From Cymodocea nodosa (taxonomy: Eukaryota > Streptophyta > Magnoliopsida > Alismatales > Cymodoceaceae): a DNA stretch of 64,000 bases. Location of the stretch: assembly GCA_036874045.1 (NCBI GenBank), contig JAZBRI010000008.1, forward strand, positions 13,407,001 through 13,471,000. Reading direction: 5' to 3'. Every line of letters starts with the position of its first letter. Within the stretch, counting starts at the first letter, position 1. Under the pieces are notes generated by a model that was given only the letters and a program-made list of their open reading frames with translations, had not been told where the DNA came from and did no database searches. The position numbers and the translations under genes are program-made. Positions 1-64,000 of the stretch are shown here, in pieces.

Positions 1-570
1 AATTCTGCATGTGGGAAATTCAATGACTTAAGTTTCGGATAGTTAAACTGTAACTCACCGAAAAACTCAAATAGTTATCTAACTCTCCGAAAAGAAAACT
101 CGGATAGTTATCTAACTCTCTGAAAAGTCCTTTAAGCTTCCGTTCTGTATTTCTGCACGCGGTTAATTGAATGACTTAACTTTCGGATAGTTATACCTGT
201 AACTCTCTGAAAAAGTCGGATAGTTACCTTTCTAACTCTCCGAAAAGTCCTTTAAGCTTTCGGATAGTTAACTCCTTAACTTTCCGATCATTCAATCTTT
301 CTTAACTGTCCAATCATTTAACTCTTCGAAGGCTTTGTAAATTCAGATAGTTATCCTTCTTACTATCCGATGGTATTTCTGCTGCTTTACTCTTTGGATA
401 CTTAGACCTATAACTGTCTAATTTTCCTGTAGCTCAATAGTAGTATCTTTTGGAACTTTCTCCATCTGTTCATCTACTTTCTGATATTTTACTGAGCTAT
501 CATATCTATGAAATACAATTTGGTTTCCTCACATAGGTTTTTGCATTATCAAAATACTAAGGTCCTAACA
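1..570 (-). repeat. 3' LTR of A1 (partial, cut by window edge)
   Basis: This aligns with 4801-5398 of the other A1 LTR and ends with CCTAACA at 570, directly followed by the complement of a polypurine tract. The first 430 bases hold about eight units of the form CGGATAGTTA, short spacer, TAACTCTCCG, which are near-palindromes. Confidence 0.9.
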
Positions 571-2134
571 ATCTCCCCCTTTTTGATAATAACAAAATCA
601 TTTACATTAAATTACATGTATTTCACTCCCTAGATTGTTGCTATACATTCAATCACACAGAAACTAAGTAAAGCAAAGATTTACAATTAATATAATACAA
701 TGAAGTTAATTTCTCGCCTTGTCTATGTGCTGGGAAAGTTCCCCCTGCCTTCTATGTAATATTCTATATTCTTCTCCCCCTTTTTGTCATTAGATAAAAG
801 GAGTTCCACAATTTTCTTTTGTTGAATTTTCTTCTCCCCTTTTTGTCATTAAATTTGTATCTGATGATATACCAATTTTCTAATCTCTATAATCCTGTCA
901 GATATCAACTTGTGAAAAGAATCAAATGCATCAATATCTTCAAATACCAATTTTTGATTTTCCATCAAATGTAAACTGTTCACGTGTAGATCTCAAATGT
1001 TGAGATATTTTCATCATTGCAGTCTATTTTCTTCTTTTCCTTTGATGTTGTGCTGCTTTTCTTCTTTCTTATTCGAGCACAGTATCAATTGAAGTGTCAA
1101 TTTCCTTAATCCTTGTCTGATGCCAGTTGTTGACATTCTATCATCTGAGAAGTCAGTAATTGCTCTCCTGATTTGTGATATTTCTTCCTTTGTTTTGTGT
1201 AATTACTGCATCATCTGTAAAAACTGAAAATAGTGAAATGCCAATAGTTAATATAGCAATTTATAAATATGCAGTTAATATTTGTAATTTCTGCCACATG
1301 CTCTCCCCCTATTTGTATGGAGGTTCTCTGATTTATAATAGCAAGCTATAGGCTCTCCCCCTATATGCATGCCCTCTTTATACACTTTTATTTTGCACTA
1401 AAGTAACATTCTAAATTCTCTTCATATAGTAGGTTCTCCCCCTACTTATATGCTTTTCCTTGTAGACAAATTTGTTGCACCTATTCTGCAAAATGAATGT
1501 CATATATGATACCAATTGAACTAAATACCAATTGTTAATCAAAAAACATCATAAAAGATTTTCAATCAATTAGCTTCTGACTCCAATTCGTTTATCTTCT
1601 CTTGGATCTTTATTTCAAGTGGTTCTTCTATTTGGAGAAGATAATTTGAAGACTGTAATCTGTCTACTATAGATTTTGGTTGTCTTATGATGAATCTGAT
1701 TTCATTGCTTTTGTAGTCATTTAACTTGGCTCGTGCAAGCCTTGTTTCCTTTAAAGAACATGATTCAATCATTGATGCTACTTTTGATGCCAATTGTTAA
1801 TTTCAGAATATCATAACTGATTCTTAACTGATTGCCTTCTAATTACCAACTATTTAGCTTCTTAAACTCTCTCTTCAATAGATTCCTTCAAAACATATGC
1901 AGAGAGCAATTTGTGACTGTAGTCTAGCTGCTGCAGATTTTGCTCTCCTTGAGCATCAAGATTTTAGACACAATTTCCACTCAGTCTAAGTGAGCACTTT
2001 CTACCAATTTATGGTGCATCTTGTAATACCAAATTTTTATTGTCATAACTGGTTTGGAGCTATAGATCAACTACTCCCCCTAAACCATATAATCCTGTAA
2101 TTCAAATAGAAATAGATTTTGGTACCTATACTTT
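571..2134 (-). other. A1 spacer with multiplied polypurine tracts and PBS-like repeats
   Basis: There is no convincing gene here. The true polypurine tract lies at 571-585 (minus-strand AAAAAGGGGGAGA). Further GGGGGAGA-type tracts occur near 777, 834, 1303, 1353, 1436 and 2073, the multiplied-PPT arrangement reported for Sireviruses. Interspersed copies resembling the LTR/PBS junction (minus-strand AACAATTGGTATCA) occur near 1509, 1524 and 1788, with weaker ones near 870, 945, 1123 and 2018. A 75-codon open frame at 1566-1793 ends in one of these copies and has no recognisable domain. Confidence 0.7.
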
Positions 2135-3631
2135 CTTGGGTCCATAAGTGTTAGTCTTGATAATATTTAGTTTATTACCTTTTGGCAGCTACATTGAACC
2201 AGATCTTCTTTTGATGGCAAACACTGTTGTACCATCTCTATAAGATCGGATAACACCACCACAGTAGAGTATTTCCTGTGGAGTAGCATACCCTAGGCCA
2301 AATCTATTTGAGCCATGTCTCTATGAACCAATGATTTGATCTAATCTTTTCTGTCCATTGGTAAATTTATGCATAGTATTTTTCAGATCAGTGATTTTTG
2401 ATTTCAAATTTTCATTTTCATTTATCAATTTATCATTATTGCATTTTGTATCTTCAGCATGCAAATTTTCAAGTTTAGTATGTGCTTCTTCTAAGCATGC
2501 AATTAAATGCTTAATTTCCTTTTTATACTTTTCACATTTAACATATAAGCTGTCAACAGTAGATAAAAGAATATTTACATCTAGATTATCATTGTCTACA
2601 TCAGAATCACTTTGAGATGAAGTGGAGCATACCTCTTGTGTTATATAGCACACGTTTGCTGGTACCTCTTAATTTGAATTGGATGAGCTACTAGAAGAAC
2701 TACTATCATCCCAAGTAGCCTTCAATGCCATTTTCTTTTTGTAGCTCCTCTTCTTCTTCTTCATTTCTTTTTCTTCTTCTTGTTGTAGTGGACAATCAGG
2801 TTGTATATGTCCTTGCTTCTTGCATTTAAAGCATATTGGTGCATTGCTTTTTGATGTGCTAGCTTGATTCTTTTTCTTCATCCATTTTCTGAATTATCTA
2901 GCTAGTAGCACAACTTCATCATCATCCAAGCTTTGAAGTTCCTATGTTGATGGAAAGGCTAGTTCTTTCTTTGTTTCAGTTTTCTTTTTACCACTACCTT
3001 CCTCATCTTTCCATTCTTTCATTTGAACTTCATGGGCCAGCAGGTTGCCCATTAGATCCTCTACTGAGTATTTGTTGAGGTCTTTGGAATCTTGTATTGA
3101 TGTGGACTTTTGCTTCCATTCCATAGTTAAGCTTCTGAGGATTTTTTGTACCTATTTACGGATAGAAAATTCCTTTCCCAAACCTCTTAAGCCATTAATA
3201 ATCTCAGTGAATCTTGAAAACATATCAGTGATAGTTTCATCATCAAGCATTTTAAATAATTCAAGCTTTCTAAGTAAAATGCTGATTTTAGTGTCTTTCA
3301 CTTGGTTGGTTCCTTCAAAGGTTATTTGAAGAGTGTTCCAAGCCTCGTGAGCAGATTTACAAGTTGAAACTTTATTATATTGTTCAGCAAATAAGACACA
3401 ATAAATAATATTCAGCCCTCGAGCATCCATTTGGATGATTCTCTCATCCTCCTTAGTGCAGTCATCCTCATAACTAGGTGGAATAGGTGTTCCTAGAACA
3501 ACCATTTTCCATAAACTCACATTTGAGCTTCTGAGGAAACATTTCATCCTGTTTTTCCAGTAATTATAATTACTACCATCAAACAGGGGAGGACGATAGA
3601 TGTTCTGACCCTCTCTGTGAAAAGATGCCAT
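2135..3631 (-). pseudogene. gag: Copia gag polyprotein, broken (A1)
   Basis: Gag is the capsid/nucleocapsid precursor that packages element RNA. The start at 3631 (MASFHREGQNIYRPPLFDG) lies about 40 bases after the PBS. A UBN2-type Copia gag domain spans roughly residues 10-150. An intact CCHC knuckle (CFKCKKQGHIQPDC) lies near 2810-2855, followed by a lysine- and serine-rich stretch, then a coiled-coil-like segment rich in E, K, L and N at about 2340-2600. All pieces stay in one frame but are cut by stops, including after KEFSIRK, after AFPST, before EVPANV and after IIGS. The frame continues through the linker NRFGLGYATPQE to VPK at about 2135, where pol should begin but does not. The stop after AFPST and the one just before VPK are also present in A2. 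Confidence 0.88.
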
Positions 3632-3670
3632 GATCTCAAATAGTTAAATCTACAAAAAGAGATCAACCTA

Positions 3671-3681
3671 CTCTAATACCA
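3671..3681 (-). promoter_or_regulatory. Primer binding site, A1
   Basis: Minus-strand TGGTATTAGAG starts two bases inside the 5' LTR end. It differs by one base from TGGTATCAGAG, the complement of the initiator-Met tRNA 3' end commonly used by plant Copia elements. Confidence 0.85.
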
Positions 3682-3683
3682 AT

Positions 3684-5398
3684 TGTTAGGAACGTATGGC
3701 TTCACTAGAGGGAGGGTGAATGGAGAACAGTGTGAATTTAAGACTATTTTTCACTTTACTAACTAATTTGATTAATCAGTTTGCACAAGTAATAATCAGA
3801 TATAAATATCATGCACAATGAAAATAAAGTAGGAAACACAAGGAAATTTTAGGTGGTTCACCAACTCGGCTATCCACCCGCAAGGGTCACTTGGGCTTCA
3901 CTAGGTGTCTCAACACTTACACACTTGCACACTTACTTTCAGGTCGAAGCAAGAACCAACCACATAGAAGTTTTCAGGTATAAACTCTAGAAAACCAACA
4001 CTTAGAAGTTTTCAAGTATAAACTCCAGAAAACTAACCTCTTCAGTTTTCAGGTCAAAACTCAAACCAACAATTCAATGAAGCTTTAAGGTTGAAGCCAC
4101 GAACCAAATGATCCTTCTTGGATTAGACTTTCAGCACATGGAGAGCTCTAAAAATCTTCTTGTAAATCCAGCTTTCAATCGATTCTATGTTGAACTGAAT
4201 TTGAGCTTTATTCTATATCAGTAATTGATCTGCAATGTATACTGTTTTCTATATGTAATTGTATCTGTAATCCCACACTTTAGCTCTACTGAATATTGAA
4301 TGATCTGTCTGTATTTATGCTTGAATATCCAACGATCATATTTTCTCCTCAACAGATTTATTCTACTGTACTTGATTTGACTTCAGTCCTAAATATGGTA
4401 AGTTACCGTTCTGTCTGATGTTTAGTAAGTAACCTTCTAATAATCTTTGGCTTTTAGATGGTTATATAAATAACTTGCCGAAATGCATCCATAACTTACC
4501 GATTCTTTACTCATATATTGTTATCTGTGTCACGTGAGGATTTTAAGTTGCTCACGTGAAATGTCAAGTGTTCGGAGACTTGTATTTTAACACATTGAAA
4601 AGAGCTTCTAACTTTCGGATAGTTAACTACCATAACTCTTCAATTTTTCTTTTTAGCCTCTGACTACTGTCTCTTCAATTCTACACGTGCATAAAAGAAT
4701 AACTTAAGTTTCGGATAGTTGAGAATGTAACTCACTAAAACTTCCCATTTTTCGGATAGTTATCTTTCTAACTCTCCAAAAACCCATTTGAGCTTCTGTT
4801 TGGAATTCTACACGTGGGAAATTCAATGACTTAAGTTTCAGATAGTTAAACTGTAACTCACCGAAAAACTCGAATAGTTATCTAACTCTCCGAAAAGAAA
4901 ACTCGGATAGTTATCTAACTCTCCAAAAAGTCCTTTAAGCTTCTGTTCTGTATTTCTACATGTGGTTAATTGAATGACTTAACTTTCGGATAGTTATACC
5001 TGTAACTCTCCAAAAAAGTCAGATAATTATCTTTCTAACTCTCTAAAAAGTCCTTTAAGCTTTCGAATAGTTAACTCCTTAACTTTCCGATCATTCAATC
5101 TTTCTTAACTGTCCGATCATTCAATCTTTCTTAACTGTCCGATCATTTAACTCTCTAAAGGCTTTGTAAATTCGGATAGTTATCCTTCTTACTGTCCGAT
5201 GGTATTTCTGCTACTTTACTCTTCGGATACTTAGACCTATAACTGTCTGATTTTCTTGTAGCTCTATAGTTGTATCTTCTAGAACTTTCTCCATCTGTTC
5301 ATCTACTTTCTGATATTTTGCTAAGCTATCATATTTGTGAAATACAATTTAGTTTCCTCACATAGGTTTTGCATTATCAAAATACTAGGATCCTAACA
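3684..5398 (-). repeat. 5' LTR of A1 (1715 bp)
   Basis: It runs from TGTTAGGA to TCCTAACA. It contains the dense CGGATAGTTA/TAACTCTCCG near-palindrome array (about 4610-5240) and CACGTG boxes near 4531, 4553, 4685 and 4810. A 26-bp unit beginning CCGATCATTC is tandemly duplicated at 5087-5138 but single in the 1-570 LTR, so that duplication arose after insertion. Stretches at 3850-4150 are well conserved with the A2 and A3 LTRs and probably lie in the transcribed R/U5 part. Confidence 0.92.
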
Positions 5399-7189
5399 GT
5401 TTGAATAGAAGGATTTGGTAAGGAAAATTCTCAGATCTCTAAGTTTCAAATGGTCTCAGAAAGTAACATCAATTGAGGAATCATGAGATTTAAATGTTTA
5501 TACTATAAATGAACTTATTGGAAATTTAACAACTTATGAAGTTTAATTAAATGAATCACTGAGTCACAACAAACTAAAAATGAAGAAAAAAATAGTCTTC
5601 GAAATTAATTCAGATTCTGATATCTCTACTGATTCTGACGAGGATTTGATTTTGCTGACTAGGAAATTCAAGAAAGCATAGAAAACTAGGAAACAGCAAA
5701 TGAACAAAAATAATAAACCCTCAACGTCAAAATCACTAAATGACAAGAATTCTTCATTTAGAAAGTATGTATGTTACAACTATAAGAAACCTGGACATCT
5801 TTCTCTAGACTATCCTATAAGGAAAAATAAAAAGCATAGTAGGACAAATCAAAAGAAGACGGCATAGAAAACTCAGAAAAAGTTTTACAAGAAAAAGGCT
5901 TTGAAGGTCACTTGGGATGACACGTCTGAAGAGTTTGAATCTGAGGAATCATCATCAAAATCTTCACATTCAGAAGAAGAACAAGAGTTAGAAGATGTTG
6001 CTCATGTGTGCTTCATGGCAAATAAGTTTGACGTAATATCTGATCCTGAAAGTCATTCAAATTTTAACTTTGATGAATTATTATGTGCTTATCATGCATT
6101 ATTACAAAAACTTAAAGGTTGTAAACTAGAAAATAAGAATATCAGAAACTCTTTATCCATTGTGGAAGAAGAAAATAGTTTCCTATCTACCACTTTAGAA
6201 AAGTTTAAATGTGATAATGAAAATCATGCTAGAGATTTGCATAAATTTAGATTTAATGAATGTGTCTTGCATGAACAAATACAGAATACAAATGCTGAAA
6301 AATTAAAGATAGAATCTGAAAATGAAATATTGACAAACAATATAAATAATCTTGAGGTAGAGATTGATAAATTAAAAATGAGAGAGCTAGATTTAAATTC
6401 TACCATTGAAAAATGGAATTTAAGTCAAACTAAGTTAGACAAACTAACTAATACCCCTACTGTGTCATATAAATTTGGCTTAGGATTTGATTATCCTGAA
6501 TATCCTAAATCTCAAGCCAATAAAGGATTTATTAACTGTAGTTCAAGTAAATCTAAGACTAAAATTCCTTTTATCATGAAATAAGGAAATAAATATGTAG
6601 AAGTAGATACTTCAAGGGATGAATCATGTAGTAATAATATAAATCAATGTGATTTGTCTAAATGTACTTCTAACATGACTATTAATGTTTCTAAAAATCT
6701 TGTTTCTTGTTCTAAAAATTTAGTTTCTAATGTTTCAAAAATATCAGACTATAGTAGTAAACTGAAAATTCAGAAACCTGAGCATGTAATTCAAAACTCT
6801 AGTGTTAGACCAATTACTCATCTGCATGTGATTTATCTGAAAATTTTTGTGCAAAAAAAGATTTTGTCGGTACTGAAAATTCAAATACAAGTACGAAATC
6901 TTGGTATGAACTTACTGAAATGTATGAACATGACCAAAATAGATTAACATTTGATAAAAATCAGTTTGGTTTTGGTCATATTACATCTGAAAATAAAAGA
7001 ATGATTATAAGAACAATAATGCTATATGTGAGTATGAAGCTAATGATAAGTCATTAGTACTTACAACTAATAAGAATGTAAATGATAATGTTAAACTGCT
7101 TTTAAACAAAAGGAAGAAATATATATTTAATTAACTTGGTCCTCAACAACATTGGGTACCAAGAAAAAGTTTTTCTTAATTTGTTTTAC
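5399..7189 (+). pseudogene. gag: Copia gag, C-terminal part, broken (B)
   Basis: The fragment begins abruptly at the A1 junction. In frame 3 the knuckle at 5772-5813 reads C-Y-N-Y-K-K-P-G-H-L-S-L-D-Y: the second and last cysteines of CX2CX4HX4C have both become tyrosine, so zinc binding should be lost. A 227-codon open stretch at 5901-6584 carries an acidic/serine-rich patch and then a long coiled-coil-like region. Stops and a frameshift follow. The gag-pol linker LGPQQHWVPRK is readable at about 7133-7167 in another frame, just before protease. This Gag is longer and more coiled-coil-rich than that of A1. Confidence 0.8.
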
Positions 7190-10100
7190 AGGAGGAAACA
7201 ACATCAAAATGGATCTTGGACAATGGAGCATCAAGTCACATGATCGGACAAAAAAGTCTACTAAAAAGTTTTACAAATACCACAAAAGGAAGTGTAACAT
7301 TTGGAAACAAAAGCAAGGATAAAATCATAGGTACGAGCAATGTTCAAATAACTTTGACTTGTGTTATTTCGAATGTACTATATGTAGAAAACCTAGGATT
7401 TAATTTACTGAGTGTTATAAAACTAACTGAGAATGGATATTATGTAGTGTTTGAAGATAATGTATGCAAAATTATTGATAAAAATACAGATGAACTTAAG
7501 TTTATTGCTAAAAGAAAAGGTTCTGTATGTATTTTATCTTTACCTTCTAGAGTAGTTGATTTAAATTCATGTTTGCTAGTTGAAACTAGTGATGCATATC
7601 TGTGGCATAGAAGGATCGAGCATATAAATATGAAACTGTTACATAAACAGTCTAGAAAACATTTAGTGAGAGGTTTACCAAAGATTAAATACTCAAAGGA
7701 CTTTATGTGTGATGCATGTGAGTTAGGTAAACTTTATAAAAACTCTTTTAAATCCAAAACTAATATATCAAGCAAGAGAGTCTTAGAACTTATACATATG
7801 GATCTATTTGGACCAACAAGAATCATGAGCCTTGGTGGTAAACAGTATGTATTTGTTTTAGTAGATGACTTCTCTAGATACACTTGGGTATATTTTCTAG
7901 CATCTAAGACAGAAGTTTTTGAAAAGTTTAAAATGTTTTGCAATCATGATCAAAGTGAACAAAATGTCTCTGTTCAAAAACTTAGGAGTGATCATGGTAC
8001 GAAATTTGATAATGATCAAATGGATAATTATTGTAAAGAGCATGGCGTTGATCACAAATTTTCTTTTCCAAGAGCACCATCTCAAAATGGTGTTGTTGAG
8101 AGAAAGAATAGATCACTTTAGGAAATGGCCAGAACTATGTTAAATGAACATAACTTACCTCAAAATCTTTGGGTTGAAGCGGTGAATACAGCTTGTTATG
8201 TTATTAATGGAAGTTACTTAAGACCTCATGTTAATAAAACTCCTTTTGAAATTATGTTTAATAGGGTTCCAAAAATTTCCTATATGAAACCATTTGGCTG
8301 CAAGTGTTTTATTCTTAATACTAAGGATAAAAGGGATAAATTTCAAGCCAAAGCGGATGAAGGAATTTTTGTAGGTTACTCTACTAGAAGTAAAGCCTAT
8401 AGAGTATATAACAGGACTTCTAGAACTATTGAAGAAACCTTACATGTAAGCTTCAATCAAAATTCTTTTACAGAATCTCAATCTAAAGCTGATAATGATG
8501 ATATGATCAATTTCCCAAAAGATTTAGAGATCAATAAAGAGATTGAAGATTTATTTGAGAAAATCAAAAATATGAACTTAAATGATCAAACTAATGATGA
8601 AAGTGATGGACCTTCAGATGTTGATGAGAATATTGAGGAAAATCAGAGAAATTAGCGTTATTCTTCATCACATCCCATTACTCAAGTCATTGGTAATATT
8701 AATGAGAGAGTTAAAACTAGAGCTTTAGTTAACTTAAATAGTTTGTGTATGTTTGTTTCTATGGTAGAACCAAAGAATATAGAAGAAGCATTATCTGATG
8801 AAAATTGGATAGTGGCAATGCAAGAAGAATTAAATCAATTCATTAGAAATGATGTTTGGGAATTAGTCTCTCCACTAGAAAATTAGTCCATAATAGGTAC
8901 AAAGTGGATCTTTAGAAACAAAACTAATGAGACTGGTCAAGTTATAAGAAACAAAGCTAGATTAGTTGCACAAGGGTATACACAAGAAGAATGATTAGAT
9001 TATGATGAAACATTTGATTCTATGGCTAGGTTAGAAAGTATTATAATATTATTGGCCTATGCTTGTTATATGGATTTTAAATTATATCAAATAGATGTAA
9101 AGAGTGCATTTCTAAATGGTTTAATTAATGAAGAAGTCTATGCAAAACAACCACTTGGATTTGAAGATATTAAAAATCCTGACTTTGTGTATAAATTAAA
9201 GAAAGCCTTATATGGTTCGAAGTAAGCACCTAGATCATGGTATGAAAGATTATCGACTTTTTTAATAGAACAATGTTATATCATGGGAAAAGTAGATCAT
9301 ACTCTATTTATCAAGAGAGATGGTAAAGATCAGATTGTTGTTCAAATATATGTGGATGATATAATCTTTGGAGCAACCTTTGATAAATTGATAAAAATAT
9401 TTTTTGAAGAGATGGCTAGTCAGTTTGAATTTAGTATGATAGGAGAACTTTCATATTTTCTAGGACTTCAAATTAAGCAAATGGATAAAGGTATATTTTT
9501 AAATTAGGAAAAATATCCAGATGAAATGCTTAAGAAATTTAATTTTAATGATACAAAGATTCGAGGAACTCCTATGAGTACTTTAAAGTTAGATATTGAT
9601 GACATAGGAAAATCAATAGATCAAAGAAAATATAGAAGTATGATTGGTTCTTTACTTTATTTGACTACTAGTAGACTTGATATTATGTTTGCTGTGTGTG
9701 CTTGTGCTAGATTTCAATCTAATCCTAAAGAATCACACTCAATTGCAGTTAAAAGAATATTTAGATATATACAAGGAACTAAAAATTTCAAACTTTATTA
9801 TTCTAAGGATAGTTCAATAGATCTTATAGGATATACTAATATTGATTACGTAGGATCTAAATCTGATAGAAAAAGTACTAGTGGCACATGTCAATTATTG
9901 GAAAATAATTTGGTGTCATGGTTTAGTAAAAAGCAAAACTGTGTAGCACTTTCAACTACAAAAGCTAAATATGTTGCTGTTGCACTCAGATTCTATGGAT
10001 AAGGCAAACTTTAGAAGACTTTAGATTATCTTATGATACAACTAAGATTTATTGTGACAGTAATTCTGCAATAAATCTTTCCAAAAATCCTGTATTACAT

Positions 10101-10286
10101 TCTAGAGCAAAGCATATAGAGGTTAGACATCATTTTCTAAGAGATAACGTAATTAAAGGAAAAATTAAATTAGGATTTGTGTCTAGTAAAAATCAATTAG
10201 CTTATATATTTATAAAACCTCTAGATGAAAATAAATTCTGCAACATAAGATTAAATTTGGGTATTTATAGGTTATGTGATGTGTAA
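7190..10286 (+). pseudogene. pol: Copia pol polyprotein, broken (B)
   Basis: The domain order protease, integrase, reverse transcriptase, RNase H is diagnostic of Ty1/Copia. The protease motif at 7210-7233 reads W-I-L-D-N-G-A where D-S/T-G-A is expected. A GAG-pre-integrase zinc region (LWHRRIEHIN, then CDACELGK) spans about 7600-7740. The integrase triad is complete: Asp 7801, Asp 7990 and Glu 8098, the last two 36 codons apart as in D,D-35-E. RT shows KWIF, VKSAFLNG and the catalytic YVDD at 9349-9360. RNase H shows ALSTTKAKYVA. One frame carries everything to about 9985, with stops at 8119, 8653, 8884, 8992, 9223 and 9505. A small deletion near 9980 then shifts the frame, and the C-terminus (AKHIEVRHHFLRD to LCDV) ends at 10286. 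Confidence 0.93.
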
Positions 10287-11737
10287 AATGCTTAAACTTC
10301 ATAAAAAGATAAATTTTGTTGATGATGTTGTTCACCTCATAGATATTATATACTTATCATAAATATCTAAGTAATATCTAAACTGCTGCATATGATACTA
10401 TGTATTTATTGTAAAATCATAGTAGTATCTTATTGATTTTACGTAGTTTATCAATTTTAATGGTTTTCACAATTTTAAGTGGAAGTGTAAATGAAAAACA
10501 TTAAATACTTCTGAAATTCTAAAATTTTGATTAAGTGATTTTCTTTGGATCAATGACAGTACATATGATCATGCATGAATTTGACTTGATTGATTAAACT
10601 TGTAGAGTAATTTATATGTAAATCATCTTAAACTGTTAATCAAAAGTATGAGCTTATTGAAACTAATTCATATTTTCAGTAAAATCATAGACATAAAAAT
10701 TGTATGAGATTTGTGTTTTATTGCATCTGTATTAATGGAATACATATATATTGTGCTTAAAATTAAAAGTTCTTACAAAGTGAAAATCTTTGAGAATTTT
10801 TTGATCAGTTTGATCACGAGCCTTTTGTACTTGAGAAGATAGGTATGTAAGGATTGTTGTCCTGAAAAAGGATTCTTTAAATCTGGCAACCTAAGGTCCT
10901 AATCAGATCTGGGATTGTTGAAATGAAAGCTCATTACATGGGTACATTAGAAAGCTCTTGTATGATTCAAGCTTTTCAAACTAACTTTTAAAGAAAATTA
11001 TCAATATTTACTGTTTTGAAAAGAAATAGTTGTTTCATTAATTACAGATATCTTTAAATCGAATATAGTTTCTACCAATATGACTATTGATTTGTTGAAT
11101 CAACATTAGTACTTTTGAAAACGTTTATTTGAGATACATTCTTTTATTCTCCTTGAATTAATCATATTAAGTTAAAAGTTGTGTTTTGATTTATATATAG
11201 TGAAAATTGATTCTGGAAATCATTCTTGATGAATTCAGGATAACGGAAGTTTCTGAAAAGAAAATTTAAAGTATAGTTATACTTAACATCTATTGTTATA
11301 CAAGTATATTTTATATGTTATTGAATATATTTGAAGTATATTTGTAAGGGGAGGATTAACAATGTCCAAAACAGATTAATATAATTCAGAATACAAATCT
11401 TGGTTAATCTGAGTTTAGTTCCCTTAAGATCTTGATGAAACAATTTTAAAAGACAAACAAACTATTTTAGATTCATAAGAAGAGAATGTTAGAATAGTTT
11501 ACAATGTTCTTAAGATAATGTTAAGTGTACTACTTAGACGTTATGTTGTGTAAGGTAACGTGTAAAACTGCCTCTAAACAACATTTTACTCGTTAAGTTA
11601 GTTAACTCAACGAGTTATGTTTACTGTTTTCGGGTATCTCAATTGAATAAATATTATTCAATATTCATTTAAAATCCAAACCTGACTTTTATACACATTG
11701 TGTTATTCGCCTAAAATCCTATTTAAACACTTATTAC
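10287..11737 (+). other. B spacer between pol and the T32-like ORF, shared with the gypsy family
   Basis: No gene is visible. About 10380-11340 is recognisably homologous to 44830-45800 of gypsy C, and to the minus-strand copies in D and E. The best block is 10805-10990 (ATCACGAGCCTTTTGTACTT, then TCTGGCAACCTAAG, GATCTGGGATTGTTG and CATGGGTACATTAGAAAGC). A purine tract AAGGGGAGG occurs near 11347. At about 11588-11618 there is a CTCGTTAAGTTAG ... TAACTCAACGAG inverted motif, the type that also fills the LTRs. Confidence 0.7.
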
Positions 11738-14094
11738 ATGGGCACTTATGTTATTCATAAACCTTTGTCTGAGAATCTTTCTCGCTTGTTGCTGTTACAA
11801 CCTGCGACAATGGTCTCCAAGTTCTACAACGGTCGTGGCAGAGGAAAAGGCAAAGGTAGAGGAGATGCAAAAGGAAAAGAAATAGATACTAATGAAGTTC
11901 CACGCACTTGGTTTAAGAAAATACTTCAAGTGGACAAAAGGTTAGCAAAAATTTATAGTGAATACTTCTTTCCTGAAGGAATACTGAATGAAGTTAGATT
12001 AGAACTTCATAACACTGATGCAAGTATTAAATACATGGGTATTCGAAGCAAGTTTGATAAGGAATACCGAATGAAATGTGTTGAGATTGCATTTCTCGAA
12101 CAGTATGCAAAATATATAAAAAAAGGTGTAGGTTCATCAAATATAATTCCTCAAACTCCTCTAAGTGGTACACGACTACAATCATTTGAGGAAGAACATG
12201 AATCTGCTATACCTACTCCTTTGTATTCAAAAGAAGTAGAATCAAATATTGTTGTAGATAAAAGAAAAGTTGAAAAACTTCGAAAGGCGAAGAACTTCGA
12301 AAGGCCATAGCAATAGAAAGTGCATTCGAAGAATTAAAGCAGAAAACTTTTATGGAATAATTTCAAAAGAAAACAAAAATACTTGAAGAGGAGAAATAGA
12401 AGTATTATAGAAGAAGAAAAATCAGAAAAATTATGTTTGAGGAAACAAAGTCTATTGAAAAAGAAAGATCAAATGAGCATTTATTTCCAAAGGATAGTGT
12501 ATGTCTAGACATTGTACCTTTTAGTGCATCTGATAAAATCATTAGTTTCGAGCATACTGAAATTGATGAAGATAATGAGACTTTATTTTCTCTTGCTAGA
12601 AAACTTGAGAAGAAATCCAAGTCAAATATGAGCTCAAGTTTTTCTATTAGTTCAAGTCCTAATGATGTAGAAATTGAAAAATTAGAGCATTAGGAAACTA
12701 ACATAGAACAAGTTAATGCAGATATAATTGACAATGTTGAGGTAGTAACTAGTTCATAGGCTGAATTGTCTAGAGTAGCAGATATTGAAAAAGTTAAGAC
12801 TCTAGAAGAGCTAAATGTCAACCAACCTTCTTTAGAATCTATAGAAGCAGAGTCTGAGAATTCACAACATGTATCAATGGAGATATCTGTTGAACAAAAT
12901 GAACAATTACAAACAGATACACCGATTGTAGAATTTGTGGAAAAATTGAACTCTAATCATTCTATAGAGACTAAACAAATGAATGCTGAGCATATTGAAG
13001 ATGTTCCTTACAATGTTGAAGCTAAAGAATCAAGTTTACATACGTAGCTTCAAGAAAATATTTTCACAGAGGAACAACATGACATTCATTTTGAAGAAGA
13101 GGTTCCTGAAGATGAATTAAACTTTGAATCAAGGCTTCAAGTATCACCTTCTTTATGTACAATATTACAAATTCAAGGTAATTCAATTTATTTTAGATTT
13201 GAGGAAGTAGTGCAGAAATACAATAATTTGATTACATGTCAGATTCTACATGCTCGACCAATAAAATTTAGAAATGTGATTGATATAAGAGATCTATTTG
13301 AGTATCAAGGCCTCATTCAATTCTTGCTAGTTGGAACGAAATGGAAGCAATACAAAGAGCTTATTGCAACTTTTTATAGCAATTTGGTCAAGAATGGAAA
13401 TATATTGAAAACTCAAATAAATAAACAGGAGTTCATATTAGCTCTTGAATTAATTTTTGATGTTTTGGGATTAAAGAATGAAGGTGTTGTTATTACAAAC
13501 AGATTTGACATGGTTAGACAACTGGAATGGGATGTTCAATCTTTATCATAGATTCCAAGTGTATATATAGAAATGAGACTCATGGAAAATCTGAATGTAG
13601 AGGCAAGGTTTATTGCAAATATATTGCATACCAATTTATTTCAGAGAGTCGAACACAATATGGAAGTCAGTAGAAGCTATTTATATGCAACTTATGGTCT
13701 ACTGAATAGAATTCAAATCAATTGGTTTGATGTTTTCATTTATCAACTACAGCAAATGAGTTCAAAGTTATTTTTTGGTGATGCTGTATGTAGACTCCTT
13801 GCAAGCTAATTAAATTTATCCGACTGGCCCTCTGAAACTAAAGGCATGAGAGCTTTTAGTGTAAAAGATTTGCAAAAATTCCAAGCCTTGCATCAACCTC
13901 AACAACAACAACAACCAACAGAATGTATAGAACAGATTCAACCACAACAGCCAAGTTATTCAGTTCAAGTAGAACAACAACCTCAACTACCTCCTGACCT
14001 AGATGATGTGCTTAACGACATCAGAAATGATATTAGGCATCTAGGAGATAAAATATGTAATGCTATAAGTGATATACTTAGGAGGAATAGATAA
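11738..14094 (+). pseudogene. T32-like 'putative plant transposon protein' ORF, broken (B)
   Basis: The function is unknown. The fold resembles the domain databases label 'putative plant transposon protein'. Starts are possible at 11738 or, more plausibly, 11810 (MVSKFYNGRGRGKGKGRG, a basic Gly/Arg N-terminus). An N-terminal motif WFKKILQVDKRLAKIYSEYF is followed by a long acidic, low-complexity middle. The conserved core at about 13270-13800 has DLFEYQGLIQFL, FYSNLVKNG, LGLKNEGV, RFIANILHTNLFQR and KLFFGDAV. The tail is glutamine/proline-rich and ends in a short helical segment (IRHLGDKICNAISDIL). A 17-bp tandem duplication at 12276-12305 shifts frame 2 to frame 1; after that only in-frame stops interrupt it. 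No membrane segment or signal peptide is seen. Homologues in this window are in B', F, C and E. Confidence 0.75.
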
Positions 14095-14634
14095 CTGTAT
14101 GTTTGCTTGTATCTAAATACTAAATGTAATGTTTGTATTTATTGTTTGATTCATTGAACAATACATTTTTCTGTAAATGGTTCAATTCTTATTTATGTTT
14201 ACATAAAGTTTCGCTGTAAATATATCTCTTGGTTTATATACTATATAATCATCTTTTTTGTTAATGACAAAAAGGGGGAGAAATGTTAAATGTTATAAAT
14301 TCAAAAGAAGAAGATGATTATGATATTAATTGCATATATTATAAAGGGAGATGATATTTAAGTGGTTATTGTAATTTGATAGATGAAAATGTAATCTAAA
14401 AGATATTTATATGGTTATTATAATCTAAAAGATACTTATGTAATTATTGACATTTGAAAGTTTTATCTCTAAGAGGTGAATTTGAAACAAACAATAGAAA
14501 TAAGCTTAAGTGAACTTAAGTCAACAAACTTGTTTGTTGAATTTAAAAGTTAACCCAACAAAGGTGCTTTGTTGAGTTAAATATATTTCAAAATTATTAT
14601 AATATGGTTTTGTCATCATCAAAAAGGGAGAGAT
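14095..14634 (+). other. B 3' noncoding region with polypurine tracts
   Basis: A purine tract AAAAAGGGGGAG at about 14271-14282 follows TTGTTAATGAC. A weaker one is at about 14345-14351, and the functional-position tract AAAAAGGGAGAGATT at 14621-14634 abuts the LTR. An inverted motif around 14570 (CAACAAAGGTGCTTTGTTG) can form a short hairpin. No gene is visible. Confidence 0.75.
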
Positions 14635-16181
14635 TGTTGAGTATTTTGTTTTGATGATGTGTGCTAAATGAAAGTAATCATATTTGCTCAATTACTATTG
14701 CTTGTGAAAAGAAATTAAAAAAATCAATTAATATAGAAAAAGTTTACTAATATAAATACTTGTCTGTATTAGATATGAAATTATACTAAGTTAATAACTA
14801 GTCGTTTTGTTGTAGTAAATTCTCATTTAACTAAACGTTAAGTTAACGTGTGTTTTTATTGAAAAACATGATATGTTTTAAAGTTATATCTTCTATATCA
14901 TGAACAATGCACGTTTAGACAACTCATTAAGTTAGAGTGTTATTTGTATAGAGATCACGTGAGAACTCGTTAAGTTAGAGGCTTAAAGGTTAAAATACGT
15001 CACGTGAGAACTTGTTAAGTTAGTGAGGAAAAGAAGAGACAAACTCGTTTAGTAAGTGTTGTACACGTGGTGAAATTATAAGTTACGAATGTTATATTGT
15101 ATCACGTGAGGTGCACATGTTTAACTCGTTAAGTTAACATAACTAAACGCATTGATTTGCTATATTGAACACTAAGACAACACATTAGGTTAGCGTTATA
15201 AAAACTTAAGTTGTTATTTTTGCACATGGTAAAATTCTTATTATAAATATATTTGTTTATTACTGGTTCGTTGAGTTATCATAACACCACGGAGATGGTT
15301 CATTGAGTTAGCATAACACTACAAACTAAGTTCGTTGAGTTAGCTACAGTACTTGTCACGTGAGTTGACACATGAGGAACTCGTTAAGTTAGAAACGTTA
15401 AGTTATATATCTACTTGTGTTACTCATTTAGTTAACATTAAAGTAACGACTTCTTATTACACTTGATGAAAGATTTTGGATGAGAAAGTTTATTTAGCAG
15501 GAAATTTTTCAGAGATCTAAGATTGATGATTAAAGAAAATTCGAAATGTAAACGTGGGTCAGAAAGTGTGTATTTCGATGAAGGAAAAAGAAAAGATGTG
15601 AAGAAGTGGAAGACTGATAGTGATTAAACATGGAGGATATGCATGAAATGAAGATATAATATAAAAGGCATAGAATTCTTGTTGATCAATTATCCCTACA
15701 CACCAAACGAAAAATCTTTTCAGGGATCAAAAACACCTCTTTAGGGAAAAGCTCTTAGATGGAAGAAAATTCAGTGAAGCAGAAAAGGTCAGATTTATGT
15801 CTCTGAAGATTTGAAGTATCAAAAGAAAGCAAATTCGGTGAAGTAGAGAAAGACTAGATATTCGTCACTGAAGAATTGCTGAAGAAGAAAGAGAAGAAGA
15901 AGAAGAAAGATTTCAAATAGTGAGAAATGTTTTAAATTTCGCAAATTAGTTTTCTCTGTTTGTAGTTATGAAATTGTATAGATGAAACATGGTATCGATA
16001 TATAATTGCATCTACAATTTCTAAGGAGAATTGAATTATATATTATAATTAAAACCTTGAATAAAAATGATTTTATGAAAACAGTGTCTCGACTTATTTT
16101 TGAGTTTTGAAGTTTCAATTATAATCGAAAATGTTGAAAAATACAATTCACCCCCCTCTTGTGTAGCCATATGATCCTACA
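14635..16181 (+). repeat. 3' LTR of B (1547 bp)
   Basis: It begins TGTTGAGT and ends ATCCTACA, preceded by the polypurine tract. Five CACGTG boxes lie at 14957, 15001, 15064, 15103 and 15357, set among repeated ACTCGTTAAGTTAG units. It matches 18752-20271 throughout. The U3 block 14951-15250 is homologous to part of the gypsy C LTR (35811-36055). Confidence 0.92.
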
Positions 16182-16612
16182 AAGTTAGTAGAAGTTGTTT
16201 ATATGCAACTTATGGTCTCCTGAACAGAATTCAAATCAATTGGTTTGATGTTTTCATTTCTCAACTATAGCATATGAGTTGAAAGTTATTTTTTGGTGAT
16301 GTTGTACGTAGACTTCTTGCAAACCAACTAACTTTATCCGACTAGACCTCTGAACCTAAAAGCATGAGAACTTTTAGTGTCAAAGATTTGCAAAAATTTC
16401 AGGCCATGCATCAATCTAAATGACAACAACAACAACTTGACTGTATAGAACACATACAACCTTAATGGCTAAGCTATTTAGATCAAGTACAACAGCAACC
16501 TGAGCTACCTCCTAACTTAGATGTTGTGCTTAACAACATTAGAAATGATATTAGGCATCTAGGAGATAAAATATGTAATGCTATTAGTGATATCCTTAGG
16601 AGGAATAGATAA
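16182..16612 (+). pseudogene. T32-like ORF, C-terminal fragment (B')
   Basis: It reads from SRSCLYATYGLLNRIQINWF through the glutamine-rich stretch to the conserved C-terminus IRHLGDKICNAISDILRRNR, ending at the TAA at 16610-16612. It is closely similar to 13660-14094 of B but has several extra in-frame stops, including in the glutamine-rich part. It starts at the B insertion point, so its N-terminal part is displaced to the left beyond the window. Confidence 0.85.
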
Positions 16613-16731
16613 ATGTCAAGTCATTTGTCTGTTTGCTTGTTTCTGAATATAAAATGTAATGTTTGTATTTATTGTTTGATTATTTGAACAATACATTTTT
16701 TTTTGTAAATGGTTCAATTCTTATTTATGTT

Positions 16732-18360
16732 TGTTTGGATTTTTTTGAAGTTTTAAATTTTTAAACCGCAAGTGCATGGCGTCTAATGAAGTATGTCGGC
16801 AAGTACGGGTCAAACCACAGGGAAATGGGGATAAACTAGGATTCTAATTACAAGAATATGACAAGCAAATACTTTCCAAATATAGATTAGACTACAAAAA
16901 AGGTAAGTCCACAGATTTTTAATTTATCGACCAATTAACAGATTAGACTAAAAATTTATTCTCAATCAGATATGTTAATGTGAACTTCAGATAAAAATTT
17001 TCACACTTAGAAACGCACGAATGTTATGACTGAAAATTCGGACATTGAAAATGATGCATAAAATTGGAAACTTTTGCACGTTAATAATAGTATCTTAAAA
17101 ACCTTATAAATCCCGAATTACTCAACCAAAAATTCCAAAATCACATGCTTTGCAAAATAAACAATATGTAGATATTAATGAAATATTTATTCAAATTTTT
17201 ATGCGATCTGAGTTTTGAAAAAAATGCATTAGAATCACGACAAAAGAGTCTCAGACTGAATTCTGTGCTTGATACAGTTATAGCTTCAAAATGGCATCAA
17301 ATCTTTTCAGATTGCTATGAAATTTTAGAGAATCATAGAAGCCTTATAGTATCACGATTATGAATTTTTTCAGAATTTTCAGTTAAACAGAAACGCTCCA
17401 GAACAAATATGAATTCTCGAAATGAAAACAGATCAACAAAACTACAAATCTACAAACAACATGCACAACCTTCAACGAATTCTATGTTGTTTCATGCATA
17501 ACAAAATGTAATATCCAGATTTCAACATCAAAAAACAACAATATATGAATATATATCAATAACAACACCTGTTTTGATGATTTTCAGATGAAAATAACAA
17601 AGATTCACGGATTCAAAAAGGAACATACAAATAAAAGCGAATCTGTTTTCTACTTTTACCCTATTACAATGAAAACTAAGAACATAAATAACTACCTATA
17701 TGAAACATAAAAAAATGTGATACATCTGAAGCCAAAGAAGAGGGGAAAGTGGAGAAATGATTTGTGGAATCTCACAGATGAAGAAGAGAACCCTTGTGAA
17801 GGTAGGCATCGCTCCTCCAAGATGTGGAATGAAAGCTTTCACGTTGGAGATGACTTGTGGGATGAAGATGATGAGATCCGAGTTGAAGAGAGGTGGTGGA
17901 ATGACCAGCATTCTCCTTCCTTGCTTCAAGATGTGGAGATCCAAGAGGAGGTGACGACTGGTGGTGTTGGAGGTGGAAAATAAAAGGAGCCCAAGAGAGA
18001 ATCCCAAGACGTGTATCACTCTCTTTTATATAGAGAGTTTCCAAGTTTGGAGATCCATCTTTGATTCAACGATTGGGATTAAATCCCACTTGATTTTCTT
18101 TCTCCAATCTTCAATTTCCATGACCTTCTATTAAATTATAAACTTTTCATAACAATAAATGCATCAAAGTATCAAGACATCCATAAAATTCATAAATGAT
18201 GCATGTTTGAAATAATTTCATACTTTAATTGTATAAAATGGGGATTGATTCTTATTAGTTAAATAATGTAATAAATGTATAATATGACTTTAATAAATCT
18301 CATGTAAATCTATTTAACCAATAATATCCTATAAAAATATGCAACATTTTAATCCAAACA
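16732..18360 (-). repeat. Solo LTR of another gypsy family (1629 bp)
   Basis: Termini are TGTTTGGATT and AATCCAAACA, flanked by the 5-bp target duplication ATGTT (16727-16731 and 18361-18365). The empty site is visible in B near 14205. The minus orientation is inferred because 16765-16840 (CCGCAAGTGCATGG, GCAAGTACGGGTC, CCACAGGGAAAT) resembles the reverse complement of the 3' part of the gypsy C LTR. Open frames at about 17700-18040, on both strands, have no recognisable domain and are probably chance. No internal region remains, so it arose by LTR-LTR recombination. Confidence 0.85.
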
Positions 18361-18751
18361 ATGTTTACAGAAAGTTTAGCTGTAAATATGTCTCAAGATT
18401 TATATACTGTGTAATCATTTTTTTGATTAATGACGAAAAGGGGGAGATGATTATAAATTCAAAAAGAGGGAGATGATTATGAGTTTAATTGCATATATTA
18501 TAAACGGAAAAGATAATTATGTGGTTATTAAAATCTGAAAGATACTTATGTAATTATTGACATCTGAAAGTTTTTATTTCTGAGAGGTAAATTTTACACA
18601 AACAATAGAAATAAGCTTAAGTAAACCTAAGTCAACAAACAAGTTTGTTGAATTAAAAAAAAAAAATTAACCCAACGAAGGTGCTTTGTTGAGTTATATA
18701 TATTTCATAAATGATTTAATATGGTTTTGTCAACATCAAAAAGGAGAAGAT
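18361..18751 (+). other. B' 3' noncoding region with polypurine tracts
   Basis: This continues 16613-16731 after the solo LTR. It holds a tract AAAAGGGGGAGATG near 18436, AAAGAGGGAGATG near 18463, and the LTR-adjacent tract AAAAAGGAGAAGAT at 18738-18751. It is homologous to 14205-14634 of B. No gene is visible. Confidence 0.75.
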
Positions 18752-20271
18752 TGTTAAGTATTTTGTTTTGATGATGTGTGCTGAATGAAAGTAATCATAT
18801 TTGCTCAATTACTATTGCTTGTGAAAGGAAATTAAGAACATCAATTAATACAGAAAAAGTTTAATGATATAAATACTTGTCTATATTGGATCTAAAATTA
18901 TACTAAGTTAAATAACTAGTCGTTTCGTTACATTAATTTCTCATTTAACTAATGTTAAGTTAACGTGTGTTTTTATTGAAAAGCATGATATGTTTTAATG
19001 TTATATTTTCTGTATCATGAATAGTGCACGTTTAGACAACTTGTTGAGTTAGAGTGTTATTTGTATAGAGGTCACATGAGAACTCGTTAAGTTAGAGGCT
19101 TAAAGGATAAAATAGGTCACGTGAGAACTCGTTAAGTTAGTGAGTAAAAGAGTTGACGAACTCGTTAAGTTAGTATTGTACAAGTAGTGAAATTAAAGGT
19201 TACAAATGTTATATTGTATCACGTGAGTTGCTCATGTTTAACTCGTTAAGTTAACATAACTAAACGCATTGAGTTGCTATATTGAACACTAAGGCAACGC
19301 GTTAGGTTAGCGTTATAAACTTAAGTTATTATTATTGCACGTGGTAAATACCTTATTATAAAAACATTTATTTTTTACTGGTTCATTGAGTTATCTATAA
19401 CACAATGGAGTTGATTCGTTGAGTTAGCATAACACTACAGACTTAGTTCGTTGAGTTAGCTACAATACTTGTCACGTGAGTTGGCACATGAGGAACTCGT
19501 TAAGTTATATATCTACTTGTTTTACTCGTTTAGTTAACATTAAAGTAACGACTTCTTATTACACTTGATGAAAAATTTTGGATGAGAAAGTTTATTTTGC
19601 AGGAAATTTTTCAAAGATCTAGGATTGATAAGTAAAGAAAATTTGAAATGTAAACATGGGTTAGAACATGTGTATTTCGATGAAGGAAAAAGAGAAAACG
19701 TGAAGAAGTGGAAAACTGGTAGTGATTAAATGTGGAGGATATGCATGAAATGAAGATAAAGTATAAAAGGCATAGAATTCTTGTTGATTAGTTATCCTTG
19801 CACACGAAACGAAATATATTTTTAGGGATCAAAAACACCTCTTCGGGAAAAAACTCTCAGATGGAAGAAAATTTAGTGAAGTAGAAAATGTCAGATTTAT
19901 GTCATTGAAAATCTGAAGTATTAGAAGAAAGCAAATTCGGTGAAGCAGAGAAAGTTAGATATTTGTCATTGAAAAATTGCTAAAGAAGAAGAAGAAGAAA
20001 AATCTCAAACAAGGAGAAAATTTTTAAATTCCGCAAATTAGTTTTCTATGCTTGTAGTTATGAAATTGAATAAATGAAACATGGTATCGTTATATAATTG
20101 CATCTACAATTTCTAAGGAGAATTGAATTGTATATTGTAATTGAAACCTTGAATAAAATGATTTTATGAAAATAATGTCTCGACTTGTTTTTAATTTTGA
20201 AGTTTCAATTATAATCAAAAATGTTGAAAAATGCAATTCATCCCCCTCTTGTGTAGCCATATGATCCTACA
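18752..20271 (+). repeat. 3' LTR of B' (1520 bp)
   Basis: It begins TGTTAAGT (one change from the B LTR) and ends ATCCTACA. It is alignable with 14635-16181 along its whole length, with point differences and small indels. U3 contains repeated CACGTG-type boxes and ACTCGTTAAGTTAG units. Confidence 0.92.
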
Positions 20272-21198
20272 ATTGAGTAATTAGTTATCTTTCCCCTAAG
20301 CAAGGGATTGTGATCACATAAAAAGATGATATTGTGGGAGGTAATATATAAGATATAAAAAAAGAAAAAGGAGGGGCAGTGTACTTAAGCTTAGTTTATT
20401 TTACAGGTGTTATAACAATTCTGCCATAATGTGTGCATATAATTTTTGTTATTATCTATTCTTTACACATATTGTAATGCATTTATTTTCTTAAGTTCGA
20501 GTACTCATTGTTGAATTCTTTTAAGTTACCTAAAGGTATATCTCTATGAATTTTCTTTTGTAAACTAAATAAAATAAAAGTCAAAAAGTCTAAATTGTTA
20601 AATCTATTACTTATTTCTGTATTTAATTTTTTTTAAAAAAGAAAGATTTGAATCAAAGATTAGGGCTTGGCAACCTAGTTTAAGTACGCCATTTGAATTT
20701 AAATGAAATATTTAGGGCTTGGCAACCTGATATTAAGTATGTCATAGTTTCTCTTTATTACATTTATGTAGGAGGAGCAAACAATGAAAAACAATAGTAA
20801 ATTTAATCAAGTGCAAATATTCTGGAACTTATACTAATACAAAGTTAGACTCATTCAGTTAGTTTAACATACAGTTATGTATTTCACTTGATATCTACTA
20901 TTTTATCTCACATATAGATAACTAACCATTTGAGTTTTTCGTATTGTTATAGTTTATTCTTCTACAAACTCAAATAGTTAGATTTCTCTCTAAGTTTCTG
21001 TTTTAAATTCTTATATTTTATCCTTTTAAGAAACTTAAATAGTTATGCTTAAGTCTTCAACTTTTTAGCATATCCATCCGTGAAACTTGAACAGTTAACT
21101 TAATATTATTATATTTTTATGAAAGACTTAAAATATGACAATAACTATTCTAGTTTGTCGTATAGTTATGTGCTTTACTACTCATAAAACTCGAATAA
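20272..21198 (+). other. Left fragment of old element F, noncoding
   Basis: No gene is visible. A 17-base phrase (TTAGGGCTTGGCAACCT) occurs twice near 20662 and 20711, recalling the CTGGCAACCTAAG phrase of the B/gypsy spacer. The last 330 bases carry repeats of the type AAACTCAAATAGTTA. The sequence breaks at 21198 (ACTCGAATAA) and appears to resume at 57379 (AATAGTTATCATAAG), restoring that repeat. F therefore probably continues across the D/E insertion. Confidence 0.55.
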
Positions 21199-23174
21199 TG
21201 TTCGGTTTGTGAAAACTTCCTTGATTTATTTTTATACTTATATTAATAAATTCTTTTAGAAGTAAATAAACAACTTTTCACACAAATTAGATTTAAGTCC
21301 AATTTGTATTTTAACTGTAAGTGCATAGTGTATATTGTATTTGTGTGCAAGTATAGGTCGATCCCACAGAGATTGAATAAGAATTGTGTACTGTTTCAAT
21401 TTTTATATTGGAGTTTATATGTGTTCAGTTAAGCACTTCGTTGAGTTATACTTAACTCAATAGATTTAGTTCGTGGAGTTATGGTTAACTCAACGGACTA
21501 ACCTCGTGGACTTAAGTTATCTCCACGAGCCTACCTTTCCAATTAAATACTACTATTTATAAAGGAATTTGGCCAACCATTGGGCGGTTCCACAGAATGT
21601 AAATAACATCAATTAAGCTCTTTAATGTTAGTTAATATTAGATTTGTCATTAAGCAACACTAACATTCAGATATTTCAAATAGTAATCATTAAAATCTTT
21701 AAGTATTTGAATGAATCAATTTCAGTAAACAATAAACTATTTTCTATTTTCTAAATCAAACAAACATAAAACATTCACAATATTGACAATGATAACATTA
21801 ATCACGATACAAAACAAACAATACAATACTTTAATACTAAATGTAAACACAGATAATTTGTTGTTTTTGGTAATTTTTTTTTGATATGTTCTTGAAGATG
21901 AGCGAAGGGTGAAATGTAAAAATCTCTATCGACAATAAAAACTTCTGTCACTACATGCGACGCGATTACACCACTGAAAACTTAATCACTTACAATCTTG
22001 CCTCCTCTCCCTATAGAATCACGAATCAAGAATTGTAAGATGATCTCCTCTTCAACATATTGGCATCAACCCGAAACTAAGGCTAAAAGCTTTACAGTTT
22101 CCTGAGTTATGAGTCGGTGCTTGGTGAAAATGGCTTTCCTTCTTGTGACACGATCACTCCTCACAGTGGTTGTCAGTCACCGTGTTTAGCTTAGAATCGA
22201 CCCGACATCTGAAAAGTATCCTCAAAGACCTTTGATGGTTGGTGATTTTAGTGGTGGTGTGGAGCTTTAGGGAACTTCTGATGCTTCTTGTAGTTAGCGT
22301 GGTTCTTCACCTTTATACACACTTTCTTCGTCTTTCTCCTTTTCTTTTATATTTCTTTTTGTAATAACTGCTTCTACTTAAATGATCGGTTGGATTTCCT
22401 TCATTCATATCAACGACGGTGATTTCTTCTTCATTCTACGAGTGAATTCTTGTGTGATACGTGCAATCGTGGTTTTCCTTTGAATTTCTTGTTTCTACAA
22501 CTGCTACAATGGCATATTAGAAAATAAATGATCCGTGGAGTTAGTGTAACTCAACAGACTTACTTCGTTGACTTAACTATAAAACACGTGCAATAAAGAA
22601 ATAACTTATAAGCTACTAACACAACATGTTACTTTAGTGTATATTCAAGTAACTCAATGCATATAGTTGTGCTAACTTAACGAGTTATACATGTGTAGTT
22701 CACGTGACATAATGAAGCATTTAAATTCAGCACGTGCAATATTCTAACTTAACAAGTTTAGATATTTCAGATACTTACAAACCTAACTATCTGATGCTCA
22801 GATGCATTTCGGATAGTTACCAGATAACTTACCAAACATTCACTTAAGTCATGCATTAAGATTTCAACATGTGTACTCCAAGAAATAATAAAATATTCTT
22901 CTATTGTTTAAAACATAACTATCTAGTACATGCAATATAACTCTCCGAAATAACAGAAAATTTGGATACCTAAGAATTTCAAAGCTTGTAATTCACTAAC
23001 AATTTAGAAATGTACTTAATTAACGTTAATTTCTTGAAATTATGCAGATTCTTTCATTAAAGCATATAACAGTGCAATTATAACATAATGACTTAATTCT
23101 CATATAATAAGCTAAATATTATGCAATTAACCATGATTTAACCATTAATATTATGTACTTTTTCATTCTAAACA
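21199..23174 (-). repeat. Gypsy LTR of D (1976 bp)
   Basis: On the minus strand it begins TGTTTAGAATG at 23174, with a PPT-like GGGGGAAG just upstream (plus CTTCCCCCATACTTA at 23175-23189). The 3' terminus near 21199 is diverged. Conserved landmarks are the block around 21330-21390 (GTGCAAGTATAGGTCGATCC) and an antisense open stretch starting ATGAGTCGGTGCTTGG at 22109. A motif array (AACTCAACAGACTTACTTCG and related) and CACGTG boxes lie at 22580-22750. Confidence 0.82.
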
Positions 23175-23424
23175 CTTCCCCCATACTTAAATTTTGCTAG
23201 TCCCTTAGCAAACTACTAAGATCTAACTAGTTGGTCTTTCTAAAGTGCTAGAATTAAGTCTTCATTTTTTTTCTTCAAAATACATAGCTCAGATTACTAT
23301 AAAGATATTCTATACCTTTCAGTAATCTATTTTAACATTGTTTTCTCCTCTTCAACCTACAAATATATTTAAAACATATGTAAATTACATACAAAATATA
23401 TTAGCATCACCTAGATGGTAATTA

Positions 23425-24953
23425 TGTTAGGACCCTAGTATTTTGATAATGCAAAAACTTGTGTGAGAAAATATATTGTATTTCACAGATAAGACAGTTC
23501 AACAAAAGATCAGAAGGTAAATAAACAGATACAGGTAGTTTAGAAATTGCTGCTATAAAGCTATAGGAAAATCGGATAGTTACCAGGCTTAAGTATCTGG
23601 AAGAAAGTTAATCTTCGGTAAGTTACAGGCTTAAGTATTTGAAGAGTCAATTTAAAGTAACAGAAACACCATCGGATAGTTAGAAGAGTAACTATCTGAA
23701 AATATAAGGCCTTTAGAGAGTTTGAAAGATAGTTGGTTGAATGATCGAAGACTTAAGGAGTTAACTATTTAGAAGTTCAAGGAAATGGGAAAGTTAGGAA
23801 AGCTAACTATCCGAAACTTAAGTCATTCAATTACCCACATGTAGAAATCCAAACAAAAGCTTAAAAGGATCTTTCGGAGAGTTAGAAAGCTAACTATTTA
23901 CAAGAAGTTTCGAAAGGTTACATATTTAACTATCCGAAACTTAAGTCATCCTAATATGCACGTGTAGAAATAAGAAAGTAGTCGGAAGCTTAAAAGAAGA
24001 AAATTGAAGAGTTACTATAGCTAACTATCTGATAGTCAAGAACATTTCGATGAGTTACAGTTATAAGTATCTGAACTTAAGACACGTCACGTGTATGACT
24101 TAAATCTCACGTGACAAAAGAACTTAAGTGGATTTTCAGTGAGTTACAAACATCCTTCGAAAAGTTATACAGCTAACAATTCGAAAGTCTAAGAAAATCG
24201 AAAGGTTATCTTGAAACACCTTTCCAAATGGTAACTTACCATATTTAGACCTGCAAATCTGTAAGTACAACAGAATAAATCCGTTGAGGAGAAAATATGA
24301 TCATTAGATTTACAAGTATTTATACAAATAGATCATTCAATATTCAGTAGAACTAACAAGTGAAATTACATAGACAATCACATATAGAGATACAGTATAC
24401 ATTGCAGATCAACTACTATTACAGAAGAATGCTCAATCCAGATTAACTACAACAAGGAATCGATTGAAAGCTGGATTTACAAGAAGATTCTTAAAGCTCT
24501 CCAAGTGTTGAAAATCTGATCCAAAAAGGATCATTTGGTTCGTGGCTTCAACCTTAAAGCTTTATTCAAGTTGTTGGTTTAAGTTTCGACTTGAAAACTC
24601 AAAAGGATGGTTTACTGAAGTTTATATCTAAAAACTTTTGTGTGGTTGGTTAGAGCTATGACCAGAAAGCTCAAGTGAATGGTTGGTTCTTGCTTCGACC
24701 TGAAAGCAAGTGTTTGTAAGTGTTGAAACACTTAGTGAAGCCTAAGTGACTCTTGGGGGTGGACTAGCCGAGTTGGTGAACCACCTAAAATTCCCTTGTG
24801 TTTCTTACTTTTATTTCCGCTATGCATGTTTATTTACCTATTCAGTACTTGAGCAAACTATTTATTTAAAATTGGTTAATCAAGTCAAAAATAGTTTTAA
24901 ATACACATCGATCACCATTCACCCCTCTCTAGTGAAGCCATGCGTTCCTAACA
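23425..24953 (+). repeat. 5' LTR of A2 (1529 bp)
   Basis: It begins TGTTAGGACCCTAG and ends GTTCCTAACA. It contains near-palindromic units of the type GAGTTAGAAAGCTAACTATC and two CACGTG boxes near 24089 and 24108. It is homologous to the reverse complements of 3684-5398 and 60303-62009. Confidence 0.94.
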
Positions 24954-24955
24954 AT

Positions 24956-24966
24956 TGGTATCATAG
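24956..24966 (+). promoter_or_regulatory. Primer binding site, A2
   Basis: TGGTATCATAG lies two bases after the 5' LTR. It matches the complement of the initiator-Met tRNA 3' end apart from one base. Confidence 0.87.
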
Positions 24967-25006
24967 TAGGTTGATCTCTTTTCTATAGATTTAACCATCT
25001 AAGATC

Positions 25007-26535
25007 ATGGCATCTTTTCATAGAGAGGGTCAGAACATCCATCGTCCTCCCCTGTTTGAAGATATTAACTATAATTATGAGAAAAATAGGATGGAATGTT
25101 TCCTTAGAAGCTTAGATGTGAGTCTATGGAAAATAGTGGTTCTAGGAACACCTATTCCACCTAGTCATGAGGATGACTAGACTAAGGAGGATGAGAGAAT
25201 CATCCAAATGGATGCTCGAGGGTTGAATATTATTTATTGTGCCTTATCTGCTAAACAATATAATAAAGTCTCAGCTTGTAAATCTGCTCACGAGGCTTGG
25301 AACACTCTTCAAATAACCTTTGAAGGAACCAGCCAAGTGAAAGACACAAAAATCAGCATTTTACTTAGAAAGCTTGAATTATTTAAAATGTTTGATGATG
25401 AAACAATTACTAATATATTTTCTAGATTCACTGAGATTATTAATAGCTTAAGAAGTTTGGGAAAGGAATTTTCTATCTGTGAACAGGTGTAGAAAATCCT
25501 TAGAAGCTTAACTGTGGAATGGAAGCAAAAGTCTACATCAATACAAGATTCCAAAGACCTCAACAAATACTCAATAGAGGATCTGATGGGCAATCTGTTG
25601 GCCCATGAAGTTTAAATGAAACAATGGAAAGATGAGGAAGGAAGTGCTAAAAAGAAAATAGAAACGTAAAAAGAACTAGCATTTCCATCAACTTAGGAAC
25701 TTCAAAGCTCGGATGATGATGAAGTTGTGCTATTGGCTAGAAAATTTAGAAAATAGATGAAGAAAAAGAACCAAGCCAACACATCAAAAAGCAATGCTTC
25801 AATATGCTTTAAATGCAAGAAGCAGGGACATATACAACCTGATTGTCCACTGCAACTAGAAGAAGAAAAAAAATGAAGAAGAAGAAGAAGAGCTACAAAA
25901 AGAAAATGGCATTGAAGGCTACTTGGGATGATAATAGTTCTTCTAGTAGCTCATCTAGTTTAGATGAAGAGGTACCAGTAAATGTGTGCTATACAGCACA
26001 AGAGGTATGTTCCACTTCATCTCAAAGTAATTCTAATGTAGACAATGATAATCTAGATGTAAATATTCTTGTCTACTATTGACAATTTATATGTTAAATG
26101 AAAAAATTATAAAAAGAAAATTAAGCATTTAACTGCATGTTTAGAAGAAGCACATACTAAACTTGAAAATTTGCATGTTGAAAATAGAAAATGCAATAAT
26201 GATGAATTAATAAATGAAAATGAAAAACTGAAATCTAAAATTACTGATCTGAAAAATGTTGTGCATAAGTTTACCAATGGACAAAATGGATTAAACAAAA
26301 TCATTGGTTCATAAGGACATAGTTTAAATAGATTTGGCCTAGGGTATGCTACTCCACAAGAAATACCCTACTATGGTGGTGTTATTCGATCTTATAGAGA
26401 TGGTACAATAGTGTTTGCCATCAAAAGAAGATTTGAATCAATGTGGCTGCTGAAAGGCAATAAATTGAATATTATTAGGACTAACACCTCTAGACCCAAG
26501 AAAGTATAGGTACCAAAATCTATTTCTATTTGAAT
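25007..26535 (+). pseudogene. gag: Copia gag polyprotein, broken (A2)
   Basis: The start is the ATG at 25007 (MASFHREGQNIHRPPLF), 41 bases after the PBS. It parallels A1 gag: UBN2-type domain, lysine-rich segment, intact CCHC knuckle (CFKCKKQGHIQPDC, about 25810-25850), serine tract, coiled-coil-like region and linker (RFGLGYATPQE, IRSYRDGTIVFAIKRR). It is broken by a stop after PPSHEDD, after EQV, after LAHEV, after AFPST and elsewhere. An A-rich run near 25865 shifts the frame, and another shift occurs near 26080. The stops after AFPST and just before VPK are shared with A1. It ends at about 26535, where pol would begin. Confidence 0.88.
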
Positions 26536-28106
26536 TATAGAATTACATTATTCAAGGGGAGCAGCAAATTTATAGTGTCATATTATTATCTGCAAATGAT
26601 CAAAATCTAAAGATCAATGGAATGATCAAATAGAAAAGGTTGAAAAATTTGAAAATCAGTTATGAGAGCAACTATTTGGAACTACAAGAGGCACCATAAA
26701 TTAGTAGAAAGTGCTCAAATAGATTGAGTGGAAATCGTGCCTAAAATCATGATATTCAGGGAGAGCAAAATCTGCAACAGTTAGAAACAAGTATTGTTAG
26801 AAAAAGAGGAATCTCTTAAAGAGAAATCAGAAGCTAAACAGTAAAGGATCAATTATGATGTTTTGAAATTAACAATTGGTATCAAAAGTAGCATCAATGA
26901 TTGAATCATGTTCTTTAAAGGAAATAAGGTCTGCACGAGCCAGGATGAATGAATACAAAAGTAAGGAAATTAGATTTATCAAAGGATAAGAAAAATCTAT
27001 AATAACCAGATTATAGTCTTCAAATTATCTTCTGCAAATTGAAAGAACCTCTTGAAATAAAGATCTAAGAGAAGATAAACGGATTGGAATCAGAAGCTAA
27101 ATGATTGAGAATTATTTATGATGTTTTTGATTAACAATTGGTACCTAGTTTAGTTGGTATCATAAATGTCATTTTGCAAAACAGGTGCAACAAATCTATC
27201 TATAAGGAAAAGCATATAAGTAGGGGGAGAACCAACTATATGAAAGGAATTCAGAATGTTGCTTTAGTGCAAAAAGAAAGTATATAAAGAGGACATCCAT
27301 ATAGGGGGAGAGCCTATAGCTTGCTATTAAAAATCAGAAAACCTCCATACCGATAGGGGGAGAGCATGTGACAGCAATTACAAATATTAACTACATATTT
27401 ATATATTGCTACATTAACTATTGGCATTTCATTGTTTTTCAATTTTTATAGATGATGTAGTAAGTAAACAAGACAAAGGAAGAAATACCAAAAACCAAGA
27501 GAGCAATTACTGACTTCTTAGAAATTGATATGTCAACAACTGGTATCAAACAAGGATTGAGGAAATTGACACTTCAATTGATATTGTGCACGAATAAGAA
27601 AGAAGAAAAGTAGTACAACATCAAAGGGAAAGAAGAAAATAGACTGTAATGATGAAAATATCTCAATAATTGATATCAGCACACCAACAGTCAACATTTG
27701 ATGCACAATCAAAATTGGTATTCGAAGATATTGATGCAATTAATTCTTTCAACATTTGATATCAAATAGGATTATGAAAATCAGAAAATTGTTATGACAT
27801 CAGATATTACATCTTAACAAAAAGGGGAGAAATTTGGGAGCAAAAGAAAATTCAATAAAAGAAAGTTATGGAATGCCTTTTATCTAATGACGAAAAGGGA
27901 AAGAAGAATAAAGAGAATTACATAGAAGGCAAGGGGAGTATTCCCAACACACAGTTTGGGGGAGAAATTAACTCCATTATATTGTATTTAATGTAAATCT
28001 TTGCTTTACTTAGTTTCTATGTGATTGAATGTATAGAAACAATCTAGGGAGTGAAATACATGTAATTTAATGTAAAACATTTTGTCATTATCAAAAAGGG
28101 GGAGAT
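26536..28106 (+). other. A2 spacer with PBS-like repeats and multiplied polypurine tracts
   Basis: No gene is visible. At 26870-26891 a copy of the LTR/PBS junction reads TAACAATTGGTATCAAAAG, against TAACAATTGGTATCATAG at 24949. Further copies lie near 27131, 27156, 27531, 27665 and 27713. Purine tracts (GGGGGAGA type) lie at 27222, 27303, 27355, 27822, 27931 and 27957, then the functional-position tract AAAAAGGGGGAGATT at 28093-28106. The order and content mirror A1 571-2134. Confidence 0.78.
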
Positions 28107-30813
28107 TGTTAGGACCCTAGTATTTTGATAATGCAAAAACCTGTGTGAGGAAATATATTGTATTTCACAGATAAGACAGTTCAGCAAAAGATCAAAAGGT
28201 AAATAAATAGATACAAGTAGTTCAAAAATTACTTCTATAGAGCTATAGGAAAATCAGATAGTTACTAGGCTTAAGTATTCAGAAGAAAGTTAATCTTCAG
28301 TAAGTTACAAGCTTAAGTATCCGAAGAGTCAATTTAAAGCAGCAGAAATACCATCAGACAATTAGAAGAATAACTATCCAAAAATACAAGGCCTTCAAAG
28401 AGTTTGAAAGATAGTTGGTTGAATGATCGAGAGTTAAGGAGTTAACTATCTAAAAGTTCAAGGAAATCAGAAAGTTAGGAAAGCTAACTATTCAAAACTT
28501 AAGTCATTCAATTACCTACATGTAGAAATCCAAACAGAGGCTTAAAAGAATTTTTCGAAGAGTTAGAAAGCTAAATATCTGAAAAATAAGAAGTTTTAGA
28601 AGGTTACAGATTTAACTATCTGAAACTTAAGTCATCCTATTATGCACGTGTAGAAATAAGAAAGCAGTTGGAAGTTTAAAAGAAGAAAATCGAAGAGTTA
28701 CTGTAGTTAACTATCCTGTAGGATCATATGGCTACACAAGAGGGGGGGTGACTTGTGTTTTTCAATATTTTCTGAAATATAATTGAAACTTTAATATTCA
28801 AAAACAAGTCGAGACATTGTTTTCATAAAATCATTTTTATTCAAGGTTTCAATTACAATATACAATTCAATTCTCCTTAGAAATTGTATATGCAACTATA
28901 TCTCGATACCATGTATCATCTAAACAATTTCATAACTACAAACAGATAAAACTAATTTTTGGAATTTAAAACATTTCTCCCTGTTTGAGATCTTTCTTCT
29001 TCTTCTTTTTCTTCTTCAGCAATTCTTCAATGACGAATATCTTGTCTTTCTCTACTTCACCGAATTTGCTTTCTTCTAATACCTTAAATCTTTAGTGACA
29101 TAAATAATACCTTTTTCTGCTTCACTGAATTTTCTTCTACTTGAGAGATTTTCCCCGAAGAGTGTTTTTGATCCCTGAAAAAGATTTTTCTTTTCGTGTG
29201 TAGGGATAGTTTGATCCTTGAAAAGATTTTTCGTTTTGTGTGCAAGGATGGTTTGATCAACGAGAACTCTATGCCTTTTATATTGTATCTTCATTTCATG
29301 CATATCGTCCACGTTTAATCACTACTAGTTTTCCACTTCTCCGCGTCTTTTCTTTTTCCTTCATCAAAATACACACATTCTGACCCACGTTTACATTTCA
29401 AATTTTCTTTGATCACCAGTCTTGGATCTCTGAAAAATTTCCTGCAAAATAAACTTTCTCGTCTAAAAACCTTTCATTATTGTAATAAGAAGTCGTTACT
29501 TTAATGTTAACTAAACGTGTAACACAAGTATATATATATAACTTAACGTTTCTAACTTAACGAGTTCCTCATGTGCCAATTCACGTGACTAGTAATGTAG
29601 ATAACTCAACAAACCAGCTTAACTTTTCTTTCGGAAGGTTAAACGATAACTCACCGAAAACAGTTTAAGTTTTGGATAGTTATAGTTGTAAGTCACCAAA
29701 AAACTCTTTTTACCATAAAACTAGTGAGACATGTGTCAAGACCTGAAAACATGACTTAAGTTACCTTTCGGATAGTTACGACTGTAAGTCTTCGAAAAAC
29801 TTTAACTCACCGATTTAGCAATAAACAAATGTTTTTATAATAAGATTTTTACCACGTGCAAAAATAACAACTTAAGTTTATAATGCTAACCTAACGCGTT
29901 GCCTTAGTATTCAATATAGCAACTCAACGCGTTTAGTTATGACACGTCACGTGTATGACTTAAATCTCATGTGACAAAAGGACTTAAGTGGATTTTCAGT
30001 GAGTTACAAACATCCTTTGGAATGTTACATAGCTAACTATCCGAAAGTCTAAGAAAATCGGAGGGTTATCTTGAAACACCTTTCCAAACGATAACTTACC
30101 ATATTTAGACCTGCAAATCTGTAAGTACAGTAGAATAAATCCGTTGAGGAGAAAATATGATCATTGGATTTACAAGTATTTATATAAATAAATCATTTAA
30201 TATTCAGTAGAGCTAACAAGTGAGATTACACAGACAATTACATACAGAGATATAGTATACATTGCAGATCAACTACTGTTACAAAAGAATGCTCAATCTA
30301 GATTAACTACAATAAGGAATCGATTGAAAGCTAGATTTACAAGAAGATTCTTAAAACTCTCCAAGTGTTGAAAGTCTGATCCAAAAAGAATCATTTGGTT
30401 TGTGGCTTCAACCTTAAAGCTTCATTCAAGTTGTTGGTTTGAGTTTCAACCTGAAAACTCAAAAGGATGGTTTACTGAAGTTTAAAATTGAAAACTTCTG
30501 TGTGGTTTGTTAGAGCTATGACCAGAAAGCTCAAGTGAATGATTAATTCTTACTTTGACCTGAAAGCAAGTGTTTGTAAGTGTTGAAACACTTAGTGAAG
30601 CCTAAGAGACTCTTAGGGGTGGACTAGTCGAGTTAGTGTACCACCTAAAATTTCCTTGTGTTTCTTACTTTTATTTATGCTATGCATGTTTATTTACCTA
30701 TTCAGTACTTGAGCAAACTGTTTATTTAAAATTGGTTAATCAAGTCAAAAATAGTTTTAAATACACATTGATCACCATTCACTCCCCTCTGGTGAAGCCA
30801 TACATTCCTAACA
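28107..30813 (+). repeat. 3' LTR of A2, interrupted by a foreign patch
   Basis: It begins TGTTAGGACCCTAG and ends ATTCCTAACA. Left of 28716 and right of 29941 it aligns with the 5' LTR. In between, about 1.2 kb of mostly B-type LTR replaces roughly 55 bases of A sequence (the part equivalent to about 24030-24080). Confidence 0.9.
28717..29940 (-). repeat. Chimeric B-type LTR patch inside the A2 LTR
   Basis: On the plus strand it starts at the reversed terminus of a B LTR (TGTAGGATCATATGGCTACA) and follows B LTR sequence to about 29620. Then 29621-29815 carries A-type motifs (TTTCGGATAGTTA, ACTCACCGAAAA), after which B-type sequence resumes (29816-29940) and ends without an LTR terminus. One boundary is a true LTR end and the other is not, so it is not a simple solo LTR. 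An open frame at 29076-29312 on the minus strand is the B LTR's own chance frame. Confidence 0.75.
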
Positions 30814-32370
30814 AATTATATTATCATTTTTTTTCTTTTTAAACATCTATTATCCTAAATTTTCCAATATGATTTCTAGAATAAATTTCAACTACATATG
30901 AATCAAAACACAATCCAACTCAATATGATTAAAACAAGTAGAATAATGAATTGTATCTCAAATAAACATCTTCAAAAGTCTAATCTAGATTCATACTTTA
31001 GTAATATTAGATAACAGAAAATATACTCGATTCAAAAGATTTCTATATTTCACAAAACACTTTTATCTTTTCAGAACAGTATATACATATTTGTACTTTA
31101 AAAGTTAATTTGAAAAGCTTGAATCGTACAAGAGCTTTCTAGTGTACCCATGTATTGAGCTTTCAGTCAACAATCCTAGATCCAATTAGGATCTTAAGTT
31201 GCCAGATTTAAAGAGTCCTTTTTCAAGTCAACAATCCTTGCTTACCTATCTACTCAAGTACAAAAGGCTCGTGATCAAACAAATCAATAAACTCTCAAAG
31301 TTTTTCTCTTTTTTTTCTTTTCAACATAGTATATATACGTATTTCATTAATACAGATGTAATAAAACACAAATCTCATATAGTCCTACTTCTATAATTTA
31401 CTGAAAACATGAATCCATATTAATAAGTTCATACTTTTTCTGTAGTTTAATAAGATTTACACAAATCATTCTACAAGTTTAATCAATCAAATTAAATGTA
31501 TCCTTGATCATATGTATTTCATTTAATCTAAAAATCAACATTTTAGCTCTTTTAGGATTTCAGATAATTTACTGAGTTTCAATTAAGCATTCTGATTTCT
31601 TTTTTTTTTAAATCGTGAAACTATTAAACTCATATAATTCAGCAAAAACATAAGATACTATATCTAGATTTGTATTAATAGTAAAATTTGTAGCATCTTA
31701 TATAAGATTCTAAATATAACATTCAAGTAGTTACAGTTCTTAAAAATTTGATAGTTTCAATTATCAGATAATTACAGGAAATTTCGGTTAGTTACAGCAA
31801 ATTCATAATAATAAAAAATTTTCAATTACCACAGCAATTTGCAGCACAATCCTAGTTTCTCTAATTAACAAAATTACTTGGATTTAATCTAATTACCTCC
31901 CCCCCATACCTACACTTTACATTGTCCTCAATGTAAAAGATTTTACAATAAATGTAGTAAATGTTAGCAGGCATGAATATTGTTTCATTGACTTAGCACC
32001 TAACTCAACGAACTTAATTCATTGAGTTAATGAATAACTCCATGAACTGTGTTTGAATGTAAATTCAGGATAAGTAATTAATTACATACCTTGTTCTTTT
32101 GTATCTCCTTCAATATCTTCCAACTTTTGATTCTAAAAAACTTTTCATTCACACATAAAAGCATAATATATAACAAAATAACATTTAACAACAAAACATA
32201 TATTGTTAAATCAGTGTCTTGTGTGCAACTCAGGCTTCTATGCCTTTGGTGGCTTACAAGCAAGCCAATTGGTTTTCCAGAATAAATACCAACAAACTTG
32301 ATTAATATTTTGTTTTTTTTCTAAAAATCAATGTAGAGTACACACAACATTAAAAATACAAAATCATAGT
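30814..32370 (-). other. D spacer downstream of the F-box ORF
   Basis: With 23175-23424 (split off by A2) this forms the 3' noncoding part of D. It contains the Copia/gypsy-shared block (31090-31270: AAAGCTTGAATCGTACAAG, GCCAGATTTAAAGAGTCC, AGTACAAAAGGCTCGTGATC), an internal pyrimidine tract CCTCCCCCCCATACC at 31896-31910 (a PPT on the minus strand), an inverted motif near 31990-32050, and a conserved noncoding stretch at 32215-32292. No gene is visible. Confidence 0.7.
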
Positions 32371-33503
32371 TTAAGAACATGATTGAAAAGTAGTGACAAA
32401 TGGAATAAATGTGTCAGTCTAAGCAAACTTTTTAGGCATAATTCTTCTTGCTATTAATTCTGTTTTAATGCAATCTACTTTCCTTTTTAACTTGTAAACT
32501 TGTAGTATGTTATCAATACTAAATATAAGTGTATTACCATTAATGAAATGAAATGAAGAAATGGATCCTTTTCTGTTCCAAGATAATGTAGTTATTTCTA
32601 TTTTTACATATATTTCAATATATTCCTCTTCCCACTTCCATTCATTTTCATAATCCATATTTGAAATTTCCTCAATTCATCCCGCCATCTTATCAGACAT
32701 AAAGTAGGATCATCATATTCATTATACCATACTCCTAATTGAATTTTATCATGTTCTACAAATGGTGGTTTAGCTATATCACTAGGTATAGGCAATATTT
32801 CTATAAAGTCATCATCATAACTATCTATGCTTACTGTGTATAAATCAGATCTAAATGCAACTGATATATTTGTGACTAAATATATCTATCCATCAAGTAT
32901 GACATGTTTGTTGTTAATTAATGTTTTTTGTCCTAGATATATCATAGTATTTTCAGTCCAAGATCTATTCAGAAAATTATACACACTTAAACATAAATCT
33001 TCATCCTAATTTCCAATTGGTCTCTAATAATACAATTTTTCAAGAATGGTCAAATTTTTATAAGAAAATGCTAAAGCTAACCCACAATTTTCAATTGGTA
33101 CTTCAAATCTATTAGGCCTTCCTATATTCCATTCTTCTCTAGTGATAGGATTTCTAATCAAAATATCGGGTAACAGAATTACATACCTTGGTTTGGTTCT
33201 GTAAATAATTAATCCTTCATCTATCCCCATAATATGATCTATTCCTTCTAATGTATTGGGTGGAATTCCAACAATTTCTTCCATATTCAGATATTCATAG
33301 CTGATTGAACTACGATTAAATGACTTCCACAAAAATCCATCTCTAATATTAGTTATCTTTGCATCTTGTAGTGCATGAAAATATATTTCTCTAACACATT
33401 CTTTAATTTCCTTTGACACACAACACAATATACACAGATCTTTAGCTGATAAGTTACTCAGTACTTCCCTCAATGCATCTAGTGGTAATTTCATCAATTC
33501 CAT
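32371..33503 (-). pseudogene. F-box protein gene inside gypsy element, broken (D copy)
   Basis: F-box proteins are substrate adaptors of SCF ubiquitin ligases. The F-box domain binds SKP1 and the C-terminal region binds the target. The start is 33503 (MELMKLPLDALREVL). The F-box motif LPLDALREVLSNLSAKDLCI covers about residues 5-45. Downstream are features of an F-box-associated domain: PITREEWNIGRP, SVYNFLNRSW, DLYTVSIDSYDDD, PTLCLIRW and KFQIWIM. It carries in-frame stops (about 33021, then in the ILDG repeat region) and frameshifts, with a net seven bases fewer than the 1140 of the C copy. It follows the capsid-like gag on the same strand, as in C and E. Confidence 0.85.
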
Positions 33504-33721
33504 CTGTTGTGATTTTGTATAACATAAACAAAATTTAAGTAGAGATAAAATTAACATAGCTACTTACATATCCTCTTGGAGTTAGGTCATAACTCAACAA
33601 ACTAAGTTCGTTGAGTTAAGTAATAACTCTACAATATTACTAACTATAATTAAACTTAAATTTTTTTCTTTTTATATTTTCTACTTACTATATTATACAT
33701 AGTTACTTCAGTTATACTACT

Positions 33722-35070
33722 TCATTCAGCTTCCCTCCCATAGGAGGTATCAATTTCATTCACAGTTCTATTGACAAGGTTAGGCACCACTTGCATTAGC
33801 AATCATCTAGTATGTCTAACTTATTTTGATTTCTTTTGTCTAGGGGGTATATTTCTATTCATATTTTGATTTTGAATGGCAGCATTTCCAAATACATGAT
33901 CTAGACAATTGTTTAATTGTTGAATTATCTTTTCTAACTTCTCTATTCTATATCCTTGTTCAATTAATGCTTCATAACTTATATTTTTGTCATTTATATT
34001 TTCTCCTCCCTAGAAATTGCTATTTCTCCAAGATAGGTTCGAGTGATTTCTCCAATTAGGTTTATAAGAATTTCCAAAGTTATCTTTTCTGGTTCCTAGC
34101 ATAAATAATATCTAAGTCATTAATGTTTGCATTCTTTTCTACTAACTTTTGATTTAATGATAACTCTTCTATTTTCTTTGTTAACTCAGTTAATTTAACT
34201 TCAAGCATAGTGCTTGAATCTATTTCATGCATTCCCCTAGGTCATATTCTTTTATCTGGAATAGTTTCAGCTAAGTTTTCCCATTGTGTAGTTCTTTTTA
34301 CAAAGTTTTCTAAGTATGCCTATGCTTCTTCACTACATAGTTTTAGAAATCCATTCTGACAAGTAGATTCTAATAAAGATTTCGTTGAAACATCTATGCC
34401 TTCATAAATTATACCTATTAATTGTGCTTTACTCATTGCATGATGTAGGCATTGAGTTAGTAAATCTTTAAATCTTTCAAAATATTTCCAGAATGATTCT
34501 CCCTATTTTTGGTTACACATTAATATTTCCTTTTCTTTTTAATTGTTTGATGTGTTGGATAATATTTTTCTAGAAAAATAGAGCAAAATTCAGTCCATGC
34601 AGAAATTGAATAAGGCAACAGAGTATATAACCATCTCTTAGTTGTGTCTTTTAAAGCAAAAGAGATATATCTAAGTTTAATAGCATCAATACTCATGTTC
34701 GGCATTTTCATCATTTGACAAACTTTGATAAATTCTCTAAGGAAATAATAGGCATCTTCTCTTTCTAATCCATGAAAGTGTAGCAATTGACTAATATAAT
34801 TAGATTTCAATTCAAACCTATCTCCCTCAAAGTTTGAAAATGAATACATGAAGGTTCATCAAATAATTCAGGATATAAAATTTCCCCTAATGGTTTTTCT
34901 ACTAGAGCAATCATATCTTCGTTCTCTTTTAAAGAAAGGTTAGCTACACCCTTAAGGATTTCATTAAAGTCCAATTCATAAAGTATTTCAGTACACCTCT
35001 ATGTTGAATAATCTTGTCTAGGTGTTCTTACTAATCGTTTAGTGCTAGGAGAACAGATCCATGTGCTCAT
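33722..35070 (-). pseudogene. gag: Gypsy capsid-like gag ORF, broken (D copy)
   Basis: The start is the ATG at 35070, equivalent to 41598 in C. The retrotransposon gag domain is clear: FELKSNYISQLLHFHGLERE, AIKLRYISFALKDTTKRWLY, AWTEFCSIFLEKYYPTHQTI. The tail is a helical/asparagine-rich segment like C's. It has stops and at least one frameshift near 34520. The linker 33504-33721 between it and the F-box ORF contains a GTTGAGTTAAG-type inverted motif near 33590-33625. Upstream it joins directly to an LTR end at 35124, so PBS, protease and T32-like ORF are missing from this unit. Confidence 0.85.
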
Positions 35071-35123
35071 AAACTTTTAACATAAAGTAAAATAGCAAAA
35101 GATTAATTACATACCTATAACGG

Positions 35124-35502
35124 TGTTTGTTACTTCTGTTTTTACTTGTTTTTATTTGTCTTTATGCCTATATCAATTACTCTTAGAAGTAAACAAACAG
35201 CCTTTCACACAAATTAGATATTAATTCTAATTTGTATTTTAACTGCAAGTGCACAATGTATATTGTATTTGTGTGCAAGTACAAGTCGATCCATAGAGAT
35301 TGAGTAAGAATTGTGTACTGTTTCGATTTTTTATATTAGAGTATACGTGTTCAGTAAGCACTCCATTGAGTTACAGTTAACACAATGGACTTAGTTCGTG
35401 GAGTTATGGCTAACTCCACGAACTAACCACATGGACTTAAGTTAACTCCATGAGCCTATCTTTCCAGTTAAATACTATTATTTATAGAGGAATTCGGCCA
35501 AC
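35124..35502 (-). repeat. Gypsy LTR of E, 3' segment (split by element C)
   Basis: This is the left segment of an LTR whose other part lies at 47949-49543. It starts TGTTTGTTACTTCTG, where other copies read TGTTTGG, about 37 further bases, then TTTGTTACTTCTG. This fits a deletion between TTTG repeats just inside the terminus. It ends at the C target site CCAAC (35498-35502). Confidence 0.85.
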
Positions 35503-37412
35503 TGTTTAGAATGAAAAAGTGCATATTATTAACGGTTAAATGATGATTAATTGCACAATATTTAACTTATCATATATGAATTAAGCCATTAAGTTATAAT
35601 TGCACTATTATATGCTTTAATTGAAGAATCTACTTAATTTTGGGGAATTAATGTTAATTTAGTACATTTCTGAACTGTCGGTAAGTTGTAGGCTGTGAAA
35701 TTCTTTAGTATCCGAATTTTCTGTTATTTCGGAGAGTTATATTGCATGTACCGGATAGTTATGTTTTAAATGCTAAAAGAATATTTAGGTAAACAATAAC
35801 AACTCGTTGAGTTACAGGTTTAAAGGTATAAAAAGATCACGTGAGAACTCGTTGAGTTAGCGAGTAAAAACCTTAAGTTATATATTTGAACTCGTTAAGT
35901 TAGATTTACGCACGTGTTGAATTTAAATGCTTTAGTATATCACGTGAGATGCACATGTTTAACTCGTTAAGTTAGCATAACTGTACGCGTTTAGTTACAT
36001 GAATACACACTAAGGTAACGCGTTATGTTAGCGGCTTATTTCTTTATTGCACGTATTTTATAGTTAAATCTATTTTCTAAAATGCCATTGTAGCGGTTGC
36101 AGAAACAGGACAGTTGAAAGGAAAAATCACGTTTGCACGTATCGCGCAGGGAAAAGAAATCATCGTCGTTGATATGAATGAAGGAAATCCAACCGATCAT
36201 TCAAGCAGAAGCAGTTACTACTAAAGAAATATAAAAGAAAAGAAGAAAAAAAGAAGAAGGTGTGATCGATGTGTGATCGATGGATGGATAGTGTGTGTAG
36301 AGGAGGATGAGCGTCGCAATTCTCTGAAGTACCACACCAACCACCATAATCACCAACTATCGAAGGTCTGTGACGATACTTGCCTGATGTCGGGTCGATT
36401 TCGAGCCAAACACAGTGCTTGACAACCACTGTAAGGAGTGATCGCGTCGCGGGAAGGGAAGCCATTTTCACCAAGTGCCGACTCATATTTCAAGAGATCG
36501 TAAAGCTTTTAGCCTTGGCTTCGGGTTGATGCCTATATGCTGAAGAGGAGATTATCTTACAATTCTGGACTTGCGATTCTATAGGGAGAGGAGACAGGAT
36601 TGTAAGTGATTTAATTTTCAATGGTGTAATCGCGTTGCAAGTAGTGTCAGAAGTATTTACTGTCAAGTGAGATTACTTTACATTTCACCTTTCGCCCATT
36701 TCCATGTTCACATCAAAACAAAAATACCAAAAGCAATTTATCTTTGTTTGTATATTGTATTTGAGTATTGTATTGTTTGTGTTGTATCGTGATTAATGTT
36801 ATCTGTATCAGTTTTGTGATTGTTTTATGTTAGTTTTAATTTTACAGTTTACTGAAATTGGTTCGTACAAAAGACTTAAAGATTTTAATGGTTACTCTTT
36901 GAATCATCTGAATGTTAGTATTGCTCAATGATAAATCCAATGTTAACTAACATTAAAAAGCTTAATTGATGTTATTTACAATCTGTGGAATCGCCCAATG
37001 GTTGGCCAAATTCCTCTGTAAATAGCAATATTATAAAGAAGAGACAGGCTCGTGGAGTTCACTTAAGTCTACAAGGATAGTCCTTTAAGTTAGCCATAAC
37101 TCAATGAACTTTGTCCGTTGAGTTAACTATAATTCAACGGAGTGCTTATTGAATATAAATTTGAATTGTTAACAATCAAACAGTTCTTAAATTCGTCAGC
37201 AATTCCCTGTGGGATCGACCTGTACTTGCACACTGATACAATAAACACTGTGCACTTGCAGTTAAAGTACAAATTGGAATTAATATCTAAATTGTATTAA
37301 AGGTTGTTTGTTTACTTCTAAAAGAAAGAATAGGCATAAAGATAAATTAACTAAGTAAAAACAGAAGTAACAAATCTAAGTTTTTCTAGTGTAGTGTTGG
37401 GAAAACCAAACA
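35503..37412 (+). repeat. 5' LTR of C (1910 bp)
   Basis: It begins TGTTTAGAATG and ends AAACCAAACA. U3 contains CACGTG at 35838, 35911 and 35941 among AACTCGTTGAGTTA/AACTCGTTAAGTTA units and is homologous to the B LTR U3. An antisense open frame at 36160-36486 lies in a relatively GC-rich stretch and recurs in the other gypsy LTR copies. The 3' part has the GGGATCGACCTGTACTTGC and GTGCACTTGCAGTTAAAG phrases found in many plant gypsy LTRs. Confidence 0.95.
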
Positions 37413-37419
37413 AGTTTTA

Positions 37420-37438
37420 TGGCGCCGTTGCCAGGGAA
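37420..37438 (+). promoter_or_regulatory. Primer binding site, C
   Basis: TGGCGCCGTTGCCAGGGAA lies seven bases after the LTR. This is the tRNA-Asp-type PBS typical of Athila/Tat-lineage gypsy elements. It places the first ORF only about 80 bases downstream. Confidence 0.92.
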
Positions 37439-37516
37439 TTGAATTGATATAAGCAACTGTTAGAGTTATTTCATTTTGATAGCCAGAGTTGTGTGTTTTC
37501 TTTTGTAATAGAGAAT

Positions 37517-39539
37517 ATGGCATATGCTTATGCTCAAAGATTTCTGAAACCTGTAATTAGCATATGTGAATTCTACAATTATGAAGGACACGACATTTCT
37601 GACTGTTTGAAATTGAGACGTTTACAGATGGTTAGATCCCATGAACAACAAATGAATTATCCTCAATATAATAGAGCCGAGTATGAGAATCCTATAGTTT
37701 ACCCAACTGATGGTCAGTATAGAATGTGTAATATGATGAGAGACACTAAAGTTTGGGATAGCTATGACAGACTGGAGCATAGTATAGAGCAAAATTTGGA
37801 CAAACTGGAATACTTTGTGTGTCAACAACAAGAAGTCAACCAGTTAAACTATAAGGAATCATATTCAGAACCTAAACAAGATATAATTTACGAAACTGAA
37901 AAAGCCATAAAGAAAATTGATCAAAAATTGAATGCAATGAAATTAGATGATCTGGAAACAAAATTAAAAGCATTAAATGAAAATGCAATGAAAATACAAG
38001 TTATGCAATAGGACAATGAGAATTATAATGTTATAAACCTGCATAATTTACAAAATATACAGCAAACAGAAAACACTAATGTAAGAGAATTTAAAGAATG
38101 CACTTTAAAACTAAAAACAATTGAAGATCATAATCACGAAAATGATATGCAAAAACATCATGAAAATAATGAAAATCTGGAAGATGTATGTGTAACATTA
38201 AGATCTAGAACAGATATACCACAAGAACTCAAAATGAAAATGATATGAAGGTGGACAAGAGTAAAAATCAAAATGATAATGAAAATGTAATAGCTGAAAA
38301 TCTAGAAATCACTGAAGAACAATCTGAATCTGCGATTGAAGCTAAAAATGATCAAACAAATCAACTGAAAGAAAAAGAGTCTTTGAAATCAAAATCTTTA
38401 GCACCCTATCCTGAAAGATTACAACAAACAATTCTTGAAAGACAAAAGAAAATCAGAGAAATTTTTGAAAAAGTACAAGTTAACATTCCTTTGTTAGATC
38501 TATTGCAGAATATGCCACCTTGTGCAAAATTTCTGAAGGATTGGTGTACTAAGGAAAGAGAGCGAAAAGTTCTTAGAAAGGACTTTTTAGCTGAGCAAAG
38601 TAGTTCCCTATTTCTGCCACAAATTCTTAAAAAGTTATCTGATCCTGGAATCCCTGTTATATCATTCACAATAGGAAATACCATTCTAGAAAGAACCTTA
38701 ATAGACTTAGGTGCAGGTATAAATGTTATGCCAAGTGATATATTTGCATCCTTAGGATTAGAAGGCTTAACTCCTACTAGTACGGTTATTCAATTAGTTG
38801 ATAGAAGTATAAGATACCCTAGAGGAAAAATAGAGGATGTCTTAATTAAAATCAAGAATTTTATATATCCTATTGATATTGTAATTTTGGATTCCCAACA
38901 AATTAAGCATAAAAATAGTGATACATCTTTAATTTTGGGAAGGCCATTTTTAGCAACATCAAGGGCTATTATAAATTGTAAAACTGGAGTAATGAAGTTA
39001 GCATATGGTAATGAGGATACTCAATTAAATATTTTCAAACCAGAAAGCTTTGAGGAGTTAGAAATGTCCTTACATACCATAGACTTTTTAGAGGATGAAG
39101 GAGATATGTTAGATGATGTGATTCAAGAAAAATTAAATAGGCAAATCAATTCTGAAACTTTAGAAGAAAGTGAAAGCATAAATATAGAAGGAGATTAGGA
39201 AGAAATTAATTTAAAAAATGATGATGTTCAATTAGGAGTTCTAACTTCTAATGGGTAGCATTTAGAATTAAAACATTTACCTCCTGAATTAACTTATATA
39301 TTTCTAGAAGATAAACGAACTTGTCCAATCATCATTACTTCAGATTTAAAAGAAGATCAAATAGCTAAATTAAAAGATGCAGTAAAAAGTTATAAAGAAG
39401 TAATAGGATGGACTATGACTGATATAAAAGGGTTAAGTTCAACTTTATGCTATCACCACATATATTTAGAAGAGAATGTTAAACCTGTTAGAATTCCTGA
39501 GAGGAGAATAAATCCAAACCTTAAAGAAGTAGTCAGGAG
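37517..39539 (+). pseudogene. gag-pol: Nucleocapsid-like gag, protease and truncated RT (C)
   Basis: The likely start is ATG 37517 (MAYAYAQRFLKPV). A knuckle at 37565-37606 reads C-E-F-Y-N-Y-E-G-H-D-I-S-D-C, with the second cysteine replaced by tyrosine. A stop at 38009 and a frame change follow. The conserved VTLRS motif lies near 38190. The open frame 38245-39198 contains the retropepsin: catalytic D-L-G-A-G at 38704, then RYPRGKIEDVLIKI and LILGRPFLATSRAI. After two stops the RT N-terminus is readable (YIFLEDKRTCPIIITSDL, IGWTMTDIKGLSS, RRINPNLKEVV). It then fuses at about 39535 to T32-like sequence, removing the RT catalytic core, RNase H and integrase. No capsid domain lies upstream of the knuckle; that part is found downstream at 41598. 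Confidence 0.88.
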
Positions 39540-40646
39540 GAAGAAGAAAGAGCAAAAAATGAAGAGGCTGAAAGAAGCCATTTGGACAAAAATAATTTCA
39601 CAGATTCCACTAAAGAGCAAGAAACTCTTCAGCAAATTATGGAAAGAATTCAAGACAGAGTGGAGAGTTCTGCCGGCTCACCACCACAAACAGAAGCAAA
39701 AGCAAAAATTCAGGAATCTAAAGAGAATGTCCAAATGCAGCCTATGCTAGAGGAAGAACAAGTACAAACCCCTCTAGAGCAACAAAGTCACCTTCTTAAC
39801 CTGACTGAAATAACAATTTTGAATGAAGTACATTTTTGTAGTCAGGAAGCTTATACCAAATACCAAGAAATAAGAGGTTACGATATTCTTTACAATAGAC
39901 CAGTAAATTAGGATGGAATGCATGAAATCAAAGATCTATTTGAATTCCAAGGTCTACTACAATTTATATCTCAAGAAAGAGGGCATGTAGTATATGAAAA
40001 TTTAGTGCCCTGTATTTATGCAAATTTGAGAGAAAGAGAAGGAGGATTAATTTCAAATGTGGAGGAAGTTGATGTACAGATAACACTAGAGCTTCTCCAC
40101 AACATATTTGGTTTAAAGAATGAAGGAACAAAAATTTTGGAAGATACAACTGCAGTTGAATGGACTGAGCAGCAAATTAAGGATTGTTTAGTTATCAATC
40201 CTAGTGTGCCATTATTAAATAGATTGAAGCATTTAAATGGTAAAGCACACATGGTAGCTAACATTCTGATTAAGAATGTCTATCAACGACAAGGCCATGA
40301 CATAGAATTAAGTCAATTTGTCAAATGGGTCACGTATGCAGTTGTAAATAAGATCCAAATAAATTGGTCTGTAGTTTTTATCTCCAAGCTGAAAACAGTG
40401 AAGAAGAAATTATTTTATGGAGATTTGATTCCACTGCTGATGGTGGATTGTATTGATTTCACTAAATGGACATCAAAAAAGATCAGATCTAGAACTATTT
40501 CAGTGAAAGAATACAGAAATTTTGTAGCTGCAGAATTAGCTGTACCTTCTAGAGAAATTGCAGGAGCAGTAGAGGGGATAAATCAATTAGAGCAACAATT
40601 AGAAAAACTCCAGAATGAAGTAGATGAACTTAGGCATAAAGATTAA
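39540..40646 (+). pseudogene. T32-like ORF (C), nearly open
   Basis: This is a homologue of the third ORF of Copia B. The fusion point with RT falls in an acidic segment (EEERAKNEEAE); the N-terminal half known from E is missing. Then comes a Q/E-rich part (KEQETLQQIMERIQDRVESS), one in-frame stop at 39909, and an open frame from 39918 to 40646. The conserved core has HEIKDLFEFQGLLQFISQ, CIYANLREREGG, LHNIFGLKNEGTKI, AHMVANILIKNVYQRQGHDI, INWSVVFISKL and KKLFYGDLIPLL. It ends in a predicted coiled coil (QLEQQLEKLQNEVDELRHK). The role is unknown; no catalytic motif, signal peptide or membrane segment is visible. Confidence 0.75.
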
Positions 40647-41597
40647 ATTGTATTGTTCGTCTACTTGTGTAAAATAGTATGAAATTGTATGGTGTACTTG
40701 TAATGTAATTGATTCATATTAATAAATATAATTTTTTAGATGCAATTTTCATACGTGTTTGGATGTGAAATGAATGGAATTTATTGAATATTATGTAATT
40801 TGTGGAACTTTATGAATGAATATGTAATAGATTTACAATTTGCTGAATGACAAGATAACTACTTAAAAATTTCTATATGTTATAAGGTAAAATGTAAATT
40901 CTGCATAACATAAAATGACCTGCAAGTTAAATATTTATATAATGTTCAGATTTAAATGTATTTTAATCAAAATGAGGCATTAATGACATAGATTTAACTT
41001 TATTACAGTTAGCAGAATGATAGAGCAAATAAAAAAAAACAGAATAGAAACACTTACGAGAGTGAAGCTTAGAAGTTGCCAAGTGTTAACTCAACGAAGT
41101 AAGTCCGTTGAGTTAACCGTAACTCCACGAGGTCAGTAATATAATATAAGTCACTCCGTTGAGTTATCTGTAACTCAACGAAGTTAGTCCGTGGAGTTAG
41201 CAACAGTAACTAACTATGTTTTGTTGAGTTTTTTGTAACTCAACGAAGTTAGTTCGTGGATTAAGCAGAATGGTTATTCTTTTAACCACGAACGAAATTT
41301 CATCGGTTTAGCGGTTACCAAAATTTGAAATTAGTAGTGGTACACGTACCCATAAAAATAGGAACCACGATGCACATTGCAAGACACGTTCTTGCAATGA
41401 AATTTATTCACTTTATGGATGCACAGTATATATATGAAACAGAATGTTATTTACGAGTTACCAGCACTTTCAAAAGAAAGGAGAAAGTGTTGGAGGAATT
41501 GGAAGGAGAAGCAGCTGATTCAAGTTCATCCGACAACAAATATTTATAGAATGGAAAGCTTCAGACTGGTATGTAATCAATCTTCTGCTATTTATTT
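40647..41597 (+). other. C noncoding region before the capsid-like gag
   Basis: It is AT-rich to about 41080, then holds an array of inverted motifs (41085-41270), then a less AT-rich stretch homologous to 54060-54340 of E. An open frame at 41325-41549 has no recognised domain and is not maintained in E, so it is more likely leader than gene. ACTGGTATGTAAT at 41568 resembles a plant 5' splice site; the same GTATGTAA phrase is present at the equivalent place in D and as GTATGTAAT in E. Confidence 0.6.
41085..41180 (+). promoter_or_regulatory. Perfect short inverted repeats between ORFs of C
   Basis: GTTAACTCAACG (41085-41096) and its exact complement CGTTGAGTTAAC (41106-41117) flank a 9-base loop. 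CGTTGAGTTA (41157-41166) and TAACTCAACG (41171-41180) flank a 4-base loop. Related copies continue to about 41260. The same motifs occur in the LTR and before the F-box ORF. The role is unknown; they could be factor-binding sites or RNA hairpins. Confidence 0.7.
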
Positions 41598-42941
41598 ATG
41601 AGCACATGGACTCGTTCTCCTAGCACTAAACGATTAGTAAGAACACCTACCCAGGAATTTTCATTGCAGAGGAGTATTGAAAAATTTTCTGAACTGAACT
41701 TTAACGAAATTCTTTGGGGTGTAGCTAACCTTTCTTTAGAAGAGAACGTAGAGATGACTGCTTCAATAGAAAAACCATTAGGAGAAATTCTGTATCCTGA
41801 ATTAATTGATGAATCTTCATGTATTCAATTGCCAAACTTTGAGAGAGATAGGTTTGAACTGAAATCTAATTACATTAGTCAATTGCCACATTTTCATGGA
41901 TTAGAAAGAGAGGATGCCTATTATTTCCTTAGAGAATTTAACGAAGTTTGTCAAATGATGAAAATGCCAAACATGAGTATAGATGCTATTAAACTTAGAT
42001 ATATCCCTTTTTCTTTAAAAGACACAGCTAAAAGATGGTTATATACTTTATCGCCTGATTCAATTTCTACATGGACTGAATTTTGCTCTATTTTTCTGGA
42101 AAAATATTATCCGACACATCAAACGATTAAAAAGAAGAAAGAAATATTAATGTGTAGCCAAAACCAGGGTGAATCATTCTGGAAATATTTTGAAAGATTT
42201 AAAGATTTACTAACTCAATGTCCATAACATGCAATGAGTAAAGCATAATTAATAGGTATAATTTATGAAGGCATAGATGTTTCAACGAAATCTTTATTAG
42301 AATCTACTTGTCAAAATGGATTTTTAAAATTATGTAGTGAAGAAGCATGGGCATATTTAGAAAACTTTGCAAAAAGAACCGCACAATGGGAAAATTCAGT
42401 TGAAGCTATTGCAGATAAAAGAATATTGCCAAGAGGAATGCATGAAATAGATTCCAATACTATGCTTGAGGTGAAATTAAATGAATTAACAAAGAAAATA
42501 GAAGAGTTATCATTAAATCAAAAGCTAGCAGAAAAGAATACAAACATAAATGACTTAGATATTATTTATGCTAGAAACCAGAGAGATAACTTGGGAAATT
42601 CTTATAATCCTAATTGGAGAAATCACCCAAATTTATCTTGGAGAAACAACAATTTCTAGGGAGGAGAAAATATAAATGAGAAGAACATAAGTTATGAAGT
42701 ATTAATTGAACAAGGAGCTAGAATAGAGAAATTAGAAAAGATAATCCAACAAGTAAACAATCGTCTAGAATTTATATTTGGAAATGCTGCAATTCAAAAT
42801 CAGAATAGAAATATATCACTTAGACAGAAGGAACCAATGGAAGTTAGACCTACTAGAGGATTGCCAATACAAGCTATACCTAATCCTATCAATAGAACGA
42901 TTAATGAAATTGATACCTCTTCTGGGAGGGCAGTTGAATGA
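41598..42941 (+). pseudogene. gag: Gypsy capsid-like gag ORF, broken (C copy)
   Basis: The start is the ATG at 41598 (MSTWTRSPSTKRLVRTP). The gag domain spans about residues 80-230: FELKSNYISQLPHFHGLERE, AIKLRYIPFSLKDTAKRWLY, TWTEFCSIFLEKYYPTHQTI, GESFWKYFERFKDLLTQCP. It continues in the same frame with stops at 42225, about 42246 and 42657 through a helical, asparagine-rich tail (YNPNWRNHPNLSWRN) to 42941. In ordinary gypsy elements this domain precedes the zinc knuckle and protease at the 5' end. Here it lies downstream of the T32-like ORF and in front of the F-box ORF, and D and E keep the same order. Confidence 0.88.
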
Positions 42942-43129
42942 AGCAGCATATCTGAAGTAACTATCTGTATGTATATATGTTTTATTTTTAGTTAATAGTA
43001 TCGTAGAGTTAATTTTTAACTCAATGAACTTAGTCCGTTGAGTTATGCCTTAACTCCATGAGGGTGTGCAGTAGTTATGTTAATTTTTGTCTCTGCTAAA
43101 TTTTTGTTTGTGTTATATAGAATCGGCAA
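42942..43129 (+). other. Linker between capsid-like gag and F-box ORF (possible intron)
   Basis: It contains GTATGTATATATG at about 42967, a pyrimidine/T-rich stretch, TTTTTAG at about 42986, the inverted motif TAACTCAATGAACTTAGTCCGTTGAGTTA around 43017-43045 (given in two parts: TAACTCAATG and CGTTGAGTTA), and TGTTATATAG at 43111-43120, ten bases before the F-box ATG. The GTATGT and TATAG ends look like plant intron borders, but splicing is inference. Confidence 0.45.
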
Positions 43130-44269
43130 ATGGAATTGATGCAATTATTATTGGATGCACTAAGAGAAGTATTAAGTAACTTGTCAGCTAAAGATTTGTG
43201 CAGGCTGTGTTGTGTATCAAAGGAAATTAAAGACTGTATTGAAGAAAAATATTTTCAGGGACTACAAGCTGCAAAAATGACTAAGATTAGGGAATGATTC
43301 ATATAGAGGTCATTTAATCGTAGTTCAAATACCCATGAATATCTAACTATGGAAGAAACTACTAGAATTCCACCCAATGCATTAGAAGGAATAAATCATA
43401 TTATGGGGATAGATGAAGGATTAATCATATACAAGACGAGACCAAGGTATACAAGTTTATTATTACTGGATATTTTGATAAGAAATCCTATAACTGGAGA
43501 AGAATGGAATATAGGAAGACCTAATAGATTTGAAGCACTAATTGTAAATTGTGGGTCAGCTTTAATATTTTCTGATAAAAATTCGGCAATTCCTGAAAAA
43601 TTATATTATTGGAGACCTACAGGAAATTGGGGTAAAGATTTACGCTTAAGTGTGTATAATTTTCTAAACAGATCTTGGAATGAAAACATTATAATATATC
43701 TAGGACAGAAATCATTAATTAACCAAACACATGCCATACTTGATGGATATATCTATTTAGTCACGGAGATATCATTAGCATATGGATCTGATTTATACAT
43801 AGTGAGCATAGACAGTTATGATGATTATATAGAAATTTTACCTGTACCGAGTGAAATATCTAAACCACCATCTGCAGAATTTAATGAAATTCAAATAGGA
43901 ATGTGGTATAATGAAAAAGATGATCCTACTTTATGTTTGATAAGATGGTGGGATGAACTAATGAAATTTCAAATATGGATTATGGAAGACATAAATGAAT
44001 GGAAGTGGGAAGAGGAGTATATTGAAATAGATGTAGAAATAGAAACTGCTACATTACCTTGGAACCAGAAAGGATCCCTTTCTGCATTACATATCATTAA
44101 TGGTAATACACTCGTATTTGGAATTTATAATATATTGCATGTTTACAAATTAAGAAGGAACAAGAACTACATTAAAATAGAATTAATAGCAAGAAGAACT
44201 ATGCCTAAAAAGTTTGTTTGGACTGATACATTTATTCCATTTGTTTCTATTTTTCAATCATGTTCTTAA
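43130..44269 (+). pseudogene. F-box protein gene inside gypsy element (C copy)
   Basis: This is a 380-codon frame from ATG 43130 to the TAA at 44269. The F-box domain (LDALREVLSNLSAKDLCRLC, then VSKEIKDC) occupies about residues 8-45, and an F-box-associated-like domain fills the rest (ITGEEWNIGRPNRFEA, SVYNFLNRSWNEN, DLYIVSIDSYDDYIEILPVP, DPTLCLIRWWDELMKFQIWI). Only two stops interrupt it, TGA 43295 and TAG 43304, just after the F-box. The remaining 306 codons from 43349 are open. Family knowledge: such proteins recruit targets to SCF ubiquitin ligases. It lies inside a unit with matching target duplications, so it was mobilised with C. The original host locus is not in the window. Confidence 0.88.
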
Positions 44270-46006
44270 GCTGTGATTTTGTGTGTTTAATGTTGTGTAT
44301 TCTGCATTTATTGTTAAAAAAAAAAATTATAGTTTTCATTTTTATTTTATTAAAAAAAAGAAAAAAAACAAACAAAATATCAATCTAGTTTGTTGGTATC
44401 TGTTTTGGGAAACCAACTGGCTTGCTTGTGAGCCACCAAAGGCATAAGAGCCTGGGTTCCACATAAGACACTAATTTATTAATATCTGTTAAATGTTATT
44501 TTGTTTTATATTCTGTGTTTATCTAGGAATCAAATGTTTTTCAGAATCAAAAATCAGAATATGCAGAAGGAGATACAAATGGAACAAGGTATGTAACCAA
44601 TTACTTATCCTGAATTTTAAAACTGTATTCATGCCTGCTACAATTACTGTACTTATTGTCAAACTCTTTACATTAAGGACAATGCAAAATGTAGGTATGG
44701 GGGGGAGGTAATTAAAGTAACAGCCATGTAAGTTTGTTAATTAAAGAAATTAAAATAGTACTGCAAAGTTTTGAGGAAATTGAAAATTTTATGAACTTAC
44801 TGTAACTATCCGATAATTGAGACTGTAAAATTTTTTATAAACTGCTTGAATGTTATATTTAAAAGGCTATATAAGATGCTATTGAATTTAATAGTTATGC
44901 AAATCTAGATATAGTATCTTATGTTTTTTCTGAATTTCATGAGTTTAACAGTTTCACAATTTTAAAATGAAATCAGAATGCTCATTGAAAAATCAGTAAA
45001 TTATTTGAAGTCCTAAAAGAGTTGAGATGTGAATTCTAGATTAAATGAAACACATGATTAAAGATACATCTAATTTGACTGATTGAACTTGTAGAATGAT
45101 TTATGTGTAGATCTTATTAAACTACAGAAAAAGTTTGAGCTTATTGTTATGAATTCATATTTTCAGTAACTGATAGAAGCAGGACTATATGAGATTGGCG
45201 TTTTACTGCATCTGTATTAATGAAATACATACATATATAGTATGTGATTAATGTTTTGTTTTGTGTTGGTAGTTTTGATTGAAAAAAAAATAAGAAAAAA
45301 AAATAAATTTGAGAGTTTATTGACTTGTTTGATCACGAGCCTTTTGTACTTGAGCAGATAGGTATGTAAGGATTGTTGACCTGAAGAAGGACTCCTGAAA
45401 TCTGGCAACCTAAGATCCTGATCAGATCTGGGATTGTTGATTGAAAGCTCGTTACATGGGTACATTAGAAAGCTCTTGTATGATTCAAGCTTGTCAAATT
45501 AACTTTTAAAGTACGAAAAAAAAGAAGAAAAAATAATAAATACATATACTGTTCTGAAAAGATACAAGTGTTTTGTGAAATACAGATATCTTATGAATCG
45601 AGTATATTTTCTGTTATCTAGAATTGCTGAAATATGAATCTGGAATTGACTTTTGAAGTTGTTTAATGGAGATACAATTCTTTATTCTACTTGTCTTAAT
45701 CATATTGAATTAGATTGTATTTTGATTCGTATGTTGTTGAAATTTCTTTTAGAAATCTTATTGGAAAATTCAGGATGTCAAATGATGAAAAGAAGAACAA
45801 ACGATAATATAATTAACACCTACATGATGATGATATACTTTGTATGTAATTTACATATATTCTAAGTATCTTTGCAGGTTGATTACAGAAACATACAGAA
45901 TATATTTTTATGCTAAACAGAAGAAAAACAAAAGGGGAAGAATTAATTCTAGCACTTTTAAAGACCAATTAATTAGATCTTAGTTTGCTAAGGGACTAGC
46001 AAAATT
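44270..46006 (+). other. C 3' noncoding region
   Basis: It contains a conserved stretch (44389-44470) with two small hairpins (GGCT-8-AGCC at 44419-44434 and GCC-6-GGC at 44432-44443), a GTATGTAACC phrase at 44590, an internal polypurine tract TAGGTATGGGGGGGAGG at 44692-44708, and about 1 kb (44830-45800) homologous to the spacer of Copia B. Open frames at 44493-44711 and 45653-45865 lack recognisable domains and are not kept in D or E. Confidence 0.7.
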
Positions 46007-46021
46007 TAGGTATGGGGGAAG
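46007..46021 (+). promoter_or_regulatory. Polypurine tract, C
   Basis: TAGGTATGGGGGAAG directly abuts the 3' LTR and would prime plus-strand synthesis. Its first ten bases (TAGGTATGGG) repeat at the internal tract 44692. Confidence 0.88.
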
Positions 46022-47948
46022 TGTTTAGAATGAAAAAGTGCATATTATTAACGGTTAAATGATGGTTAATTGCACAATATTTAGCTTATCATATATGAAT
46101 TAAGCCATTATGTTATAATTGCACTATTATATGCTTTAATTGAAGAATCTGCTTAATTTTGGGGAATTAATGTTAATTTAGTATATTTCTTAACTGTCGG
46201 TAAGTTGCAGGCTGTGAAATTCTTTAGTATCCAAATTTTCTGTTATTACGGAGAGTTATATTGCATGTACTGGACAGTTATGTTTTAAATGCAAAAAGAA
46301 TATTTAGGTAAACAATAACAACTCGTTGAGTTACAGGTTTAAAGGTATAAAAAGATCACATGAGAACTCGTTGAGTTAGTGAGTAAAAACCTTAAGTTAT
46401 ATATCTGAACTCGTTAAGTTAGATTTATGCACGTGTTGAATTTAAATGCTTTAGTATATCACATGAGATGCACATGTTTAACTCGTTAAGTTAGCATAAC
46501 TGTATGCGTTTAGTTACATGAATACACACTAAGGTAATGCGTTATGTTAGCGGCTTATTTCTTTATTGCATGTATTTTATAGTTAAATCTATTTTCTAAA
46601 ATGCCACTATAGCGGTTGCAGAAACAGGACAGTTGGAAGGAAATACCACGTTTACACGTATCACGTAGGAATTCAATCGCGCAAGGAAAAGAAATCATCA
46701 CTGTTGATATGAATGAAGGAAATCCAACCGATCATTCAAGCAGAAGCAGTTACTACTGAAGAAATATAAAAGAAAAAAAGAAGAAGGTGTGATCGATGGA
46801 CGGACAATGTGTGCAGAGGAGGATGAGCATCGCAATTCTCTGAAGTACCACACCAACCACCATAATCACCATCATCACCACCATAATCACCAACCATCGG
46901 AGGTCTGTAAGGATACTTGCCTGATGTCGGGTCGATTCCGAGCCAAACACAGTGCCTGACAACCATTGTGAGGAGTGATCGCGTCGTGGGAAGGAAAGCC
47001 ATTTTCACCAAGTGTCGACTCATATTTTAGGAGATCGTAAAGATTTTAGCCTTGGCTTTGGGTTGATGCCTGTATGCTGAAGAGGAGATTATCTTGCAAT
47101 TCTGGACTCGTGATTCTATAGGGAGAGGAGACAGGATTGTAAGTGATTTAATTTTCAATGGTGTAATCGTGTTGCAAATAGTGTCGGAAGTATTTACTGT
47201 CAAGTGAGATTACTTTACATTTCACCTTTCGCCCATTTCCATGTTCACATCAAAACAAAATACCAAAAACAATTTATCTTTGTTTGTATGTTGTATTTGA
47301 GTGTTATATTGTTTGTGTTGTATCGTGATTAATGTTATCTGTATTAGTTTTGTAATTGTTTTATGTTAGTTTTAATTTTATAGTTTACTGAAATTGGTTC
47401 GTACAAAAGACTTAAAGATTTTAATGGTTACTGTTTGAATCATCTGAATGTTAGTATTGCTCAATGATATATCCAATGTTAACTAGCATTAAAAAGCTTA
47501 ATTGATGTTATTTACAATCTGTGGAATCGCCCAATGGTTGGCTGAATTCCTTTGTAAATAGCAATATTATAAAGAAGAGACAGGCTCGTGGAGTTAACTT
47601 AAGTCTACGAGGATAGTCCATTGAGTTAGCCATAACTCAACGAACTTTGTCTGTTGAGTTAACTGTAATTCAAAGGAGTGCTTATTGAATATAAATTTGA
47701 ATTGTTAACAATCAAACAGTTCTTAAATTCGTCAGCAATTCCCTATGGGATCGACCTGTACTTGCACACTGATACAATAGACACTATGCACTTGCAGTTA
47801 AAGTACAAATTGGAATTAATATCTAAATTGTATTAAAGGTTGTTTGTTTACTTCTAAAAGAAAGAATAGGCATAAAGATAAATTAACTAAGTAAAAACAG
47901 AAGTAACAAATCCAAGTTTTTCTAGTGTAGTGTTGGGAAAACCAAACA
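46022..47948 (+). repeat. 3' LTR of C (1927 bp)
   Basis: It begins TGTTTAGAATG and ends AAACCAAACA. It aligns with 35503-37412 over the full length with scattered substitutions and small indels, such as extra bases near 46670 and a TCATCACCACCATAA expansion near 46865. The antisense open frame recurs at 46736-47023. Confidence 0.95.
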
Positions 47949-49543
47949 CCAACCATTGGGTGGTTCCATAGATTGTAAATAACATCAATTAAGCTATTTA
48001 ATGTTAGTTAATATGAGATTTATCATTAAGCACTACTAACATTCAGATATTTCAAATAGTAACCATTAAAATATTTAAGTATCTAGAATGATTCAATTTC
48101 AGTAAACTATAAAATTATTTTCTATTTTCTGAATCAAACAATCATAAAACATTCACAATACTGATAATGATAACATTAATCACAATACAAAACAAACAAT
48201 ACAACACTTTAATACTAAATGTAAACACAGATAAGTTATTGTTTTTGATATTTTTGTTTTGATATGTTCTTGAAGATGAGCGAAAGGTGAAATGTAAAAA
48301 TCTCTATCGACAGTAAATACTTCCGTCACTACATGCGATGTGATTACACCACTAAAAACATAATCACTTACAATCCTACCTCCTCTCCCTATAGAATCGT
48401 GAGTCCAGAATTGTAAGATGATCTCCCCTTCAGCATACTAACATCAACCCAAAACCAAGGCTAGAAGCTTTACAATCTCTTGAGATATGAGTCAGTGCTT
48501 GGTGAAAATGGCTTCCCTTCCCGTGATGCGATCACTCCTCACAATGGTTGTCAGGCATCGTGTTTGGCTCATAATCGACCCGACATTAGGAAAGTATCCT
48601 CACAAACATCCAATGGTTGGTGATTATGGTGGTGGTGTGGAGCTTCAGGGAACTTCCAACGCTACCTGTAGTTAGCACGGTCCTCCACCTCTACACACAC
48701 ACCCTTTCTTCATCTTTCTCCTCTTCTTTTATATTTCTTTCTATAGTAACTGCTTTTGCTTAGATGATCAGTTGGATTTCCTTCATTCATATCAACAATA
48801 GTGATTTCTTCTTCATTCCACAAGTAAATTCCTACGTGATACGTGTGGTCGTGGTTTTCCTTTGAATGTCTTATTTCTGTAACTACTACAATGGCATATT
48901 AGAAAATAAATGGTCCATGGAATTACAAATAACTCAACGGACTTACTTTATTGATTTAACTATAAAACACGTGCAATCAAGAAATAAGCTGCTAACATAA
49001 CATGTTATCTAAGTGTGTATTCATGTAACTCAACGTGTACAGTTATGCTAACTTAACGAGTTAAACATGTGCATCTCATGTGTTATACTAAAGCATTTAA
49101 ATTCAACACATGCATAATTCTAACTTAACGAGTTCAGATATTTCGGATAATTAAAAATCTAACTATCCGATGCTTAGATGCATTTCGGATAGTTAGCAGA
49201 TAACTTACCGAAAATCCACTTAAATCATGCATTAAGGTTTCAACATGTGTATTCCAGGAAATAATAAAATATTCATTTAAAACATAACTATCTAGTACAT
49301 TAAACATAACTCTCTGAAATAATAGAAAATTCGGATACTTAAGAATTTCACAGCCTATAATTCACCGACAGTTCAAAAATGTACTAAATTAATGTTAATT
49401 CCCTGAAATTATGCAGATTCCTTCATTAAAGCATATAATAGTGCAATTATAACATAATGGCATAATTCTTATATGATAAGCTAAATATTATGTAATTAAC
49501 CATCATTTAACCCTTAATATTATGCACTTTTTCATTCTAAACA
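47949..49543 (-). repeat. Gypsy LTR of E, 5' segment (split by element C)
   Basis: This continues 35124-35502 across the C insertion, resuming with the duplicated CCAAC. On the minus strand the LTR begins TGTTTAGAATG at 49543. Motif arrays and CACGTG-like boxes lie at 48960-49150. The conserved antisense frame is at 48487-48675 (plus strand because the LTR is reversed). Confidence 0.9.
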
Positions 49544-51316
49544 CTTCCCTCATACTTAAATTTTGCTAGTCCCTTAGCAAACTAAGATCTAACTAGTTGG
49601 TCTTTCTAAAGTTGCTAGAATTAATTCTTCATTTTGTTCTTCTTCAAAATACATAAATTAGATTACTATATAGATATTCTGTATTTTTCAGTAATCTATT
49701 TTAATTTTTTTTTCTCCTCTCCAACCTACTAATATATTTAGAACATATGTAAATTGCATACAAAATATATTAGCATCATATAGGTGTTAATTATATTATC
49801 ATTTTTCTTCTTTTCAACATCTGTTATCTTGAATTTTCCAATATTAATTCCAAAATAAATTTCAACTACTTACGAATCAAAACACAATCCAATTCAATAT
49901 GATTAAAATAAGTAGAATAAAGAATTATATCTTAGATAAACAACTTCAAAAGTCTATTCTAAATTCATACTTCAATAATCTTAGATAACAGAAAATATAC
50001 TCGATTCAAAAGATATCTATATTTCACAAAACACTTTTATCTTTTTAGAACAGTATATGCATATTTGTATTTTAAAAGTTAATTTGAAAAGCTTGAATCA
50101 TACAAGAGTTTTCTAGTGTACCCATGTATCGAGCTTTCAGTCAACAATCCCAGATCTAATCAAGATCTTAGGTTGCCAGATTTAAAGAGTCTTTTTTTCA
50201 AGTCAACAATCCTTACATACCTATCTACTCAAGTACAAAAGGCTCGTGATCAAACAAGTCAATAAACTTTCAACGTTTTTTCTCTTTTTTTTTTTTTTTT
50301 TATCAACACAGTACATATATACGTATTTCATTAATACAAATGTAATAAAACACAAATCTCATATAGTCCTGCTTCTATTATTTACTGAAAATATGAATAT
50401 ATATCAATAAGCTCATACTTTATCTGTAGTTTAATAAGATTTACACATAAATCATTCTACAAGTTTAATCAATCAAATTAAATGTATCCTTGATCATATG
50501 CATCTCATTTAATCCAAAAATCAACATTTCAGCTCTTTTAGGATTTCAGATAATTTACTGAGTTTCAGTTAAGCATTTTATTTTCTTTTTAAAATCGTGA
50601 AACTCTTAAATTCATAAAATTCAGCAAAAACAGAAGATACTATATCTAGATTTGTATGAATAGTAAAATTTTGTAGCATCTTATATAAGATTCTAAATAT
50701 AACATTCAAGCAGTACCATAAAAAGTTTCAATTTCCAAAGAACTTTTGCAGTACCATTCTAATTCCTCTAATTAACAAAATTACATGGCTGTTAATCTAA
50801 TTACTTCCCCCCATACCTACATTTTGCATTGTCCTCAATGTAAAAGATTTTACAGTAAATTCAGTAAATGTTAGCAGGCAGGAATATTGTTTCGTTGACT
50901 TAGCACCTAACTCAACAAACTTAATTCATTGAGTTAATGAATAACTCCATGAATTGAGTTGAAATGTAAATTTAGGATAAGTAATCAATTACATACCTTG
51001 ATCTTTTGTATCTCCTTCCATATCTTTCGATTTTATTTTTTTTCTAAAAAACTTTTCATTCACAAATAATAGCAGAATATATAACAAAATAACAAAACAT
51101 AACTTGTTAAATCAATGTCTTGTGTGGAACCTAGGCTCCTATGCCTTTGGTGGCTCACAAGCAAGCCAATTGGTTTCCCAAAATAGATACCAACAAATTG
51201 GATTGATATTTTGTTTTTCTTTTCTTTTTCTTATAAAATAAAACTAAAACTAAAATTTTTCTTTTTCAAAAAATAAATGCAAAATACACACAACATTAAA
51301 ATTACAAAATCACATT
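49544..51316 (-). other. E 3' noncoding region
   Basis: It begins at the LTR with a purine tract (minus-strand GAGGGAAG). The Copia-shared spacer block lies at about 49810-50700 (GTACAAAAGGCTCGTGATC near 50233). The internal tract is at 50800-50820 (plus-strand CTTCCCCCCATACCTAC). An inverted motif lies near 50900-50950, and the conserved hairpin-bearing stretch is at 51117-51194. A T-rich run lies near 50283-50302. No gene is visible. Confidence 0.72.
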
Positions 51317-52455
51317 TTAAGAACATGATTGAAAAGTAGTAACAAATGGAATAAATATGTCAGTCCATGCAAACTTTTTAGGCATAATTCTTCTTGCTAT
51401 TAATTCTATTTTAATGTAGTTCGTTTTCCTTTTTAGCTTGTAAACTTGTAGTATGTTATCAATACTAAATATGAGTATATTACCATTAATGAATTGAAAT
51501 GCAGAAAGGGATCCTCTTCTATTCCACAATAATGTAGCTATTTCTATTTCTACATCTATTTCAATATATTCCTCTTCCCACTTCCATTCATTTAGGTCTT
51601 TTATAATCCATATTTGAAATTTCATCAATTCATCCTACCATCTTATCAAACATAAAGTAGGATCACCATATTCATTATACCACATTCCTAATTGAATTTT
51701 ATCATATTCTACAGATGGTGATTCAGCTATATCACTAGGTATAGGTAATATTTCTATAAAATCATCATCATAACTGTCTATGCTTACTATGTATAAATCA
51801 GATCTAAATGCAACTGATATATCTGTGATTAGATATATATATCCATCAAGTATGACATGCATGCTATTAATTAATGCTTTCTGTCCTAGATATATCATAG
51901 TATTTTCAGTCCAAGATCTATTCCGAAAATTATACACACTTAAGCATAAATCTTCATCCTAATTTCCAATTGGTCTCCAGTAATATAATTTTTCAAGAAT
52001 GGTTGAATTTTTATCAAAAAAGATTAAAGCTAACCCACAATTTTCAGTTGGTACTTCAAATCTATTAGGCCTTCCTATATTCCATTCTTCTCTTGTGATA
52101 GGATTTCTAATCAAAATGTCGGGTAACAGAATTGCATACCTTGGTTTGGTTCTGTAAATAATTAATCATTCATCCATCCCCATAATATGATCTATTCCTT
52201 CTAATGTATTAGGTGGAATTCCAGCAGTTTCTTCCATATTCAGATATTCATAGCTGATTGAACTACAATTAAATGACTTCCATAAAAATCCATCTCTAAT
52301 CTTAGTCATTTTTGCAGCTTGTAGTCCATGAAAATATTTTTCTCTAACACAGTCTTTGATTTCCTTTGATACACAATGCAATCTGCATAGATCTTTAGCT
52401 GACAGGTTACTTAGTACTTCCCTCAATGCATCTAGTGTAATTTCATCAATTCCAT
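51317..52455 (-). pseudogene. F-box protein gene inside gypsy element, broken (E copy)
   Basis: The region equivalent to the C start is ATG 52455 (MELMK). A one-base deletion a few codons later shifts the frame: 1139 bases remain against 1140 in C. The rest stays in one frame (LDALREVLSNLSAKDLCRLH, RIPPNT-type linker, PITREEWNIGRP, SVYNFRNRSW, PTLCLIRW, KFQIWIIKDLNEWKW) and ends FQSCS at 51317. In-frame stops interrupt it near 52165, 51957 and 51632. It lies 223 bases downstream of the capsid-like gag on the minus strand. The linker 52456-52677 again carries a GTTGAGTTAAG-type inverted motif near 52540-52575. Confidence 0.85.
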
Positions 52456-52677
52456 TTGTTGTGATTCTGTATAACATAAACAAAAATTTAACAGAGACAA
52501 AATCAACATAGCTATTTGCTTAACCTCATGGAATTAGGTCATAACTCAATGGACTAAGTTTGTTGAGTTAAGTAATAACTCTACGATATTACTAACTATA
52601 ATTAAACTTACACTTTTTTTTTCTTTTTATATTTTTCTACTTACTATATTATACATAGTTACTTTAGTTATACTTCT

Positions 52678-54026
52678 TCATTCAGCTTCCCTCCCATAGG
52701 AGGTATCAATTTCATTAACAATTCTATTAACAAGGTTAGGTATTACTTGCATTGGCAATCCTCTAGTAGGTCTAACTTCCATTGATTCCTTTTGTCTAGG
52801 GGGTATATTTCTATTCATATTTTGATTTTGAATGGCAGCATTTCCAGATACAAGATCTAGATGATTATTTAATTGTTGGATTATCTTTTCTAACTTCTCT
52901 ATTCTAGATCCTTGTTCAATTAATACTTCATAACTTATTTTTTTATCATTTATATTTTCTCCTCCCTAGAAATTATTGTTTCTCTAAGATAGATTCAAGT
53001 GATTTCTCCAATTAGGGTTATAAGAATTTTCAAAATTATCTTTCTAATTTCTAGCATAAATAATATCTAAGTGATTAATGTTTGCATTCTTTTTTGCTAG
53101 TTTTTGATTTAATGATAACTCTTCTATTTTCTTTGTTAATTCAGTTAATTTAACTTCAAGCATAGTGCTTGAATCTATTTCATGCATTCCCCTTGGCAAT
53201 ATTCTTTTATCTGTAATAGCTTCAGCTAAGTTTTCCCACTGTGTAGTTCTTTTTGCAAAGTTTTCTAAGTATGCCCATGCTTCTTCACTACAAAATTTAA
53301 AAAATCCATTTTAGCAAGTAGATTCTAATAAAGATTTTGTTGAAGCATCTATGCCTTCATAAATTATACCTATTAATTGTGCTTTACTCATTGCATGATG
53401 TGGACATTGAGTTAGTAAATCTTTAAATCTTTCAAAATATTTCCAAAATGATTCTTCCTATTTTTGGCTACACATTAATATTTCCTTTTTCTTTTAATCG
53501 TTTGATGTGTTGGATAATATTTTTCTAGAAAAACATAGCAAAATTCAGTCCATGCAGAAATTGAATCAAGTGACAAAGTATATAACCATCTCTTAGCTAT
53601 GTCTTTTAAAGAAAAAAGGATATATCTAAGTTTAATAGCATCTATACTCATGTTCAGCATTTTCATCACTTGATAAACTTCGTTAAATTCTTTAAGGAAA
53701 TAATAGGCATCTTGTCTTTCTAATCCATGAAAGTGTGGCAATTAACTAATATAATTAGATTTCAATTCAAACCTATCTCCCTCAAAGTTTGGCAATCGAA
53801 TACATGAAGGTTCATCAACTAATTCAAGATACAGAATTTCCCCTAATGGTTTTTCTATTGGAGCAGCCATATCTTCATTCTCTTTTAAAGAAAGGTTAGC
53901 TACACCCTTAAGGATTTCGTTAAAGTCCAGTTCAGAAAATATTTTAGTATGCCTTTGTGTTGAATAATCCTGTGTAGGTGTTCTTACTAATCGTTTAGTA
54001 CTAAGAGAATGAATCCATGTGCTTAT
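52678..54026 (-). pseudogene. gag: Gypsy capsid-like gag ORF, broken (E copy)
   Basis: It is equivalent to 41598-42941 of C, but the start codon position reads ATA. The domain is readable as HFHGLERQDAYYFLKEFNEV, AIKLRYILFSLKDIAKRWLY and AWTEFCYVFLEKYYPTHQTI, then stops and a frameshift near 53475, then the asparagine-rich tail. The length matches C to within a few bases. Confidence 0.85.
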
Positions 54027-55017
54027 AAACTCTTAACATAAAGTAAAGTAGCAGAAGTTTAATTACATACCAGTTTGAAGCTTTGTTTTCAGTAAATAGT
54101 TGTTGACGGATGAAGTTGAATCAGCTACATCTCCTTCCAATTCCCCAACGAATTTTCATTCCTCTCCTTAAGTGCTGGTAACTTGTAAATAACATTCTAT
54201 TCTCTACTTATAATGCACGTCCATAAAGCAAATGAATCTCGTTGCAAGAACGTGTCTTGTAACGTGCAGTGTGGTTCCTATTTTTATGGATACATGTTCC
54301 ACTTCTAATTTTAAAATTTTAGTAACTACTAAACCCATGAAGTTTTGTTCATGGCTAAAAGAATAACTATTTAGCTTAATCCACGAACTAACCTCGTTGA
54401 GTTATAGTTAACTCAATGGACTAGCTTCGATTACTATTTGCTAACTCCACGGACTAACTTCATTGAGTTACAGTTAACTCAATGAAGTGACCTTATATTT
54501 TATTACTGACCTTGTGGAGTTAAGGTTAACTCAACGAACTTACTCCGTTGAGTTAACACTTGGCAAATTTTCTAACTCTTACTCCTTATATTAACTTCTA
54601 TTTTATTTTTTTTTTCCTGCATTTTGTCAACTTAAATAAAGTTAAATACATGTCATTACTACAGTGTTCTAATTTAAACTCATTTAAATATGAACATTAT
54701 ATGCATATTTAACTTACAATTCATTTCATGTTATGCAAAATTTACATTTTACTTTTCAACATGTAGATACTTTCAAGCATTAACCCATTATCTTGCATTT
54801 AATCCTATCATTCAGCAAATTTGTAAATCTTTTAAACAGTCTTGCACATTGTTCAAACAGCTATATAATATTCAAGATAGTTCTCTATTATATCATTCTC
54901 AAACACGAATGAAAAATACATCTGAAAAACATTCATTCATTTATATGAATAGTTTACATTACAATCAATTAGATATTTTTCATACAAATATAAGTACAAG
55001 TAGACGAACAATACAAT
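54027..55017 (-). other. E noncoding region between T32-like ORF and capsid-like gag
   Basis: This is the homologue of C 40647-41597. Inverted motifs lie at about 54390-54560 (for example CGTTGAGTTATAGTTAACTCAA near 54403, of which CGTTGAGTTA and TAACTCAA are the arms). A leader-like stretch lies at 54060-54340. The open frame 54690-55034 on the plus strand overlaps only noncoding parts and has no domain. Confidence 0.65.
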
Positions 55018-57265
55018 TTATTCTTTCTTCCTAAGTTCATCTACTTCCTTCTAGAGTTTCTCTAATTGTTGCTCTAATTGATTTATCCTCTCTACAGCTC
55101 CTATAATGCCTCTAGAAGGTTCAGCAATCTCAACAACAACATAATTTCTGTATTCTTTCACTGAAATGGTTTTTGATATTATCCTTTTGGATGCCCATTT
55201 CATGAAATTAATACTATCCACCATCAGTAGTGGAATTAGATCTCTATAAAATAGTTTCTTCTTTACTGCTCTTAATTTGGAGATAAAAACTGCAAACCAA
55301 TTAATCTAAATTCTATTCACAACTACATATGTGGCCCACTTGACAAATTGACTCAGTTCTATATCATGGCCTTGTCGTTGGTAGACATTCTTAATCAAAA
55401 TGTTAGCTATCATGTGTGCTTTACCATTTAAGTGCTTCAATCTATTTAATAATGGCACACCAGGATTGATAGCTAAACAATCCTTTATTATTTGTTTTGT
55501 CCACTCGATTGTAGTTGTGCTTTCTAGAATTTCTATTCCTTCATTCTTTAGTCCTAAAATGTTGTAGAGAAGCTCTGGTGTTATCTGTACATTAGCTTGC
55601 TCCATGTTGGAAATTAATCCACTTTCTCCTTCTCTTAAATTTGCATAGAAGTAGGGTACTAGATTCTCATATACTGCATGCCCTCTCTATTGAGAAATAA
55701 ATTGCAGTAGATCTTGGAACTCAAATAAATCTTTTATTTCTTACATCTCGTCTCAGTTTACTAGTCTACTGTAAATGATATCACAACCCCTAATCTCTTG
55801 ATATTTATTATATGCTTCTTGACTCCAAAAGTGCACTTCATTCAAAACTGTTACTTCAGCCGAATCAGGAATTTGAATTTGTTGCTTAGAGGGGTTTGTT
55901 CTTGAATTTCCTCTTCCATGTGCTGAACTTGAATTGGTTGGAAATGCTCTAGAGATTTCTACATTTTTGCTTTTTCTTCTGTCTATGGTGGTGAGCCGGT
56001 AGAACTCTCCACTCTATCTTGAATTCTTTCCAAAATTTGCTGAAGAGTTTCTTGCTCTTCAGTGGAATCTATCGAGCCATTTCTTTCTTGTATAATATGC
56101 TCTTGTTCAGCTTCTTGTTCAGTTTCTGTTCTTTCTTCTTCCTCTTGACTACCAATCTGCATTGTCACTATTCTTTCTGATTTTGTGGAAGATTGGGATG
56201 GAGTTATGGGTAAATCAGCTTCTGCCCTAATTTCTGTTTCTTTTGTTTGCACAGGCTGCAAATTAGGTTCAGCCTGTTTTTCTTCTTCTCTCTACTCTTG
56301 CTGCTACTGCTCTTGCTCATCCTTAGAATCAGATAGCAGGTTTACAAAAATTGGCTCTACAGGCCCTACTGATATTGCTGGCTTCGGTTTAATCTCTTCT
56401 TGATGTTCAGGCACTATCTTTTTTCCTTTCCTTCTTTTGATTAATTGTGCCTAGTCTTCCTCTTCCTCATCTAAGATTAAATCTACTAAAATAGGCTCTA
56501 CAAGCCTTCGAGCTGTAGGTACTAACTCTTCTTGTTTAACTTTTTCTATAATTGCTAGTCTCGAAGGACCAGCTTCAACTCCTCTTGTAGTAGGTATGGC
56601 AGTGGCTTCTTGATGCTGTTCAACTTTAATTTTGAATTAGGCCTTCAACTTTTCTGCAACCCTCTTTTTACAACGTGCATCAAACACTAGATGTGCTATA
56701 GCTACTACCAAATCTTCTAGTTCTCCTTGGTTTTTTCCAACTTGAACCAATTCTTGAAATTCTCTTAATTCTTCCTCAATAGAAGGCCCCACAAATGCTG
56801 CTCTTTCTAACGGCCTTGGTGGTGGAACTGAAGATTCGAGCTACTGTTCCTTAGGGACAGATCTTTCAGTAGTTGGTTCCTCTTATTCTTGAGTTGCCTA
56901 TTCTTCATTTCCTTTGTTGCTCCTAGATTGCCCACTTAGCCTGTCTACCTATGCGTCTTTTGATCTAGAGTCGGGACTTACGTTGGATCAATTCTAGGGC
57001 AACTTCATTATTTGGCTTGATTTTTCTCTCTGTTTAATGCAACTTCTGTAGCTACTTTGATTCTTGTTTCCATAATCTAAGGTATTTGTATGCCTAAATC
57101 CACTAACACTTTCCTCTAATAGAAAAGGTCAGATTCTACCTTTTGTAGCTCTTTTTCTCGTGTTGTATTTTTGATCTTCTGCCTTGTGTGCCATTCTTCC
57201 GATTCTTTAAGAAATTCTGACATGTCAACTGCTTTCTCCCAGAACTTGGGTGTCATCTTTCTCAT
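55018..57265 (-). pseudogene. T32-like ORF, broken but longest gypsy copy (E)
   Basis: It reads from ATG 57265 (MRKMTPKFWEKAVDMSEFLK, then REKELQKVES) through a long acidic, glutamine- and proline-rich middle with many stops. The C-terminal core follows: VQITPELLYNILGLKNEGIE, AHMIANILIKNVYQRQGHD, and a coiled-coil end (LEKLQKEVDELRKK region) at 55018. It shows the N-terminal half that C lost when its RT fused to the acidic segment. The ATG lies against a 113-bp LTR terminus, so the normal 5' LTR, PBS and pol have been removed in E. Confidence 0.72.
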
Positions 57266-57378
57266 CTTTCATTAAAGCATATAATAGTGCAATTATAACA
57301 TAATGGCTTAATTCTCATATAATAAGCTAAATATTATGCAATTAACCATTAATATTATGCACTTTTTCATTCTAAACA
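57266..57378 (-). repeat. 113-bp terminus of a gypsy LTR
   Basis: It matches the last part of 47949-49543 (TTCATTAAAGCATATAATAG, then TATGCACTTTTTCATTCTAAACA as two phrases) and ends CTAAACA at 57378. It is followed by AATAG, close to AATAA before 21199. Confidence 0.85.
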
Positions 57379-57686
57379 AATAGTTATCATAAGTCTTCGA
57401 GTTTTCTCATTTTTACTTAGCTAGTAGTTACTTTCTTTACACAAATAGTTATGCTAAGTCTTTTACTTTGTAGGTTGTAAAAATCATACAATTATTGTAA
57501 GCATTCAAGTTATTTATCAGTAACGGATCTTATATTTATGATTTCAATGATTGAATTCGTTTATCCATTTATAAACTCGAAGAGTTATAAATGTTTTACT
57601 GACAACCTTTCATGTTTCTACCTTGGTAAAACCCTAGTTTCACAATCTTTACTTTCACTAAGTTCTACAGTGAAGATTAATCGACA
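57379..57686 (+). other. Right part of element F, leader of its T32-like ORF
   Basis: It carries AAATAGTTATGCTAAGTC-type repeats like those at 20860-21198. No gene is visible before ATG 57687. Confidence 0.55.
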
Positions 57687-60287
57687 ATGTCAGGACATGA
57701 AAGAGGACATGGTAGAATGACAAAAGTGCAAAAAAGAGAGATAAAACTTCAAAAGATAGAAAGTGAGATCAATGACTTTTACTCAAGGTATACTTTTTCA
57801 AATGAAGTACTACATGAAATTAGAAAAGTTGTTCAAGACGAGAAAAATTTCTGTTGAAAATTTATTAGAAACTATGTTGAGACATAGTTTAGACTAAAAC
57901 AGACCAAACTTTCCATGTTACAAATATGGAAAAGAACATTACAACCTAACCTTGAGGTTGTTACAAGTTCTAGACAAGTAGTAGAAAAATCGATACAATC
58001 TATTACTTATTATGAAAAGAAATGGGGACCCATGATAGAAAATGCCAATAGGGAATTAGAATCTTTGTATTCCCAGCATTATTTCCCGCCTACTGTTTTA
58101 GACAAAATACAAAAGTTTATTAATGAATAGAAAACTGCCATTTGGAAGATAGGCCTTTGAAGTGAAGGACAAAAAGTTTATCAACTAAAAATGGCTGAGG
58201 TTGAGAGCTTAAAACTCTATATTCCATTGTTGCAACCTAGGCATCATGATGAAGGATCGTCAAGACCATAGGTGCCTTTAAAAAGAGAAATAAAGCAAAC
58301 ATTAGAACCTTCTAAACAACCTGAGACACTACAGACATATAGTCGGAAAAAGAAGAAGACAATAGAATATTTTGGATTAACTACAGGTGTACAAGGTATA
58401 TTGCAGCAAAGAGAAGAATCTTTGAAAAATGGAAAACTATATTCCATTGTACAAGTTGGACAGAATTTTGTTTCAAGAATCTCAACAGATGTGACAAATA
58501 TCGGATTACAAGTATATGCTTTAAGGTGTTGTGTCACATTAGTGCATAATGTTACTTTTCATACACTGGATGGTTTTTCACATCATGCTACAAGCCAACA
58601 TTCTTTTCCTATGGAAATAGAAAATGTAGGAAATTTTGATGATATATATATAGATGATATCAATTATGATGACATTTTTGATGACATAGACATTGAGTCT
58701 ATGAATTTTGAAGATATTTCATCTAAAGAGGAATGTATAGATACTTTTCCTCTTATTGTATCTCGAATAGAAACTTTTAATTTTTGGTACAGTTGCTTAT
58801 ACTACATTTTATACATCTAGTTATGTCTGTTACAGTATATAATATATTTATTGATAACTATATATAATCAGCAAAATACATAGTTACAAATAGAATGACA
58901 TTGTTGATGTCTCATTTATAGAAATTTTAGAATTACAGAATGATTCTATTACACAGACAGATATAGAACATTCTTTTACATAGAGATAGTTGTTTAATAG
59001 ATCACTTATAGAAATAAATGTTGCTGATTCAAAACATACTACATTGACTGTTGATAATGATATAGAAATGTTAGTTGTTGATATGTTTGAAGAAGATCAA
59101 ATAGAAGTAGCTTAGTATATTATTCATACGACCATACCAAATTCTTCAAACATTTTTACAAGTTTTTATAGAAACTTCTCAGTTTTGACAGATCTGAACA
59201 TGAAGATGCTGCTAACAACATTGAAACAAGTCCCAGGTCAAAAAATCATGACAAGAAAATACCTAATCTTGAACAGAATTTAGAAAAAAATACATTATTA
59301 TGGTTCAGAAATAGATCCTGTTTTGAAAAATTTCAAATGTATAAAACTTTCATAGTTTTATATTCAAGACCAGTTAAGTTTGAAGGGATGGCAAACATAA
59401 AAGAAATATTTGAATTTCAAGGCTTGTTGACTCTACTTCCACAATAGCCAAGCCATCTTGTTATACCAAAAATTGTAAGTTGCTTTTACTCAAACTTAAC
59501 AGTAGAAGATGGTATTCCTATTTCAAATATCCAAGAATTAGATATATATTTAACTCCAGAAATACTTTATCAAGTACTTGGATTGAAAAATGAAGGAGTT
59601 AAATTATCAGAAAGAAAATAAGTTTATCAATTAGGATAGGACATTAAAAGTTTAGCCAAAGATTCGACTGCCAACAATCAAATGAGATTACTAAATGATT
59701 TAAATGGCCAAGCACATTTTATTGCAAAAATATTGCATGCTTCACTATTTTCAAGGTTTGGTCATGGTGCAAAGGTTGGCAGATGCTGTCTTTATGCTAC
59801 ATATGCGTTGATTAACCATATATAGGTGAACTAGTATGATATTTTTATTTATCATATTTTAAACTTATAGAGTAAATTATTTTATGGTGATACACTTTTA
59901 AGAATTGTGGCAAGTCAAATGGATATTACACCTTGGCCATAGAAAAAATTAAAGTCAAGATCTTTCTCTACAAAAGAACTTCAAAAATACCAGGAAATAG
60001 ATACACTTGTAATTCGACAGCAACAACAACAACAAGATAGGCTAAATCAGTCACAACAGCAACAACAACAGTCCACACAATTTTCAAAAAAACAACATAC
60101 AGGTATACATACAAATATACATACAGATATAAATACGGATTTCTCATAGCAACCATCATAGGCTTCACAAAAAACTTCAGATTTAGATCAAGCACTATTT
60201 GATCAGATAAATAGAGTAAGTATAGAAATTGCACAAAAAATTTTAGATACTTTGTTAAATATTTTTCGAAGACAAAGAGGCTTGTGA
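57687..60287 (+). pseudogene. T32-like ORF, broken (F)
   Basis: The start is ATG 57687 (MSGHERGHGRMTKVQKREIK). N-terminal motifs WKRTLQPNLEVV and YFPPTVLDKIQKFI parallel those of B. Frame 3 is kept, with stops, to about 58820; frameshifts and stops follow. The conserved core at about 59380-59910 has NIKEIFEFQGLLTLLPQ, CFYSNLTVEDG, YQVLGLKNEGVKL, AHFIAKILHASLFSRFGH and KLFYGDTLLRIVA. A CAA-repeat polyglutamine tract lies at about 60020-60070, and the C-terminal helix IAQKILDTLLNIFRR ends at 60287. It is closer to the B ORF than to C by its SKLF(F/Y)GD, glutamine-rich and C-terminal layout. The pol that should precede F is not in the window. Confidence 0.75.
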
Positions 60288-60302
60288 ATATACACAAATT
60301 AT

Positions 60303-62009
60303 TGTTAGGATCGGTAGGCTCACCAGAGGGGGGGGTGAATGGTGAAAGTGTGTAGTTTTAAAATTCTTTTAATGTTGAATCGAATGATTCAACAAAAATG
60401 TAATGACATGAAGCTAATAATGCAAATCAACAGAAATAAGAAACACACAGCAAATTTTTAGGTGGTTCACCAATTTGGCTAGTCCACCCCCAAGGTTCAC
60501 TTGGGCTTCACTAAGTGTTTCAACACTTACACACTTGCTTTCAGGTCAAAGCAAGAACCAACTACACAGAAGTTTTCAGGTCGAAACTTTAGTAAACCAA
60601 CCTCTAGAGTTTTCAGGTCAAAACTCAAACCAACAACTGAATGTAGCTTTCAGGTTGAAGCCACGAACCAACAACTTTAATTCTTCAATCAGAGTTTTTG
60701 CGCACAAAGCTTTTTCTACAGTAGATCTTTGGAATATGCTTCACTATTTGCAGACTTGAGTGTAAATGGAATTTGGAGTGTAGCTCTACATATCTCTGTT
60801 GTCTGTATTTTGTATATATACCTGATATATACAACGATCATATTTTCCTCCAACGGATGTATTCTACTGTACTTGATTAGCCTCAAGTCCCAATACAGTA
60901 AGTGACCGTTTAGAAGATCGTTTCAAGATAACTTATCGATTTTCCTATTCTTTCGGATAGTTAGCTAAGCAACTCTCCGAAGGGTAACTATAACTCACCG
61001 AAAGATCACTTAACCTTTATTGCCAAGTAGGATTCCAAAATATTTAAATGTGAGTTGTCATTCAATCGGATACTTATAACTGTAACTCACCGAACAGTTA
61101 TATACTTGTCGGATAGTTTGACTTTGTCAACTTTCCGATTGCTTTAATTTAGCACGTGCATAAGGGTTAACTTAAGTTTCGGATGGTTATCCCTGTAACT
61201 CACCGAAACGCTTTAGTATTTCGGATAGTTATCTTTCTAACTCTCTGAAAACTTATTTGCACTTCTTTCTGGAATTCTACACGTGGGAAATTCAATGACT
61301 TAAGTTTCGGATGGTTAAACTGTAACTCACCAAAACTCTTTTTGAAATTTCGGATAGTTAAACTGTAACTTACCGAAACTCTCTTGAAATTTCGGATAGT
61401 TATCTTTCTAACTCTCCGATTTTCCCTTTTAAGCTTTCAACTACCGACTTCTCCATTTTGCACGTGCATAATAAAATGACTTAATTTCTAGAAAGTTATG
61501 CCTGTAACTTACCGAAAAACTTGAATAGTTATCTAACTCTCCAAAAAGAAAACTCGGATAGTTATCTAACTCTCCAACAAGTCCTTTAAGCTTTCGTTCT
61601 TTATTTCTACACGTGGTTTATTGAATGACTTAACTTTCGGATAGTTATACCTGTAACTCTTCGAAAAGTCCTTTAAGCTTCCAGATAGTTAACTCCTTAA
61701 CTATCCGATCATTCAATCAACTTAACTGTCTGATATAATAACTCTTCGAAGGCTTTGTAAAATTCGGATAGTTATCCCTCTAACTGTCCGATAGTCTTGC
61801 TGCTAATTTATTCTTCGGATGCTTGAACCTGTAACTATCCGATTTTACTGTAACTTTAAAGCAGTATTATCTGGAAACTTTTCCATCTGTTCATCTACAT
61901 GGAATTTGTTCTATCTGCCTTCTGATCTTAAGCTGCACTGACTTAACTATGAAATATAATATGATTCCTCACATAGGTTTTGCATTATCAAAATACTAGG
62001 GTCCTAACA
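60303..62009 (-). repeat. 3' LTR of A3 (1707 bp)
   Basis: It contains the conserved block 60455-60690 (GGTGGTTCACCAA, TCACTTGGGCTTCACTAAGT) shared with A1 and A2, then the CGGATAGTTA/TAACTCTCCG array from about 60950 to 61850 and CACGTG boxes near 61153, 61280, 61462 and 61608. The open frame 60475-60759 is a translation of this LTR without a known domain. Confidence 0.93.
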
Positions 62010-62380
62010 ATCTCCCCCTTTTTGATAATGACAAAAACCTTTACATTAAATTACATGTATTTCACTCCCTAGTGTATTACTATACAATCAGTCACACAGA
62101 GAAAAATAAAATAGGAATTTATCAATACTATACTAACGAGAAGGGATTCCTCCCCCTGACTTTGAGCTAACTTCTCCCCCTATCTGTGTGCTGAGTTTTT
62201 CTTTTAGTGCTTGCTGGAAATACTGTAAGTAACCAAATTTCCAAAATCTTCTCCTCCTTTTTGTCATTATATAAAAAGGTGAGGACTGTAAAACTAAGTT
62301 TCCTGATATTGACTATATCCTGCACGAGAAGGTTAGTAGAAAAACAAGCTCCCATATGGTGAGCTTGATGAAAAAAAAAT
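62010..62380 (-). other. A3 spacer with polypurine tracts
   Basis: The LTR-adjacent tract is at 62010-62025 (plus-strand ATCTCCCCCTTTTTGATAA). Further tracts lie at about 62150-62157, 62173-62180 and 62249-62260. Only 371 bases separate pol from the LTR, against about 1.5 kb of spacer in A1 and A2. Confidence 0.8.
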
Positions 62381-64000
62381 TTAAAGATCTTGTAAAGAAC
62401 ATATTCCTAGATTTCGTCTAATATGATTAAAAGTTGATTCATTTAAAGGTTTGGTGAAAATATCTACAAGTTGATTTTCTGTTGGCACAAACTTAAATGA
62501 AATGTTCCCTTTCTCCACATGATCTCTCAGAAAATGATGTCTGATCTCGATATGCTTGGCTCTGGAATGAAGTACTATATTCTAAGATAGACTGATTGCA
62601 CTACTGTTATCACAAAATATGATTGAATTCTGAATTTTCAGTCTGTAATCTGCTAGAGTTTGCTGCATCCAAAGGATTTGTGCACAGCACAATCTAGTTG
62701 CAATATACTCGGCTTCAGTAGTAGATAAAGCTATAAAATTTTGTTTCCTACTGAACCATGAGATTAAAGAACATCTAAGTAATTGACAAGTACCACTAGT
62801 GCTTTTTCTATCAGATCTGCTGCCTGCATAATCTGCATCACTATAGCCTATTAAAATCAAACTACTGTCAGCTGAGTAGAATAATCCGAAATCTTTTGTT
62901 CCTTGTAGATATCTAAAAATCCTTTTGACAGATTTCAAATGTGATTCCTTTGGTGATGCTTGAAATCTAGCACACAAGCATACACTGAACATAATATCTG
63001 ACCTACTAGTTGAAAGGTATAATAGGGATCCAATCATACCTCTAAATTGCCTTTGATCCACTACAACACTTGAATCATCCATTTCCATTTTAATGCTTGA
63101 ACTCATTGGAGTATTTGCGGATTTGATGTTTTCATAGCCAAATTTCTTCAACATCTCTTTGCAGTATTTTTCTTGGTTGACAAATATACCATTATGCATT
63201 TAATGAATTTGTAATCCCAAGAAAAACTTCAATTCTCCCATCATGCTCATTTCGAATTTATTTTTCATTAAATTCTGAAATTCATGACAGAGATCTTCTG
63301 AAGTGGCTCCAAAGACTATATCGTCAACATATATTTGAACAATCAACATATGCATATCAAAAGTTTTGATAAACAAAGTGTTGTCCACTTTGCCTATAGA
63401 AAAATTATTTTCAGTTAAATTTTTTTTCAATTTCTCATACCAAGCTCTAGGTGCCTGTTTCAAACCATATAGAGTCTTTCTCAGTTTGTATACATGGTCC
63501 GGCTTGAGTTCATCTTCAAATCCAAGAGGTTGTTTAACAAACACTTCTTCTTGAATTTCTCCATTTAAGAAGGCACTTTTCACATCCATTTGAAACAATC
63601 TTATCTTCATACTACTTGCAAAGGCAAGCAACATTTTGATAGCTTCAATCCTGGCTACAAGAGCAAAAGTTTCTTCATAGTCAATACCGTCCTACTGATT
63701 GTAGCCTTGTGCAACTAATCGAGCATTATTTCTGAGAATGTTACCATCTTCATCTAATTTGTTTTTGAAAATCCATTTAGTTCCAATGATGGATTTTCCT
63801 GCAGGTTTTTCTATTAGTTCCCACACATTGTTCTTCTGGAACTGATTTAATTCTTCCTACATAGCCATTGTCCAGTAGGTATCCTTACAAGCTTCATCTA
63901 CTGATTTTGGCTCTATTTATGACACAAATGCACAAAAATTGCAGATATCTTGTGCTTTGCTTCTGGTTTGTACCCCTTTAGATATATTTCCAATAATTTG
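62381..64000 (-). pseudogene. pol: Copia pol, RT and RNase H portion, broken (A3)
   Basis: On the minus strand RT begins before 63870 (NNVWELIEKPAG, KSIIGTKWIF) and continues with ARLVAQGYNQ, VKSAFLNGEIQEEVFVKQP, LYGLKQAPRAWYEKL and catalytic YVDD near 63320-63331. The RT/RNase H connection shows GSLLYLSTSRSDIMFSV. RNase H shows YADYAGSRSDRKSTSG-like sequence (read as SDADYAGSRSDRKSTSG) and ALSTTEAEYIA. The C-terminus AKHIEIRHHFLRDHV to SLQDL ends at 62381. Everything stays in one frame; stops occur near 63858, 63691, 63200 and 62588. Much better preserved than B pol. Protease, integrase and gag lie beyond the window. Confidence 0.93.

Follow-up and report, generated by a model that had tools for sequence, protein, structure and literature searches.

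The element and its F-box gene

The window analysed here, a stretch of 64,000 nucleotides on contig C8 of a 374.6-Mb assembly (28 contigs, one genome), contains an LTR-bounded element of 12.4 kb at 35503-47948, referred to below as element C, which has the LTR pair, primer site, polypurine tract and target-site duplication of an LTR retrotransposon. Its two LTRs of about 1.9 kb (35503-37412 and 46022-47948, both +) possess TG...CA ends and are 95.5% identical over 1890 gap-free columns (K 0.047), and the 5-bp target-site duplication CCAAC is found on both sides (35498-35502 on the left, 47949-47953 on the right), as the earlier note had read it. A primer binding site at 37420-37437 (+), which we take to be of the tRNA-Asp type, follows the 5' LTR, and a polypurine tract at 46009-46021 (+) precedes the 3' LTR. 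Between them lie, all on the + strand, a 5' ORF with a zinc knuckle (37448-38008), where element C reads CEFYNYEGHDISDC and the copy c2a reads CEFCNSEGHDISDC, a protease region (38209-39195), the C-terminal part of ORF2 (39918-40646), for which no Pfam family was found above cut-off, and a GT-AG intron of 1552 bp (41569-43120), which contains a capsid (gag CA) region. This region (41598-42813, its 3' limit being approximate) is open to 42227 in element C and is gag-like, matching PF03732 with an E value of 9.5e-16. The intron is followed by the F-box frame of 379 codons, which runs on the + strand from an ATG at 43130 to a stop ending at 44269, matches PF00646 (E 8.7e-8, 32.2 bits vs. a cut-off of 20.5) and is interrupted by in-frame stops at two codons, 56 and 59.

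Element C is inserted within an LTR (35126-35502 plus 47949-49798) that is common to two older elements, D and E, both of which contain regions similar to the capsid-like ORF and the F-box of C in the same order on the - strand. The capsid region of E (52812-54029, with a splice donor near 54070) is accompanied by an F-box frame at 52444-51320, which shows 75% amino acid identity to that of C and has stops at codons 93, 162 and 270. The capsid region of D lies at 33661-35115, where the similarity ends at the intron donor, and the F-box of D (33503-32374) is matched in two pieces with 73% and 71% amino acid identity to C, and is damaged by stops at codons 160, 166 and 206 and by a frameshift near 32650. 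The earlier note, which described an F-box ORF behind a capsid-like ORF in C, E and D, was thus right about the place and about the domain; however, the term ORF is too strong, because all three window copies are broken. The one LTR that D and E have in common is split by the insertion of C, and these two form an LTR-internal-LTR-internal arrangement. In three copies on another contig (c18a, c18b and c18c), bases similar to the primer site come after the 3' LTR, so that shared-LTR arrays may recur.

PF00646 was found in 12 of the 14 F-box rows scanned, the other two being C-terminal pieces, and the match of the copy L016 reaches 35.2 bits vs. the curated cut-off of 20.5. The C-terminal part of the protein gave weak matches only, to FBA_1 in one of the 14 rows (E 0.013) and to FBA_3 in four (best E 2.1), no PDB match was found by sequence, and the predicted structure of this part was useless (pLDDT 29.8). 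A model of the first 100 residues of the D protein places helices at 8-16, 20-29 and 31-47 in the F-box stretch (mean pLDDT 57.8); the three best PDB matches of this model come from SKP1-FBXO22 entries, F-box proteins bound to SKP1, though at E values of 2.3-2.9.

Gene order and classification of the full element

Ten of the 39 further copies listed in the genome search described below were fetched, each as two overlapping pieces. In six of them (c19a, c9, c18a, c18b, c18c and c6b), about 4.1-4.4 kb lies between the parts that match element C up to 39528 and from 39529, and translations from four copies together with a Pfam scan of pieces from two showed that this extra DNA encodes RT, RNase H and integrase; in the other four, the block from RT to integrase is partial or other losses are present. 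PF00078, PF17917, PF17921 and PF00665 occur in order in the fuller copies, where they come after a protease that is weakly recognised (E 0.04 in c6b), giving the order protease-RT-RNaseH-integrase of Ty3/gypsy elements. In element C, RT, RNase H and integrase have been deleted at 39528/39529. Splicing was rejected as an explanation of this loss, since the 4321-bp gap shows short shared sequence at its junction rather than GT-AG ends. The idea that a stop and a start codon overlap just before the capsid ORF was abandoned as well, because the upstream frame differs among copies.

The gene order is 5' LTR, zinc knuckle-protease-RT-RNaseH-integrase-ORF2-capsid-F-box, 3' LTR, and the full element is estimated at about 16.8 kb, as the sum of the 12.4 kb of C and 4.3 kb rather than from a single assembled sequence. 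In C, c2a, c7a and c6a, the 5' LTR runs into the zinc-knuckle ORF, and a capsid could not fit ahead of it; this part is deleted in c6c, and the sequence fetched for the remaining five copies does not reach the 5' LTR. Thus, the 5' ORF begins at the zinc knuckle and the capsid sits 3' of pol. The capsid ORF, which the earlier note had called gag, is indeed gag-like by its PF03732 match, but in the fuller copies its location is not that of a usual gag, and because the order with capsid 5' of protease is not found, the family is filed as Athila-like only. A single RNase H region in the scanned pol pieces agrees with Athila and separates the family from Tat; no additional RNase H was found in these pieces or in the two scanned open stretches that separate integrase from ORF2 in c6b, and a decayed copy may lie elsewhere. 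We therefore describe the family, by these features rather than by an RT tree, as abundant Athila-like Ty3/gypsy elements. In one subfamily, with L016, L022, L025, c2a (L033) and c7a (L039), a shared deletion of 2.3 kb has removed most of ORF2; its breakpoints are near-identical and have no GT-AG ends.

Abundance and transposition

The earlier note had counted three copies of the F-box gene; instead, 35-base tags with at most 3 mismatches detected thousands of places in the genome, namely 3432 (F-box), 3517 (capsid) and 3570 (RT), against none with the reversed controls. In a DNA search, the best 40 of 4397 candidates scored consisted of element C and 39 further matches at 96% identity. In the part of contig C1 that both tag lists cover, 21 of 39 exact F-box tags are preceded on their own strand by an exact capsid tag no more than 5 kb away, 19 of these at 1.26-1.32 kb; none is followed by one, and for two a capsid tag in the opposite orientation lies at up to 5 kb. 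For exact RT tags, the capsid tag lies downstream within 12 kb in 27 of 63 cases, 14 of them at 6.4-6.8 kb, and upstream in seven. Both sets of pairing counts are lower bounds, because the lists hold exact matches only.

Three insertions that enclose the F-box between LTRs possess different 5-bp target-site duplications, CCAAC in C, ACTTG in c2a and CTATT in c6c; the two flanks of c6a differ, and in the remaining seven copies one or both ends are uncovered. Older copies (L051-L054) were also detected, with 50-66% amino acid identity over most of their length; the capsid region lies upstream of the F-box in L052 and L053, and in the 3.1-kb loci of L051 and L054 the match is to the capsid 3' end or spacer only. 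The proposal that the F-box was cargo at a fixed place, captured before the family amplified, is supported by the 3432 tags, the upstream capsid tags on C1, the three duplications and the older copies. Neither of the two outcomes named beforehand as evidence against it was observed as stated: the F-box lies inside the element borders in all three insertions with different target sites, and the copies are dispersed, although some of them are indeed segmental duplicates. A segmental duplication limited to the three window copies was rejected on the target-site duplications and the genome tags. Among L031-L050, c18a, c18b and c18c (contig C18) and c6a and c6b (contig C6) are segmental duplicates, with 3' flanks that are 98.8-99.8% identical over 1.3 kb (99% for the former three, 98.8% for the latter pair), and lie far apart on one contig.

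An intron that contains the capsid ORF

Four of the 30 close copies, a set which includes C as L001, are devoid of the capsid ORF: in L016, L022, L025 and L028, ...GCTTCAGACTG is joined directly to AATCGACAAATGG, with GATTG as a junction variant in L025 and GCTTTAGACTG in L028. In the unjoined copies, GTATGT comes directly after the first of these two sequences, and a T-rich stretch and then AG lead up to the second. The AG acceptor is present in 25 of the 30, four are exactly joined, and one (L018) has an imprecise deletion. The donor GTATGT was found in nine of the ten fetched copies plus C and E, and the intron measures 1450-1553 bp in these nine; the tenth, c6c, has no intron. In the older copies, the acceptor AG is kept in E, L052, L053 and L054 and mutated in D and L051. 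Genome tags detected 202 joined junctions and 1944 unjoined donors (controls 0); some of the 202 must be copies inherited from earlier events, and only four junctions were read.

In the F-box tree, L016, L022 and L025 fall in a clade (support 94) with the unjoined L024 and L029, and L028 stands elsewhere. The 2.3-kb deletion common to the former three is absent from L028, which indicates at least two separate intron losses. The copy c6c, the same locus as L016, is LTR-bounded, has a target-site duplication and has lost the intron exactly from GT to AG, which means that spliced element RNA was reverse-transcribed and inserted. As judged from genomic copies, the precise intron loss in at least two lineages shows that the element must at some time have been transcribed, spliced and reverse-transcribed. 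In the joined copies, the frame starts with MESFRLNRQ ahead of the 379 amino acids and becomes a frame of 388; it is open in L016, and L022, L025 and L028 have stops in it. Not every subfamily has this added start, since E lacks an ATG at this place. Neither the position of the capsid inside an intron nor the gene order with capsid behind pol had been part of the earlier note.

At 35060-35130 (- strand), element D lacks everything between the 5' LTR and the intron, so that LTR sequence is followed by about 12 unexplained bases and then by exactly GTATGTAATTAATC, the first bases of the intron. This junction could stem from a splicing intermediate (lariat intron plus 3' exon) used as template, or be chance.

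Selection on the F-box

The 379-codon frame is open in ten of the 30 close copies, C being among the 30; one of the ten begins with ATA and two are segmental duplicates of each other. To compare old subfamilies, a codon model was applied to seven copies (L016, L003, L010, D, E, L051 and L053; L052 and L054 were left out, covering less than half), which gave an omega of 0.37 for the F-box vs. 0.83 and 1.43 in frames +1 and +2. The log-likelihood was -3429.2, vs. at best -3470.7 with omega fixed at 1 under four kappa values, a difference of about 83 units of 2 delta lnL. The F-box is thus under purifying selection across subfamilies, which supports the suggestion of the earlier note that it served the element. 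Corresponding values were 0.30 for the capsid in its own seven-copy set (wrong frames 1.39 and 1.58), 0.36 for ORF2 in six copies (0.86 and 0.95) and 0.46 for RNaseH-integrase in four (0.92 and 1.34), so that constraint on the F-box roughly equals that on ORF2 and falls slightly short of that on the capsid. All these values are conservative, because decay after insertion inflates them.

Over 34 mostly recent copies, the F-box omega was 0.53. Among the 30 close copies, nonsynonymous and synonymous changes in the F-box number 124:38 as singletons, 51:16 when present in 2-4 copies and 31:16 when present in five or more, with a neutral ratio of about 3.1 and a Fisher p of 0.18 for the last class vs. 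singletons; stops in the same classes number 15, 6 and 0. The capsid gave 143:34, 49:31 and 16:14, with 10, 8 and 4 stops. Constraint on the F-box among the close copies is weak.

Proposed role and rival explanations

These results lead us to propose that the F-box is very probably a resident gene of an Athila-like element with alternatively spliced RNA, encoding an SCF adaptor that benefits the element. The unspliced RNA would carry the capsid ORF, and removal of the 1.55-kb GT-AG intron would join upstream sequence to the F-box exon and yield the 388-amino-acid frame; the protein would then most likely recruit substrates to SCF ubiquitin ligases of the host and so direct a protein to degradation, to the element's benefit. 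SCF adaptor activity appears likely from the domain match, and we infer SKP1 binding, ubiquitin ligase activity, benefit to the element and origin from a host gene. One point counted against this explanation is that a ribosome would have to reach an F-box ORF lying far downstream, while no leader intron was found in the ten fetched copies. The poorly assigned C-terminal domain, the weak constraint among the close copies and the stops in three of the four joined copies also count against it. The F-box gene was probably captured. No host donor gene appeared among the at most 150 scored matches listed, which are dominated by element copies. An ordinary host F-box gene with an open frame of 452 codons, L055 (contig C19 near 2185034), shows no tblastn similarity to the element F-box.

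An F-box gene trapped once could instead have been carried along by an active lineage without serving the element. LTR elements with transduced genes have been described (parts of PMC7264820), and the broken window copies and the weak constraint among recent copies fit such passive cargo; however, recorded cases involve one or a few copies, whereas 3432 F-box tags are found here, the omega of 0.37 across old subfamilies stands well apart from the wrong frames, constraint on the F-box is close to that on ORF2 and the capsid, and the acceptor AG is kept in the older E, L052, L053 and L054, though lost in D and L051. Passive cargo is therefore unlikely. Less probable still, and indeed very unlikely, is that the intronless copies are mere deletions or represent an ancestral form that gained the capsid block afterwards. 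The family does contain deletions whose junctions show short shared sequence (the 4321-bp gap of C and a 4231-bp gap of c6a), and in L018 the same region is imprecisely deleted, but the exact GT...AG ends with no flanking bases lost, the occurrence in at least two lineages, the derived tree position and the presence of the block in the older E and L053 argue against this rival.

The notion that segmental or tandem duplication, and not transposition, produced the copies gains something from the near-identical flanks within the c18 and c6 groups and from the LTR common to D and E. It is nevertheless extremely improbable: the family occupies thousands of places on many contigs, the 3' flank of c2a shows no similarity to that of c6c, nor that of c9 to that of c6a, and for C, c2a and c6c the notion is already refuted by three different target-site duplications. 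A rival closer to our proposal is that the F-box acts in the element's own life cycle, through turnover of the capsid, integrase or ORF2 protein or as a limit on copy number, rather than against host defence. Splicing takes the capsid ORF out of the RNA with the joined F-box frame, so that the two may be alternative products; we regard this role as possible but rather doubtful.

Within the proposal of a resident SCF adaptor, a factor of RNA silencing or chromatin silencing might be the target, which is a tentative guess by analogy. Viral F-box-like suppressors and a host F-box protein acting on AGO1 make such a target plausible, no more. An extended reading, also tentative, is that gag is split, with the capsid behind pol in an intron and a captured F-box as the 3' exon, and that the choice of splicing might switch between particles and SCF-mediated degradation of a host protein, perhaps a silencing factor. 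If true, this would amount to a plant transposon counter-defence through the ubiquitin system.

Relation to known elements and silencing suppressors

Long LTRs are typical of Athila/OTA elements, and element C resembles them in this respect. Athila, Calypso and Bagy2, all from this group, possess extra ORFs between pol and the 3' LTR, whereas Diaspora has none. Extra ORFs are well documented in plant gypsy elements (parts of PMC7264820 and PMC6317226); OTA elements mostly carry them, and Athila has no additional RNase H (parts of PMC6317226). Sense ORFs after pol, as found here, are described, with splicing reported for Bagy2 (parts of PMC7264820), and Calypso and Diaspora have a primer site of the tRNA-Asp type, as in C (PMC1142308, in part). 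Unlike in Athila/OTA elements, the capsid ORF lies after pol inside an intron here, and the last ORF is an F-box gene rather than env-like.

Phalaenopsis gypsy elements with an AlkB (2-ODD) RNA demethylase ORF provide a parallel with a different domain, in that an acquired cellular-type enzyme was kept over several subfamilies. The same source, a screen of 121 angiosperm genomes, reports 15 extra domains and, in the parts consulted, names nine of them: PMD, G-patch, AIR1, DUF1409, YgdH, L26/KOW, B3, ArgoL2 and 2-ODD (PMC9289625); the word F-box is absent from its main text. Among the titles and abstracts listed in searches of the open literature, no LTR element with an F-box or with the capsid behind pol was found, and as far as seen, an F-box-bearing gypsy family with the capsid behind pol is new.

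Polerovirus P0 and crinivirus p22 are silencing suppressors with an F-box-like motif that meets host SKP1 (parts of PMC6593998 and PMC6784205), although the part played by SKP1 binding is disputed for P0 (PMC6593998, in part). The likeness is one of description, and the viral suppressors have short F-box-like motifs whereas the element protein matches PF00646 above cut-off. The host proteins FBW2, which acts on AGO1, and UCL1, which acts on CURLY LEAF, reduce the levels of silencing proteins as SCF adaptors or E3 ligases and are likewise similar by description (parts of PMC9035678 and PMC4331533).

Extra gypsy ORFs are often of unknown use, whereas this one has a recognisable biochemical role, selection and genomic signs of splicing, which raises the question of which protein a transposon wants degraded. 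The order with the capsid in an intron is a second surprise for retroelement biology. In addition, the thousands of F-box-like sequences that the family adds to the genome could bias counts of F-box genes and may give rise to new host genes.

Other repeats in the window

A different repeat family at 23425-30814, with the pairs 23425-24029/28107-28715 and 24077-24954/29937-30814, sits between the 3' LTR of D and the rest of D and is apparently a nested insertion. At 13664-20272, a block of about 2 kb occurs in direct repeat with 86% identity (14195-16182 and 18361-20272). Two open stretches, 7240-8121 (+) and 62582-63199 (-), resemble by eye the integrase and RNase H/RT parts of Ty1/copia elements.
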